DNA of 64,000 nucleotides from Coptis chinensis (Eukaryota > Streptophyta > Magnoliopsida > Ranunculales > Ranunculaceae), in assembly GCA_015680905.1 (NCBI GenBank), contig CM027384.1:73627501-73691500 (forward strand), in the 5' to 3' direction. Below, piece after piece: positions 1-64,000 of the stretch; position 1 is the stretch's first letter; the number at the start of each line of letters is the position of its first letter. The notes under the pieces are model-generated. The model saw only the letters and a list, made by a program, of their open reading frames with translations, ran no database searches and was not told the origin of the DNA. Made by a program: the position numbers and the translations under genes.

Positions 1-64
1 TTAGAAAAAAAAGGAGGTAGATAATTCTTATCTTCTCTAACCCTCATGTTCTGTTCCATTTATG

Positions 65-280
65 GTAAAATCTTTCACTGCTAACAGTGTTGAGTTCAGA
101 AACGGAATTACTCCTTCTCTTCTCCTATCTTCATGCTTTGTTCTCTTTTCGGTTAAATCCTCCACTGATAACAGTGTTGAGTTCGGAAAAGAAACTAATA
201 CTTATTTTTTATCCTCCTCCTTCATTTTTTTTGTTTCCACTATTGGTAAAATCCTTCACTGTCTACAGTGAGAGTTCTTT
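65..280 (+). repeat. three imperfect repeats with a conserved small hairpin in the LINE leader
   Basis: A motif of about 30 bp recurs at 65-97, 154-186 and 246-280. Each copy contains CACTG, a 4-base loop and CAGTG. The loops differ (CTAA, ATAA, TCTA) while the 5 bp stem is identical. The surrounding text (TAAAATC-like before, GTTGAGTTC-like after) is also shared, so the units are related by duplication. They lie upstream of ORF1, in the expected promoter and leader region of the element. Confidence 0.7.
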
Positions 281-386
281 AGTGTAATCAAACCCTTCGA
301 CAATGGCGGTGGTACTTGAAAAAGAAGTTGGAAACGAAGCTTTTTGCCCATGAGCATTCTTAGGTGGGCAACCGTCAACCTCCCAA

Positions 387-2054
387 GTGATTGTTGCGGT
401 TGGAGGAACATCCACCGTTATTGATGCTCGAGCTCAGACGCAGACCCCTAGTGCTGCTCGAGGTATGTCTTATACTTCAGTAACAAAACCTCGATATGGT
501 CGTAATGTTGATGTAGCTTCTCTGCCAATTCCTGGCAATCAAGGTGGGTTTCCAACCATCTCTTTGATTGTGGAAGAAGTCGACAAAGGCATTGCTATTT
601 GTTCTAGGTCTCTGGTAGGAAGACTGGACTTAACAAAGATTAAACTAAATAGGGTTCAAACTTTAGTGATCGAGAAATGGTGCCCCGAAAGGGAACTGGC
701 AAATTAATTACGCCTCTGGGAAGGGGCTATCTAATGTTTAGGTTCGATTCTTAGGATGAATAGATCATGGGTTTTTGATTCTCAAGTGCTTAGATTACAA
801 AAATGGACCCCCAATTTTTAAACAGAAAAGGAAGTTCAATCTCATGCAGCTGTTTGGGTACGATTCCCAGGCATTAGCTTGGAGTACTGGGAAGTCAGAA
901 ATCTATTGGCAATGGGTCGTGCAATGGGTAGACCCATTCATGTTGATGAAACCACTACTAAGAGGGAATTGGGTTACTTTGCTAGTGTTTTTGTGGATAT
1001 TGATATGTCTAAATCTATTCCTGATAAGCTTTGGATTAAATCAAAGAAACATGGGATTGGTTTTTGGTAGAAAGTGGTGCTGGGAAAGATTCCTGATTTT
1101 TGCAATCATTGCAAGTCACTTGGTCATCTGGTAGGGAGCTGCAGATCTTTGAAGAAGGATTTGGCTAAAAACAAAGATACTAAAGTTGTTGTTGTTGTCC
1201 CTGACAAGGACGTTATGGTTGGAACTGTTACTGGTTCAACTGCAGCTGAGAAACCTATATCTAAGAGCCAAAAAAAGAAGTGGAGAAAGAAGTATAATAA
1301 GAGTAACAAGGGTACGTCTGGCGCCAAAGATTCTCAAGGATGTGAGACACTTCAAGTAACACCCCCCTGGCCCTACAATATCACCGCCAGTCCCTGATGG
1401 CAGTACAGTAATTGAACTACAAGCTCTTCCTACTGCAGTAAATGAAAAAGCTTCAAATCCAGTTATTGCTGTTAGTGAGGAAGGCTGTATTTCAACGGCT
1501 GCCGAGGTAGTAACAACTCAGAGCTCACCAACAGTGGCAAACAATTCAGGGATGATCGAGTGTTCGATTGATAGGAATGCAAGCATTGTTAATCATCATA
1601 GTTCTCCTGGTGATGACAATACTGCTACTCATTATTCACCTCAAATAATGATTGATGGGGTGATTTCTTCATTGATCTCCATGGTGCTAACGCAGATGCC
1701 TCGGTTCTTCAATCTGAGCATGTCTTGGGGTTGAATGGAAATGGTGAGGAGTCAGCCACTCCAGAAGAACTACTCAGTGTGGTAGTGTCGGATAGCTTTG
1801 AAACCTAAGAAGTGGTGCCAGTTGTTCAAACTCTTACTACTTCAGTTTCTATGGAAGCTGCCGCACCCCAAGGTCAAGTTGTCTCCGGGCGAGGCGGTCT
1901 TCACAAGGTGGGTTGACATGGCTGAAGGTCAAGATGATGGCTTCATCCCAGTTTCACATAAAAAGCCTAATAAAGGTGTTAAGAACAAAGTCATTGCTCC
2001 ACCACCAACAACTAGGTCAAGACAACAAGTTACTCCTCTTCCAACTAGTCTTTA
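387..2054 (+). pseudogene. LINE ORF1 (nucleic-acid-binding, zinc knuckle)
   Basis: ORF1 of the LINE. The best preserved stretches are a DUF4283-like segment near 870-1070, with EYWEVRNLLAMGRAMGRPI and HVDETTTKRELGY, and a zinc knuckle at about 1095-1140 reading CNHCKSLGHLVGSC (CX2CX4HX4C). A lysine-rich tail follows at about 1260-1310. Beyond it the frame is open only in short pieces, up to the ORF2 start. In this family ORF1 coats the element RNA. Several frame breaks show that it is decayed. Confidence 0.75.
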
Positions 2055-5000
2055 ATGAAGATTGTTTATTGGAATATTAGAGGTACTATTAAAAATAATG
2101 CCGTAGCTAGATTGAAAGTCATCTTAAGTCACTTCAATGCTGATTTTGTGTGTCTTGCTGAGCCTATGGTTAAAGTTAGCAGTATATCATTATTCTTCTT
2201 GGGTTTAACTAATTATGATTGTCAGTTTCTTCATAACGAGGATAATGGGAATAAAGGAAATCTCTGACTCCTTTGGAGGAGAGGTATGAATGTGACTCTT
2301 GCTGCTAAATCCTCTCAACATATTTCTGTTTGGTATGAAGGTTGCTTCCTCTCTTTTGTCCATGCTAGAAGTAATTTAGTGTTGAGAAGGGACCTGTGGA
2401 TTGACCTTCAGGCCTTGTACACGGATAACCCGTGGCTTTTGATTGGAGATTTTAATGCTATATTGAAGTCTTTTGAGAAAAGAGGTAGACGACCTCCTAG
2501 TAGCGCTGCCATGAATGAATTTATTTCAACAGTAAATTCTTGTCATCTATCGGAATGTGGCTATAGTGGAGTTAAATTCACTTGGTGTAATAACCAACAT
2601 GGTACAAATAGAGTTTTATGCAAGTTGGATAGAGCTCTATGCAGTGAAGGTTGGTTGGATAAATTCCCTGGATGGCGGTATAAAGTCCTATGTAGGTTGG
2701 GATCAGATCATTCTCCATTGCTTGGTAGTAATGTGGTGGTACCTAAACCAAGTAATATACCTTTCAGATTTGTGAAAGCATGGACCCACCATGAAGCGTT
2801 CCTCGGGTTTGTTAAGAGTTACTGGGAGCAACAGTTGGTGGCAACCCCAATTCTGACTCTTGTCAAGAAGCTCAAAAGGTTAAAGATTGCTCTTAAAGAA
2901 GGGAACTGGGATGTTTTTGGAAACTTGGATAGTAACATAGCGAAGGCCCAGGTGGATTTCATTGAAGCTCAAGTTATCTTTGACAAGGATCCTGAGAACA
3001 TGAGTTTGAGTCTTGAAATCCAAGGAAAAGAGCTCCATCTAGAGTAAGCTTACCTGAATAAAGAATCTTTCTTGCGCCAAAAAAGCACTATTCAATGGGT
3101 AAATGAGGGGGCAAGAAACTCGGCCTTTTTCCATGCTACATGTAAAATGAGAACTACGAGATCTCTTATTGCCGAGCTTACTACAGAAGATGGCACCAAT
3201 CTCATCACCCAAACAGACATCCAAAATCATATGGTAGACTATTTCCAGAATAAGTTTGCATATGAAGAAGTGGAGATTGATTATTCTCTTCTTAATCTCA
3301 TTCCCCCTCTTGTAATAGTTGAAGATAGTCTGATGCTTAAGGCGATACCCTCCTTTGTTGAAGTACAAGATGTGGTTTTTAGAATGAAAGCTGATAGCTC
3401 ATCTGGGCCGAACGGTTTTCAAGGTCACTTTTATCACAAATGTTGGCCGATAATCAAGAATGAAGTGTATTGGGCAGTTAAGTCTTTCTTCTTGGAGGGG
3501 CACATGCCCAATGGAGTGAATACCAATTTCTTAGTTCTTGTGCCGAAAGATAAGAATGCTACCAAAGCCTCGCAGTTTAGGCCTATATGCATGTCTAATT
3601 TCTTTGTAAAGATCCTTTCCAAAGTCTAACAATTGAGGTTAGAAGTGATTATTGGGAAACTTATCTCAAAAGAACAGTATGGGTTCATAAGAGGCAAGTG
3701 TATATAGTCAAACATCGGGTTAGCGTCCGAAATGGTGAATGAAATGCACAAGAAAAGATATGGTGGATCAGTGGGCCTCAAAATTGATATCACTCAGGCA
3801 TACCACATTACTAGTTGGGACTTTCTTCATCAAGTTATGCTCAAGTTTGGGTTTTGTGACTGGTGGTGCAGTAGAATCTTTGTGATTATTAAAAGTGCAA
3901 AGATATCCATTTTAATAAATGGCGGTCCTTGTGGCTTCTTGAATGTTGGAAGGGGTTTGAGATAATTAAGGAGACCCAATTTCTCCCCTTCTCTTTGCTT
4001 TGGTTGAGGATACTTTGAGCAGAGGGCTAAACTCATTGAGAACTCTAGGCATTTCTAAGCATTTTGTCACTGTTAAAGGGTTTCCTGCTCCAACGCATAT
4101 CATTTTCGCAAATGATATCTTTGTTTTCCTCAAAGGGGAGCTGAAGGGCATTAAAGCAATTGCCAAACTGTTGGAGTCGTATTAGAACTCTTCGGGTTAA
4201 TACATGAACAGAAACAAAAGCAAGATGTTCTCGGGGCATATTAGTGCTACAAGGTTACAAAGAATCAAAGATGTTATGGGGATTCAAGTGGGAGTATTAC
4301 CTGATAGATACATGGGTGCTCCATTAATTCAAGGTCGGGCAACCAAAGCGCACCTTTCTTGCATCACCGATAAGATTAAACATAGGCTTGCCAGCTGGAG
4401 GGGTATATTGTTGTCCTTTCAAGGTAGAATAATGTTGATCAAATCGGTTCTTGGCAGTATTCCAGTCTACAATATGAGTGTTTTCAAATGGCCCATGGGA
4501 ATAATAAAAGAATGTGAAACTTTAATGAGAACTTTCTCTGGTCGGGAAATCCTATGGAGAGTAAGAAAATCACAGTTGCTTGGGAAAAAGTCTGCAAACC
4601 TTATGATGAGGGAGGGCTAGGAATTAGAAGGCTGAGAGAGGTGAATTTGTCACTCTTAATGAAGCTTGCTTGGCAAGTCCTCACAGGTAAAGATGAGTTT
4701 GCTTATTTCATGCGGCAAAAGTACTTCAGTCGTACGTGCTGGTGACTTTATAAGCAGGCATCATGTCACCACTACTATTGGAGGTGGAATTAAATGGGCT
4801 TTGGGTGAGGTGCTGGAGAGAACCGAATGGATCCTTGGTGATGGGAGATCGGTCAGTTTGTGGCGGGACAAATGGTTGGGCACCCACTCACTGCAACATC
4901 AGTTACACCTACCTCATGGGGCTTTGAAATGCCTCAAAGTAAAGGTTGGTGATCTCATCGTAAATGGCCAATGGTCTATTCCACAATCAGTTCATAATAT

Positions 5001-5828
5001 TTTTATGCACGTGGGGATGCATGAGATCCAACTACCAACTCTAAACTTGCAAAGAGCAGATTATAGAAAGCGATGTAGTTCTTATGTTAAGCATCTTTGG
5101 TTGTCTGCAGTAGTTGGAGGCATGGTTACTCTATGGAAGCATTGGAACCTAATTGTTTTTTAGGACAAGAAGAACAACTTCAGGTGGTGTCAGAAGCAAA
5201 TCATAAATTCAGTACAACAATCCAATTTTTTATCGAAAGGTACAATGAAGAACTCTGTTCGAGACCTTATAGTATGTGATTAAAAATTGGAATGTTCCTT
5301 GTAAGCCCAATAATGCTTCCGTTGATCAAAGAATGCAAATGGTGCCTCCCCTCACCTGGTTATATGAAAGCAAATTGTGATGGAGCGACAAAAGGCAATC
5401 CTGGTCCTGCTGGGATAAGTGCAACCTTTAGAGATGACAAAGGAGAATTCCGATTAGTCATGTGGAAAAAAATTGGTGTGAATACCAATTATTTGGCGGA
5501 AGTGCTTGCAATTTTGGAAGCTTTGGAAGTAGCCTTGGAGCGCGAATGGGTAAATATCTTAATAGAGTCTGATTCCTCTGCTGCAATTAAGGCTTTTGGG
5601 ACTGGTAAGTTGCCTTGGTGGCTAACACAAAGGTGGGAGAACTTTAAGGGAAAGGTAGTTAATTGTATCTTCACCACCACATGGAGAGAAGCCAATTTCT
5701 CGGCTGATCTTGCAGCAAACAAAGCGACTACAATGCCATCTACCCAGACCTATCTGTTTGAAGGAAGGCCAGCTTGGATATTCAAGTGGGAATCTCCTCA
5801 CTTAGCATATTTTCGGTTTGTGAACTAG
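2055..5828 (+). pseudogene. LINE ORF2 (endonuclease, reverse transcriptase, RNase H)
   Basis: The ATG at 2055 begins MKIVYWNIRG, the typical start of an APE-type endonuclease. The endonuclease continues through LIGDFNAIL (about 2440) and a histidine-bearing GSDHSPLL (about 2700). The reverse transcriptase includes SSGPNGFQG (about 3400), FRPICMSNF (about 3580), YGFIRGKCI (about 3680) and the catalytic box near 4105-4125. That box reads FAND, where plant LINEs normally have FADD. A zinc-finger and RVT-like tail follows. The RNase H lies at about 5365-5740, with KANCDGATKGNPGPAG and ESDSSAAI. The frame is broken by stops or shifts near 2267, 3047, 3629 and 3965 and again downstream. Both the broken frame and the catalytic D-to-N change argue that the enzyme is dead. 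Confidence 0.85.
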
Positions 5829-6047
5829 TGGTAGTGTACATGATTGGTAATGGTATGGAGGATCTACCTAGTAGGGAAGTCATATCCATTACAATGATGC
5901 AGTCCCCTCTATATAGGTTTTTCCCTTTTATGTTGTTTCTCTCATCTTACTTTCTCCTTCACCTACCAATCTACCATGTAACTTTTCTCTTTCTTATTAA
6001 TAAAATTTCAAGCTCACTTCAAAAAAAAAAAAAAAGAAAAAAAGACT

Positions 6048-8340
6048 GGAGTCTTCTACTGTGTAATGATTCAGGATTTCAGCCTTCCAGATAGACCAAC
6101 ATATTCCACTTTATCTAGACTTAATTTTATCGATCAGAAAAAGGAAAAATTGTTTGGCGATTTGGTATACTTGAGTCTTAGACTTATTTTAGGCTTATGT
6201 TAAACTTCATTTTCTTAGAGTTTATCACCAATACTGCACTAACCAATATCCACTAATCCACTGTATTGTTTGGACGTGTCTAATAACTAATTAGCTATCT
6301 GCTAGAGCTGAAGCGTGAAGATCAAAGACTGCTTCTGTTTTTAGATTAGGGTTAGGTAGGGATAACAACCACTTATATAATTGGTCTAAGCCATTATATT
6401 TAAACCTTTAGAAAATTTTATCTAGGTACCACCTAGGGGGTTATTGGGTTCAAAGCATAGCTAGTAATTCGCCGTTTAATTCGCGAATTATTCACGTATT
6501 ATAAGGATTTCCGTATAAAACGAACAAGATGGCGAATATTTGAAAGATGTGGTTTAATACACGAATTTTGGACTGGGCTTATTATTGCCAAATTATAATG
6601 TCCGAATTCTTAAAATTAAAAAAAAAAGGGGACTTTTATTGTAAAAGTTGGAAACTGGAAATGGAAACTCTCGTACTTTAATACTTGAAAAACTCAACCG
6701 ACTAAAAAAGTAAAGATTAAAGAACCCCTAAATGCTTAGACTAAAGAATAAGAAAATCATGTGTTTAGTTCTTGAAGGCTTTAAGCCATAGCTAGAAAAC
6801 ATATTCCACCATTTTTTACTTCTTGAAGCCATAGCCTTGAAAATCAAAACTCAAAAGCAATCTTGTTTACTGGGAATGGATGTGTTGGTTGTACGTTTTT
6901 TATTTTGTTTGTATTAGTAATAGTAAGTAGAACAAAAATTTTGACATTTGTATTATTTTTTCATGAATAAAATTGTAAAAATAAAAATAAAAACGTTATA
7001 TCAAAGTTTTAAATGTAAAATATATAGCCGAATTTTAAAGGAATGCATGCATATTATACCCGTTTAAAACACGTATATCGTATTTTTGCCGTTAACGTTT
7101 TATTGGACCGAATATTTAAAAGTATTATTATTAAACATTTCGAATCTTAGGCGAATAATTTCCGTATCGAACTTTTGTCGTCCACGAATTTACTATCTGT
7201 GTCTTCAAAGACCTATTTCCTGACTCCTAGACCATGAACCATAAAGGCAGAGATGCGTCCGTAATTGTGAAATGTAACTTGTGCCAAGGTCTTGGGAATA
7301 TGTGAATCAAGCGGTCCTTTGTTACAAAAAAGATTCATCTGTTCGTCAGGTTATCTGAACTATTTTGTCATAATGTACAGTATTTGTGTTAACTCAGTTA
7401 TTATGTGAAACGCTGGAACTGAGGTGTATCAACTGACAAAAAGAGAAACAATGGCTTATTTGGAGTGGTAATTGCTGACAGAGATATGGGATGGGACATG
7501 CAATACTAATTTTCTGGTTAATGCATAAGTACTTGCTTGCGTGGTTTCACTTATTACATAAGTTTCTTTTGAGTATCATATAGATTGCCCTTAGCTGTTA
7601 GGTTGTCTCTATAGTTAGCACTTGCGAGAAAGTAATGTACTGGTGGTAGATACCATTTCATTCTAGAGGGAATCTGTTAAAGTGGCTATCTCAAAACACA
7701 TGCACGCACTCTGATAATTTATTCCTAATTTAATATTAAATTTCTATTTATCAAAGTCTTAAAAAATCTTGGAGTAGTATTAGGTTTTACATATCTTCTT
7801 GAAGAGTCTATGTGTTAACGAGAAAGCAGTACTTTGTATCTCGTGGGAGTATTTATCCGTGTTCAATTGCTCAATTTGTCCAAACAACAGTTTCTAGTTG
7901 CCGTGTGGTTCGCTGTTTGAACTATTGTGCGGCCTTTCAAACCGAGGGAAAAGAGGTAGAGAGTTAACCTCCCCATCTCTAGTAATATGCAGGTATCTTA
8001 AACTCTAACTAAGAGCAGCTGGTTAATTCTTACTCAGTCTCTGATTCACAAGAGATTAGGAATTTTTTTAGCTGAAGATGAAAATTTGAGTATCTCTAGG
8101 TTAATTGACAAGAGATGACTAGATAAGGCATTTCCTTTAAAATGTTCTGTATTGTCTGTGTTAATAAGGTTTTTCTGAAATACAAGTTAAGTAATTCAAT
8201 GGAAAAAGATTTTGTTCACAATTTTAGGGCTCAGACTTCTGAATTGTTCATCTCATAACCACTTGCAGTTAAACTGCCAAAATAAAACGAAAAAACCTAA
8301 AACAGAATCACCAAAATCACCAAATTCTGGTTTCTGGAAT
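6048..8340. other. AT-rich intergenic DNA, no gene seen
   Basis: No ORF of convincing length or similarity is present on either strand. A stretch at about 6470-7190 has a distinct texture, with repeated CG-containing words such as GCGAAT, CCGTAT and ACGTAT in an AT-rich background. Similar words near 6480 and 7150 are in the same orientation, so they do not form inverted ends. It may be an old, unidentified repeat. The last about 130 bases before 8340 would be the 3' UTR of the following minus-strand gene. Confidence 0.5.
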
Positions 8341-9468
8341 TTATTTCTCTCTCAACGTCTTAGTTATGGCAAAAATAGCTCCAACCACAGCGACGATTAC
8401 TCCAGATATTATAATTGTTGACTTGAGTTTCTGTGTGGCATCTTTCCTTTCCTGTTGTTGATTCTCTTTCTTGGCTTGGGCTTGCTCCTGCAAGGTAAAA
8501 ATTCAAATATATTATTGGGTAAATGGCGTGCACACTTATTTTCTTTTACTGGCATTACGTATTTACATGCACATTTAACACTCAGTATATTGTTTCATAC
8601 CGGACTGTGCTGGGGGCGTAGTCATTTGGTTTTGTTACGTGTGGATATATTTCTGAAAAAGTCTGAGGTTCGTTTTAATACACTTGTTAATACGCAGTCT
8701 TAAACATTATCGAAGGGAATCGTTTTCATCAAAATGGGATTGCCAAAAGAGTAATGATTTAGAGAGGGTACCCTTACCCTCAGTCCTCAGCCTTGTTATT
8801 GAGGGTGAGATTTTGGATCCTCAGAATAAGACATACTTCATTATGCAAATATCAATCCAACGGTAAAAAGTGTCATAAAAAATATGTTGCTTTAGTACCC
8901 TTTCACCCTTTGAAGAATTTCTCTTGCCAAAATCACGTAAGCAGGCAGCAGGCAATATGCAATGCGCGTACATTCCAAATAAAAGCAATAAATAGCTGAC
9001 ACATTATGTGATTATGGCGCTCTGGCAGCACCATATGGTGACATAGGTTTAAGAAGACCTATTTAACGCAAAAGATGTATAGAAATGAAGAAATCCCTCC
9101 GGAAACATAAACTTAATCGTCCTGCAACCCAACTTTTGGCAACATCAGTCCAAACTCCAAAGACACCTCTCATCCATAAAAATCAATTTAACTAAACTTT
9201 TCTTAATGACATGCATGATCTCGATTATATTTAATTATTATTATTTTTTTTCCAAACGAAGATCATTTATAATCACAATGAGAAGAGTATTGTATTGTAC
9301 ATCATAGCTTGGAATTATCCATGAAAGTAGGTTAGTTACCTCATATTCCTTAGATTGAGCTACTACAGAGGAAATCGGATCCGCGGTAAATTCCATAGTT
9401 GTGGCCCGAGTTAAATCTCCAACAACATCGGCTTCCGGAAATTCTTGTACCCTTGTTGGACTTGCCAT
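8341..9468 (-). CDS. small two-exon gene, putative tail-anchored membrane protein
   Basis: I assembled this gene from two exons. Exon 1 is 9340-9468 (43 codons, MASPTRVQEFPEADVVGD to SKEYE) and ends in GAG followed by GTAACT. Exon 2 is 8341-8487, preceded by TTGCAG, and ends in TAA. The phase is 0 and the total is 91 aa. The N-terminal half is hydrophilic. The middle is rich in K, Q and E (EQAQAKKENQQQERK), and the C-terminus carries one hydrophobic helix (TIIISGVIVAVVGAIFAI) followed by a short basic tail, TKTLREK. That layout fits a tail-anchored protein inserted after translation into a mitochondrial, plastid or ER membrane. I do not recognise the family and give no function. The splice sites, open frame and membrane helix make it more likely real than chance. 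Confidence 0.7.
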
Positions 9469-9530
9469 TTTCTGGGATTAAATTTGTTAAAATGTTCTAA
9501 AAAGGGCAGTGACAAAGGAAGAGCAAATAA

Positions 9531-9549
9531 AGAGAGAGAGAGAGAGAGA
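9531..9549 (-). promoter_or_regulatory. CT-repeat tract in the presumed 5' UTR
   Basis: The plus strand reads (AG)9, so the minus strand reads (CT)9. It lies 62-81 bases upstream of the start codon of the tail-anchored protein gene. CT-rich tracts are common in plant 5' UTRs and core promoters. Any regulatory role is inferred. Confidence 0.45.
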
Positions 9550-9559
9550 CGAAGGTGCC

Positions 9560-10106
9560 TCCAACAATCTAAATTCTATTAGCGCTATGGTGCAAAGGTA
9601 CCAACATGAATGTAGGTCACACGTAGCAATCTGTTTCGGAACTTCCGTGATTATGGTGTATTGGTGTTTCTAGAGTGGATCGTGTCACTGGCTTGAATTT
9701 ATTTTTCCTTTGAAGTTTAAACTTTAAACTGCATGTACGCAAAAAATGTAGGAGAATCAACCAATTCAAACAAAACCTTGTGTGGACCTAAATACTGTCG
9801 ATGAGTTTGGTTGGCAGGCCATCTCTCAATGCCTGTCCAAGGCCCTTCATTAAATTCATCGTGTCATTAGCTCAGGCCCAAGGCCGGTCGATTACGAACA
9901 GTCCCTTAAGTATAGAACGGGGTACGTAGTTCTTGGATTTCTTAGTATAGTTTGTTTAGTGACTAATCAATCTTCCTCGCCGTTTTTTTTTAAGGTAGAT
10001 TATGAGTTTATGCCGGAACATACGTACGTACACCTCACAAGAAAATGCGTAGATATACTTCAACTATTTAAACTGACCTGTGGTGTCATCCCTTCACACT
10101 GTTGTA
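9560..10106 (+). repeat. upstream region of P450 copy A1, duplicated element 1 of 3
   Basis: This stretch is clearly similar to 42495-43317 (upstream of A2) and to 35854-36310. Shared words include CAATCTAAATTCT, AATGTAGGTCACACGT, TTTAAACTGCATGTA, ATCAACCAATTC and CAAGGCCC. It holds the empty site (ATTCAAACA at 9764-9772) of the MITE found in the A2 copy. It therefore marks the left border of a segmental duplication that carries the P450 gene. Confidence 0.8.
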
Positions 10107-10218
10107 ATGGCTTGACCAGCATATCTGTTAAGATGGTTCATGGTTGGCAGAGCAACAACTAACATTTTCTTATCATCTCTTCGACTCTTCCCACTCTCAT
10201 TTCTTATCACTTTCTTTG

Positions 10219-10803
10219 TGTTGTGAATAATTAACTGCGGAAACAACGTTACCCACACCAAACGGATCAATCCTACACAAAGATTGATCTTTCTCAATAG
10301 ACAAGACTTCAACACCCTCCAAGCAATATCCCAACACTTCTCAATATCAAATAACAAGCATATGAAATAAAACAATCAATGTAAAAGAAGAACAAACCAC
10401 AAGGCGAGATATATGGTGGTTCGGCAATTTTGCCTACTTCCACACCGCGAGTTCCAAGCTTTACTAGATGTCGAGATGGCGATTACAAGTCTCTCTCAAT
10501 TCACTCACAAAGAATGAACACTCAACTCACAAAGAATTGTTCTCTTGTAATCACTCTCTTTCTTGGTTTTGGAAAAGTTAGTTTTTCAAAAAAAGCGATT
10601 TTGTTTTTATACCAAAAACCAAAAATGCATGATTCTTTGTGCGAGGCCCGAAAAAGACTGGAAGGCTGGCGCGGCCCGGTGTTAAAGTCATGGCCATGGC
10701 GGGCGCTTTTCTTTGGGGCATCTAAATCAACGGAGTAGTGGCCGAGTCGGCGCTTCACTCGGCCTTGGTAGCGCTCGGCCGTGAAAAATGAATTTTCTCT
10801 ACA
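10219..10803 (-). repeat. left LTR of the Copia element (3' LTR by element orientation)
   Basis: The 585 bp repeat starts TGTTGTGAATAATTAA on the plus strand and ends TTTTCTCTACA. It aligns along its length with 15064-15663. The adjoining purine-rich tract is on the minus strand, just inside position 10804. Confidence 0.9.
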
Positions 10804-13800
10804 TTCTCCACCTCGGTGAGGTTTTAACACATAAAACCAAGCCCGAACACATCCAACAAGATCACATCCGGTGGAACACCTCCGGCCAAGGAAGACTTCG
10901 CGATCAAAGCCGAAGGGCTATGCCCATACGGGGCTCTTTCAAACATGTAGGATTTGGAGCAAGTCCAAACGGTGTTGGAACTTAACTCCGGTGACAACTT
11001 TTCGTCGGCATATCGGCCGGGGTTTGTCATGGGTGTCTACTTTCTCAAGTGCTACATCACCATCCTCAACGACATCCCGGTATAAAGTGATATCGGACAT
11101 CAATATGCTTGGTCCGACCATGATGAACTTGGTTCTTCGCCAAATGAATAGCACTCGACTATCCACAATACACAACAACAACTGCTTTCGCTCGATACCC
11201 AAATCATCTAGAAGACCCCGAAGCCATAGTGCCTCTTTCATTTGCCTCGCCATCGCCATATACTCTGCCTCGGTGATGTCGATAGAGCAAGCGTAGCACA
11301 TAGCATAGACCTCCAACTAACCGGTGCACCATGCATCATAAACACATAACCGATGGTCGATCGTCGTCTATCTAGATCACTGCATAATCGAATCCACAAA
11401 CCCACCGACATAACAAGTGCCTCCACCATAAGCTAATCCCACATCCAAAGTACCGCTTCAAGTACCTTAGTACCCATTTCATCGCCTCCCCAATCTTTGC
11501 TTCCCGGATTTGCCATATACACTCCACAACACTAACGCACGCAAGGAAATGTCCGGGCGTGTGTGCACACCATAGCATACATCAAACTACCCACGGCACT
11601 TGCATAAGGAACATTAGCCATATGCTTTTGTTCCTCCACCGAACTAGGAGAGAACTTAGCTGAAAGCCTAAAATGCCCAGCTAAAGGAGTAGAAACCGAC
11701 TTTGCATTCTCCATACCAAATCGAGAAATTACTTTCTGAATGTATTTCTTCTGAGATACAACTATCCGTCGCTTCTTCCTATCTCTGTCAATCTCCATGC
11801 CCAGTATCTTCTTGGCTCCACCTAAGTCTTTCATCTCAAACTCAGAGCTAAGTTGAGATTTCAACTTGTCTATCTCCACCATGCTTTTGGAAGCAATAAG
11901 CATGTCATCCACATAAAGGGGAGATAGATGAAGTCATTACCACGAAGCCTTCTAAAGTAGACCACAAAGGTCATACTTGCCCGGTTGTACTCATGTTGCA
12001 TCATGAATGTGTCAAAGCTTTGTACCATTGCACAGGCGATTGCTTTAACCCGTCTGATGACCGATTCAATTTGCATACATAATCTTCTTTCAAGAAGCGA
12101 CAAACCCTTGGGTTGTCTCATATAGATCTCTTCTTCCAAGTCCCCATGCAAAGCGGTTTTCACATCAAGTTGCTCTAACTCCCGGTTAAGTGAGCAACTA
12201 AACTTAATAACACACGAATGGGCGTATGTTTGACCACCGGGAAAATACCTCATTGTAGTCAACTCCTTCCTTCACGTGAAAAACCGCTTTGCTACCACTC
12301 TTGCCTTGTACCCGATCTTTGTCGGACTTCGGGGAAGGACCTCTTTCTTTTCGAACACCCATTTCTTTGCCGATAGTCCTTTTGCCCTTTGGCAATAAAA
12401 CTAGGTCCCATGTGTGATTTTTATCAAGAGATTCCATCTCTGCTTGCATAACTACTAACCAATCTCTGTAATGAGCATCTCTAACGGCTTCCTTGAAGCT
12501 ATCGGCTCATCATCTTCGATATTCGGTGCATATGCCACTAAATCCACGACCATAGTGTTTCACCGGCTTCGTGCCCATACTTGTGCACTTCTTTAACTTG
12601 TCTCTGGCCTAGAATTCACCACTACAAGTTCGCGGATGCTCTTGCTCTTCTTCTGTTCTTTGTGTGGTTCCATGATTTGGTACCTCATCATGATCTAACC
12701 GATCATCTGCGTCGGACAACTCAAGCTCGGTGGCGAACTTCTATGGACTTCGCCCATTACGCCCGACTACTTCCGAAACTTCTTGAAGATAACCGCGGAA
12801 GTCTCATCAAAAGTAACATCTCTGGCGACCCGGGGAACTTGTGGGCTTCTAGACACCACAATCGTATCCGCTTTACCCCATTTGCGAAGCCTAAAGAATA
12901 TGGCCTTCTTAGCTCTAGGATCTAGTTTGCATCCCTCACATGGTAGTAAGTCTGTCGATCCAAACACTTTCATAAGATACTATAATCACCGGGTTACGAC
13001 CACACCTCATAAGGTGTCACCGCAATCTATAAATTTGATGCGGTGACCTATTATACGGGTAACACGCCATGGACACCATCGCCCAATACTCTTTGCCTAG
13101 GCGGCATTAGACAATAAACATCTTGCTCTTTCAAAAAAGTTCTATTCATCCTCTCTGCCATTCCATTCTGGTGGCGTGCCCGGTATCCGATTAATGCGGC
13201 AATTCCACATTGCGCCACGAAACTCTTGGAAAGGTCCATAGGTATACTTTCGATTACCATTGTCGGACCGTAATGTCTTTACCTTCACATGCGTGCGATT
13301 CTCAACCCTTGCCTTCCACTTCTTAAATGTCTCAAACACTTCATCTTTCGATTTCATCATATACACCCACACATAGCGAGTATGATCATCAATGAATGAG
13401 ACATAATAGCGGTTACCTCCCTTGGAAGCCACCACGGAGGGTCCCCAAACATCCAGTATGCACATAATCAAGGATGCACGATTTGTCGTGTGCTTGCTTG
13501 ACTTGAACTTGACTCTGCTTGACTGCTTCCCATAGGCCTTGATGCTCCACGGGGAACCCCATACTTGGCTTCTTCAAGTTCTTCAAGAACCACCGCTTGC
13601 GCAACTTCGGACAAACCGCTTTTCACTCATATGCCCTAAACGCGTATGCCACATCTTTATTGCACTTTCGAATCATTACTACATGCACCCATTTGCTACA
13701 TCGCTTATCACCGTACTACCAATCGAGTATACAAGGTTCCATATTTTTGACCCTTCATAACAATTAAAGAGCCATTAACAATATTTAGGACTCCACCTTC

Positions 13801-15063
13801 AGCCCACAAACTTGTGGCCTTTGGAATCAAAGGTACCAAGAGAAATAAGACTTTTCTTTAGCTTCGGGGAACATGTCTCACATCGGTTTAGAGTCCTCAC
13901 TACACCATCATACATCTTGACCCGTATAGTTCCAATTCCTACCGTCTTACAAAAACAACGTCATTACCCGTTAAAACGGAACCACCATCAATGCTCTCAT
14001 AAAGAAGTAAACCACTTTCTATTCGGGCACATATGATAGGAACATCCGAATCAAGAATCCACCTCTCGGTCGTATAGTCTTGTGTGGACACACAAAGACC
14101 TAACTCATCCTCTTGAGCTTGAAGCATAATTTGCCTCAAATTTTGCCTTACCTTTCTTCGACCATCTCTCTTGTTCTCTTTCTTGGGGTGGGGACAATTA
14201 CTTGCGTAATGTCCTTTTTCATTGCAATTGTAGCCTTTACATGTTTTAAAGGCTTCTTTGACTTGGACCTAGAATTATCATTACTTGAATAATTACGTTG
14301 GGGCGAATTTCCTCTTGCCACTAGCCCCTCGACTTGCATCAATGCTATTCTCTACCGCGTGTCTTCTTCATTAACTCATAAGAAAGAAGAGCACTCGAAC
14401 TTCGTCAAGATCGGCGACTTCTCGTTCATGAATGTAGTCATTAGATGCTCGTAGCTTTCGGCAAGGAGAATATTAAACATGCCGCTTGATCCTCATCATC
14501 CATCTTCATACCAACATTCAAAATAATCCGCTAGGCGTCGTGCCGGACTTCACTCCGTGCTCTTGCATCGTTGAACCATCGACCATCATAATATGCCGAT
14601 AAAGACGACTTCTTAAGGTACATCTTGTTCGTCATGCTCTTGGTCATATACATAGACTCTAGTTTGAGCCAAATACCGCGGTATTATTTTCTCCCATCAC
14701 ACTATACATGACCTCATTAGCAAGACATAACCGGATTGATGAACAAGCCCGAAGATCGAACTCTTCCCAATCATCATTACTCATACTTTCGCGCGCCGAT
14801 TTAATCCCGCTTCAAAGCCTTGTGCAAACCTTGTTGGATGAGGATGTCGCTTTACTTGGACTTGCCAAATCCCAAAGTTATTCTTCCCATTAAACTTCTA
14901 CTTCAAACCTTGCGTTTGACATCTTGGGAGCCCATCTTTCAAGTTACACACAATAACCCAAAAGAAAAAGCGGTTTCACCTCGAATTTAATCGAACACCT
15001 TGTCTACACAAATTTTTTGTACTAAACTCAAAATCCTAGTCGTATACCCGGCTCGATACCAAT

Positions 15064-15663
15064 TGTTGTGAATAATTAAGCTGCGGAAACAACGTTACCC
15101 ACACCAAACGGATCAATCCTACACAAAGATTGATCTTTCTCGATAGACAAGACTTGACACCCTCCAAGCAATATCCCAACACTTCCGATATCAAATAACA
15201 AGCATATGAAATAAAACAATCAATGTAAAAGAAGAACAAACCACAAGGCGAGATATATATGCGTGGTTCGACGAATTTGCCTACTTCCACATTCGCGAGT
15301 TCCAAGCTTTACTAGATGTCCCGATGGCGATTACAAGTCTCTCTCAATTCACTCACAAAGAATGAACACTTTCAACTCACAAAAATTGTTCTCTTGTAAT
15401 CACTCTTTTCTTGGTTTTGGAAAAGTTAGTTTTTCCAAAAAAAGCTGATTTTGTTTTATACCAAAAACCAAAAATCGCGATTCTTGTAATGGAGGCCCGA
15501 GAAAAAACTGAAGGGTTACTCTGGCCTTGCGCCATACGTATTAAAGTCATGGCCTTGGTAGCGCTTCTTTGAGCTTGGCTAAATCAAATCGGAGTAGTGG
15601 CCTGAAGTCGCCGCCACTGAAGCTTGGCGCGGCTCGGCCGTGAAAAACGAAATTTTCTCTACA
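15064..15663 (-). repeat. right LTR of the Copia element (5' LTR by element orientation)
   Basis: The 600 bp repeat pairs with 10219-10803. Inside it, at about 15048-15063, lies the initiator-Met primer-binding site. Differences from the other LTR cluster in the GC-richer half (about 15480-15650). Confidence 0.9.
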
Positions 15664-16719
15664 CTTTGTTTTCATCTTGCTTGGGCTGATCAATGGAGCT
15701 CAGTTACAAAAACCAAACTTACCTCCTTCTCCACCAAAGCTTCCGATTATTGGAAACCTTCACCAGCTAAGCACACTTGTACATAGGTCTCTTCGAGATC
15801 TGTCAGACAAGTATGGCCCCATTATGCTCCTGCACTTTGGTGGTTCACCAACTCTTGTAGTTTCATCCAAAGAGTGGCCAAAAGTGATTATGAAGACTTG
15901 TGACATTACCTTTGCAAACAGACCTCACACCACTGCAACCAAGTTATTTTTTTATGGTTCGCACACCGTATGGTGAATATTGGAGACAAGTAAGAAAGAT
16001 TTCTGTATTTGAACTCTAGAGTATCAAGAGGGTGCAGTCCTTCAGTTTCATAAGGGAAGAAGAAATCACCAATATGATCGAAAAGATATCTTGTTCGTGT
16101 TCAAAGGGAGCTACAATCAACTTAAGCGACATGTTGCTTGGTCTGTCCAATGACAGTCTCGAGCGAGGTGCGCTCTTGGCAGGAAACATGAAAAAAAAAG
16201 CGGTAAAAACAAATTCGGAGACTTGTCCCGCGAATTGGAGCACCTTTTGGGAGCTTTTGGCTTTGGAGATTTTTGTTTCCGTGGTTGGGATGGATGGACG
16301 CACTACTCACTGGCTTGATTGGGAGGATTAAGAAGGTTTCAAGAGACTTGGATACTTTCTTGGACCAAATCATCAGCGGCATGTGAAGCCAATGAAACAG
16401 GACGGTTCAGTCGACAAAAGTGATTTTGTGGATATTTTACTCTATGTTCAAAAGAACAATATCCTGGACTCCAAATTCATCCAAGAGAACATCAAAGCAT
16501 TAATAGTGGTACGGTATCTTTCTACCCTGGTTTTCTCCCTCTTTTATGCTTCTGACAAGGTTTTTGTATTTCTAACAATGCATATAGTCAAACATCTCAA
16601 CTTTCTTTTTTGGTCACTCTAGAAATTAATCATTACTAATAGGTTGTTTCTCCTTTACAGGACATGTTTGTCGGTGGAACTGATACAACATCAACAACCA
16701 TACAATGGGCAATTGTCGA

Positions 16720-16960
16720 AAGGAAAGTAGGTGGAATGAGGTACTTCTAGTAATGGTGTACTTTGAATAGATTTGGTGTTAGGCTTGAGGCCTTAGAACT
16801 TGTGTTTTTGTCGAACCTCTTTCTAATGACTATACTCTTAGGGAAGGTATGTATGAGGATGATACCTCAGGAACTCCATATGTAACAAGTTGATTATCAA
16901 TAAAACAGGTGGGGTCAGCCTTAACCCCAGCTTAACTTTTCAAAAAAAAAAAAAAAAAAA
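16720..16960 (+). mobile_element. 5'-truncated poly(A) retroelement (LINE 3' end) in P450 A1 exon 2
   Basis: A comparison with A2 shows about 240 extra bases between GGGCAATTGTCGA and TCCGAACATT. The insert ends in a run of about 19 A (16942-16960), preceded by a 3'-UTR-like stretch with AATAAAAC. Its left end encodes a few residues (KVGGMRYF, stop) like the end of a LINE ORF2. No target duplication is visible. About 10 bases of the host exon present in A2 are missing at the junction, so the insertion came with a small target deletion. Confidence 0.75.
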
Positions 16961-17521
16961 TCCGAACATTATAAAAGAAGTGCAGGAGGAAGCAAGAAGA
17001 GTGATGGTAAGAAACATAAGCTGGATGAAGAGGACATTCAAGAAATGAACTACTTAAAATCTATTGTGAAAGAGACTCAGAGAATATATCCCCCACTTCC
17101 TTTATTGGTTCCCCGCGAGTCCTCTACAGCCACTAACTTGAAAGGCTACCGTGTCCCCTCCAAAACAAGAGTCTATATCAACACGTGGGCAATTCAAAGG
17201 GATCGGGAAGTTTGGAACAACCCAAAGGAGTTCGAGTTCAGTCCAGAGAGATTTTGCAGTGACAATATAGTTGATCTTGAAGGCCAAGACTATGAATACT
17301 TTCCCTTTAGCTCCGGAAGAAGGGGTTGCCCTGGGATGTCACTTGGCCTGGTCGTCAGTGAGATTGTCATTGCAAACCTTTTATACTGGTTTGATTGGGA
17401 GTTGCCTGGTGGTGCCAACAAGGAGGACCTAGACATGACTGAATATTTCGGGCTTGTTGTGACTAAGAAGATTCCTCTTCATCTTGTTCCCACATGTCAT
17501 TGTTTTCAGGTAACTTGCTAA

Positions 17522-17824
17522 TAATGCGCACTATATATATATATTACTGTACTATGTTCTGAACTGCAATTGGAGTAGCTTTGATCTTTGGTATTTGTTA
17601 AACAATAAAACCAAATGAAAACAAAAATTTAAGCAAAACTGTAAAACACAAGAAAACAAGCACTGAAGAAAGGCAACTACAAAACAAGATCAATTACAAT
17701 TTTGTACTAATTTAATTACTAAAACTTAATAGAGCAACAACTCTCTTATGGTTCTTGGGTGTAATATGTTCTTATACTGGTACAACACAGTGACACAAGA
17801 AGTAATGATGATCTCTTATGTTTG
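17522..17824. other. conserved spacer between convergent P450 genes A1 and B1
   Basis: This is the downstream region of A1. About 17580-17745 closely matches 45280-45440 behind A2, with shared words such as ATTTAAGCAAAACTGT, AACACAAGAAAACAA and TAGAGCAACAA. It extends the segmental duplication past the A gene. A short (TA)n tract lies at about 17530-17542. Confidence 0.75.
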
Positions 17825-18760
17825 AAATTATTTTACAGGTACAAGGTAAAGTGGAAGTTTCTTACGTATACAGCTTTCTCCTCCATGTTTATGTCAGCCG
17901 TATTGATTCCACTAGGCAGTTTCCAATCAAAACAATAAAGAAGGTTTGCCAAACCCAATTCTACGTACTGGTGCAATTCCCATACTCATTCCAGGACAGG
18001 TCCTTCTACCTGACCCAGAGGGTAAGAATTCAAAATGTTGTCCTTTGAAATCAATAGAGCTTTATCCTTAAGCCTTTCTGGGATGAACTCTTCAGGGTTT
18101 TTCCAATAATCACCGCTTTTTCCAATTGCCCACACATTCACTAGGACTCTTGTTTTCGGGTATATATATCGTATCCATTGATTTTACAATGGTTTATACA
18201 TTCTTGTGGTACCAACAAAGGAGCTACTGAGCTACAGGGTGCAATCTTAGGTCTCTTTTACTACCATTTTGACATACTGAAGTTGATTGATATTGCTTTC
18301 TTCGACCTTTCCTTTTTTCCCTACATAGTTTCTGATTTCCTCTTGAACCTTCTTCATGGCTTCAGGGTTTCTAGCTAGCTCTGTCATCACCATTCGCCCA
18401 GACCATTGTCAAAGCACTAGTCTCTACCCTGGCAAGAAATATGTTCTGATATTTATTACAAACAATGCAAACGAAAAAAATTAGTATATTGAAACACATA
18501 CCTTGTGGTAATTATAGAAATAGAAATGAACTAAAGGAAGGCTTACCATGAGAATCCCTTTGATATGACTAATAGTAAGTGGCGTTGTATACCAGATTGA
18601 GTCCTTTGCAATCTAAGCAAGACATCTATAAAATAATGTCTTTCTTCTCTGGTTTTATCCTCTCAGGATCAAGATGCTTGTCGATTATTTTGGTAGAAGG
18701 TGTCGAATGCATGAAATAACTTTTCGAGCTTTGTATTGAATCCGTTTAACTCATTATTGT
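17825..18760 (-). pseudogene. convergent P450 pseudogene B1 (CYP71 clan), C-terminal two thirds
   Basis: No single long ORF covers this locus, but the minus strand reads as a P450. The end of exon 1 (18547-18760) shows LEKLFHAFDTFYQ, HLDPERIKPEKKD and ISKGF. It stops at a GTAAGC donor. After an intron, exon 2 starts at 18445 behind an AG acceptor. Exon 2 (to about 17830) shows [78 protein letters not shown] and [18 protein letters not shown]. Several frame breaks are present. The first half of exon 1 is absent. B1 differs enough from A1 and A2 to be another CYP71-clan subfamily, near CYP71B or CYP83. Confidence 0.85.
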
Positions 18761-18873
18761 AAACTATCTCATTGTGAATTTGTGATCTATAGGTTTAATG
18801 AACTAACTATAGAAATGGTTTTCAAGAGCAACTGGCCGGTGCTGGCAAATTCAAACGTCTCAAGAAGAATAAA

Positions 18874-19030
18874 GGGTTAAGTAGTATTAACCCCACTAGA
18901 CGAGCCAATTAGTATTTCTTTTTTTGTGTGTGTAGGGAATTGAGTTGACTGTGTGTTTTTTTGTGTAGGGGGAGACCCTAATTTCCCATATAGGGGGAAT
19001 TACTAATAGGTGGGTAATACTACTTAACCC
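18874..19030. mobile_element. 157 bp MITE with 9 bp target duplication (Mutator-like)
   Basis: The ends are GGGTTAAGTAGTATTA at the left and TAATACTACTTAACCC at the right, a near-perfect inverted repeat of about 19 bp. The flanks carry the exact 9 bp duplication AAGAATAAA (18865-18873 and 19031-19039). A 9 bp duplication is the mark of Mutator-like elements. The interior is non-coding. Each terminal repeat is also nearly self-complementary (GGGTTAA...TTAACCC). Confidence 0.9.
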
Positions 19031-19367
19031 AAGAATAAATAACATCATAGTGTAGGCGTGTAGCATAGAGAAGAAAATACAGTATCATTATATAACTAAC
19101 AAACATCGGTACACCAGAATATCAGATGTTTGGATAAGAAAACATTGCATTGTGCATATGCGGAGAAGAATCTCATAGGTGGAAGACTACATGTATAATT
19201 TTATGCCAAAATCCCAAAACATTGAGAAATGTAAACTACTCGGATCTTATTTGGGTCAGCCTAAATATGGACCAGTAATATGACTCAGTGTACTGTACAC
19301 ATGCTGATTCAAAATTTCTAGTGGAACAGGCCCTGGACGGCTGGACCATATATTCCCAAAAGTTGTC

Positions 19368-19942
19368 TGTTTGGGTGATAACTCACACAAACACACCAAT
19401 GATCTTGTTGGAGAGGTTGATAGAGAGTGAAAGAGACTGTACCACCAATGGCTGCCTACGTATCCAAATTGTTCTCTGGAATCAAGTCTCAAAAATGCAT
19501 GTAGTTCTTTGTTTGAAATTATTGTTGAGTATTTATAGGAATCTTATTGCTTAAAATACCATTTCCTTATTTGATGAGATATTTTCCTCTTTGTATGAAA
19601 TCTTTTCCAAAGCTTCATATGGAAAAAATCCCTTGACATATCTCCGGACCTGCTATATATAACTTGGGTACCATATTAGTGGGCAGTGTCATTGCTCCAA
19701 TAGGAGGCATGCCCAAATGCCACACTAGTAGGCAAGCGGAACTGCCACAGTAGCAGGCAAGCAAGCCTGCCTCACTAGTAGGCAAGCGATGCCACAGTAG
19801 CGGGCAAACAAGCACGCCTCACTAGTAGGCAAGCGGGACTGCCACAGTAGTGGGCAAGCAAGCACACCTCATTAGTGGGCGGCTCTTATAGTAGTACCCA
19901 ATGATGGTCGTTCGTAGGGGTATGAGTACACTGGTACATACA
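19368..19942 (-). repeat. left LTR of the Tat element
   Basis: The 575 bp repeat starts TGTTTGGGTGATAAC and ends GGTACATACA on the plus strand. It contains internal tandem units of about 50 bp with CACTAGTAGGCAAGCG and GCCACAGTAGCGGGCAAG. The other LTR has the same units. Confidence 0.9.
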
Positions 19943-20204
19943 CCACCCCCTCTTCGTCGGATGGAATTCATTCCTTGCGGCGAAGAATAAACATAAATGT
20001 TCTTGCAAAAAGAATGGAGCGATTGTGATTGAAATATCTGCGATGCAAGTGCATGACAAAGGCGATAGTAGCAACCCCGCTTGGCATGACATCCGGTAAT
20101 GCTACTTTGTGGTATTGATGCCAAAAAGTCGTGGAGTGGGCAAAGCAAGCCGCCTCATTAATTGGGCTCTCTTATAGTAGTACCCAATGATGGTCGTTCG
20201 TAGG

Positions 20205-20697
20205 GGTACAACTTTTTGGTGCATGGAGAGAGGTGTTGAAAACGCAAATCCCATGACTTTTTGGTGCATGGAGAGGTGTTGAAAACGCAAACTCCACAAC
20301 TTTCTGGTGCATGAGGCAAGATGTTGCATACGCAAACCCCACGACTTCTTGATGCATAGAGTAAGGTTTTGCAAGCGCAAAACTCCACGACTTTTTGATG
20401 CGTAGAGTAAGGTTTTGCAAACGCAAACTCCACGATTTTTTGATGCGTGGAGTAAGATTTTGCAAACGCAACCTCCACGACTTTTTGATGCGTGGAGTAG
20501 GGTTTTGCAAACGCAACCTCCACGACGTTGTGATGCGTGGAGTAGGATTTTGCAAATGCAAACTCCACAACTTTTTGATGCGTGGAGTAGGGTTTGCAAA
20601 CGCAAACTCCACGACTTTTTGATGCGTGGAGTAGGGTTTTGCAAACGCAAACTCCATGACTTTTTGATGCGTGGAGTAAAGTTTTGCAAACGCAAAC
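20205..20697. repeat. 44 bp tandem array, each unit a hairpin (left part)
   Basis: About 11 units of 43-45 bp stand in a row. A typical unit has CTCCACGAC, a T run, GATGCGTGGAG and then a TTTTGCAAACGCAAA link. CTCCACG pairs with CGTGGAG, so each unit can fold. The array continues for about 1.5 units at 24193-24260, beyond the inserted solo-LTR-like element. It lies between the coding part and the 3' LTR of the Tat element, where such arrays are common in this lineage. The long apparent ORFs here are only the periodic text read through. Confidence 0.9.
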
Positions 20698-23600
20698 TGT
20701 CACACCCCGAATTTCGACAGAATTCGGAAAAACATTATTGTTCCCGACTCTTCGATCTCCGAGGTGTGACGCACTCTCAACTCCCAAAAACCCATAAACA
20801 GTTTAAATATGCGGATAAATAAAAACCAATAAAAATTTTAACTTAAACAAAAGTCATCTTCATTACGAAAATTAACAAATGAAAATACAAATAACTTTGT
20901 CTCAACTGAAAAACTATATCACCTCAAAGGAAAACAAAGCCTATCTTGAAAAGCGACGCTAACGCAAACCACGAGCAGCAACCAATCTTCTTCCACACTA
21001 AACCTGTCAAGACTTATCAACTGTGTTCATTTAATGAACACACCCGATAAGCAAACATGCAAATCGGGTCAGCATTATAAAAATGCTGGTGTGAGTAGCC
21101 CTAAAATACAACATATACTTATACCAATATATACACAAACCATATGGCAGTTAGTTCCTCCACCGAGGCACCTTAACTTTCCACGACTAATACAACATCT
21201 TTAAGTTCAATAACTAAGGCAGGTAGTTCCTCTCCTGAGGCGCCTTAACTTCCAACAACTAATACAACATACCCTACGCATAATAAAAAGGCATTTAGTT
21301 CCTCCACGAGGCGCCTTAGGTTCTAACTAAACTACTAACCAGCCAAACATATACAATCATCTATCTAGAAATATATCATTTACCAACATATTACCATAAT
21401 TATATTAGTTTAGACTTTCTTTGCGTGTCCCTAAAATTCACGTCGTATCTATGTCTTACCTAGTTTCCCTGGCTACCACAATCGCTACCCAACGCCGAAC
21501 ATGTACATCCACATGCCTCCCCTTATATAATGTACCACTCCGTGCGTAACCACCCTGAGCGAGATGCCGCACACCAGGTAAATCCTCACACGGAAGCCAT
21601 TATATAAGTAATGCCCCTATTCGGCATAAAATATCGCGTGTCTCGTTCCAATATTTGCGAACGGAATAATCAAGCCACTATTCGGCTACGATTGCCAACA
21701 CATGGGTCAATCAACATCTTATATATACAACATCTTATATATCACATAATGCCACACAGTAGGATCATATGAGTTGTGGTAGTCAGGTTCTAGGATTTTC
21801 GTTACGTAATTTATTCAGGTGTCATACATTAATGACTCACAATCATTCCACTATATCACGTGCAGGTTAATTATCTTATTGCACTAAGCCACAATATTTA
21901 GAAATATCTTAATTATATCTCATAACCAATTTCATTCTTTCACGTGCCAATATATTATTGCACTACACCACACTCCCGTGGGCAAATATTCCTCAATACT
22001 ATACTACCTCATCACATATATAATAATGGAGCGGTGATACATTTATTTCTCCAAAACTATTGCATTTAATATATACATCCCAATATATCATATGATATCA
22101 CAATTGCTTCAAACGTATCGCATATATTTTTATAGCGTATTAGGAATATAATGTCTCATAACATCTCAATATCGTCACGTGTCAAAAATACACAACATCA
22201 ATGTCAAATCTTTCTTAGATAATGACAACCAAATTTATACAAGCTTCCACAATATTTTATTACTACCGTTGTCCATATAATATACAACATAAAACGTAGC
22301 ACAATTAAACAGTCCCCCACAATCAAAGCCCAATATATATGTTTTACACACTACTCACGTCAAACGTAATTAGATGGTGAGAAACAACGTTATATAATGT
22401 TCGACAATATTTTATTATTATAATAGTCCATAAAATCAAATATGAGAAAAACTGGAAAAAAGTCAACATTCCACAGTCAACGGTCAAAGTCAAAGTCAAC
22501 ATGTCATGGTCAAAGTCAAACTGGCAGGGTCAAATTCAAAGTCCAATGTCAACGGTCAATGGTCAAAGTCAAAGTCAACACATCATGGTCAACATGTCAT
22601 GGTCAAAGTCAACATGCCATGGTCAAAGGTCAAAGTCAAAGTCCAAAGTCAAACTATCGTTTTCATGTTCGACTGGTTCAGGGTCATAGCCATGGTTCAT
22701 GGCTAAGGTCAATGTGCATGGCTCATGGGCTCATGACTAAGGTAATGGTTCGGACCCAACTGGCCAAACCCAAACCTTAGAACCCGAAAGTCTAAAAGTT
22801 GGAAGACCCATTTAGATCTATTTTAAGTCCTATGGACTGGCCCAAGCAATATTAGAAACTGGCCCAAAATAGTTAAGTGGTTCGGTCCAAAAATAACTAA
22901 TGTGGTCCGGCCCAAAACAACTTAAACTAAAAGAGCTCAAACAAAACAAATAAAAGGTTGGCCCAAACAGAAAATTTGGATTTCGGCCCACATAAAATTA
23001 GAGCTTTTGGCCCAACCAAACAACCAAGGTTTTGGCCCAGGCCCAATTCGGTCAACAGTGCATCTTCTCCAACTGCCACCACCGGATCGACCACCGTCGA
23101 CCTCCACTCGACCACCCAATCAAACCCACCGATTTTAATCCTCCTACAAACCCCTACCACTTTAATAAAACCAAAAATCTCAAATCCTTAAATCTCGATT
23201 TACCCAAAACTAGATCTGTAAAGAATTTCGGACCGCCATTAATGGTTGCTCCAAGCTCTCCATCAACATTCACGCTTCCTCACTACCCCCATTCATCAAT
23301 CAACCAACCCACAACAACCCAACATTCATTCATCCATCTTCAATCAACAACAAAACAACAAAAACAATAAAAATCAAATTACTGGAGGACGTCTGGGCGT
23401 TACTGGTCGCCACCATGGATGAATTTTCCGAGCTTCAAACCGCCCCAACAGCACTTACTCAAACCCCCACTCACCTCCAACAATACAAACCCACCACAAA
23501 TCGAAACATCACAACAAAAATTAAATCAAAACAACAGGATTTTGCTCTCTTTTTATTGTCTCTGGGCGACGCCATTTGTCTTGAAACAAAGACCGTCCAA

Positions 23601-24192
23601 ACTTCCACCAACATCGACCCACTATTCCCATACCACCACGGTATCCGCAAAGATTTCAATACAGAGAAAGATTCACTGCTTTGAGGCTTTAGCCGCCATT
23701 AACAGCCCCGTAAGAGTTTCGACAGTTTAACCAATTTTAACAAAGTTTCGACAGTCTATATCAAATCCGAATTCACTCGAGTTTTAACAACTCGACAACA
23801 CGACGTCGAATCAAAACAATATAATGAACAGTAAAAATAGAAACATTAAACAGTATACCGATATGCGAAAAACTATAAATCCGATGAAATAGCCAAATAG
23901 CTACTCACCAGATTCACAAATCCTACTTAATCCTCCCAAAAATCGTCAAACCACCCTCCAAAGAAACGAGCTTCTAGCTCTGCCTCCATTTTTATTATTT
24001 TTATTATCTTAAAAACCCTATTCTCTAGAAAAATGTGTTTATATACTTGGGTCTGAAACCCAAGCCCAACACAGACTCGGGCCCAGAAACCAGGCCCACA
24101 TGTCCCGAGTCCAATCCGACCGATTTTTAAATAAATAAATTTAATTAATTAATAAATAGATAAAAACGTATTTTAAAAATACGGGCGTTACA
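20698..24192 (-). mobile_element. solo-LTR-like element, 3.5 kb, inserted in the Tat tandem array
   Basis: The ends are TGTCACACCCCGAATTTCG and GGGCGTTACA, and the 5 bp target duplication CAAAC lies at 20693-20697 and 24193-24197. The ends resemble those of Tekay/Del chromovirus LTRs. No gag-pol part is seen. On the minus strand a TATA-like AGTATATAAACAC lies near 24040, followed by sequence that could be transcribed. This suggests a single long LTR in minus orientation rather than a complete element. A non-autonomous derivative is also possible. Confidence 0.75.
22464..22655. repeat. GTCAA-rich cluster inside the solo-LTR-like element
   Basis: About 20 copies of GTCAA occur in roughly 190 bases, mostly as GGTCAAAGTCAA with interspersed CATGG words. 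On the other strand each reads TTGAC, the core of the W-box bound by WRKY factors. The repeat makes three overlapping pseudo-ORFs on the plus strand with no protein-like content. A binding role is only inferred. Confidence 0.7.
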
Positions 24193-24243
24193 CAAACTCC
24201 ATGACTTTTTGATGCGTGGAGTAAGGTGTCGTAAACGCAACCT

Positions 24244-27200
24244 TCACGACTTTGAATTTGTATAGGCCTTGAACCCAAAACGAACTGAGCGCTTAATGGT
24301 TGATTTATCTGGCTTAATAAAAACACATCCTAATCCAAAGCCGGATTTGTTGTGTGAGCCATCCGTGTAAACAATCCATGAATCGGATGAAGGGTCATTA
24401 TGTTTTGGCAAGGCTTCCTCGCCCCCAACTATAGCCATTTCGCTATAGATATCGTTATCTTGGTTGACTTCGAGGACAAAATTGTCGATAGGGAAATCTG
24501 CCATTAGGGATCCAAGTGTATGACCCTTTTCTGAAATGCGAGATTCAAAATTGATGCTATACGCACTTAAGTAGATATCCCATTCCGTGAGTCTACTTGA
24601 TTCCTGGGCACTTCGAAAAACTTTGCGTAGAGGATATTCCGTGTATACTTTGATCAGTCTTTCTTGGAAATACGGCTTGAGGCGTCTGGCAGCATGAACT
24701 AATGCTAGAGCAATTTTTTCAATTCTCGAATATCTGCTTTCCGCCCCCGTTAGTGTTTTACTAGTGAAGAAGATCGGACGACCGTCTTCTCCATTGATGA
24801 ATAGGATTGCACTTACTGCAATATCTGTAGCGGCCAAGTAAGCTCTAACAGGTTGCCCTGTAGCTGGGCTGGCTAAGATTGGTGGCGAGACCAAGTAGTT
24901 CTTAATTGATTGAAATGCATTTTCACAATCATCATTCCACCTTGCTGAGTCTTTTAACGTCTGAAAGAAAGGATGACACCGGTCCGAGTATTTAGAGATG
25001 AAACGATTTAGTGCTACTAAGCGCCCTGTGAGCTGTTGAATCTCCTTTTTTGTTTTTGGAGAGGGCATGGCTTGAATGGATCGGATTTGTTATGGGTTAG
25101 CTTCGATGCCTCAACGAGTCATCAAATACCCTAGAAATTTTCGTGATATTATTCCGAAAGCACATTTCAAAGGATTTAGCCGCATGTTGAATTCGTTAAT
25201 TATGTCAAAAACTGATTGTAAGTCAGAGATGTGATCGCCACTGTGCTTGGATTTTACAACCATGTCATCAATGTAAGCCTCCATTGTCTTGCCCAACATA
25301 TCTCCGAATATGGTGTTGATCATCCTCTAGTACGTAGCCCCTGCATTTTTTAAACCGAAAGGCATAACTTGGTAACAAAAAATCCCTTGGTCAGTGATGA
25401 ATGCAGTTGCTTCTTGGTCTTTAACAGCTAGCGGGATCTGGTGGTATCCTGAATACACATCTATAAATGATAAGCGTGGGTAGCCAGACGTGGCATCTAC
25501 CAATTCCGATATTCATGGAAAAGGGTAGGGATGAATCGGGCAAGCTTTGTTAAGATTCGTGAAATCAATGCACACTCTCATTTTACCATCTTTCTTGGGC
25601 ACTGCAACCACGTTAGACAACCACTGCGGATATGAAACTAGTCGTATGAACTGAGTTGAGAGTAACCGATCAATTTCCTCTCTGACTTTGAGTTTTCTAT
25701 CCGAAGCCATGCGCCTAGGCTTCTGCCGAACTAGCTTGATGGTAAGATCTATGTCAAGTGTGTGGCATGCAACTTTTGGGCTGATTCCAAGCATCTGCTC
25801 GACTGACCAAGCAAAGATCTTTTTGTTCTTTCTGAGGAGTGCTACCATTTCTTTTTGTTCATTTTCCGTTAGTTCTGCCGATATGAAAGTTGTTTCTCCG
25901 CCTAAATTTCCAATTTGAACTTCTAAGAGGCGGTCCTTCATTTTTTCAACTAGTAGTATAAATACTAGTGCGTGATTGATCCTGATTTAGACACTACTTG
26001 TGAATTACTGAGAATTATATTTCCCCGTATATCCGACTGACGATATTCCTCCAAGACTTTTTTGTGACAGCTGTAGGAATCCATCTGGTCGCCGTGCATC
26101 TTATAAATTTTGTCAAGAGATGGGAATTTTACTGCCTGGTGAAAAGTAGAGACTACTGTGCCCATGCTGTGGAGCCATTCTCTTCCTAGGATTGCATTGT
26201 AAGAGGACTTGCAATTCATCAGGAGGAATTCAATGTTGATGGACTTGTCTATGAGCGTGACTGGTAGAGAGATTCTTCCTACTGGGGTTGTTGCGGTTCC
26301 ATCAAATCCAATGATTGGAGTATTTTCTGCAATAATTAAATTTTCTAACAGCTGCATATTCTTGTAGCAACCTGCAAAAATGACGCTGACAGAACTTCTA
26401 GTATCTATCATGATGCGCTAAACTCGCCATAATCCAATGAAAGCTGAGATGACGACAGCATCATAATGAGGATGATGGACGTTAATTAGATCTCTATCAC
26501 TAAAACATAGGGGACCAGGCTCTGTGGTTTCTGAACGAATTTCTTCAACAAAATCAATGTTATTGACGTGATAAAATTCCCGCAATAAACCAAACTTGGC
26601 TCGTTGTTCACACTTTTGCCTTGTTCGTGAAACATCATTGATTTTGGCATGACCAGCTAGTATGACATTGTGGCTAGTCATTGCTACATTTTGCTTCACA
26701 ATTTTTGAAAGCACAAACTCATCTAATTGTCCCTTGTCGACTAGCCTCTGTATTTTTCCCTTGAGGGATCTGCACTCTCCTGTTTCATGGCCGAAATCAT
26801 TGTGGAAGTGACACCAAAGATTTTTGTCACGTGTAGACTTAGTGTTTTCAGGCAAGGGTAGCGAAGGAAAAAGTAAGTTGCATCCCTTGATCTTTTCATA
26901 TATCGCATCGTACTTGGCATATAATGGAGTGAGCTTCATTTCCTCACGAACTGTGTTAACCTTGTTGTATTCTAACTTCTATTGTGGCCCTTTCCGATAT
27001 GTTCTGCTTCTATTTGCCTTTACCTTCGTTTGAGTCTTTACTCCGAAAGTCTTTGTCTCTTAAGGCTTTTGATCTAACATCTTCCTCTACATTAATGAAC
27101 TGCTGCATTCGTGCAAACAAATCGGATTTTGATTGTGGGGGGTCCTGTACAAGGGAGTTGTAAAATTCGTTTTTATTGAAATGGACTCCTTCCTTGAATG

Positions 27201-28268
27201 CATGAATGATCATTACGTCAAGGACATCGGTGACCTCTGCTTGCACTTGGTGGAAAAGAATTACGAACTTTGCCAATGCTTCATCATTTTGCTGCTTGGT
27301 GTTAAGCAAGATGTTGACATCCTTAGGACGTGTCCAATTATGCTTAAACCGATCTGTGAACTGGTTTGCTAATTCCTGAAATGACGCAATAGATTGAGCT
27401 GGCAAGCTGGAAAGCCAATGTAGAGCTTCTCCTTTTAACGTAGACGGAAAAAGTTTGCACAAGAGGGGCCCCATCTTTGCGCCATAGAATTACCCTGCTT
27501 TTAAACTCTATAACATGATCGTTCGGGTCTCCTCCTGCTTCGTTGAACGTAAAAGGTCTGGTTGTTTGAATCCTTTCTGATGCTCTGCATTTTGTATCTT
27601 TAGGGAAAATCTCCCGACGACATCTTCATTCATTGCAAGGTCTTTCCATCGTGCTTCAGTGATACCCACATTGGTCATTATTTTCTTGATGATGTCTTTG
27701 ATTTGTTGTTCCGTGAATGGTGCACCTGTGGCTTCTAGATTTACGACTTAAGGAGTAATTCACTACGTTGCATCTCACGGTGTTGTCGCCCCCAGTTGTT
27801 GCTTGCTTCTATATTTGGCTGGTTCCTTGGGCTGCGAGACCTATGCCGATAAAACGGGCTAGGATGTCGAACTGGGGACCCATTTCTTTGGTGTCGCCAT
27901 ATTCTGGGATGACCGTCGTTAACCTGTCTGTATCGGTTTGCTGCATTCAAGCCATGTCTAAGGTCATGTTGCAATTCGTCCTTGAGGTCCTGATCTTGGC
28001 GTCCAGCATTGCGTCTTATGGTGGATATTGTCCACCATCCTGGTGCGCTATGATCAACATTCAATGATCTTGCCATGTTATGACCACTTCTACGCCTAGT
28101 GTTGTTGGTATTTCGAGATCTGGATCGTCTTCTTGAGTGGGATGAATGCCTGCTTGACCTTGAGTGATGATGCTCAGGGACAAGCTCCAATGGACGGGAT
28201 GTACCGTAATTAAATTGTAATCGGTTGGATACACTCCGGTTTTCACCGGATCTGGGAGCTCTTGCCAT
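24244..28268 (-). other. coding remains of the Tat element (gag, protease, RT, RNase H)
   Basis: In order on the minus strand come a charged gag start (about 27740-28270), gag body (27010-27475), a finger-bearing gag end (26418-26940), protease (25965-26411), reverse transcriptase (25080-25941), and the RT end, RNase H and second RNase H-like part (24244-25068). The similarity throughout is to Tat-type Ty3/Gypsy polyproteins. It is treated as a fossil. Confidence 0.88.
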
Positions 28269-29256
28269 GTGGAAGATGCAGCATCGGCGTCATTCTTTTG
28301 TACTTGCTTCTCTTTGTCCAGTTGCTTCTACAAGTAGTTGCTATGCTCCTTCTCTCTTCTGAACCTTTGACGCAGTACTTCTAACGGCATGTCTTCACTA
28401 CAAGAAAATTGAGTTTTTGCCACAGGTACAACCTTGTTTTAGCCACAGTCATCAGCTGCTGCCAGGGTCGAACGGCCTATAGCCGTGGCCAAGTTTTTAA
28501 GTGGTCATGGGGTATTGTTTAGGTAGTTGAGTTTTAGTTCCCATTTTGGCCACGGCTGTGTCCATTTGTTTTATCCACCGTTGGATCAAACTTGAATTTT
28601 GATGTCCGTTAAGATCTCATGAAACCCTCATGAAAATAAAGAGGAACCATGAAACAACTATCAAAAATCAAAGAAGAAGACTCGAGTTATTCGAAAGAAA
28701 ACTCGATATTAAAGCAACAACAAGATTTGGCTTCCTTCTCTCTCTCCTCTATAAATAGTACTTCTATTTTATTCACTTCTCTCATCTAACAGAACTTTCC
28801 TCCTCCCCCTCTCTCTGTCTCTCACCCAGGTTGAAGATGGACGAAAAGCATCAATTTTCCTCCCTCACACACTCTCTCTTTCACGCTAGAGTCACGAGGA
28901 CCAGGTTGGATTGCACTCTTATATCTGTTTTTTTTTTTTTACTTATTTTGATGTTAGTTGCTAATTTAGGGTTCCTTGATTTTAATTTTTGTAAGAAAAT
29001 TTTGTTTTTTTTAACACCAATTAACATTACAAAATGTAATTGAGAAAAGTTCACAAGTTCCTTCATATGAAAAGGGTGAATATATAACTGACCGAGTCTC
29101 TCTCTCTCTCTTAAAATCTCCAAAGTACTAAAGATCAGTAATTTCCGACAACTTCATCAAAATTGCTCGATGGGGATACAATCCCACTCCGATCGACTCA
29201 CGCCATAACTCTAACCATATGACACATCATTCTTGAGAAGCAACAAAAGACTCATC

Positions 29257-29945
29257 TTAAGATTGTTCTGAATCTGAAATGACAACCATCTTCTGAATTG
29301 AATCAACATCCCTAGCTTCAGAGAGCGTGTGTGTCAGAAGAGTAACTGCATCCTCGTCTGTAACTCCAAATATCTCTTTGATGATTAAGGAGCTCTCCCT
29401 TGAACAGAATTCTGGCAGCTCATATAGATAAAATATCTTCCCAAAGAGTGCCTGCACAACAAGTTTTCTCTTAAAACCCTTCTCTGAGTATCTTGAAATA
29501 TCCATGACAACTGGACCTTTGTCCCTTACAATTCGTCTTGATATCTCGTTTAGAATTTTAGCAACCTGGGCATCATTCAGCATAGAAGCTTTTCTGAGTT
29601 GGATCAAGTCTGCCAACATGTCTGGGTTGAAGGGTTTTTCATTCATTGCATGGCGAATGTACTTGCGCAAAATTTCCTCCATGCCAAATCCTATCTGCTG
29701 CACAAGTTCCAGTAGAGCTTGATTCTGAACTTGATTTCATCCTTTGAGGAGTAAGTCATCTATGGATTTGCATAAGAAAGCATTTTTGTTTACCAGTTTG
29801 TGTCTCTTAGCCTTTGGTGAATTTGACTTTCTGAGGGTCTTGACAAAGGTAATAATGAAAGTGAGTCCAGCATAAGCCATGGGAACAACTAGGATCCAAG
29901 GGAGAGAGCTCTGACCCCAGACCTCTACAATTGGTTTGGGATATA
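29257..29945 (-). pseudogene. captured fragment of an unidentified helical membrane protein gene
   Basis: On the minus strand an open stretch (29257-29703) encodes about 148 aa ending in DSIQKMVVISDSEQS. It is rich in helices and charged residues (GFGMEEILRKYIRHAMNEK, KIFYLYELPEFCSRESS, EIFGVTDEDAVTLLTHTLSE). Just upstream in the same direction (29740-29945) is a segment with a likely membrane helix, WILVVPMAYAGLTFIITFV, and a basic stretch, RKSNSPKAKRHK, separated by an in-frame TGA. The combination looks like the C-terminal half of a plant membrane protein, perhaps plastid-targeted. I could not name it. It lies within the CACTA element and is unlikely to be expressed as a full gene. Confidence 0.6.
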
Positions 29946-30414
29946 TTCAGTAATCTTCTTTAATCTCACTATTTTGTTTTCTTGTTATCTGCTTTTGATA
30001 GACTAAACCTCATGGCCATGGTGATGTCCATTTGCTTCTTTACTCTAGTGGTCTTCTACGTTTGGTATCGTTACCTTTCATAGAAACGATTCGATTTTCT
30101 TTTTGTTGTTAGAAGTTATTTTTCCTGTTAATAATGTATTAACCTTATTATGTTGATTGATGATGTTTAGATTCATACTAGTCTTAGGTTCCATTTTTAT
30201 ATGGTATTTTTCCTGAGTTGCCTCTAATATGACAAGTTTCATTACTGTCTTAGGCATGATGCAGGATTGAAGTGGGTTCTCTTTTATTAAGATACGAATG
30301 GATTACTCTTCAAGGTTAGATGAATGTGTTGTCATGACATATTTGACTTGAATGATTATCTTATGAGCTTATATGGTTTTTTTAACTTACCACTTCTTTT
30401 GAAATTTTAGTGTT

Positions 30415-31410
30415 GCTTCTTGGTTCCGTTTGAAATACCCCCACATTGCTTTGGCTGCTTGGGCATCTTCTGCTCCTATTTTATACTACCTGGGTGATAC
30501 CAAGGTCAATTAAATTTTGAACCTCAACCAATTCCTTGTATGTAATACCATGTAGGAAACAAGCGTTAACTGTTATGAGACCATAAAGAGAAGCTGGGAC
30601 TTGATCGATGGTATTGGATCCAGCGGCAACGGTTTGAAGGAACTTAGCCAGAAGTTCAAATCTTGCAGGTAATCTTATAAATTACACAAGTATTATGCAT
30701 CAAATACTGTTCTCATTATTTTGTATCTATTCTACTTCCTATGATAATTGCTTTCAATTTGCTGATTTTATTTCTTTTCTTCCTAGCCTTTTGAAGTCAT
30801 CCAAAGAGTTGAAAGATTATCTTCAAAGGAAATATCAAGATGTTTGACAAGACATTATCTTCAATCGGAGGACACCCCAGTGGAAAAGATATGCAGTGTT
30901 ATAGATGCAATGTCTACAAATTCTGATGTTCTTAGCAGAATATTTGCAGGTGTTGTGTTTTAGATTTTTAAAGTTAAATATAAATATGTGTTTTTTCTAA
31001 GACAATCACTATATATAAACTGGTTTCTCAACTTATTATTCTTCGTTCGTTCGCGGATAAAGTTTGGTTTACACTAACAAGTAACAACTCTCTGTGTAGG
31101 AATTGAAGCGATTGAAGGAAATGAACCACCTAAATGTTACCCAATATTAATACTTACGACTTATGCGAGCATATATCAATGGACGTGGCAAGTATCTCAA
31201 GTATACTATCGTCTCAGGCTCTCAGCCATAACATTTTCAGATGGATTTGCTTACCTTATTGTTTGTTGTGATACTTCAGATAGACACGGAGCTGATAGAA
31301 CCAAGTACAACGAGCACTAATGAGACGATGTTCCAGATTCCCAGTGCAAGTTACAGTCAAAAGGAGTATTGTGAAGAACTGTATGGACCTCTCAACCATC
31401 CTGCCTTAGT
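30415..31410 (+). pseudogene. captured fragment of an S28 serine carboxypeptidase (lysosomal Pro-X type)
   Basis: Exon-like pieces, with introns between them, match the S28 peptidase family. At 30415-30505 is [19 protein letters not shown], the stretch just after the active-site serine region. At about 30555-30668 come CYETIKRSWDLIDG and KELSQKFKSC. At 30870-30950 is PVEKICSVIDAMS with SRIFAGV. At 31100-31400 are weaker pieces including QWTWQ and NETMFQ...KEYCEELYG. The order of the pieces is the same as in the protein. The N-terminal part with the nucleophile and the C-terminal catalytic residues are missing or not seen. The gene is non-functional and was moved as genomic DNA. Confidence 0.8.
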
Positions 31411-31449
31411 GTTCATTGAAGCCTGAAAATTTATTGAAAAGTTATAGGA

Positions 31450-32075
<626 letters not shown>

Positions 32076-32232
32076 GTGAGTACCATGGAAAAATGATAGA
32101 AGCTCTAATTTATTTACTTTATAGTCACTCCCTGTTACATCGGTCTCATTCTATGAAAACTTCGGGGTGCTTGTTTCAAAGAGTAGTAATAATAACTAAT
32201 AGAGCTATATAAAGTACAGCTTGAAACTTCAC

Positions 32233-33723
32233 TCATATTGCATTAACAGTGATCTTCATCCCGCACTCACGATGCCCAAGATAATTGAAGATAAAAGAGT
32301 TGGGACCCTTTGCCAATCTGATCCGATCAGTCCCACTCTTAAGCACTTTTGCACCCCTTGGAATCCGGCATGTGTTGTAGCTCCTCGGGTCAACGGCAAC
32401 CACGTTATGGAATGAAGGGTTGTACTTGAAAATTACACCATGAACACACGCTTTAGCATGTATGTGAATTTTAATCTAAATGAGTCAAGACACACAAAAG
32501 AGCATTTTCCGCATGCACGCCCCCGGCGTAAGTTTGATTTCATCTTATTATAATAATAAAATTAAAGTGCTAAAAACAAAAACTAAAATGTTTTTATGTG
32601 AATATGGTCAATATCGCCTTTTTTTAAGGATCAATATTACAACCCGTTGCATTCACCAAGAGCATCCGAATCTTATCTTTGAAGTTGCTACCGAAGCTAT
32701 CTGTAATAACTGTTTCATGTGTAGTCTTAGCATGTTTTAAGGATGTAAGTAATGTATACTACTTGGGATCAAACTCATCTGGGTAGATATTGGGTTCATT
32801 TGTTGACGATATAATAAGAATAAAGAATATCATTTTTCTTTGTCATTTTTGGAATATGATCGGAAAGAGACAATGATCATTTTGAGTGTAAGCAAGGGAC
32901 TTGCTGACATTGTCATTTCCATCAAAGACCTGGAAGAATTCAAGGGATTTTACTCTTTATTAAATATGGAAACATGGTTTGGTCAGGCTAATGGGATTTA
33001 GGGATCCTTACCCTGGCTTTGCCGTTGTTTTGCTTTTCTTAGTCAGTCTGTTTCATCTACTTATGTAATTATCGTTGGTAATCTTTGTTTGAGTTCAACT
33101 GTTTTACATCTTCACATTCACCTTCTGTAGTTCTCTGATTTCCAACAATTAAATTCTCATTTCAGACTTCGAGAGAGCATTGAGGAAGTTAATCGATTAT
33201 TAGAAGCAAAGGAAAATGCTCTTGATGGGTTGCAGAACTCTCTTTTTGAGAAAGAACAGGTTTGGACATTCAAACATCTTTTGAAATACTTTAGGGTTAC
33301 TGCTTCCTGAGAATTTGTGGGTTCATCTTGTTATACAATTATTATCCCCATCACACTACTTATGTGGGATTGTGTCATCAAAGAGTGCTGATTAATGAAG
33401 ACGAACAACAAAAGAAATATATTATTAGTTTTTATGACATATTTCACATATTTTGGCAGGGGACAAACATAATGTCGGGTGGTGCTACAAGTTTTGGGAG
33501 ACTCAGCTGGATCGTTTAGCTACCAAAGATCAAACTTACCAAGTACATCACCAGCCCCGACCTCTTTTCCCAGTAGGCCGACTTTACTGATGTTAAAGGT
33601 CCAACCACGAGCATCTCCAACTGTGTAGATTGCTGCATGAGCAATTTCACAATGAACCAGTAGGACTAGTAGTGTGACTGCAATGGTCACAACATGATTT
33701 GCACTGCCTGTTATTCGCACCAT
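32233..33723 (-). pseudogene. captured plantacyanin (basic blue protein) gene, two exons
   Basis: Exon 1 (33540-33723) encodes a signal peptide (MVRITGSANHVVTIAVTLLV...AHA) and AIYTVGDARGWTFNIS. It ends in GAGDVL at a GTAAGT donor. Exon 2 (about 32233-32443) encodes IFKYNPSFHNVVAVD, YNTCRIPRGAKVLKSGTDR, IRLAKGPNSFIFNYLGH and GMKITVNAI, then TGA. The blue-copper ligand pattern is recognisable (H in HNVV, H in GHRECGM), while the usual cysteine of FICN reads as FIFN. The acceptor before exon 2 lacks AG. This is the opposite strand to the neighbouring captured genes. Plantacyanins are secreted copper proteins. This copy is probably dead. Confidence 0.85.
33167..33259 (+). pseudogene. captured coiled-coil exon, gene not identified
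   Basis: A 93 bp open segment between an AG acceptor and a GT donor encodes LRESIEEVNRLLEAKEN and ALDGLQNSLFEKEQ, a regular heptad-like pattern. It lies inside the intron of the captured plantacyanin, on the other strand. It could come from any long coiled-coil protein. Confidence 0.5.
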
Positions 33724-33796
33724 CTTAAGAAAAACAATAACTATAAGTGAAAGATGAAAACTGAGAAACTTGAGGTTTTGTGGTGATGGACTTCAA

Positions 33797-34019
33797 CTGA
33801 GGAGATCAGCATGCTCCGCCAGGTGCTCTGTCATTTAACGTTACATAACTTATTTTCACATTTTGTTCAAGATGAGATGATTGACACACGCGGTGTTCTG
33901 TGATGTTTGGTTTGGCTAGCTGTTCAGATTGTTGTCGATTGCCCTAGGACTGTACCTGATGTTACTTTCTTTCAGCAATTGGAGGTTCATAAATCCTTGG
34001 AACGAATTCTATATACGTG
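33797..34019 (+). pseudogene. captured fragment of a TBC-domain Rab GTPase-activating protein
   Basis: Two exon-like pieces are present. The first, at about 33797-33832, ends in EEISMLRQ before a GT donor. The second, 33928-34019, lies behind a TTCAG acceptor and encodes VVDCPRTVPDVTFFQQ and VHKSLERILYTW. That text is diagnostic of plant TBC1D22-like Rab-GAPs. The catalytic R and Q fingers are not covered. It lies near the right end of the CACTA element. Confidence 0.82.
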
Positions 34020-35275
34020 GTGAGTTCCTTTACATGATTATATGGGATAATTAAATGTATACTATTATGTAGACCTTTAGGCATTTAAAAGAATACTATT
34101 ACGATGTAGACTTTGGCAGGGATTAATTAGAACAACATTCCATATGTAATGGTTAGTACTTTCTCCTTCATTTGATATTTGCTATATTAGATGATTTTCA
34201 TTTCTAATGATTGCTTTTAAATATTGTAGAAATATCTTCAAAGCCTACTCTAAGGCAGGATCATGAAGAGGTACAAATGAGGAATATCGTCTATCGAGTT
34301 TAGGCACTATATCTCGATGATGTTTTCATTTTTCTTAAAAGTCATTCTAAATAGTGTTTAAATTTTTAAAAGTGTTATATTTGTTCTTTTATGTAAGTTA
34401 GGATACCTAATGGGATCTATGTTGTAAAAAAAACTTATGCCAAGTACATATTGAGTATGAAATATTGAATTGTGGATAATTAAGATTCTTGTGGGTTTGA
34501 TTGGAATGATAGAATTTTGTATGAACTGCAGTGATCGCGAATTGTATGAATTTTGTGCGGTGTTAGAATCAATTTTTTTATCCAACAAAAGACATTTTCC
34601 ACGGCCATAAACTGTGGCGAAATTTTAGATACACTCCATTAAAGACATTTGCCACGGCCTAAACCTGTTGCCAAATTATAGATCCCAAATCCACAAAGAC
34701 ATTGGGCACGGGTCGTGTGAGGAATGGCTACGGTTTAGTGCTGTGGCAAAAGGAGACATTGACCACGGCCCTTGTAACGGTTTATATCCGTGGCCAAAAA
34801 TGAAGCTATACCTACGGTCTTTAGATGTGGCCAAAGATTAGCCACAAGTGCATTGGCTACGGTCCTGCAACAGCTATAAGCCGTGGCTAAAGGTCTTTTG
34901 CCACAGCTCATGACCGTGGCGAATACTCGATATTCTTGTAGTGCTTCATCTCCTATCTCCATATTTTCCGGATCTACTTCGTTTGCATTTGTAACATCTA
35001 GATCTTGAAGGTGAGTTACTGGAGCCTGAGATGGCAGACGTCTAGATCTGGGTTGTCATGGCACTTGGAGTTGAAAAGGTTGATCTTGCAGATTTGTTGC
35101 AGCAGGTTGTTCTATCACCTCTTGATTGATTACTACTTCCGGATTTTCGTCTTGTTGTTGTTGTGTTCTTGCATTCTTGTTCGCCTGAGACCTTGTAGTT
35201 TTTGCCATTAATGGTGTTTGGAAGAAGGAACGTGGAAGAAGGCCCGTCAATAAGGACCACGGACGGCGCCAATTA

Positions 35276-35849
35276 TGTTTGGGTGATAACTCACACAAAC
35301 ACACCAATGATCTTGTTGGAGAGGTTGATAGAGAGTGAAAGAGACTATACCACCAATGACTACCTACGTATCTAAATTGTTCTCTGGAATCAAGTCTCAA
35401 AAATGCACGTAGTTCTTTGTTTGAAATGATTGTTGGGTATTTATAGGAATCTTATTGCTTAAAATACCCTTTCCTTATTTGATGAGATATTTTTCTCTTT
35501 GTATGAAATCTTTTCCAAAGCTTCATATGGAAAAAATCCCTTGACATATCTCCGGACCTGCTATATATAACTTGGTGCCATATTAGTGGGCAGTGTCATT
35601 GCTCCAATAGGGGGCATGCCCGAATGCCACACTAGTAGGCAAGCGGGACTGCCACAGTAGCGGGCAAGCAAGCCCGCCTCACTAGTAGGCAAGCGATGCC
35701 ACAGTAGCGGGCAAGCAAGCACGCCTCACTAGTAGGTAAGCGGGACTGCCACAGTAGTGGGCAAGCAAGCACACCTCATTAGTGGGCAGCTCTTATAGTA
35801 GTACCCAATGATGGTCGTTCGTAGGGGTATGAGTACACTAGTACATACA
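35276..35849 (-). repeat. right LTR of the Tat element
   Basis: The 574 bp repeat pairs with 19368-19942. It is directly followed on the right by a copy of the P450 upstream region, starting CTATCTAAATTCT. Confidence 0.9.
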
Positions 35850-36393
35850 CTATCTAAATTCTATTAGTGCAATCATGCTATGGCTGAAAAGGTACCAACA
35901 TGAATGTAGGTCACACGTCGCAACTGTTTCGTGATTATATGGCTTCTGGATGCAGTCACTGAATTAAAAAAAAATATCCCTTTGAACTGCATGTATTTAA
36001 AATAATACTACACCGACCCACTTATTTGACCTACCCAAAAGTCCTAATCATTGATTTATATAGAGATAAGTGTCCGTGTATATTGCAATGCAAACCGACG
36101 TTATCCAAATAATGAGTCGCAATAGTAGGTCTAAAAAGTAGATCCATGTAGCACAACTCTAGTGCTTAAAATATGTAGTTCGATAACCAGGAGGATCAAC
36201 CAATTCTAATAACAAAACCCTTGTGCACGTTAATAGTTTCTGTGAGCTTGGTTGGTGGATCATCTCACAGTGCCTTTCCAAGGCCCATTCATTAAATTGA
36301 GTTATGAGGAATCCTTGTGAGTGCTCTACCCATTATTGGTTGGTAAATGCCCAATCCAATGATGTATGGCCAAAGACAAAATCCTAGTTCACA
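35850..36393 (+). repeat. third copy of the P450 upstream region, without its gene
   Basis: Similarity to 9565-9860 and 42505-43165 starts at the very edge of the Tat LTR (ATCTAAATTCTATTAG). It continues through ACCAACATGAATGTAGG, ATCAACCAATTC and CAAGGCCCATTCATTAAATT. No P450 coding sequence follows. It is either the relic of another array unit or part of the A2 unit, split off by the later gypsy-type insertion. Confidence 0.75.
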
Positions 36394-36727
36394 TTTAAAA
36401 TAAGTACGTAAGTAAAACTTCATCTAGACTATGAATTCAAATGTAATATTTTGTCGGTATAATATATTCACCATAAAGATCATTTCCACAAAATTTTAGC
36501 TCATTTGGAAACCTCTAACCTAGATAAAATATGATTGCAAAAACTTGATATTTCTAGACTATTAGATTTCTTCTTAAAGATGACATCAATTTTTATCTAG
36601 GTTAAAATTTTCCAAATGAGCTGAAATTTTGTGGAGATGATGCTTTATGGTGAATATGTCATATCCACAAAAAATTACTTTTGAATTCTATTTCTAAGTG
36701 AAGTTTTACTTACATACATATTTTAAA
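36394..36727. mobile_element. foldback MITE with arms of about 135 bp
   Basis: The left arm (36394-36529) and right arm (36592-36727) are inverted copies. Pairs include GTAAGTAAAACTTCA with GAAGTTTTACTTAC, TTCACCATAAAG with CTTTATGGTGAA, and AGCTCATTTGGAAA with TTTCCAAATGAGCT. The loop is about 60 bp. The target duplication is not resolved. The element is non-coding. Confidence 0.85.
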
Positions 36728-37060
36728 TTAAAATAAGTATGTACTTCTAAGATCGGCCCTATATATATACTTGCAAAAAATCCCATCTCGGATGAACAGT
36801 ATCGATAAATGTAATGCATCTCGGATGCCAATGCATGTGCTAGAAAATGGTCAACTTTACCGCGGGGAGTATCACAATGGTGGAATGACAAAGCCCCGTT
36901 CCTAAGCAAGATTGAGCATCTGGATCTGACTTACTACATATTTATGAACTAGTGTTAAAAACTTGTAATGTTGAATGTAATGCATCTCAGCCTTAAATCG
37001 AAATATTCTTTGTAAATTTCTACTTTATATTAATACAATTATCTTAAGAAAAAAAGAACA

Positions 37061-37140
37061 GTATCGATAAATAGTATCGGATGTATAGTATCGAGGAATA
37101 GTATCGGATGTACAATATCGATGTACAATATCGGATGTGT
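37061..37140. repeat. short GTATCG-type tandem repeat
   Basis: Variants of AGTATCGATAAAT, AGTATCGGATGTAT and CAATATCGGATGTAC follow each other in a loose array of about 13-16 bp units. A single related word (AGTATCGATAAATG) also occurs near 36799. Confidence 0.65.
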
Positions 37141-37272
37141 TAGAAAAATGGATTTGTACAAATCCATTGAGATATGAATGAGTAATTTGTCTCCCAAGTT
37201 ATTCCACATTGAGATGAAATGAGTTTCTCTTGAAACAGTACGTAGTGAGAAAAACTTTTTCAAAAGGGTGCA

Positions 37273-37431
37273 CTAGTTCAAAATAGTGCATTATGTCGAA
37301 AAGGTGCGACCTTTCAAAATGTGTACTGGTTCGAAACAGTGCATCATGCCGAAAAAGTGTGACATTTCGAAATAGGCACTGGTTCGAAACAGTGCTTTAT
37401 GCCGAAATGGTGTGTCCTTTCGAAACAGGGG
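37273..37431. repeat. 53 bp tandem repeat, three copies
   Basis: Three 53 bp units contain GGTTCGAAACAGTGC, ATGCCGAAAA and GTGTGACCTTTCGAAA. The TTCGAA and TTTCGAAA words make each unit partly palindromic. A run of nine G follows at the right edge. Confidence 0.8.
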
Positions 37432-37439
37432 GGGGGGAA

Positions 37440-40400
37440 GAGCCCTTCGTGGAGATGATGTCCAATTCAAACTTTAGGGCAAAGAGAGTTGCCCCAGCAG
37501 GCTCTTAGGGAGAAGGGCCTCAGAGCATAAAGTGTGCAAAATAATGATAAGAGAGACAACCGAAAAGCAAGGGTAGAGTAGGAGAAAGAGTATCGTATAT
37601 TATTTTGTAGGGTGCATGTGTCACTATGGAAAGTTGTCCAAACCCAAGAAGCTAGAGAGGAGCGGGAAGGAGAAGCTACAGCCTCGAAAACCATTGTAAT
37701 AAAGTAAAATATGAGAGTAAGAGCAAACAGATGCCAAGTGGGATTAATACTTGAGTACTGAAAAACAAAAGCAGTAAAGGATGTAACACTAGTACATGAA
37801 AGAAAACATCCATAATGTCAAATCCCTAACAGAAGGAATACAGAATTCACACAAATGGGCACACAAGGTAAAATAAACAAGTTGAGTAAACAAAAAGCCA
37901 AGACTAGGAACCCCTAATCGGAGTCTCAAAGTATTTCGGAGGGTGGTTCAATGGAGGTGGTGTCCGCAGCAAAGACCTCCGTAGTATTAGTTACTGCTTC
38001 ATTGGTGGTATCTTTTGTGGTGGATCCCAACACCTCGACTCCCACTACAGCTTCAGGGTTCCCTTCTGTGGACTCCTCAACAGGGGTGGACGACTTCTTA
38101 GGAAGAAGGTGTCCCTCCTTGAGAAGTCGAGCATGTTAGTTCTTCTTGTATTTTCTTGGCCACCCTCTTGTCCGCCAGGGCCTTGAAACGACTTTGGAGA
38201 GTGACCATGTCTGCATTGTGTTGTTCTAGAAGGGCCGCGGTACTTTCTTGATGTTGTAGAGCAAGAGCGTCAAGACTGGTTTGGTGTTGCAAGAGGAGGG
38301 TTGCACGCTGATGACTCAAGCGATCGTTGACACCGTCCATATATTGCTGGTGGTTGGCTTCCGCAGTTTTTAACTCGTCTTGAGCCTTAGTTTTGGCTAG
38401 GTTTGTGGCTTCTAGTTCCTGCTGGAGTCAAGCACAAGTGGCTCTTAGTCCATTGGGACCGCTGGATTCTTTCTCCAGGGAATCCACCTTAACACGAGCG
38501 CCAAAGAGACCGCGGATCATGTAGGAGATGTCAAGGCTCACCTGAAAGCAAGAAGGACAATAAGTCAAAGGTGAGAGGTGAAAGAACAAGGGCGGAGATA
38601 AGAGTCGGTACCTTCTCCCAGTTGGTGTATAGGGAAGTTCGGTGCTGTTCAAAGGTTCCCCCTTCTGCGTAGGCCATATCTCTTGGAAGGTGAGAACCAT
38701 AGAAGAGGGAGGAGGCCACGGCCGGATTCTCAAGAGTAGAGTCTGCAACGTTAACCTTACGGTTGGGAACTCTTCAGGTGTGGTATCTTTGCTGGAAGGG
38801 AGGCCGAGCATGCTCTTTACCGTCGACGGCCGACAGGTGAGCACTGAAGGGGCCACAGAGTTAGATGCCAAAGTTGTAGGGGCAGGTTCTTTGGACACAG
38901 AGGTCCTTGGTCTTTTGCTTTGCGGCCCCTCAGCAGAAACAACCGCCTCAGTGGGCGTGACTTCCATCACTTCATCATCATCGTCATCAGCATCACTGTC
39001 AAATAACTTTATTTTGATAACATCCATATCTGCGGAGGGAGAGAGTGGAGGGGTGTATTGGTCTTCCCAGGTGGAAATATACCTATAAGAGGGAAGGGGT
39101 TCTGGAGCGGATGAGGAAAGAAGCTCACTAAGTACAAGAGCAGTGGGAGAGTGGGAGGAGTTTCAGATATGGTGGCTGATCATACTGTATAACAACGGTC
39201 CGGGTTTGCCATTTTGTTCGCTTTTCAATAAAATAGCAAAACGTTATTTATAAACAAAACTAATATGATCACGTGAATTTGTGAAAGTGAATTTATGTGA
39301 GAAAATAATGAAAATAAAATAAAATAGACTTTGATTTCGTAGATAGAAAATCCGTTTGAGTGAATCATATCTCCGTTAAAAGAGTTAGTCTCGATTTTTG
39401 ATCTCTAATAACAACTCTTCATCTCTGAACGAGCGTTATTAGCGTGTGGAATCGATTCAGAACTCCATCTCTGGGTGAACTTACTCGGTTCCTAATCATT
39501 ATAATTATCGAAACACCCTCCCTAACAGATATAATCCTCACTCGGGCAGAGTTTCTACTCCGAGATCAAAGAAACTAAATTGTTATTCTAATTAACAGAA
39601 AATAAAACTGAATTAAAAACTGGAAATTAAATTCTTTATTACACAAGGAAAATAGTAAAATACTCTACTGTACTCCTACTGATGGAATGCTAACCATTCC
39701 ATGAGAAAAACTAAAACTATACCCTTCTATTTATAGTTGAATGGATGGTCGTGATCGAATCTCAGAAATTTTATCCAACAATTGAGATTTTATCACTATT
39801 CAACTTTTTAACTTTAAGGAATAGTAATCACTATTCAACACTATTTGACACTATTTGGAACTATTCATCTTTTGACTTTACAAAAAGTTAAATAATAAAA
39901 AATCTAAAATATCTACGTAGTCTTCAATGAATAGTGACGTGCTTGACTTTATTTCTAATTTCAAACCATACGTCCATTTTGTAGAAGCAATATACCGTTG
40001 TGTAGAGTTTTTTGTGCTGATCATTTTGACAAGTCATATGCTTCAATCAGAGTTAGGAGACGAAGATGTCGCCGCCGTTTGAACTTTATCCTGATTCTCG
40101 GGTTGTTTTAGGTCAGTTTGACCAAGACTTGACCCGAAAATGACTCCTTTGACTAGCTCAGGGGCTTAAGTTTTGTTCTTTTGACTTGTTTCATGACTCT
40201 TTCCATGGTGAGGTCCATTCCTGTGGTGGGACCTGTAACTTTTACCAGTAAGACTTGAAAGTTGACTTTTTGGACAATCTAGTATTGGATATGATAGAGC
40301 ATGTTGCACTGATCTTCTGGGTAGGTCACTTATAGAATTTGGAGTTCATAATAAGAAGATATGAGCTCTGGAATTTGGTTGACTTTTTGGGACTATTGAC

Positions 40401-42300
40401 ATGTTTTGGCCCGTTGAGTCCATAAGCTTTATTTTGGCATCTGTGAGCTTTAAACGGCTGAGACGGAAGATTTCAAGACCAAGCTTTATTCGACCGTATT
40501 ATGTGTTAAAATGCAGGTTTTGTATGCATTTTATCGTTGACTGTCGAAACCTGTGAAAACATGAAAATACAATTAATTTACATTTAGTAAACACATAATT
40601 GACCCAAATGTAATGTCTCTATGGGGTTTAAAACAGTTTTGGGTACTTATTAGCGGCGGGGAGTATGGAGGCGGGAGCGTTTCTTGGGAGGAGGCGATGC
40701 TTGAGGTTTCCTTTCTTTAGGAGGGGGAGGACGGTACAAGGGAGTGGAGAATCCGGCGATGGTGTGGAGTGCTGGCACTTCTAACAACGAGTACCCGTGG
40801 TCGGATGGAGGTTCAAAAAGGCAGCTTGGGCAGATCCTAGCTAGACTGCGGAGTCTTTCAAAAACGGAAGAGATTGTTCCTGAGTATAAGCGAGACTTGG
40901 AATCAGACCGCCAACCTGCAAGGAAAGACATCCATAAAATTGTTAACAACATGGGTTAAGTGCAAGAAGAGAAGGAGGCTACAATAAGACTCACCATTGG
41001 ATTGAAAAGCAAGATGGTTAAGTGTCAACCCGGAGGGGAGGTCTGCGGTTAAGAAATTCCCAAATACATACAACGGGTAGTGATGCCACATTTTATTAGA
41101 GGTGGTGATGCGAAGGACAAATGATTTCTTTTTAGGGCGGACACAAAAAGATTGGTACCCCACGCTGACGTCTTTGGTACTTGTCTTTATGAAATAGTGA
41201 TAATATCATAGTATGACAGTTTGGGATCACCCGACCTATTGTAGTAGTTCGCGAGCATACATCAACCTCTAGAAGTTCCCATTGCCATAGTTCTTAATGC
41301 CTTGGCAAGGAGGGATGTTGAAATGATTGCACACCTCAACGTCTAATAATGTGAGGGGAAGCCGCAACCCGGTGACAACCTGACTGACGGAGACTATAAG
41401 AGACCCCGGCCGCCGGGGAACCAAATGAGGTAATGGGTGACAGATGGCACATGTTCTAGAATGATGTCGTGGGGGGGATTCCATAGGCAGCCCTAATCAC
41501 ATATAACGGAGGGATGAGTCGCCCTAATGTGGACGGGACTGCAGCAGCGACCACTGGAGGTGGAGAGGCCACCTCTGTAGACCGGGAAAAGGAGGAGTCC
41601 TTGGAGTCCGATGTCGACATCAAGAGGGGAAGATGAACAGACTCGAAGAAAGGGGAAGACTCAAACAGTTGCTATGTAAAGGGAAAAAAGGAATTAAAGA
41701 TAAACATTAAGCCAAAAGGAGAGGGAAATGACAAACCTGAATTAGAATCCCAATAGAGAAGAGTTGTACCGGAGCAATCACCGAGGGTCTAAGTGGATCG
41801 GAATGTGTGGAAAAGGAGGAGTTGTTGGAGAAAGAGAGAAGAAAAATGAGAGAAGAACGAAATGAAGAGAGTAAGGGAGAAGAAATGAGCAGGACTTTAA
41901 ATAGAGGAAGGACAAAAGAGTAAAATCCCTAGGGTGAAGAAACCGAAAAGTCGGCAGGTGGTCCAACAGATGGGTGACACATGGAGGCTCAGAATACGAA
42001 GAGTTACTGAAAAGACGTGTGTGATGAGTACTCTCTGCAGCACATACATACCGATGAAGAGTCAAAAGAGGAAGGCCGGGTGCAGAAGCAAAGAGTTGAG
42101 GAGAATTCTCGACCCGGCCTATATATGGCCGCGAATAGTTGGCCTGATGTAAATGATCAGGGGTAATATTGGCCCGATGTAAGTTGTGGTAGTGGAAGCC
42201 AGGGTGTAGAGGATCAACAGTAGGATGGGCCCGAGGCAAGATATGTGGAGAACTCGCGAGCATAGGATCGGTTCGCGGTCTCACATGTACGCGGTAGAAA
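37440..42300 (-). mobile_element. decayed element with a putative gypsy-type transposon ORF
   Basis: Minus-strand coding remains run from about 41630 down to 38100. They start with a serine-rich N-terminus (41500-41640). Next is a segment around 40900-41170 like the plant 'putative gypsy type transposon' domain. A low-complexity acidic part follows (38900-39030), then a coiled-coil part rich in Q, A and L (38100-38340). A TATA-like motif on the minus strand near 42122 fits a promoter upstream. No LTR pair was found, so the borders are approximate. It is broken in several places and treated as a fossil. Confidence 0.55.
39200..40600 (-). other. AT-rich spacer inside the gypsy-type region, possibly a further LTR
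   Basis: No ORF is present. On the minus strand a TATA-like CTATAAATAGAAGGG (about 39735-39750) is followed by AATAAAG-type signals. The texture differs from both flanks. It could be an intron or a solo LTR nested in the element, but no TG...CA borders with a target duplication could be fixed. Confidence 0.35.
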
Positions 42301-42494
42301 CCCTACACGTGGAAGAAGAGTGAGCGAGGGATGAGGGAACAGGTGGACGACTACGATGGAAGACAAAGGTGTATAAAGAGAAAATGGGGAATGGGGAGAG
42401 AGAAAAAAGGACTTTTGGCAAAACTAGATAGACTAGACCTAGGAAAGAGAGGAGAGTAGAGGGTTGAACACTAGAGCTCCAACAATAGAGATGA

Positions 42495-43317
42495 ATGAAG
42501 GTGCCTTCAACAATCTAAATTCTGTTAGTGCTATGGGTGCAAAGGTCCCAACAGGTCACAAGTTTCAATCTGTTTCGGAACTTCGGGATTACTTGGCTTC
42601 TGGATACAGTCACTGGCTTGACCTTCGTTTTTCCTTTAAACTGCATATACGGAAATATGTAGGAAAATCAACCAATTCAAACACGGGAGGGGTTCTATGG
42701 ACATATTTTATCTTGACATTTAAACAAACTCAAAATCGTTAGGGCATTTATAAGTTTCGGATTAGGCTAATATTTTGTAGATATGATCTCCTAACTATTC
42801 TAAACATTATCACAAATAATCAAAAAAATAAAAAATTTATAAACTTGTAAAATATAGTATCAAAAATGATGAAATGAACGGTCTACAATTAGCCAAATTT
42901 TGTAAATTGTTAACTACATTTTGCAAGTTTGGAATTTTTTGATTTTTTTTATTATTTGTGACAATGTTTAGAATAGTTAGGATATCATATCTACAAAATA
43001 TTAGCCTAATCCGAAACTTATAAATGCCCTAACGATTTTGAGTTTGTTTACGTGTCAAGATAAAATATGTCCCTAGAACCCCTCCATTCAAACAAAACCC
43101 TTGTGCGGACATAAATACTGTTGATGAATTTGGTTCGGGGACGAATGCGTTTCCAAGGCCCAAACATGTTATGGGTCGTTTTTAAGAATTTACGCGTTTT
43201 ATACTTATGCAGTTAATCAGTTATGCATGGTACGTACGGATATACACCACACAAGAAAATGAGTAGATCTAGTTCGACTATTAAAACTGAATGTGGTATC
43301 ATCCCTTCACTGTTGAA
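42495..43317 (+). promoter_or_regulatory. upstream region of the intact P450 A2 with MITE insertion
   Basis: This region is homologous to 9560-10106 and 35854-36310. It is interrupted by a MITE at 42684-43085. Between the MITE and the start codon remain about 230 bases, including CCTTGTGCGGACATAAATACTG, whose ATAAATA could serve as a TATA element about 200 bases upstream of the ATG. Promoter function is inferred from position and conservation only. Confidence 0.6.
42684..43085. mobile_element. 402 bp long-arm MITE with 9 bp target duplication (Mutator-like)
   Basis: The arms of about 165 bp are inverted copies, beginning GGAGGGGTTCTATGGACATA at the left and ending TATGTCCCTAGAACCCCTCC at the right. 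The 9 bp duplication ATTCAAACA lies at 42675-42683 and 43086-43094. The paralogous empty site is preserved at 9764-9772. The size of the duplication fits a Mutator-like MITE. The element is non-coding and AT-rich inside. Confidence 0.92.
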
Positions 43318-45044
43318 ATGGCTTTCCCAGCATATCTGTTCAAATGGTTGGCAGAGCAACAACTAAAATATTCTTATCATCTCTTCCCATTCTCACTTCT
43401 GATCTCTTTCTTCGTTTTCATCCTGCTTAGGCTGATCAATGGAGCTTGGTCGCAAAAACCAAACTTACCTCCTTCTCCACCGAAGTATCCAATTATTGGA
43501 AACCTTCACCAGCTAGGCACACTTGTACACAGGTCTCTTCGAGATCTATCGGACAAGTATGGCCCCATTATGCTCCTGCACTTAGGTGGTGCACCAACTC
43601 TTGTTGTTTCATCGAAAGAGTGGGCAAAAGAGATTCTGAAGACTCATGACATTACCTTTGCAAACAGACCTCACACAACTGCAGCTAAGCTACTTTTTTA
43701 TGGTTGCATCGATGGAGCTTTCGCACCCTATGGTGAATATTGGAGACAAGTACGAAAGATTTTTGTGATTGAACTCTTGAGTATCAAGAGGGTGCAGTCC
43801 TTCAGTTTCATAAGGGAAGAAGAAATCACCAATATGATCGAAAAGATATCTCATTTGTGTTCAGAGGGAGCTACAATCAACTTAAGCGAGATGTTGCTTG
43901 GTCTGTCCAATGACATAGTCTCGAGGTGCGTTCTTGGCAGGAAACGTGAAAAAAAGGATGGTGAAAACAAATTTGGAGACTTGTCCCGGGAATTGGTGCA
44001 CCTCTTGGGAGCTTTTAGCTTTGGAGATTTTTTTCCATGGCTGGGATGGATGGACTCACTCACTGGCTTGATTGAGAGGATTAAGAAGGTTTCAAGAGAC
44101 TTGGATACTTTCTTAGACGAAATCATCGATGAGCATGTGAAGCAAATGAAACAGGACGGTTCAGACGACAAAAATGATTTTGTGGATATTCTCCTCCATG
44201 TCCAAAAGAACAATATCCTAGACACCAAATTTACCCGAGAGAACATTAAAGCCTTAGTATTGGTATCTTTGCACCCTGTTTTTCTACCTCTTTTATGCTT
44301 CTGTCAAGGTTTTTATATTAATTATATTTCTAACATTGCATATTTGCATACTGTCAAATGGTCAAACCATCTAAAACTTTCTTTTTTGTTCAAATTAGGC
44401 AGTACTAATCGATTTTTTCTCCTTTACAGGACATGATTGTAGGTGGAACTGATACAACATCAACAACAATAGAATGGGCAATTACCGAGCTAGTAAAAAA
44501 TCCGAACATAATGAAAAACGTGCAGGAGGAAATAAGAAGAGTGACAAGTAAGAAACAGAAGCTGGATGAAGAGGACATTCAACAAATGGACTACTTAAAA
44601 TCTGTCGTGAAAGAGACTCTAAGACTACATCCCCCACTTCCTTTATTGGTTCCACACGAGTCCTCTGCAGCTACTAACTTGAAAGGCTACCATGTCCCCT
44701 CCAAAACAAGAGTCTATATTAACGCGTGGGCAATTCAAAGGGATCCAGAAATGTGGAACAACCCAGAGGAGTTCAGTCCAGAGAGATTTAGCAGTGACAA
44801 TATAGTTGATCTTAAAGGCCAAGACTATGAATACTTCCCCTTTGGCTCCGGAAGAAGGGGTTGCCCTGGGATGTTATTTGGCCTGGCCGTCAGTGAGTTT
44901 GTCATTGCAAACCTTTTATACTGGTTTGATTGGGAGTTGCCTGGTGGTACCAACAAGGAGGACCTAGACATGACTGAATATTTTGGGCTTGTTGTGACTA
45001 AGAAGATTCCTCTTCATCTTGTTCCTACATCTCATTGTTTTTAG
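43318..45044 (+). CDS. cytochrome P450 monooxygenase, CYP71 family (CYP71A-like), copy A2
   Basis: Exon 1 is 43318-44262 and exon 2 is 44430-45044. The intron has a GT donor and a CCTTTACAG acceptor at phase 0, and the protein is 519 aa. An in-frame ATG at 43291 is less likely, because MAFPAYLFKW is conserved in A1 and is followed by the membrane anchor (FPFSLLISFFVFILLRLI). The proline hinge is [17 protein letters not shown]. Further on come SRCVLGRK, the I-helix VGGTDTTSTT, ExxR in KETLRLHP, FSPERF and the haem loop FGSGRRGCPGM with its cysteine ligand. It is an ER-anchored haem monooxygenase that needs a P450 reductase. CYP71 enzymes act in specialised metabolism, and the substrate cannot be told here. 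All key residues are present, so it looks functional. Confidence 0.93.
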
Positions 45045-45577
45045 GTAACTTGTTAATAATGCGCACTTTTGATCTATATTTGTGTGTACTGTACGTATTT
45101 GGTTTGTATCACAACAAGCAGTGGCTCTGGTAGACATTGATTTGTATCACCAACAAAGCATAAGAGATTTTAAGCTATAGTAGAACAGGGGAAAAAGTTA
45201 TTACCAGAGTAAGTAGTTGTTCCAATTAAGCTAAATATGCACAAACAGTACCAATGTTCTGAATTGCAACTGGAGTAGCATTGATCTTTGGTATTTTTGA
45301 AACAATAAAACCACATATGAAATCAGAAATTTAAGCAAAACTGTGAAACACAAGAAAACAAACACTGAAGAAAAGCAGCAACAACAAAACAAGATCGAGG
45401 ACAATTTTGTGCCAATCTACTAAAACGTAATAGAGCAACAAAGATAACATCTTGGTAATCGTACGAAAAACGCTTTGGGCCAACCAAGATCAGCCTAGTG
45501 CAGAAGTTGAGATGATGTGTTTTCATTACCTCTCTTTCGGTTTCAGCAGAGCTAATTATTAATGACTACCATATTTG

Positions 45578-45781
45578 ATATTTCTTGGAGAGCTTCCAAA
45601 AAGAACGGTAAGGCAAGACTCCAAGTTGATGCAAGTTACCTATGATGGGAAGCATAGGAGGGCTAGGTGGAAGATTGGGTTTGCTTTCTTGATTACTCTT
45701 TTTCATAATACACATTAATTGAAGGAGAAGAAGAGGAAGTAGGAGAAAGATGCACAGATACAAAATTGGGAATGCATCCAT
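45578..45781 (-). pseudogene. N-terminal remnant of the convergent P450, B2
   Basis: The minus strand encodes [20 protein letters not shown] (membrane anchor) followed by [20 protein letters not shown] and [12 protein letters not shown]. It stops after about 68 residues, before the B-C region of a P450. It sits behind A2 at the place where B1 sits behind A1, in the same orientation. It is therefore probably the counterpart of B1, reduced to its first exon start. In B1 this part is missing and the C-terminal part is kept. Confidence 0.85.
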
Positions 45782-45835
45782 TACGATTAGTTCATTTGTT
45801 ATCCCTGCAATGTGGATGGAGCACTGCATCATCAA

Positions 45836-47132
45836 ACTATAAATAACAAAGTATCTGCATGGCAGTTGTTATTACGGAATTCCAAGAAGCAACCATCTTC
45901 TTGTATCGTTAATAAAACTAAAAAAACACCAGTATGCGTTTACTGGAAAATGATTAACACTTTGAAAGGGGAGCTTCAAAGGGGCACACCTAACCCTATA
46001 TATAGAACTGAATGTTGCGCTAGACGTCTAGTCCTGGACAGTTGGACAGTTGATCAGGTTCTACTTAGAGACAATGCTTATTTGGGTAAAAGCCTCAAAG
46101 GCGAGAAAACAGTGACTCTAGACTCTAGACAGAGAGAGAGTGGTAGATATGATTCTCCGTGGGGGTAGATATGCCGGAAACGAACCTATCGGGAATTCAC
46201 GATCATTATTCACAACTTAATACACTGGAAAGGCCATTAAATACTGCTAGTCCGACTGAAAAAACCATTAAATACTTTGCTGTCCAACTATGTTGGACGC
46301 TAGAATAAGCGAACAACTAATGAAAGAAATCATGTGAGCAAAAGACGCACCGAAGTAACATAAGATGGTTTGGAGTGAAGTAAAGTACAATGTTGGTCTC
46401 TCACACTCTCTCAGTTTACTCGGTACAACCGTACAAGGCCCTGCAATTTTATTTCCACTGAAGAAACAATGGATGATTGACTAGTCGAATTATTATTGTG
46501 GCTACTGATAATAACGCCACACTGCAAGATAACCAAACTTTTCAACCAAAGATTGAGACGTGGTGATTGTGATTTGTGTTCATTAATATTCGGATTTTAC
46601 TATATTGTTGATACTTCAGTAGTAATTTTTCTTTTACCAGCTGAGTTGATAACATGAAATGATATACATGGCATGTCAAATGCAATATATGTTGGTCTCA
46701 ATTCTAGTTTTCTCCATAATTGAACACTGTTATTTCTCCTACTGTGCTCACTCAACATAATTGAAATTTATGTTGTATGAGACCACCAATAGGTAAATTG
46801 TGACATATGGCAATCAAGAGTCAAGACCATCAATTTCCATATGTATGACATTAGCTGTAGTGATCAGATCTGCAAACAGATCAAACAAAACTCAAATGGC
46901 CCCCAGTTTTTCATGTTTTGCTCTAGAGACAATTTATACTGTGATGCAACACAGATATTCAGGTCTGCATTAGGAACAATGTATACAAGAAATACCTAAA
47001 GAGAACAATTTGTGGTCGTCATCATTCTAACCCTTGAAAACACCTCTCTCTCTTTGACCTGACAGATTCTGCTATCTGCAGGCCAAAATACAATGAACGA
47101 AAGAAAGGTCATGCTAGCTGAAATTGGTATTG
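45836..47132. other. intergenic DNA between P450 B2 and the PTH2 gene
   Basis: No coding region was recognised. The left part is upstream of B2. The last few hundred bases on the right would be the 3' UTR and downstream region of the minus-strand PTH2 gene. Confidence 0.5.
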
Positions 47133-50100
47133 CTACAACAGCTTCAACGCACCTGTGACATCATCAACCAAATCGGCAGGTCCTGCCAGTAGAAAACACA
47201 CAAAAGATATAAATAGAAAGAACTGAAAACTGTTCCTCCTCATTAAGTTCTGCACAAACAAGTAGAAGAAAGAGTAATTAAGTGCTAAACAGAGACACCC
47301 AAATGCCATCTAGAAGAATATTTGACGAGTGCCAGACCAGAAGAAGGGAATTCAGGTAGCTCAACCCAAGTATCAAAAATGAAAAATTGCAATATTTATC
47401 GGGTGATTTACTAATAAAAGTACAGTTATCTTGGTTGGATAGAAATCTTATATGGCTTCAATAAATAAAATGCAAAAGGTGAGATAGTAAGAGGGACTCG
47501 GCCGTTACTGGTGCTTGTTTTCATCTACTAACAGAGCAACACTAACACTAAAAAAGATGACAATGACTGTGTTGATGATAATGATGCCCAACTTAATCAC
47601 AACAACTTCTCATAAGAGCTTCTAGCTCAATTGGTTGTGTACCCCTTTCCTCATGGGAGAGGTTGCAAGTTCAAATCCCACCAAGTGTTGGTTGGAATTT
47701 CTTTCTTGTGTAATTATGTGATGGGCCAAGTGAGCCTTCGGGTAGAGACAAGGTGCTGCTATGATGGGTGGACCGAGCAGCGAAAGCAAGTCTTCATGGA
47801 CAAGGTGGAGGTGGTTGCGTCTATTCAAAATGGCGCATCAGCGAGAGCCTTCGGGGTTGGTGAGCCTTCGGGTAGGGTCCTTCAATGTAACCGGTGTGGG
47901 TCTGCCTTAACCCTCTAAATATTTATAAAAAACACAAAAAACTTCTCATAAGGAAAATAAATTCCCAGGGAGTGTTAAAGTCCTTATGGCGGGTAACACC
48001 TAACATAATTTCTAATTCTCCAAAAAAATTCACTGCATCAGCCATTCAGCTCCTTCCCGTTGTCTGCTACAGGTGTCACCTTATACTCTAAATTTTTTTT
48101 TGTGAAGTACTAGGTTTAGACACACATTAGAGCCAGATTCACAGATTCACCCCCTACCAAAAACACCTTAGGTCCCAAATTATCAGTCTGTAGTCTCTAT
48201 ACACACCAATCCTTGCAAATCACAAAACATTCAGCAAAAGAAACTGTGCAACACCTCCTTTAGTCCAACCAACTTGCTTCCTGCAGTGACAAAATGCCCA
48301 TAAGCATAGTGAAATTCCCTATAAGCACCATCAACAATGGTCTTGTCGAAGATCCTCTGAGATGAAATAGGGAATTTCCACTGAAACGTCAAAGCACATA
48401 CAGGTTATTCAGTAGGGACTATCGTTTATAGAGATTATCTTTCAAATGCTCGTCACATAATCAATGACAATATAAGCACAGCATGGAATGCCTTAGAAGT
48501 CAATATATTCACCAAAGCCAATAGTGTCATTCTAAACTACCATGTGGTACCACAATGGTCCACTTCAGACAATCAATAGCCATGAATGTGAACTTCGGAA
48601 AGCTCCCTCATTGGTCAAAGCTTCAACGAGTGCCCTGGGTGCCAACCTTTTATTATTCGTAGGTCTCCGTAAGTAAACCACCTTTAGCTTCTCCCTAAAG
48701 AAATCTCTTAACTGAACATTTTCTTTTCTCAAATCTGAACTTCAGAGATCGTGTTTTTCAGCATAGAAATATCACTGCAATGAAAGTGAAAGAAAATACA
48801 AAGCAAAAGGACGAAGAAAACGTTAAAGAGGTCTCAATGAATATGGGGGTCATCATTCTATACGCTCTATCCATATTGTCATCTCTTTCTCTGTGTTCAC
48901 TATTCGAGCCAAAGGTGTTTTCTTTTAATGGATGGAGTCTGTAGATAAATATATTTATCATTTTCATAACAGAGAAAATTCCTTTAATTTTTTTACTCTG
49001 GTAAAAGAGAGGAACTCCATTACTGAACGATAAAAAGATTGCATGACACACATTAATGTGGTCTCTTATCTCTGATTAGATTCTTTCCTGAATATCAATG
49101 GTCTCCATCTTGTAAAACACTAATTTGTTTCTAATAATAATGGAGAAAAACAGGGAGATCTTTTCCAGCAACGATAAAACGATGATAAAAAGATTGCATG
49201 GCACACATTCATGTGGTCTCTTATCTCTGATTAGATTCTCTCCTGAATATCCACGGTCTCCATCTTGTAAAATACAATTTTGTTACTAATCGGTGTAAGA
49301 AGATAGCGTTTGACTCTCTATCAGAAGAAAATTAATCCCAGTCCCATGTTTTTGAAGAAACTTTGTCTTCGAGTTCACTCCACAGTCGAGATATATGATT
49401 GCTCTGCAAGGTGCTTCGCATGGGTGCATGGCAATGTTTTCCTTTTTCTTTTTGGCTCACTACTATGTCTTTGTGTGTGTGTGGTGGGGGTGTCATTTAA
49501 GCAAATATTCACTCAGCACTGCTTATGTCAGCCCTACAGCATCCATGACAATGGTTTGTTGGGCCTTCTTTTCCATAGTCCCTCCCCCCCCCCACAATCT
49601 TCCTTGAGTACATAAGTACATAACAATACTCCTAGTACAATTTACTTCATTATTACAGTCTATCCACATTTTAATATGATCAAGATCTCTACCATTTTTT
49701 TTTTTCAATAACCACCACCCTTATAAAGATCTCTACCATTTTCATAATCATCGTATGTAATGGTGCTGTTTCAAATAGTATTCATATTTTTGGTACTACT
49801 GCCTACATACATCAGTTCTTAACCATGCATGAGCAGATTACTACAAGTTTTAATAATATAGCGGCTGCCCAAAAACGCAAATACATTTCAATATTCAAAT
49901 GATATTACCAATAAAAATTACCACAAAACCCAATTCAGATTGAAACAGTAAGACTTCCTATAGAACTTGTGTCATTTAGTCAAGTCTAGCTAATAAGTTT
50001 CATTTGAATGGGAAAGGTAAACCACTCACCAAGCAAAGCCATCACTGTCCTCGAATCTGGAAAAGGAAATAAAAAAATAAAGAAAAAGAGAAGGATATTA

Positions 50101-51508
50101 ATCAAGTTGGAGAACACAACTAAGGTAAAAAATCAATCTAAAAGTTATGTAATTACTTTTGCGGTGATATATCCTTGTTATTTATTTTTCAGAAAACTGG
50201 TATAAATTCTAAGCAAATTCAAAACTGTCAGCTCAATGTCCAGCACACAAAATGTATTGAACAAATTTGTAAAAGAAGTTTCATGCAAACCCACTCACTT
50301 GGTGCAATCTGTGTTCTTCCAGCATCAATTGTAATATGGGTTGGTAAGTTCAGTGATTTGGCCCTTTCCTGTAACAAATGCATCCATACAATTAATTCTA
50401 AGATTCTATTATTTCATGATTTGCTATGGTGCTTGTTTGTTTGCTGGTGTGTTCCTATTTTAGCTTAAGAATTTGCTCTTACTCCTTGATAGAAGTTTAC
50501 AACCGCATAACAGATACAAGTTGTATTACTAGTAACCATATGGCATATGCATGAGATGAAATTAGAACTACTGATTTTCTTCTGTTCAAGGTCATATTTC
50601 AAGTTGACTGTATCAGGAAAAGGATGAGAGCTAGTACAAAAGTGGAATAAGTTGGACCACATGATGACATTTAGAAACATATCGTGTTTGACCTATTAGA
50701 CATTAAAACATATTAATAAGCTGTAATAAGTTTCGGAATATGTTTCATTATCAGGATACAAACTGGGGGTAAATACTGTGTTCATTAGCTAACCATTCCA
50801 AGAAAGCATGAAGAAGAATAAAATGGTCGCTATAGGACCTCCTAGATGTCAAAGAACACCAATAACAACTCAACTATATGCATACGCCATATAAACTTAC
50901 TTGCAACACTAGCAAATCATCCTCACTTTCACTTTTCAAAACCACTTTCACTTGCCCACACATCTCCCACCTGCAAATAACAGAACAATAGAACTAAGGA
51001 CTTCCACTGAAACCAAATTAAATAACATTCTTATAGTGGTAGTACGAGCGCGTACCTGTTCAATGCTTTAGGTGCTCTATGAAGAAGCTTCTTATAAAGG
51101 CCCAATGTCGCATGACTACACGTACAACAAAAAAAAACACATGATTAGACAAAAAAATGCAAATGAACATCCTAAAAAACGAGGTGGGCAAGATTGACAG
51201 ACAAACCTGCATTGGGCAGCGATCTTTCCTTTGCCCATCTTTAAGTCATTCCTAACAACCAAAACCATTTTAAAATCTTCCAAAATCTCAGCAAGCTTTT
51301 CAACCTCCACAAGACTCGATTTTGACTTATTATTTGTAATAGTATTATTACTCCCCGCTGCTTCTTTCTTAGTAAGAGAAGCCCCCCGGAAAGGTAGGTG
51401 AAGTAGTTTTCTAATAGGAGTAGCAGCAGAAGAAGTACCAAGGATGTATCCAATTGCAATGCAGCCCGCTGCCCCAAGAAGAATGGCACTCAACCAGGAC
51501 ACATCCAT
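47133..51508 (-). CDS. PTH2: peptidyl-tRNA hydrolase 2, six exons
   Basis: Exons are 51207-51508, 51056-51115, 50901-50970, 50299-50368, 50030-50056 and 47133-47182, all with GT/AG borders and compatible phases. Together they encode 192 aa. The N-terminus carries a hydrophobic anchor ([20 protein letters not shown]) and a low-complexity linker. The catalytic domain follows with [22 protein letters not shown], cut here to its key parts KMGKGK and [14 protein letters not shown]. Next come [42 protein letters not shown] and [15 protein letters not shown] at the end. Bacterial-unrelated Pth2 enzymes release peptides from prematurely dropped peptidyl-tRNA. The anchor suggests a membrane-bound form, as in animal PTRH2. 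Intron 5 is 2.85 kb and holds a SINE. Exon 5 is only 27 bases. Confidence 0.93.
47617..47939 (+). mobile_element. tRNA-derived SINE in PTH2 intron 5
   Basis: The 323 bp element is flanked by an exact 13 bp target duplication, AACTTCTCATAAG (47604-47616 and 47940-47952 by alignment). Its 5' end looks like a tRNA. The A box is TAGCTCAATTGGT and the B box is within GGTTGCAAGTTCAAATCCC. The tail is A-rich (AAAAAACACAAAAA). It is oriented opposite to the PTH2 gene. Pol III transcription from the two boxes is the family's known mode. The family within plant SINEs was not identified. Confidence 0.9.
49029..49295. repeat. tandem duplication of about 155 bp in PTH2 intron 5
   Basis: The stretch GATAAAAAGATTGCATG...TGTGGTCTCTTATCTCTG ATTAGATTCT...CCATCTTGTAAAA appears at 49029-49140 and again, with few changes, at 49184-49295. 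The offset of 155 bases and the high identity point to a local duplication. Confidence 0.85.
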
Positions 51509-51907
51509 TTTTATTATTCCTTTAATCTAATTCTCCCTCTCTTTTCACATTACACGAACTGGAGTTAACCCGCAAAACAGTTTAAATTTTAAAATAAAAT
51601 CCGTTAATAGTTCGGAGATGTTACCTGAATAATAATAAAGCACGCGGTCGTGGGTTTCAGACTTTTAAGTCTGTGCCTGCTTGCTACTGATTTGGACGCC
51701 GTTTTATGTTTTCCGAAAATCAAGGGTTAGCACGAGATTAACACGTGTTGATTCTTTTAATATTCCGATTCCTTATTCTGGAGAAGAAATAGAAATTGCT
51801 TTTATTTTTGGGCCTCAGTTTATAGTTTATACTGTTCCTTTTGCTTTCGCCAATTTTCAAGTACAACGAAAATTTTGGATTTGCATACTAAGTACAGGTC
51901 TGTCTGA
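51509..51907. promoter_or_regulatory. upstream region of PTH2
   Basis: About 400 bases separate the PTH2 start codon from the Harbinger element. No clear TATA element or other motif was fixed. It includes the 5' UTR (with TTTAAAATAAAAT) and is the only room for a core promoter outside the transposon. Confidence 0.4.
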
Positions 51908-54900
51908 GGCTAACTCCAATGGTTTGGTGCACCAAAACACCAAACCACAATATTAAATATCGGTTAAAAAAAAAAACCAAGCTTTTTTGTACGCCATCAC
52001 CAGTGGCGGGCAAGAAATAAAAAAAAAAAAAACCAAACTTTTTTGTACGCCATCACCAGTGGCGTGTAGTTATTTATCTTCCAATATTATCCTTTAAAAA
52101 AAAAACCCCCATAACACAAAAAAGAAATAAATAAAAAAAAAAACCAAAAAACCAAGTTTTTGTACGCCATCACCAGTGGCGTGTAGTTATTTATCTCCCA
52201 AAAAGAAACCCCCAAGAACACAAAAAAGAAAAAAAAAAAACACTCTCTCTCACTAAAAAAAAAAAAAAAAAAAAAACTCTCACCGCTCAACACTTCCTCA
52301 AAAAAATCGTGGGCACTCTCACTCTCACCGCTCAACACTTCCCACAAAAATGGCTTGAAAAAGATGGAGGCAAAAAAACTGCAGCAGGTAATTCTACAAG
52401 CTTGTTTATAGTACCCTTGTGCTTGAAATCCCTTTGTTTTTTTTGATTTATAGTTGTTTTAATTCTCCAAGTTAAAAAACTATTTCACTCTTCAGAAACG
52501 TCAAGTTACCAATTCAAGCATAAGGTTTCACAAATAACTTTTCAAAATAAACCTGAAATTTGGTAGCCTCGACTAACCTGGAATTTGGTAAAATTTAAAA
52601 GAATGGGTTCGCGGTTCAATCTTTTCAAGTAACATGGTTAATTGTAAGGACTTTCTTCAATGGAGTTGAAACATAGCCAAAGTATTTGCATTGAATTCAG
52701 TTGCAGACTTGCAGGAGTCCTGGCCTCTCAAAACTCTTTGCGTCTCTCTCTTGCTTGCTGAACCTCCTAATGAGAGAAATGGTAAGTACTCATTTTTGTA
52801 TCTCTGTTGATGGTGTTTGGTTTCACACTGTAAAGGGTAGGCAGTAATAGCTTACTTAACGTTTTAATTTTTTATTCACCGTTTTGGTTCGGCAAGGTAA
52901 GTTTCCCTGCTAAAATGTAGTACTAATGACAAAACAGTATTGGCTAAACGGTTTTTGCTTCTTTGATAATATGTGATACTGAGTGTATGGATGTTTGTCA
53001 TCAAAATAAAATAGTTTGGCAAGATCAAGTGTTCAAGTGTGATCAAATGTGAGTCACACTAATCTTTTGGTTGAGAGTCCACCAGCTTGCAAATAAAATG
53101 GGTCTCAAGTGGTAGGGTATAATATCATATGTATACCTGTTTTACTACTGGGATGATTCGAGCTAGTCACATTGTACTTAACCATTCATAATCAAGTGTT
53201 GGCAAAAAATGATTCTATGTGATGTGTTATAGTGGTGAAACTTTGTTATTCTTTGCAGTATAAATCTCGATTTTATACCCTATGTTATGAAAATGTAGTA
53301 AATTTTTTATGCAATATAATTCCAAATGCACGCTAGTCACAATGTACTGTTGACAGACAGTGGTTCTGGGGAATGTTTTTTATTGCAAGACTTTATTAGT
53401 TTGTGATATTTTTATTGTTAGTTAATAGTATTGGCTTTGCGAAGGTATTCAGTACAATCTTATAGGAATCTAAGTGCTATAGTATGTACAATCAGTCATC
53501 TTTATGTGATAGCCGAAATGTTCAATCTCTAAGAGCTTCAATTGTTATTTATCAATATTTCACTTTGATGTTGTTCTCTCAATTTTGCTTTTATAATTTC
53601 ACTTTCTTATCGTACACAATTATGCTTTTATAATTTGGTTAGATTTTCGTTAATTTATAATGATGTGTTATAAAACCATGGCAGGTTTCAATTGATGTGC
53701 TACAAGTTTTTGTGGGACAATTTAGTCACTAATAACTTCCCTGCAAGCCAGTTCTTCAAGCAGTTTGACTTGGATTCTCAATACATATTAGCGAGTTGCT
53801 CCTTCATTTGAAGCCAAGGTTAGAAACACATTGTCTAAGTCTCAGCAATACGATTGTGTGTTGATATACGTAGAATACTATAGTGTGGTCTAGTTTTGTG
53901 TCATACCATTAAATGAACAAGATGGCATGGGGGGAACACCTGATTCTGAAATGCAAAGACTTGGTTCATCAAAAAGACCGGATTGTGGAAGAGACAAATC
54001 AAAAAAAAAAAAAAAAAAATTGATAGTCAAAATGAAACTTCTCTCAAAGAATTAACGCGCAATCTCAACGGGCGATGGAGGCCATTGAGGCAGCAACTGA
54101 CCGTGGGAAAAAATTCTATGAAAGTGAAGCGTTTAATCCTTCAAGGATTAAACTTGCAGAAAAAAAAAGAATTCCGTGAGACATTGGCATGGGAAAAGGA
54201 GATCATGAGCACAAATACATCGACTATGACACCTCAGGGAAAAGAATGGTACAAAAACGCAAAGAAACAAATTTTGAAAGATCAAACTCTTCGCAATTCA
54301 CGGACTCCTTCAAGAAATTTGCACTTTGAAGAATACGGAGAAAGCGATTGATTAATTTGATTAAGAATTTTAAATGTTTCGTACGTATTTGATGTATTTT
54401 TAATGTATTTCCTTTTAATTTGTTGTTTTTTTTTTTTTCAATAAATATTTTATTTAAATAATTAATTAAGTTGTTGCAAATCGGAATAAATTTAATCTTA
54501 AAATTGAAATTATAACAAAGAGATACAAATAAATCAAAAAAATTTAAAAGGGTAGGATAGAATGGTAATTGCATAAATTAAGTTATTAAAAAACGAAAAA
54601 AAAAAAAGAATCAATTCTAACCGCCATTGGGAGTGGCGGGTGGAAAATCATAATTGAATTCTGTACGCCATTGTGAGTGGCGTGTAAGTTATTATTTGAA
54701 TTAATTCACATTCCTACCCGCCACTGGCTACGGCGTGCAAGACTAATTTGGATTTTTTTGATTGCCCGCCATTGGCAATGGCGTACAGAGCATACGCTAT
54801 AACGTTAAAATTGACTGCAAAAATAGAGAAATTTATGAAGATAGCGTTGGCGGTATAACGTTTAACGTACCATTGGATCACATTTTACGTTAAATTTGAT

Positions 54901-54926
54901 GTTTTGCAGCACCATTAGACTTAGCC
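51908..54926 (+). mobile_element. PIF/Harbinger-type DNA transposon, non-autonomous, 3.0 kb
   Basis: The terminal inverted repeats begin GGCTAACTCCAATGGT at the left and GGCTAAGTCTAATGGT at the right (reverse complement). The 3 bp target duplication TGA lies at 51905-51907 and 54927-54929, as expected for PIF/Harbinger. Subterminal hairpin words of the type CGCCATCACCAGTGGCG recur three times at the left (51987-52185) and four times, varied, at the right (54620-54790). An ORF1-like remnant lies at 53906-54351. No DDE transposase was found. Confidence 0.88.
53906..54351 (+). pseudogene. PIF/Harbinger ORF1-like remnant (NAM-associated C-terminal type)
   Basis: The text reads EQDGMGGTPDSEMQRLGSS and KRPDCGRDKSKKKKK. 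After a frame change comes EKEIMSTNTSTMTPQGKEW followed by YKNAKKQIL. It matches the C-terminal part of plant Harbinger ORF1 proteins, which share the NAM-associated domain (the ...MxxDTSxMxPxxKxYY... pattern). The Myb-like N-terminus is not seen. The A-rich run at 54000-54019 is where the frame slips. In active elements ORF1 binds DNA and cooperates with the transposase. Confidence 0.7.
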
Positions 54927-54929
54927 TGA

Positions 54930-55409
54930 GACATTTTTCTTGTGGTTAATCTCTTATGATTACATTGAGCGTAATGTCTAACAAAATGCCTCCTTAATAT
55001 TCTTTTCTCCTGTTGTATCAGCCAATGGCATATTAAGACTTACAAGCAGAATAACAGACACAGGTAGGAGAGCAACACCCTTGAGAAGTAGATCATTATT
55101 CATACTTTATTATGTGTGGATCAACAACCATCAAGATAAACTATTCCATTTACCATCAAGATAAACAACCATCATTATTCATAAAAACACTTGAAAGAAG
55201 CAACATTCCATTTACCAAAACAAAGATAAAGTCAGATAAAGATAACTACATGTTAAATAAAAACAATTAACAACTGCCACAAGATTCTATACAAAACACA
55301 CCCTGCCAAGAGTTATGGAAGACCATGTCTACTTATTTTCATTCAAAATTACAATAAAGATCAAAGGGGTTGAAAGCAGGAGAGTGATGTCCATTCCAGC
55401 CTTTGTGAG
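54930..55409. other. 3' flank of the IF1-like gene, no other gene seen
   Basis: The part from about 55220 to 55409 is the presumed 3' UTR, because it is repeated in the duplicated copy at 58583-58774. The rest shows nothing recognisable. Confidence 0.5.
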
Positions 55410-58105
55410 TCATTCTCCAGATTTCTGTTGATAAAAAACCAACATTAGCAACAGTCAATCCGACGTTAACAAGAAAAACAAAACAAAACAAATTATAAAT
55501 AGACTATCAAAACATTCCTCCTACAACTATGTCTTTTTTTTGACAAAGGCTATATTTAGAGTAGAGTCATCGCCTTGTGCAAATGTAAGATGATGTAACA
55601 CTGTTCTTCAAGAGTTGAAAGTGAAAATTGACAAGCACAAAGAAAAGCTTTCCCCTACAGTGGGAACAAGCATCTTACATGCCTATGAGCATTACTACAT
55701 ATTGAACAGAATAAAAATCCACAGGAAACGGACTGAGAAAGAATAGGAGCACTGCTCGGGATACATAATTTCTTGGTAAAGACTCTTGAAAACAAGAGAT
55801 AGAGCGGAATAAGATATTGAAGAAGCATAGGAAAGAAGAGTTACACTACATCATATGCTCCTCTTTAAGGAGAGTGGATTACTTTCAATTAAAAAGTATC
55901 TTGATTTCCCTCAGTTTGGTACCCTTTGCAAGGAGCACGATATGTGGCTAAGCTTACAATCTATCCATGATTACCAGCTATGTGTTCTTTGTTTGCAAAT
56001 ATAACCCTCCCGGGTTTTAGGATTCGCACAGCTATACATATCTGAAAGAGGAAGTGCACGACCCAGGAAAGATATGCTAACCAAATTTACCAAGTAGGTG
56101 CCTGAGAAGTACGCCACAATGCTACAACACATGTTCCTAGAAGAAACTGATGTGAAATATCCGCAACAAGAATTACTGTTTAGTATGCAAAATAAGTGCA
56201 TACCCCCAAATATGAATTCCCATGAAAATAGTGATGGCTTATTTATTGTAGCAGTCAATATTCATGTGCCATCAAAATCTACAAGGTTCAAAGATACATT
56301 ACGATCATTAGGGCAAAGCTAATGGACCCCTTAATCGGTCTCTATTTTCATATTTGAGGGAGCAATTCAAAAAACACCTCTCCCATGCACCCCCTATATG
56401 GGCCTCTATTATTGCCAATATACCACCCTTGAAAAGTGTCTTTCTATTTTGAAGACATAATTTATGGTGTTTGGGCATAAAATAAAGTTCCACACGTAAT
56501 TTCTAGTTATGCAAATTTATGAGTGAATATATCATAAATTTCTAGATAAGTTGGTAAAACCTTTGGGTGATGATATCAGAGGTCTGGGGTTCGAACCCTG
56601 CTACACACTATTGAGTTATTGATCTCTTTAAAAACAGGCTTGCCCACACATTTGCAGGTGCCGACTAGCAAAGTCGGTAAAACCTTTGGGTGATGATACC
56701 AAAGGTCTGGGGGGCTCGAATCTCGCCAGCATCAAAGAGTTAATGATCTCATTTAAAACAGGCTTACCAAACAAAAAAAAAAATTATGAGTGAAAGTATT
56801 TCATGCAAACAATAGCAGCTTAGTTGGTCAAGGTCATTGTCATTGGACTTGCAATCTTGAGTTGGAACACCCGCCCCAGCATAATGGATTGTTTTTATAA
56901 TTACAAAAAATGGAAAGAAAAGGTGTTCGTATAAGAGTCGCACATGCGACCTACGGGTCTGTAGACCAATTACACATGAACCGAAAGGTTTTGCAGAATC
57001 CAATCAATATTTTGAATGCCTGCGCTTTGGAATTCCTCTTTCACAAGTCCACTCTTTCATAAAGAACTTTAAAGGCTGATGTGGCCCTTTATATCAGTTG
57101 GCGATGCCCTTAAGGTGTTTCTTCTACCACTCCTTTATATGCATCATCTCGAGCCCTACACTAGGGTCTAGGAACGGTTTTGACTAATAATGACCAACTC
57201 AATGTCATGAAGGGAAAAGTAATCTTCCAGTGACACCTAAACTAAAGTAATAAGATAGAGAGGTGTGTATCCCACACACATGGTTTAAACTTTAAAGGAT
57301 GCATAAGCATTATCCTCATTTCCCCTGCCAAACTCATCTTCATACACAAAAAGAAACTGCATCCAAAACTTCACTCACACAGTCACACTACCAAACTACA
57401 AAAACTAATCTAATCCCTCTTCCATAACATCCCCAACTAAAAAAAACGTTAGATGTTTTAAACCCCAACCCCTGTGGCAACCACTTGAATATTACAGAAC
57501 AATAGATAGTGCAACAAAAATGCACAAATTTTCTCTACGAATTTTTATTAATACCATTGTACTCTTAACTTTCTTGCTAAACTATATTATCCCATACAGT
57601 ATATACTACTAAAAAGCCCAAATACTCTTACTTCCTATCCATATTACCCTATACTAGTATTTGTTTTTCATAAAATAGTATTCCTAACTGTAACCTCACA
57701 AATGATGAAATCTATTATTACTCCACCACAAGATCAAAATAACTTGTATTTCTAAAATGGATCTAATATAAAGAACAAATCTTTTTACCGACAATAACAC
57801 GAAATCAATTAAAACAGACCTTGTCAGATTTGTCCTTATCGGCAGCTGCTTTCTCTTTCTCCAACTTCTTCTTCGCTTTCTCAATCCTTTCTCTCTCCAT
57901 TTTCTTCAAAACAAAAATGAAACTTCAAAAAATCAATCAAAACAATTAGCAAACTGAACTGACTGACCTTAATGTAGATGTTCTCAGCTGCTTTTTCTTC
58001 TTCGCTAAAAACTCTCCCATCACTACTAAAGTAACGAGGAATCATCTTTCGTGAACTTTCCATTAGGCAAACTTGACTCTTCACAGCTGCAGCTCGCATC
58101 GCCAT
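55410..58105 (-). CDS. mitochondrial F1Fo-ATPase inhibitor-like protein (IF1 type), three exons
   Basis: Exon 1 (57968-58105, 46 codons) encodes MAMRAAAVKSQVCLMESSR and KMIPRYFSSDGRVFSEEEKA, then AENIYIK, and ends at GTCAGT. Exon 2 (57820-57903) follows a TTTGAAG acceptor and encodes KMERERIEKAKKKLEKEK, then AAADKDKSDK. Exon 3 (55410-55424), behind TCAACAG, gives KSGE and a stop. The total is 78 aa. The N-terminus is a typical mitochondrial presequence (basic, RYFSS). The body has the E-rich start and the charged helix of plant IF1-like proteins, which block ATP hydrolysis by the mitochondrial ATP synthase. The short last exon is supported by its duplicated copy at 58775-58789. Intron 2 is 2.4 kb. 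The upstream in-frame ATG at 58237 is less likely. Confidence 0.78.
56540..56781 (+). mobile_element. dimeric tRNA-related SINE in IF1 intron 2
   Basis: There are two related units. Each has an A-box-like start with GGTAAAACCTTTGGGTGATG, then GGTCTGGGG with a B box (GGTTCGAACCC in unit 1, degenerate in unit 2), then GTTATTGATCTC or GTTAATGATCTC and TTTAAAACAGGCTT. Unit 1 is about 56540-56641 and unit 2 about 56660-56766. An A-rich tail (AAACAAAAAAAAAA) ends the pair at 56781. A third, weaker tRNA-like stretch (TTAGTTGGTCAAGGTCATTG) follows near 56820. Confidence 0.75.
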
Positions 58106-58394
58106 TTGATCAAACTCCCAATAATGGTCAAATGAGACAGTGAAATGAAAATCCACTTTTTTATATTGGTTTACAGTTTTCGATATTTCGGTGAATTTCG
58201 ATTTTGATGGATGAGATGAAATGCTGCTAATAAGCAACGCCTACTTTAGATCGTTGCACGCGACTGCAATTGTGCAGTTCATGTTCTGTGCTCGGGCTTT
58301 TGGGAGAATAATGCTTTCAGAAGAAATTGTCAGACGCATACTCTACTTTAAACTCGAGAAAGAGAAGAGTTAAGATATGATTTTTTTTTTCCGC

Positions 58395-58520
58395 GCATAT
58401 ATTGCAACAGCTCTATTTCTGTTGTTGCACGCAGTAGATTTGCCAAACCAAGTTCTGCTATTGACGTTCCCATATTCATTCCAGGACACTCTTCTACCTC
58501 TCATCAGCACCACTTTATTA
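58395..58520 (-). pseudogene. P450 haem-region fragment upstream of the IF1-like gene
   Basis: On the minus strand the text around 58395-58495 reads RGRR, then after a one-base slip [20 protein letters not shown]. This is the haem loop and following L-helix of a CYP71-clan P450. Only about 100 bases are preserved. It resembles the same region of B1 (17935-18020) more than A1 or A2. It lies about 300 bases upstream of the IF1 start codon. Confidence 0.75.
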
Positions 58521-58582
58521 ACTATGTTCCTTAGGTAAAAGTGTAAAACCATTGCTTCTATGGAAAAGTTGGTACACCAACA

Positions 58583-59690
58583 CAGAAACAAAGTCGATAA
58601 AGATAACTACATGTTCTATGAAAGCAGTTAACACCTGCCACAATAATTCTAAACAAAACACACTCCTGCTAAGAGTTATTTAAGACCATGTCTGTTTATT
58701 GTCATTCAAACCACCAAGACCAGAGCAAAGGGGTTGAAAGCAGGAGACTGAGATGACCATGCAGCCTTTCTGAGTCATTCTCCAGATTTCTGTGGATAAA
58801 ATTACTAACATTAGAATTGAGTTGGCAGTTAACGATAAAACTAACATCAAATAAATTATAAATAGACCGTTAAAGCATTTATTCTACAACGTTATACTGA
58901 GTAGAGCTGTGGCCTTCTGTGAATGCATGAGAAAGTAACAATGTGCTTTGAGAGTCTGAAACTAAAGATTGAGATGCAGAAAAAAAAAATGCTTCCGGTT
59001 ACAGAGGGAACAAGCATCTTACATGCCTCTGAACTTACTACATGTTGAAGAGGAGAAATCCACAGAAAATGGACTGAGAAAGAATTAGGAGCAGTGGATG
59101 TATACATAACCTTCTTGGAAAGACTACTCTTGAAAACAAGAGATAGAGATGAAAAAAAGAGGTACGGTACACCATCTGCCCTCTAGCCTTTAAGGAAAGT
59201 GGATTACTTTCAATTAGAAAGTATGTTTGATTTCTCTGATTTGGGTGCCCTTGCAAAGAGACTTCTTTGGCGATGCATACTGCTTACAATCTATCCATGA
59301 TTGCCACTATACCCTAGAAATTCTAGGAACTAAATGCAGCCTAAGTCATTCTGCCGAATTTGGGATTTGCATAGCGTGTACATATCTGAAAGAGAAAGTG
59401 CATTACCAAGGAAACATATATAAACCAAATACCAAGCAGGTACCAGAGAATCATGCTAAATTGGTACTACACATGTTGCAAGAATAAAGTAATTTGAAAT
59501 ATCCCCAATAAGAATTATAATTTAGTATACAGAGTAACAAGGATTAACACCCCCAACACAGAACCTTAATGAATATAAATTTCAAGAATGTGGTGATTGT
59601 TTATTTATTGATAGCAGTAAAAATTCAGAAAAAGAAACATGTTTTTTAGCTCACCAGGTTCAAAGATATATTAGAATCATACTCATTAAG
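58583..59690 (-). pseudogene. duplicated last exon and 3' region of the IF1-like gene
   Basis: This block is a direct repeat of 55220-56312. It contains the 3' UTR, the last exon (58775-58789, KSGE and stop) with its acceptor TCCACAG, and about 900 bases of intron 2. Exons 1 and 2 of this upstream copy are not seen. The similarity ends at about 59690, just before the 3' end of the second LINE. The spacing between copies is about 3.36 kb. Confidence 0.85.
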
Positions 59691-59704
59691 GTGTTTATTA
59701 AACT

Positions 59705-62700
59705 ATTTTTTTATTTTTATTTTTGATAATGAAATAACAGAGAAGTGAGGGAGATCCTTATCTACTGCTGAACCTAAATTACACCCAAAAGCACTAGACG
59801 AGCTAAGTACACAATAAGCTAACACCACCATGCATCAAACATATAAAATTGTTTGCTCCAAATCAAGAATTGAGTCCCTGAAATGCAGTCTTATTCTTCC
59901 TGGTGAAGTAGATAGCCAGAACCACAAGAACACCTTGGCCTCGATGTTTGCTCTCAACCAACACCTCCTTCTGCCTAAAGAACTCGTTGTTCCTCATCCT
60001 CCATAGAGCCCACAACACTGCATAGGGAGTTAAACTCCACATCTTTGTCCCTAAGCTTCCAATACTTAACTTAGACCAAAAGTAGCCATTCCTTTCGGGA
60101 CACTACTTTGGCTACTTATGGCAAGGCGAACAACAGAGTTGCCCACCGGCTGTAACATGCTACACCAAAACTCCAGCGCACATAAACAAGGAAGAAAGAG
60201 ATGAGAAGAAATTGACTCATTTAGCATGCCGCACATAGAACAAATTGGGGAGACATTTTTTCTCTATGGATGAGAGTCAATTGTAAGCGCGTGACCGGTA
60301 ATGCAGACCACAGCAACACTTTCACTTTGAGAGGGATTGGAGCCTTTCATATGAGCTTCACTGGGAACACTTGCCGTGTAGCATTTCCATCTCTATTAGT
60401 TTCCACCAGCACTCCATAAAATGATTAGGCAGAAAAAAATACCTTTACTAGTCCAACGCTGCCTCCAAGAATCATTTCAATTGGCCAAGTTGACTGATTG
60501 ATGAAGAACCTTGACATCAACAAACTGCTGTAACTCTCAGTCGTTACGTGCCCTCCTTAAGTGAAAATTCCATGATATACCGAAGTCGTCCGTACTTGCA
60601 AACTCATTGATCTTGCCGCCTTTGAGATTTGAAACATTAAAAATCAAAGAAAATTGCTTATAGACAAAGGTCTCTCCCCCAACCAGGTATCCAACCATTG
60701 CCTACAATGTAAGAAATGCCAGTCCATGTCATAACCCCACAACCAACAGCCTAAAAGAGCGTTGCTTGTGGTTACCGTGTCATGAACACCAAGCAGTCCT
60801 TTTGATAAGCATACCGTATCCCAACTAAGAAGGTGATATTTCCTTTTCTCTTCCACTGAACCCCATAGGAATCCATTGTTGTTTGCTCAATTCTTTTGGC
60901 TACACTGACTGGAATTGTTACCCTCGAGATATAGTTTTGCTTAATTCTGTTGGCCACATTGACTGGAATCCTTAACATCAACAAATAGTACACCGGTATA
61001 TTGGCCAAGACACTTTAAATTAGAATGAACCTTGCTCCTTTGGACAGCAACTTGCCTTTCCACCCTCCCAATCTTCTTTGCACATTGTCAATCACCGAAT
61101 CCCACATCCTTCTGTTTTTGTAAAAAGACCTTAAAGACAAACCCAACAACCGGTAAGGTAGTTTACCTGTTAACCCAATAAGCGCGCCATCTAGTCCATG
61201 TTATCCGCCACACCATCCTCAAAGAGAGGTTTTTGACATGTTAGTCTTAAGTCGCGACAAAGCTTCGGCCACACGGAGAATAACTTTATCACCAAGAGCT
61301 GAGAGATAAATGCCTACAACATAAATAATGTGGCATCCGCAAATTGCAGAATAGCAACTTCTAGACCACTGGCAGCCATTTTAAACCCTTTCACATACCC
61401 CCAACTCAAGTTCACATACCCCAACTCAAGTGAATTAGACAGCAACCTGTTTTTAGCCTCCATAACTATATTAAACAAGAATGGAGATATTGGATCTCCT
61501 TGCTGTAAACCTTGTTGATTTCTGAAATAACCCTAGGGTGAGCCATCCACAAGGACTGGAAAAACGCAGAAGAAATGCCAAAAAGTCATCTATTCATTCA
61601 TGGGATTAGGATGACTACGGACCCCAAATAAGTTGACCTTGCTCCTCGCTTCGAGATTAAGGTGATAAAAGTGGCATTGTCTTCTGTCCAGCGTCCCTGA
61701 ATACTACTTCCACAAAATCAGACCGAATCCAACACTTTTAAAGACCATCATCGGGAACTCGTCTGGACCAGGAGCTTCTATCACCTCCCAATCCATTGAT
61801 AACAGCCAGAACTTCATTCTCCTTGATAGGATTTTCAAGCCCAAGCGCCTGTTCACTAAAAATAGTATCAAACTCCATGTCGTTCATACAAGGTCTCATA
61901 ACGGGATCTTCAGTGTACAAAGATACATAATAATCAATGATATGCTTTTTGATTATTCCACATCACTAACAAGTTCTTCCTCAATATGTATTCGGTTTAT
62001 GCTATTGACTCAGCTCCTTATGCTGGCGGTCTTATGAAAGAAATTGTCTTGTCTTCGCCTTCCCTGAAGTATCGAGTTCGGGATTACTGCCTCCAACTTA
62101 TCTCCTCCTTCCTTGTAAGGACTTGTAATTTAAAGTGCTGGCTCATTGGACTTCTTCATATCGAGACAGGGCTTGATTATTCTCTATTCTATCCAACATT
62201 TCAATCTCTTGCAGTTTGGCCTTGATGACTAAGTCTACCCTGCCGAACAACTCTCTATTCCAAGTACACAGCCTGCTTTTAAGTTCCTTGATTTTGCATC
62301 ACCAAATATAACTAGGTGGTCCTTCGAATGAAGAAGACGCCCACCACTCTTCGATCAGCACTACTAAGTTAGTACCTCCAAACCGCATGAGTTCAAAATG
62401 GGAATGCAATGGACCTCTAGAAGACTGGCAACAATCCAGGACAAGCCCCCTGTGACCATAAAGAAATTTGGCCTCAGCTATTTCCTTCACTTGAGGGAAG
62501 TGTGCATCCCAATCTGTCGAGGGAAGTGTGCCAGAAACCTGTCAATTCTACTCAAACGTCTTCTATCCGACCAAGTATATAAGGTGCCATTTAGCGGACA
62601 GTCTACCAACGAATTTCTGGAAACATTGCATGGTACTTTATTATCCTACACCTCCCAGTTCTTTCATGCCTGAACCTTACGAAGATTAAAATCCCCAAAC

Positions 62701-64000
62701 ACCATGACCACTCATAACAAGAGCTCATATCCTCAAGTTCTTCAAAGAAGTGATCCCGAACACTCTTCTTAGTAGGACCGTATACCCTAGTTAATAACCA
62801 CGCAGACCCATTTGTTTTCAGCGAGCATTCAATGAACAAAGAAAAGGCACCAAAAAGGTGGTCATTTACCTCCACAAAGATCATAATACCAAGCAAAATA
62901 ACACACCCTCCGAGAAACCAATTGACAACATATGAAGGAACTGCATGGATGTCTCCATAGTCAGTAGTAAAGGGTGTTGTTTCTCCTGCAACAAGAAAAT
63001 TGTCGGATTCTGAGTCCTCTTCAAAAAAGGCGTATACTATTGCAAGTCTCATCAATACTAAGAGTCTAAGATCCTTAGGTTCCAAGATACATTCTTAATC
63101 GACATTGGCACCGCCCCCCAAACAAAAAAAAAATCCACTCCCCCTTGTGCCTGCTTTCCCCAACTTCAATCCCATACGATTGGGCTTCTACAGCTGGCTC
63201 CTCAACTTGTGGCCCAAGAGATCCTGTGCAACCCTCTTCATTCCGATGGACAAGGTTTCAAAACCTGTTTATTTCTATCTCTTCTTGAAGTGTCAAATTG
63301 CAGGGAAAAAACACTTCTGGGGTTGGGAGGTCCCTTTTCTGGTTTGAATTTTTGAAATTTAAATTAAGTTGATTTGCTGCCTATGAATCACCAAAAACTG
63401 ATGGCCTAGATAAGTTTGATGTGGCAGCAACATATATCACAGCTGGACTATGGGTCACACACATGTTGTTCCTATCACCTTCCAAAACAGCACCTTCGTC
63501 AGAAAACATGGCACTTCCCGGACCTAGATTCATCTCTGCCGGCCAAGTTGGGGTAACCTCCACCATCTTCGCATCCAAGTCTATATCCACCAAGATAGGG
63601 AACACATAACCCCTCGCTTCAAGATTAATTACTCTCGCTTCTACCCTTACCTCTTTGACCTGAATTTTCAAATGGATAACTTTTTTGTCCCAGCTCAAAG
63701 AGCTCTCATCCTGTACCACATATTTTCCACGGGCCTTGGCCAAAGCTAAAGCAACTTGCTAAGTTTTAGGTGAAGTGGAACTCCTAAAAAGTACAACCAC
63801 AACTCTCTTTCTCTCGTTAAGAGAGATTGAATTCAAGATACCAGCTTCTGGAGCCACCTCCTAAACACGATTTTCCCAACCCCAGAATTGGAGTTTAGGC
63901 ATTCAGAGTAATTTTTCAACCTCTTCTTCAGATGGCAGAAATACTAAAGCACCAAATTGCATTTCACCCATCTCCAATCAGGAAAGCTATTTTCTGAAGA
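59705..64000 (-). mobile_element. second L1-type LINE, decayed, runs off the right edge
   Basis: The element reads on the minus strand, with its A-rich 3' tail seen as a T-rich tract at 59705-59730. Parts from 5' to 3' are an ORF1 segment (63381-63743), endonuclease (62603-63085, with WLLTRVYGPTKKSVRDHFFEEL), reverse transcriptase start (61738-61920, ENPIKENEVLAVINGLGGD), the RT block QQGDPISPFLFNIVMEAKN (about 61440-61510), the catalytic box FADA near 61330 where FADD is usual, and a zf-RVT-like tail (about 60230-60300). Frames are broken many times. The 5' end lies outside the window. Confidence 0.85.

Follow-up and report, generated by a model that had tools for sequence, protein, structure and literature searches.

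A Non-autonomous CACTA Element of Coptis chinensis with Pieces of Seven Host Genes and Its Probable Growth Patch by Patch

Introduction

How plant DNA transposons acquire pieces of host genes is still argued, with the fusion of tandemly inserted elements and gap repair as the two contending explanations. Multi-gene mosaics spread by transposable elements are also known as Pack-MULEs and gene-carrying Helitrons, whose ends and transposases are unlike those of CACTA elements. The locus described here, located in a window of 64,000 nucleotides from Coptis chinensis (GCA_015680905.1, contig CM027384.1, positions 73,627,501 to 73,691,500), poses the question in concrete terms. A first-pass annotation had read it as a CACTA transposon that lacks a transposase and carries pieces of at least five unrelated host genes. 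From which genes do these pieces derive, in what order were they acquired, and by which process?

Results

A Non-autonomous CACTA Element with Related Copies

The exact borders given in the first-pass annotation, the CTT target site duplication (TSD) and the GCCACGG words were all reproduced (Table 1). The 11-bp ends, CACTACAAGAA beginning at 28396 and TTCTTGTAGTG finishing at 34943, have CTT/CTT on their outside; the two 28-nt ends of the element are complementary at 86%, and GCCACGG-type words in both orientations recur close to both of them. CACTA/CACTG inverted termini, a 3-bp TSD and short subterminal repeats thus characterize a CACTA element, and its non-autonomous nature together with host coding DNA from identified donors places it in the Pack-CACTA class. 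As previously annotated, a transposase domain was absent from the 20 element peptides scanned. A genome search with PF02992 yielded 150 scored matches (out of 2,715 candidates), all of them above the cut-off; among these, neither an autonomous partner with the same ends nor, as judged by eye, any match near the related ends that we had listed was identified. A related 5,574-bp element at C5:39.42M (TSD TTT/TTT) was rejected as a candidate partner, since it contains no transposase-like long ORF.

Table 1. Positions in the window of the CACTA element and its parts (C, contig).
Feature	Positions	Strand	Evidence or donor
TSD CTT, left	28393..28395	.	flank display
Non-autonomous CACTA (Pack-CACTA-like) element, 6,548 bp	28396..34943	+	ends, TSD; copies elsewhere, 94-95%
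5' terminal/subterminal region (q1-614), common to many related elements	28396..29009	+	genome matches
ARMH5-type armadillo gene piece, 3' part, processed	29013..29917	-	C45:131068-133540, exon-only match; PF22915
UDP-sugar pyrophosphorylase (USP) gene piece with introns	29925..30348	+	about C4:24973688-24974116 (-), in L038
Join of left-half (A) and right-half (B) element lineages	30348..30358	.	2-nt overlap TT
S28 serine carboxypeptidase gene piece	30358..31388	+	PF05577; candidate parents C2:84.37M, C9:53.17M
CDPK-type protein kinase gene piece	31388..32082	+	C2:106144202-106145171; PF00069
Plantacyanin gene piece, second exon side	32079..32613	-	C6:3012162-3012693; PF02298
Golgin-like coiled-coil gene piece	32612..33431	+	C6:15306101-15306924, 97%
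Plantacyanin gene piece, first exon side	33434..33808	-	C6:3013089-3013467
TBC Rab-GAP gene piece, 298 bp left by the overwriting	33798..34095	+	C50:109231-110736
3' subterminal repeats and terminus	34098..34943	+	
TSD CTT, right	34944..34946	.	flank display

A whole-genome search revealed near full-length copies (94-95% identity) on other chromosomes. Each of the eight same-type copies for which both ends were displayed possesses its own matching 3-bp duplication (CTT, TGT, TTA, ATA, GGT, GAA, TAT, and TAT), so that further copies with the same ends, which the first-pass annotation had advised looking for, do exist. These copies are spread over five chromosomes and a small contig, in differing flanking sequence, and wherever they retain the respective parts they have the same internal joins (alignments of 6 to 11 copies for each join). 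Because near full-length copies with 3-bp duplications of their own are present elsewhere, the element is not a product of chance; eight copies with different flanks and common internal joins contradict a misassembly or a fortuitous patchwork, to which we attach virtually no credence.

Seven Host-Gene Pieces and Their Donors

The element contains pieces of seven host genes, namely ARMH5, USP, S28, CDPK, plantacyanin, a golgin-like gene and TBC Rab-GAP; the earlier count of at least five was correct in recognizing multiple donors but overlooked USP. Pfam matched ARMH5 (6e-40), S28, protein kinase and plastocyanin-like domains on the window sequence, so that the piece previously described as an unidentified membrane protein has to be reassigned to an ARMH5-type armadillo protein. 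The RabGAP-TBC domain (PF00566) was detected on a composite of an older copy, and a composite of the USP donor matched UDP-sugar pyrophosphorylase in the PDB. A best donor locus was located for six of the seven pieces, S28 having two candidates, in genome searches in which 40 matches each were scored out of 380, 246, and 80 candidates and in which a better donor could be missed. As the first-pass annotation had anticipated, the plantacyanin (C6:3.01M), golgin (C6:15.31M), CDPK (C2:106.14M), TBC (C50), and USP (C4:24.97M) donors match in introns or surrounding DNA. The CDPK piece is without approximately 293 bp of its donor, a deletion common to the related copy L025. An exact CACTA end of the element's type and the GCCACGG word were absent from ten donor stretches (1.5-9.5 kb each), among which the S28 candidate L024 has a one-mismatch CACTA end.

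An Order of Assembly Recorded in Intermediate Elements

Two elements elsewhere in the genome lack some of the patches. The element at C8:51.81M (TSD AAT/AAT) has an S28-CDPK-TBC composition, with the TBC donor sequence unbroken over 1.5 kb (95%); because it is unbroken there, plantacyanin must have arrived later than TBC. In the element at C1:34122208-34154539 (TSD ATG/ATG), it is the plantacyanin donor intron that is unbroken (96.7%), which places golgin later than plantacyanin. Against this element, 397 bp of plantacyanin intron are seen to have given way to golgin sequence. The coiled-coil exon is indeed located where the first-pass annotation had put it, as a patch that replaced intron sequence. 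Beyond the A/B join, USP sequence runs on in L017. An eighth piece, EXO70, occurs in one subfamily; in copy L010 it replaces 116 bp of the golgin piece (q4581-4696), its donor is an open-frame gene at C6:46.63M, and its left edge includes a local duplication of roughly 30 bp as filler.

A comparison of these element sequences shows six steps in the growth of the mosaic, the relative order of the golgin patch and the left-half joining not being fixed. An S28-CDPK-TBC element, seen at C8:51.81M, existed at the outset; plantacyanin DNA then overwrote about 1,057 bp of it, and golgin DNA in turn took the place of 397 bp within the plantacyanin intron. The ARMH5-USP left half of another element was joined onto the right half of the S28-CDPK-TBC lineage, copies of the joined product came to occupy eight or more sites, where new 3-bp duplications arose, and EXO70 DNA later overwrote 116 bp of the golgin piece in one subfamily. 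The repeated capture that had been suggested from the window alone can hence be read as successive patches in intermediate elements.

Donor distances lend further, if uneven, support. Golgin has the smallest donor distance in seven of the nine golgin-bearing copies (exceptions, L009 and L013), and either S28 or USP has the largest, with one tie, in 10 of 12 copies (exceptions, TBC in L002 and ARMH5 in L003), where the S28 values may mislead since two candidate parents exist. The distances of CDPK, TBC, plantacyanin, and ARMH5 overlap.

Patch Edges

Among five junctions tested, two have overlaps of 4 and 7 shared bases (chance P 0.02 and 0.0005), while the overlaps of 2, 2, and 3 bases at the other three (P 0.18, 0.18, and 0.07) are no longer than chance readily gives; for the S28/CDPK join, the randomized comparison took both points from one sequence and has an inflated mean. 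Other junctions have fillers of approximately 2-8 nt. A 5-nt overlap, CAATA, considered for the golgin edge was reduced to a stricter 2 nt when more copies were aligned. Edges of this kind, with 0-7 shared bases or short fillers, fit template-switching gap repair.

A Spliced ARMH5 Piece

According to the first-pass annotation, introns were retained and capture had therefore taken place at the level of DNA, not mRNA. This is true of every other piece whose donor was identified, as these keep intron sequence or run continuous with the genomic donor, but it fails for ARMH5, because five GT-AG introns of the donor are precisely missing. ARMH5 exon matches are present on contigs C1-C6, C8, and C66, and for one exon C6:82480545 scores 97% versus 96% for C45; all six blocks, however, are found in C45 only. 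The ARMH5 ORF found no match in the PDB. At least one stop is present in the ARMH5 piece of all 13 element copies examined. Separately, P0080, a protein model of Coptis chinensis, appears to represent the ARMH5 piece of a copy located on contig C6.

A T8 run (element strand) that is not in the donor adjoins the 3' end of the ARMH5 piece. Five of these T residues pre-exist in three sister elements that are without ARMH5 at that position, leaving just three new ones; the same sister elements diverge within the T-run at the right edge of the 5' region. By-eye inspection of both edges revealed no TSD around ARMH5, the USP side being overwritten or joined. At the ARMH5/USP edge lie about 8 nt of filler; an ARMH5 exon behind this filler was rejected, since none was found in 5 kb of the donor, which reads straight through.

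The ARMH5 patch would derive from spliced mRNA, either directly or via a retrocopy. An ordinary retrocopy formed elsewhere and then taken up as DNA would keep all captures at the DNA level, in line with the other pieces, and is consistent with the filler on the USP side and with the lack of a visible TSD; against it, no free-standing processed copy was found among the scored matches (40 of 80 candidates), and the 3' end of ARMH5 adjoins a T5 tract that was already present in ARMH5-less sisters. We rate this possibility at about even. More tentatively, reverse transcription of spliced ARMH5 mRNA may have started from the T tract of a CACTA element that had broken, the product staying on as a patch.

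Discussion

We consider it highly probable that the window element is a non-autonomous transposon of the Pack-CACTA/Tgm-Express kind that grew patch by patch and then spread, presumably by means of transposase supplied in trans. Breaks or gaps in the element would have been filled from unrelated chromosomal templates that have little or no sequence in common with it. The competing model of tandem fusion (Catoni et al.; PLoS Genet 2022 Pack-TYPE paper), in which a gene piece comes to lie between neighboring elements whose outer ends are mobilized together while the inner ones are lost, has been reported for Pack-TYPE elements (PMC8903248, PMC13317346). It finds a counterpart in the A/B join, where the 5' half of lineage A meets the 3' half of lineage B and where the 3' end of A and the 5' end of B are missing; for this join, tandem-insertion fusion fits as well as template switching. 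Plantacyanin, golgin, and EXO70, by contrast, are replacements of internal stretches, and the stretches fetched from their donors contain neither an exact or one-mismatch CACTA end nor a GCCACGG word. Because three captures are internal replacements, gap repair is favored, and tandem fusion seems a doubtful explanation of the mosaic. Could the mosaic instead be a functional chimeric gene under selection? The exons S28 and CDPK had been proposed to be transcribable together, pieces of Tgm-Express1 are spliced into transcripts (PMC1947982), and protein model P0080 may be taken in the same sense. Yet CDPK has lost an internal stretch, TBC is cut to 298 bp, and this explanation, which we deem very improbable, is set aside because intact ARMH5 frames are absent from the 13 copies examined. 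The host pieces probably have no coding function now.

The favored gap repair reportedly corresponds to the mechanism of Rubin and Levy. That mechanism is named in PMC8978399. The Coptis element likewise resembles the gap-filling/FoSTeST models for Pack-TIR elements (PMC8277862) in its unlinked templates and short microhomology or de novo fillers; the same source discarded intronless captures of multi-exon genes as a retroduplicate control, whereas the Coptis element contains one such capture. With Pack-CACTA/Pack-TYPE elements (PMC8903248) it has in common CACTACAA-type ends, the lack of a transposase, coding DNA of several loci, and fusion of related elements, but the tandem-insertion model described there leaves its internal replacement patches unexplained. 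Tgm-Express1 of soybean (Zabala and Vodkin), a non-autonomous CACTA element of 5.7 kb with exons and introns of five unrelated host genes, is so close a precedent, in the passages of PMC1947982 considered, that the earlier remark on the unusual number of donors in about 5 kb was overstated. Relative to those passages, the Coptis element differs in that it draws on seven donors, exists in eight or more copies, has intermediates from which the sequence of captures can be read, and includes one processed piece without introns. Among the titles and abstract openings covered, largely of openly accessible papers, none showed a CACTA element that carries a spliced piece of a host gene. The window element is thus a new example of an already known class (Tgm-Express1, Pack-CACTA), notable for its intermediates and its spliced piece.

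With the donors and the elements from before and after a capture present in one genome, the capture steps become readable at the level of single bases. The annotation of Coptis chinensis genes is affected as well, as a protein model appears to read a pseudogene piece. The spliced ARMH5 piece, finally, raises the question of RNA templates; if ARMH5 RNA was captured directly, gap repair in DNA transposons could draw on RNA templates in addition to those of DNA.

A mobile CACTA family in the Coptis chinensis genome

The 6,548-bp CACTA element of the window carries perfect CACTA-type ends of 11 bp, termini that form 28-nt imperfect inverted repeats, subterminal GCCACGG-type repeats and a flanking CTT/CTT duplication. 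Two 576-bp direct repeats (96.5% alike) enclose it and are probably LTRs, which would place the CACTA element inside a retrotransposon; coding sequence next to it looks gag-like on the minus strand, as judged by reading alone. A cytochrome P450-like gene, whose segment 43291-44430 has ferruginol synthase as its best PDB match, and a diverged relative interrupted by a repeat-flanked insert are also present in the window (see the table).

When the 935.6-Mb genome, in which the window belongs to contig C8, was searched, at least 56 stretches matched the element (40 of 380 candidates scored). The further copies with the same ends that the first-pass annotation had called for were found elsewhere, and each of the eight window-type copies displayed with both ends has its own matching 3-bp duplication. 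A copy on contig C7, with GTT at its left end and GTT at its right end 24.6 kb away, is probably a single element split by an insertion. Pairwise distances over the 5' part of ten copies range from 0.018 to 0.073. Window-type CACTA elements form a mobile family. A related CACTA element of 5,574 bp on contig C5 (TTT/TTT; L036 and L041 among the fetched genomic stretches, which bear L-numbers) lacks a transposase-like long ORF.

Seven host genes and their donors

Seven host genes are represented in the window element. Pfam identified the ARMH5 (PF22915, 6e-40), S28, plantacyanin (PF02298) and TBC Rab-GAP pieces; that of ARMH5 also matches an Aquilegia armadillo-like protein at 80% in a protein homology search. 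A composite of the donor of the USP piece matches PDB entries of UDP-sugar pyrophosphorylase (best 1.5e-56). The earlier name CDPK fits its plus-strand piece as far as the part tested, a protein kinase domain found by Pfam. The coiled-coil piece, for which Pfam gave no match above the curated cut-off, we take to be a plant golgin candidate.

Donor loci, likewise anticipated, were recovered from the same genome as one best locus for six genes and two candidates for S28; because the frames of both candidates look damaged in the fetched stretches, each is a possible S28 parent. A scan of ten donor stretches found neither exact CACTA ends nor the GCCACGG word in any of them, and a CACTA end with a single mismatch in one (L024).

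Coordinates of features, elements and donor loci (donors: best among the matches scored, same genome, unless noted)
Feature	Location	Strand	Remark
CACTA element	28396-34943		window
Probable LTR retrotransposon	19368-35850		window
576-bp direct repeats	19368-19943; 35276-35850		window
P450-like gene	43291-45041	+	window
Diverged P450 relative	9551-17740		window
Repeats flanking its insert	10219-10803; 15064-15663		window
C1:34.12M element	C1:34122208-34154539		ATG/ATG
Related CACTA element	C5:39422410-39427983
ARMH5 donor	C45:131068-133540
USP donor	about C4:24973688-24974116
CDPK donor	C2:106144202-106145171
TBC donor	C50:109231-110736
Plantacyanin donor	C6:3012162-3013467
Golgin donor	C6:15306101-15306924
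S28 donor candidates	C2:84.37M; C9:53.17M		same genome
EXO70 donor	C6:46626190-46627227 (C6:46.63M)		single exon, open frame
EXO70 piece	L010 5114-6206; L011 2801-3764; L013 3057-4023		replaces golgin and plantacyanin intron sequence

A spliced ARMH5 piece

The view that capture took place at the DNA level and not through mRNA fails for ARMH5. Its six blocks are contiguous in the element and separated in the donor by five introns of about 85, 372, 855, 172 and 80 bp (borders set to GT-AG on the gene strand). Because the blocks touch without these introns, the piece would have passed through mRNA, directly or via a retrocopy. L017 and L018 show the same six blocks, and the donor gene is open across them when compared with the Aquilegia protein. 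T8 adjoins the 3' end of the piece and is missing from the donor; in three sister elements that have no ARMH5 here, the flank is the same as far as T5 and differs beyond it. No target-site duplication around the piece was seen by inspection. ARMH5-type exons occur at no fewer than 20 further loci (contigs C1-C6, C8 and C66, among the matches listed), with intron spacing present where two or more exons lie together; these loci may belong to a gene family or reflect a different carrier element.

The ARMH5 piece is interrupted by one or more stops in every one of the 13 element copies examined. The annotated 174-aa Coptis chinensis protein IFM89_011210 (P0080), whose gene model omits a stretch of the piece, appears to be modeled over the ARMH5 pseudogene piece of an element copy on contig C6, probably L002, to judge from sequence and contig.

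Order of assembly

Element L025 (C8:51.81M; 5,285 bp, AAT/AAT) carries S28, CDPK and TBC; its TBC part runs unbroken with the donor over 1.5 kb, and a plantacyanin match is absent from it. The C1:34.12M element, which shares its 5' end type and reaches 32 kb through sequence absent from other copies, has the order S28, CDPK, plantacyanin, TBC, and its plantacyanin keeps its own donor intron (96.7% to the donor). Comparison of the two shows that about 1,057 bp of the CDPK-end/TBC stretch gave way to plantacyanin. In the window element and its sisters the plantacyanin edges are identical to those of the C1:34.12M element, but 820 bp of golgin (97% to its donor) stand in place of 397 bp of plantacyanin intron. 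A subfamily (L010, L011, L012, L013, L014/L015 and L019) contains an EXO70 piece; 116 bp of golgin are replaced by 1,093 bp of EXO70 in L010, and others have larger losses. This capture came after the golgin patch.

L017 and L018 carry ARMH5 and USP with other 3' ends, both having lost their own 5' end, and USP in L017 extends beyond the site where the window element switches to S28. The window element therefore combines two lineages as a hybrid, its left half L017-like and its right half like that of the C1:34.12M element. S28-type pieces with type-B 5' ends (those of the right-half lineage) some kilobases away occur at C4:31.69M and C8:64.97M, possibly earlier S28-only elements.

Donor distances agree with golgin as a late patch. 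It is the piece nearest its donor in seven of the nine copies that carry it; S28 or USP is farthest in 10 of 12, with one tie, the exceptions being L002 (TBC) and L003 (ARMH5). The middle assembly steps are not separable by distance.

Several joins show short overlaps, which we compared with random breakpoints: 4 and 7 nt at the plantacyanin edges (P 0.02 and 0.0005), 3 nt at S28/CDPK (P 0.07), and 2 nt each at the golgin left edge and the join of the two halves (P 0.18 each). Unmatched fillers lie to the right of golgin (about 2 nt), between ARMH5 and USP (about 8 nt) and between TBC and the 3' end (3 nt), and about 30 bp are repeated at the EXO70 edge in L010. Homologous recombination as the cause of the joins does not fit this mix of short overlaps and fillers, which is consistent with end joining and template switching in gap repair. 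Microhomology by itself is weak support for such repair; the geometry of the replacements carries more weight.

Discussion

The soybean element Tgm-Express1 is a 5.7-kb CACTA element that carries fragments of five unrelated genes, and exons of these fragments are included in transcripts (PMC1947982). In animals, Pack-TIRs provide documented cases of gaps filled with microhomology (PMC8277862). The Coptis CACTA family is a new member of the kind known from Tgm-Express1; what makes it valuable is that three replacement captures are polarised, a hybrid join is resolved and one piece is spliced.
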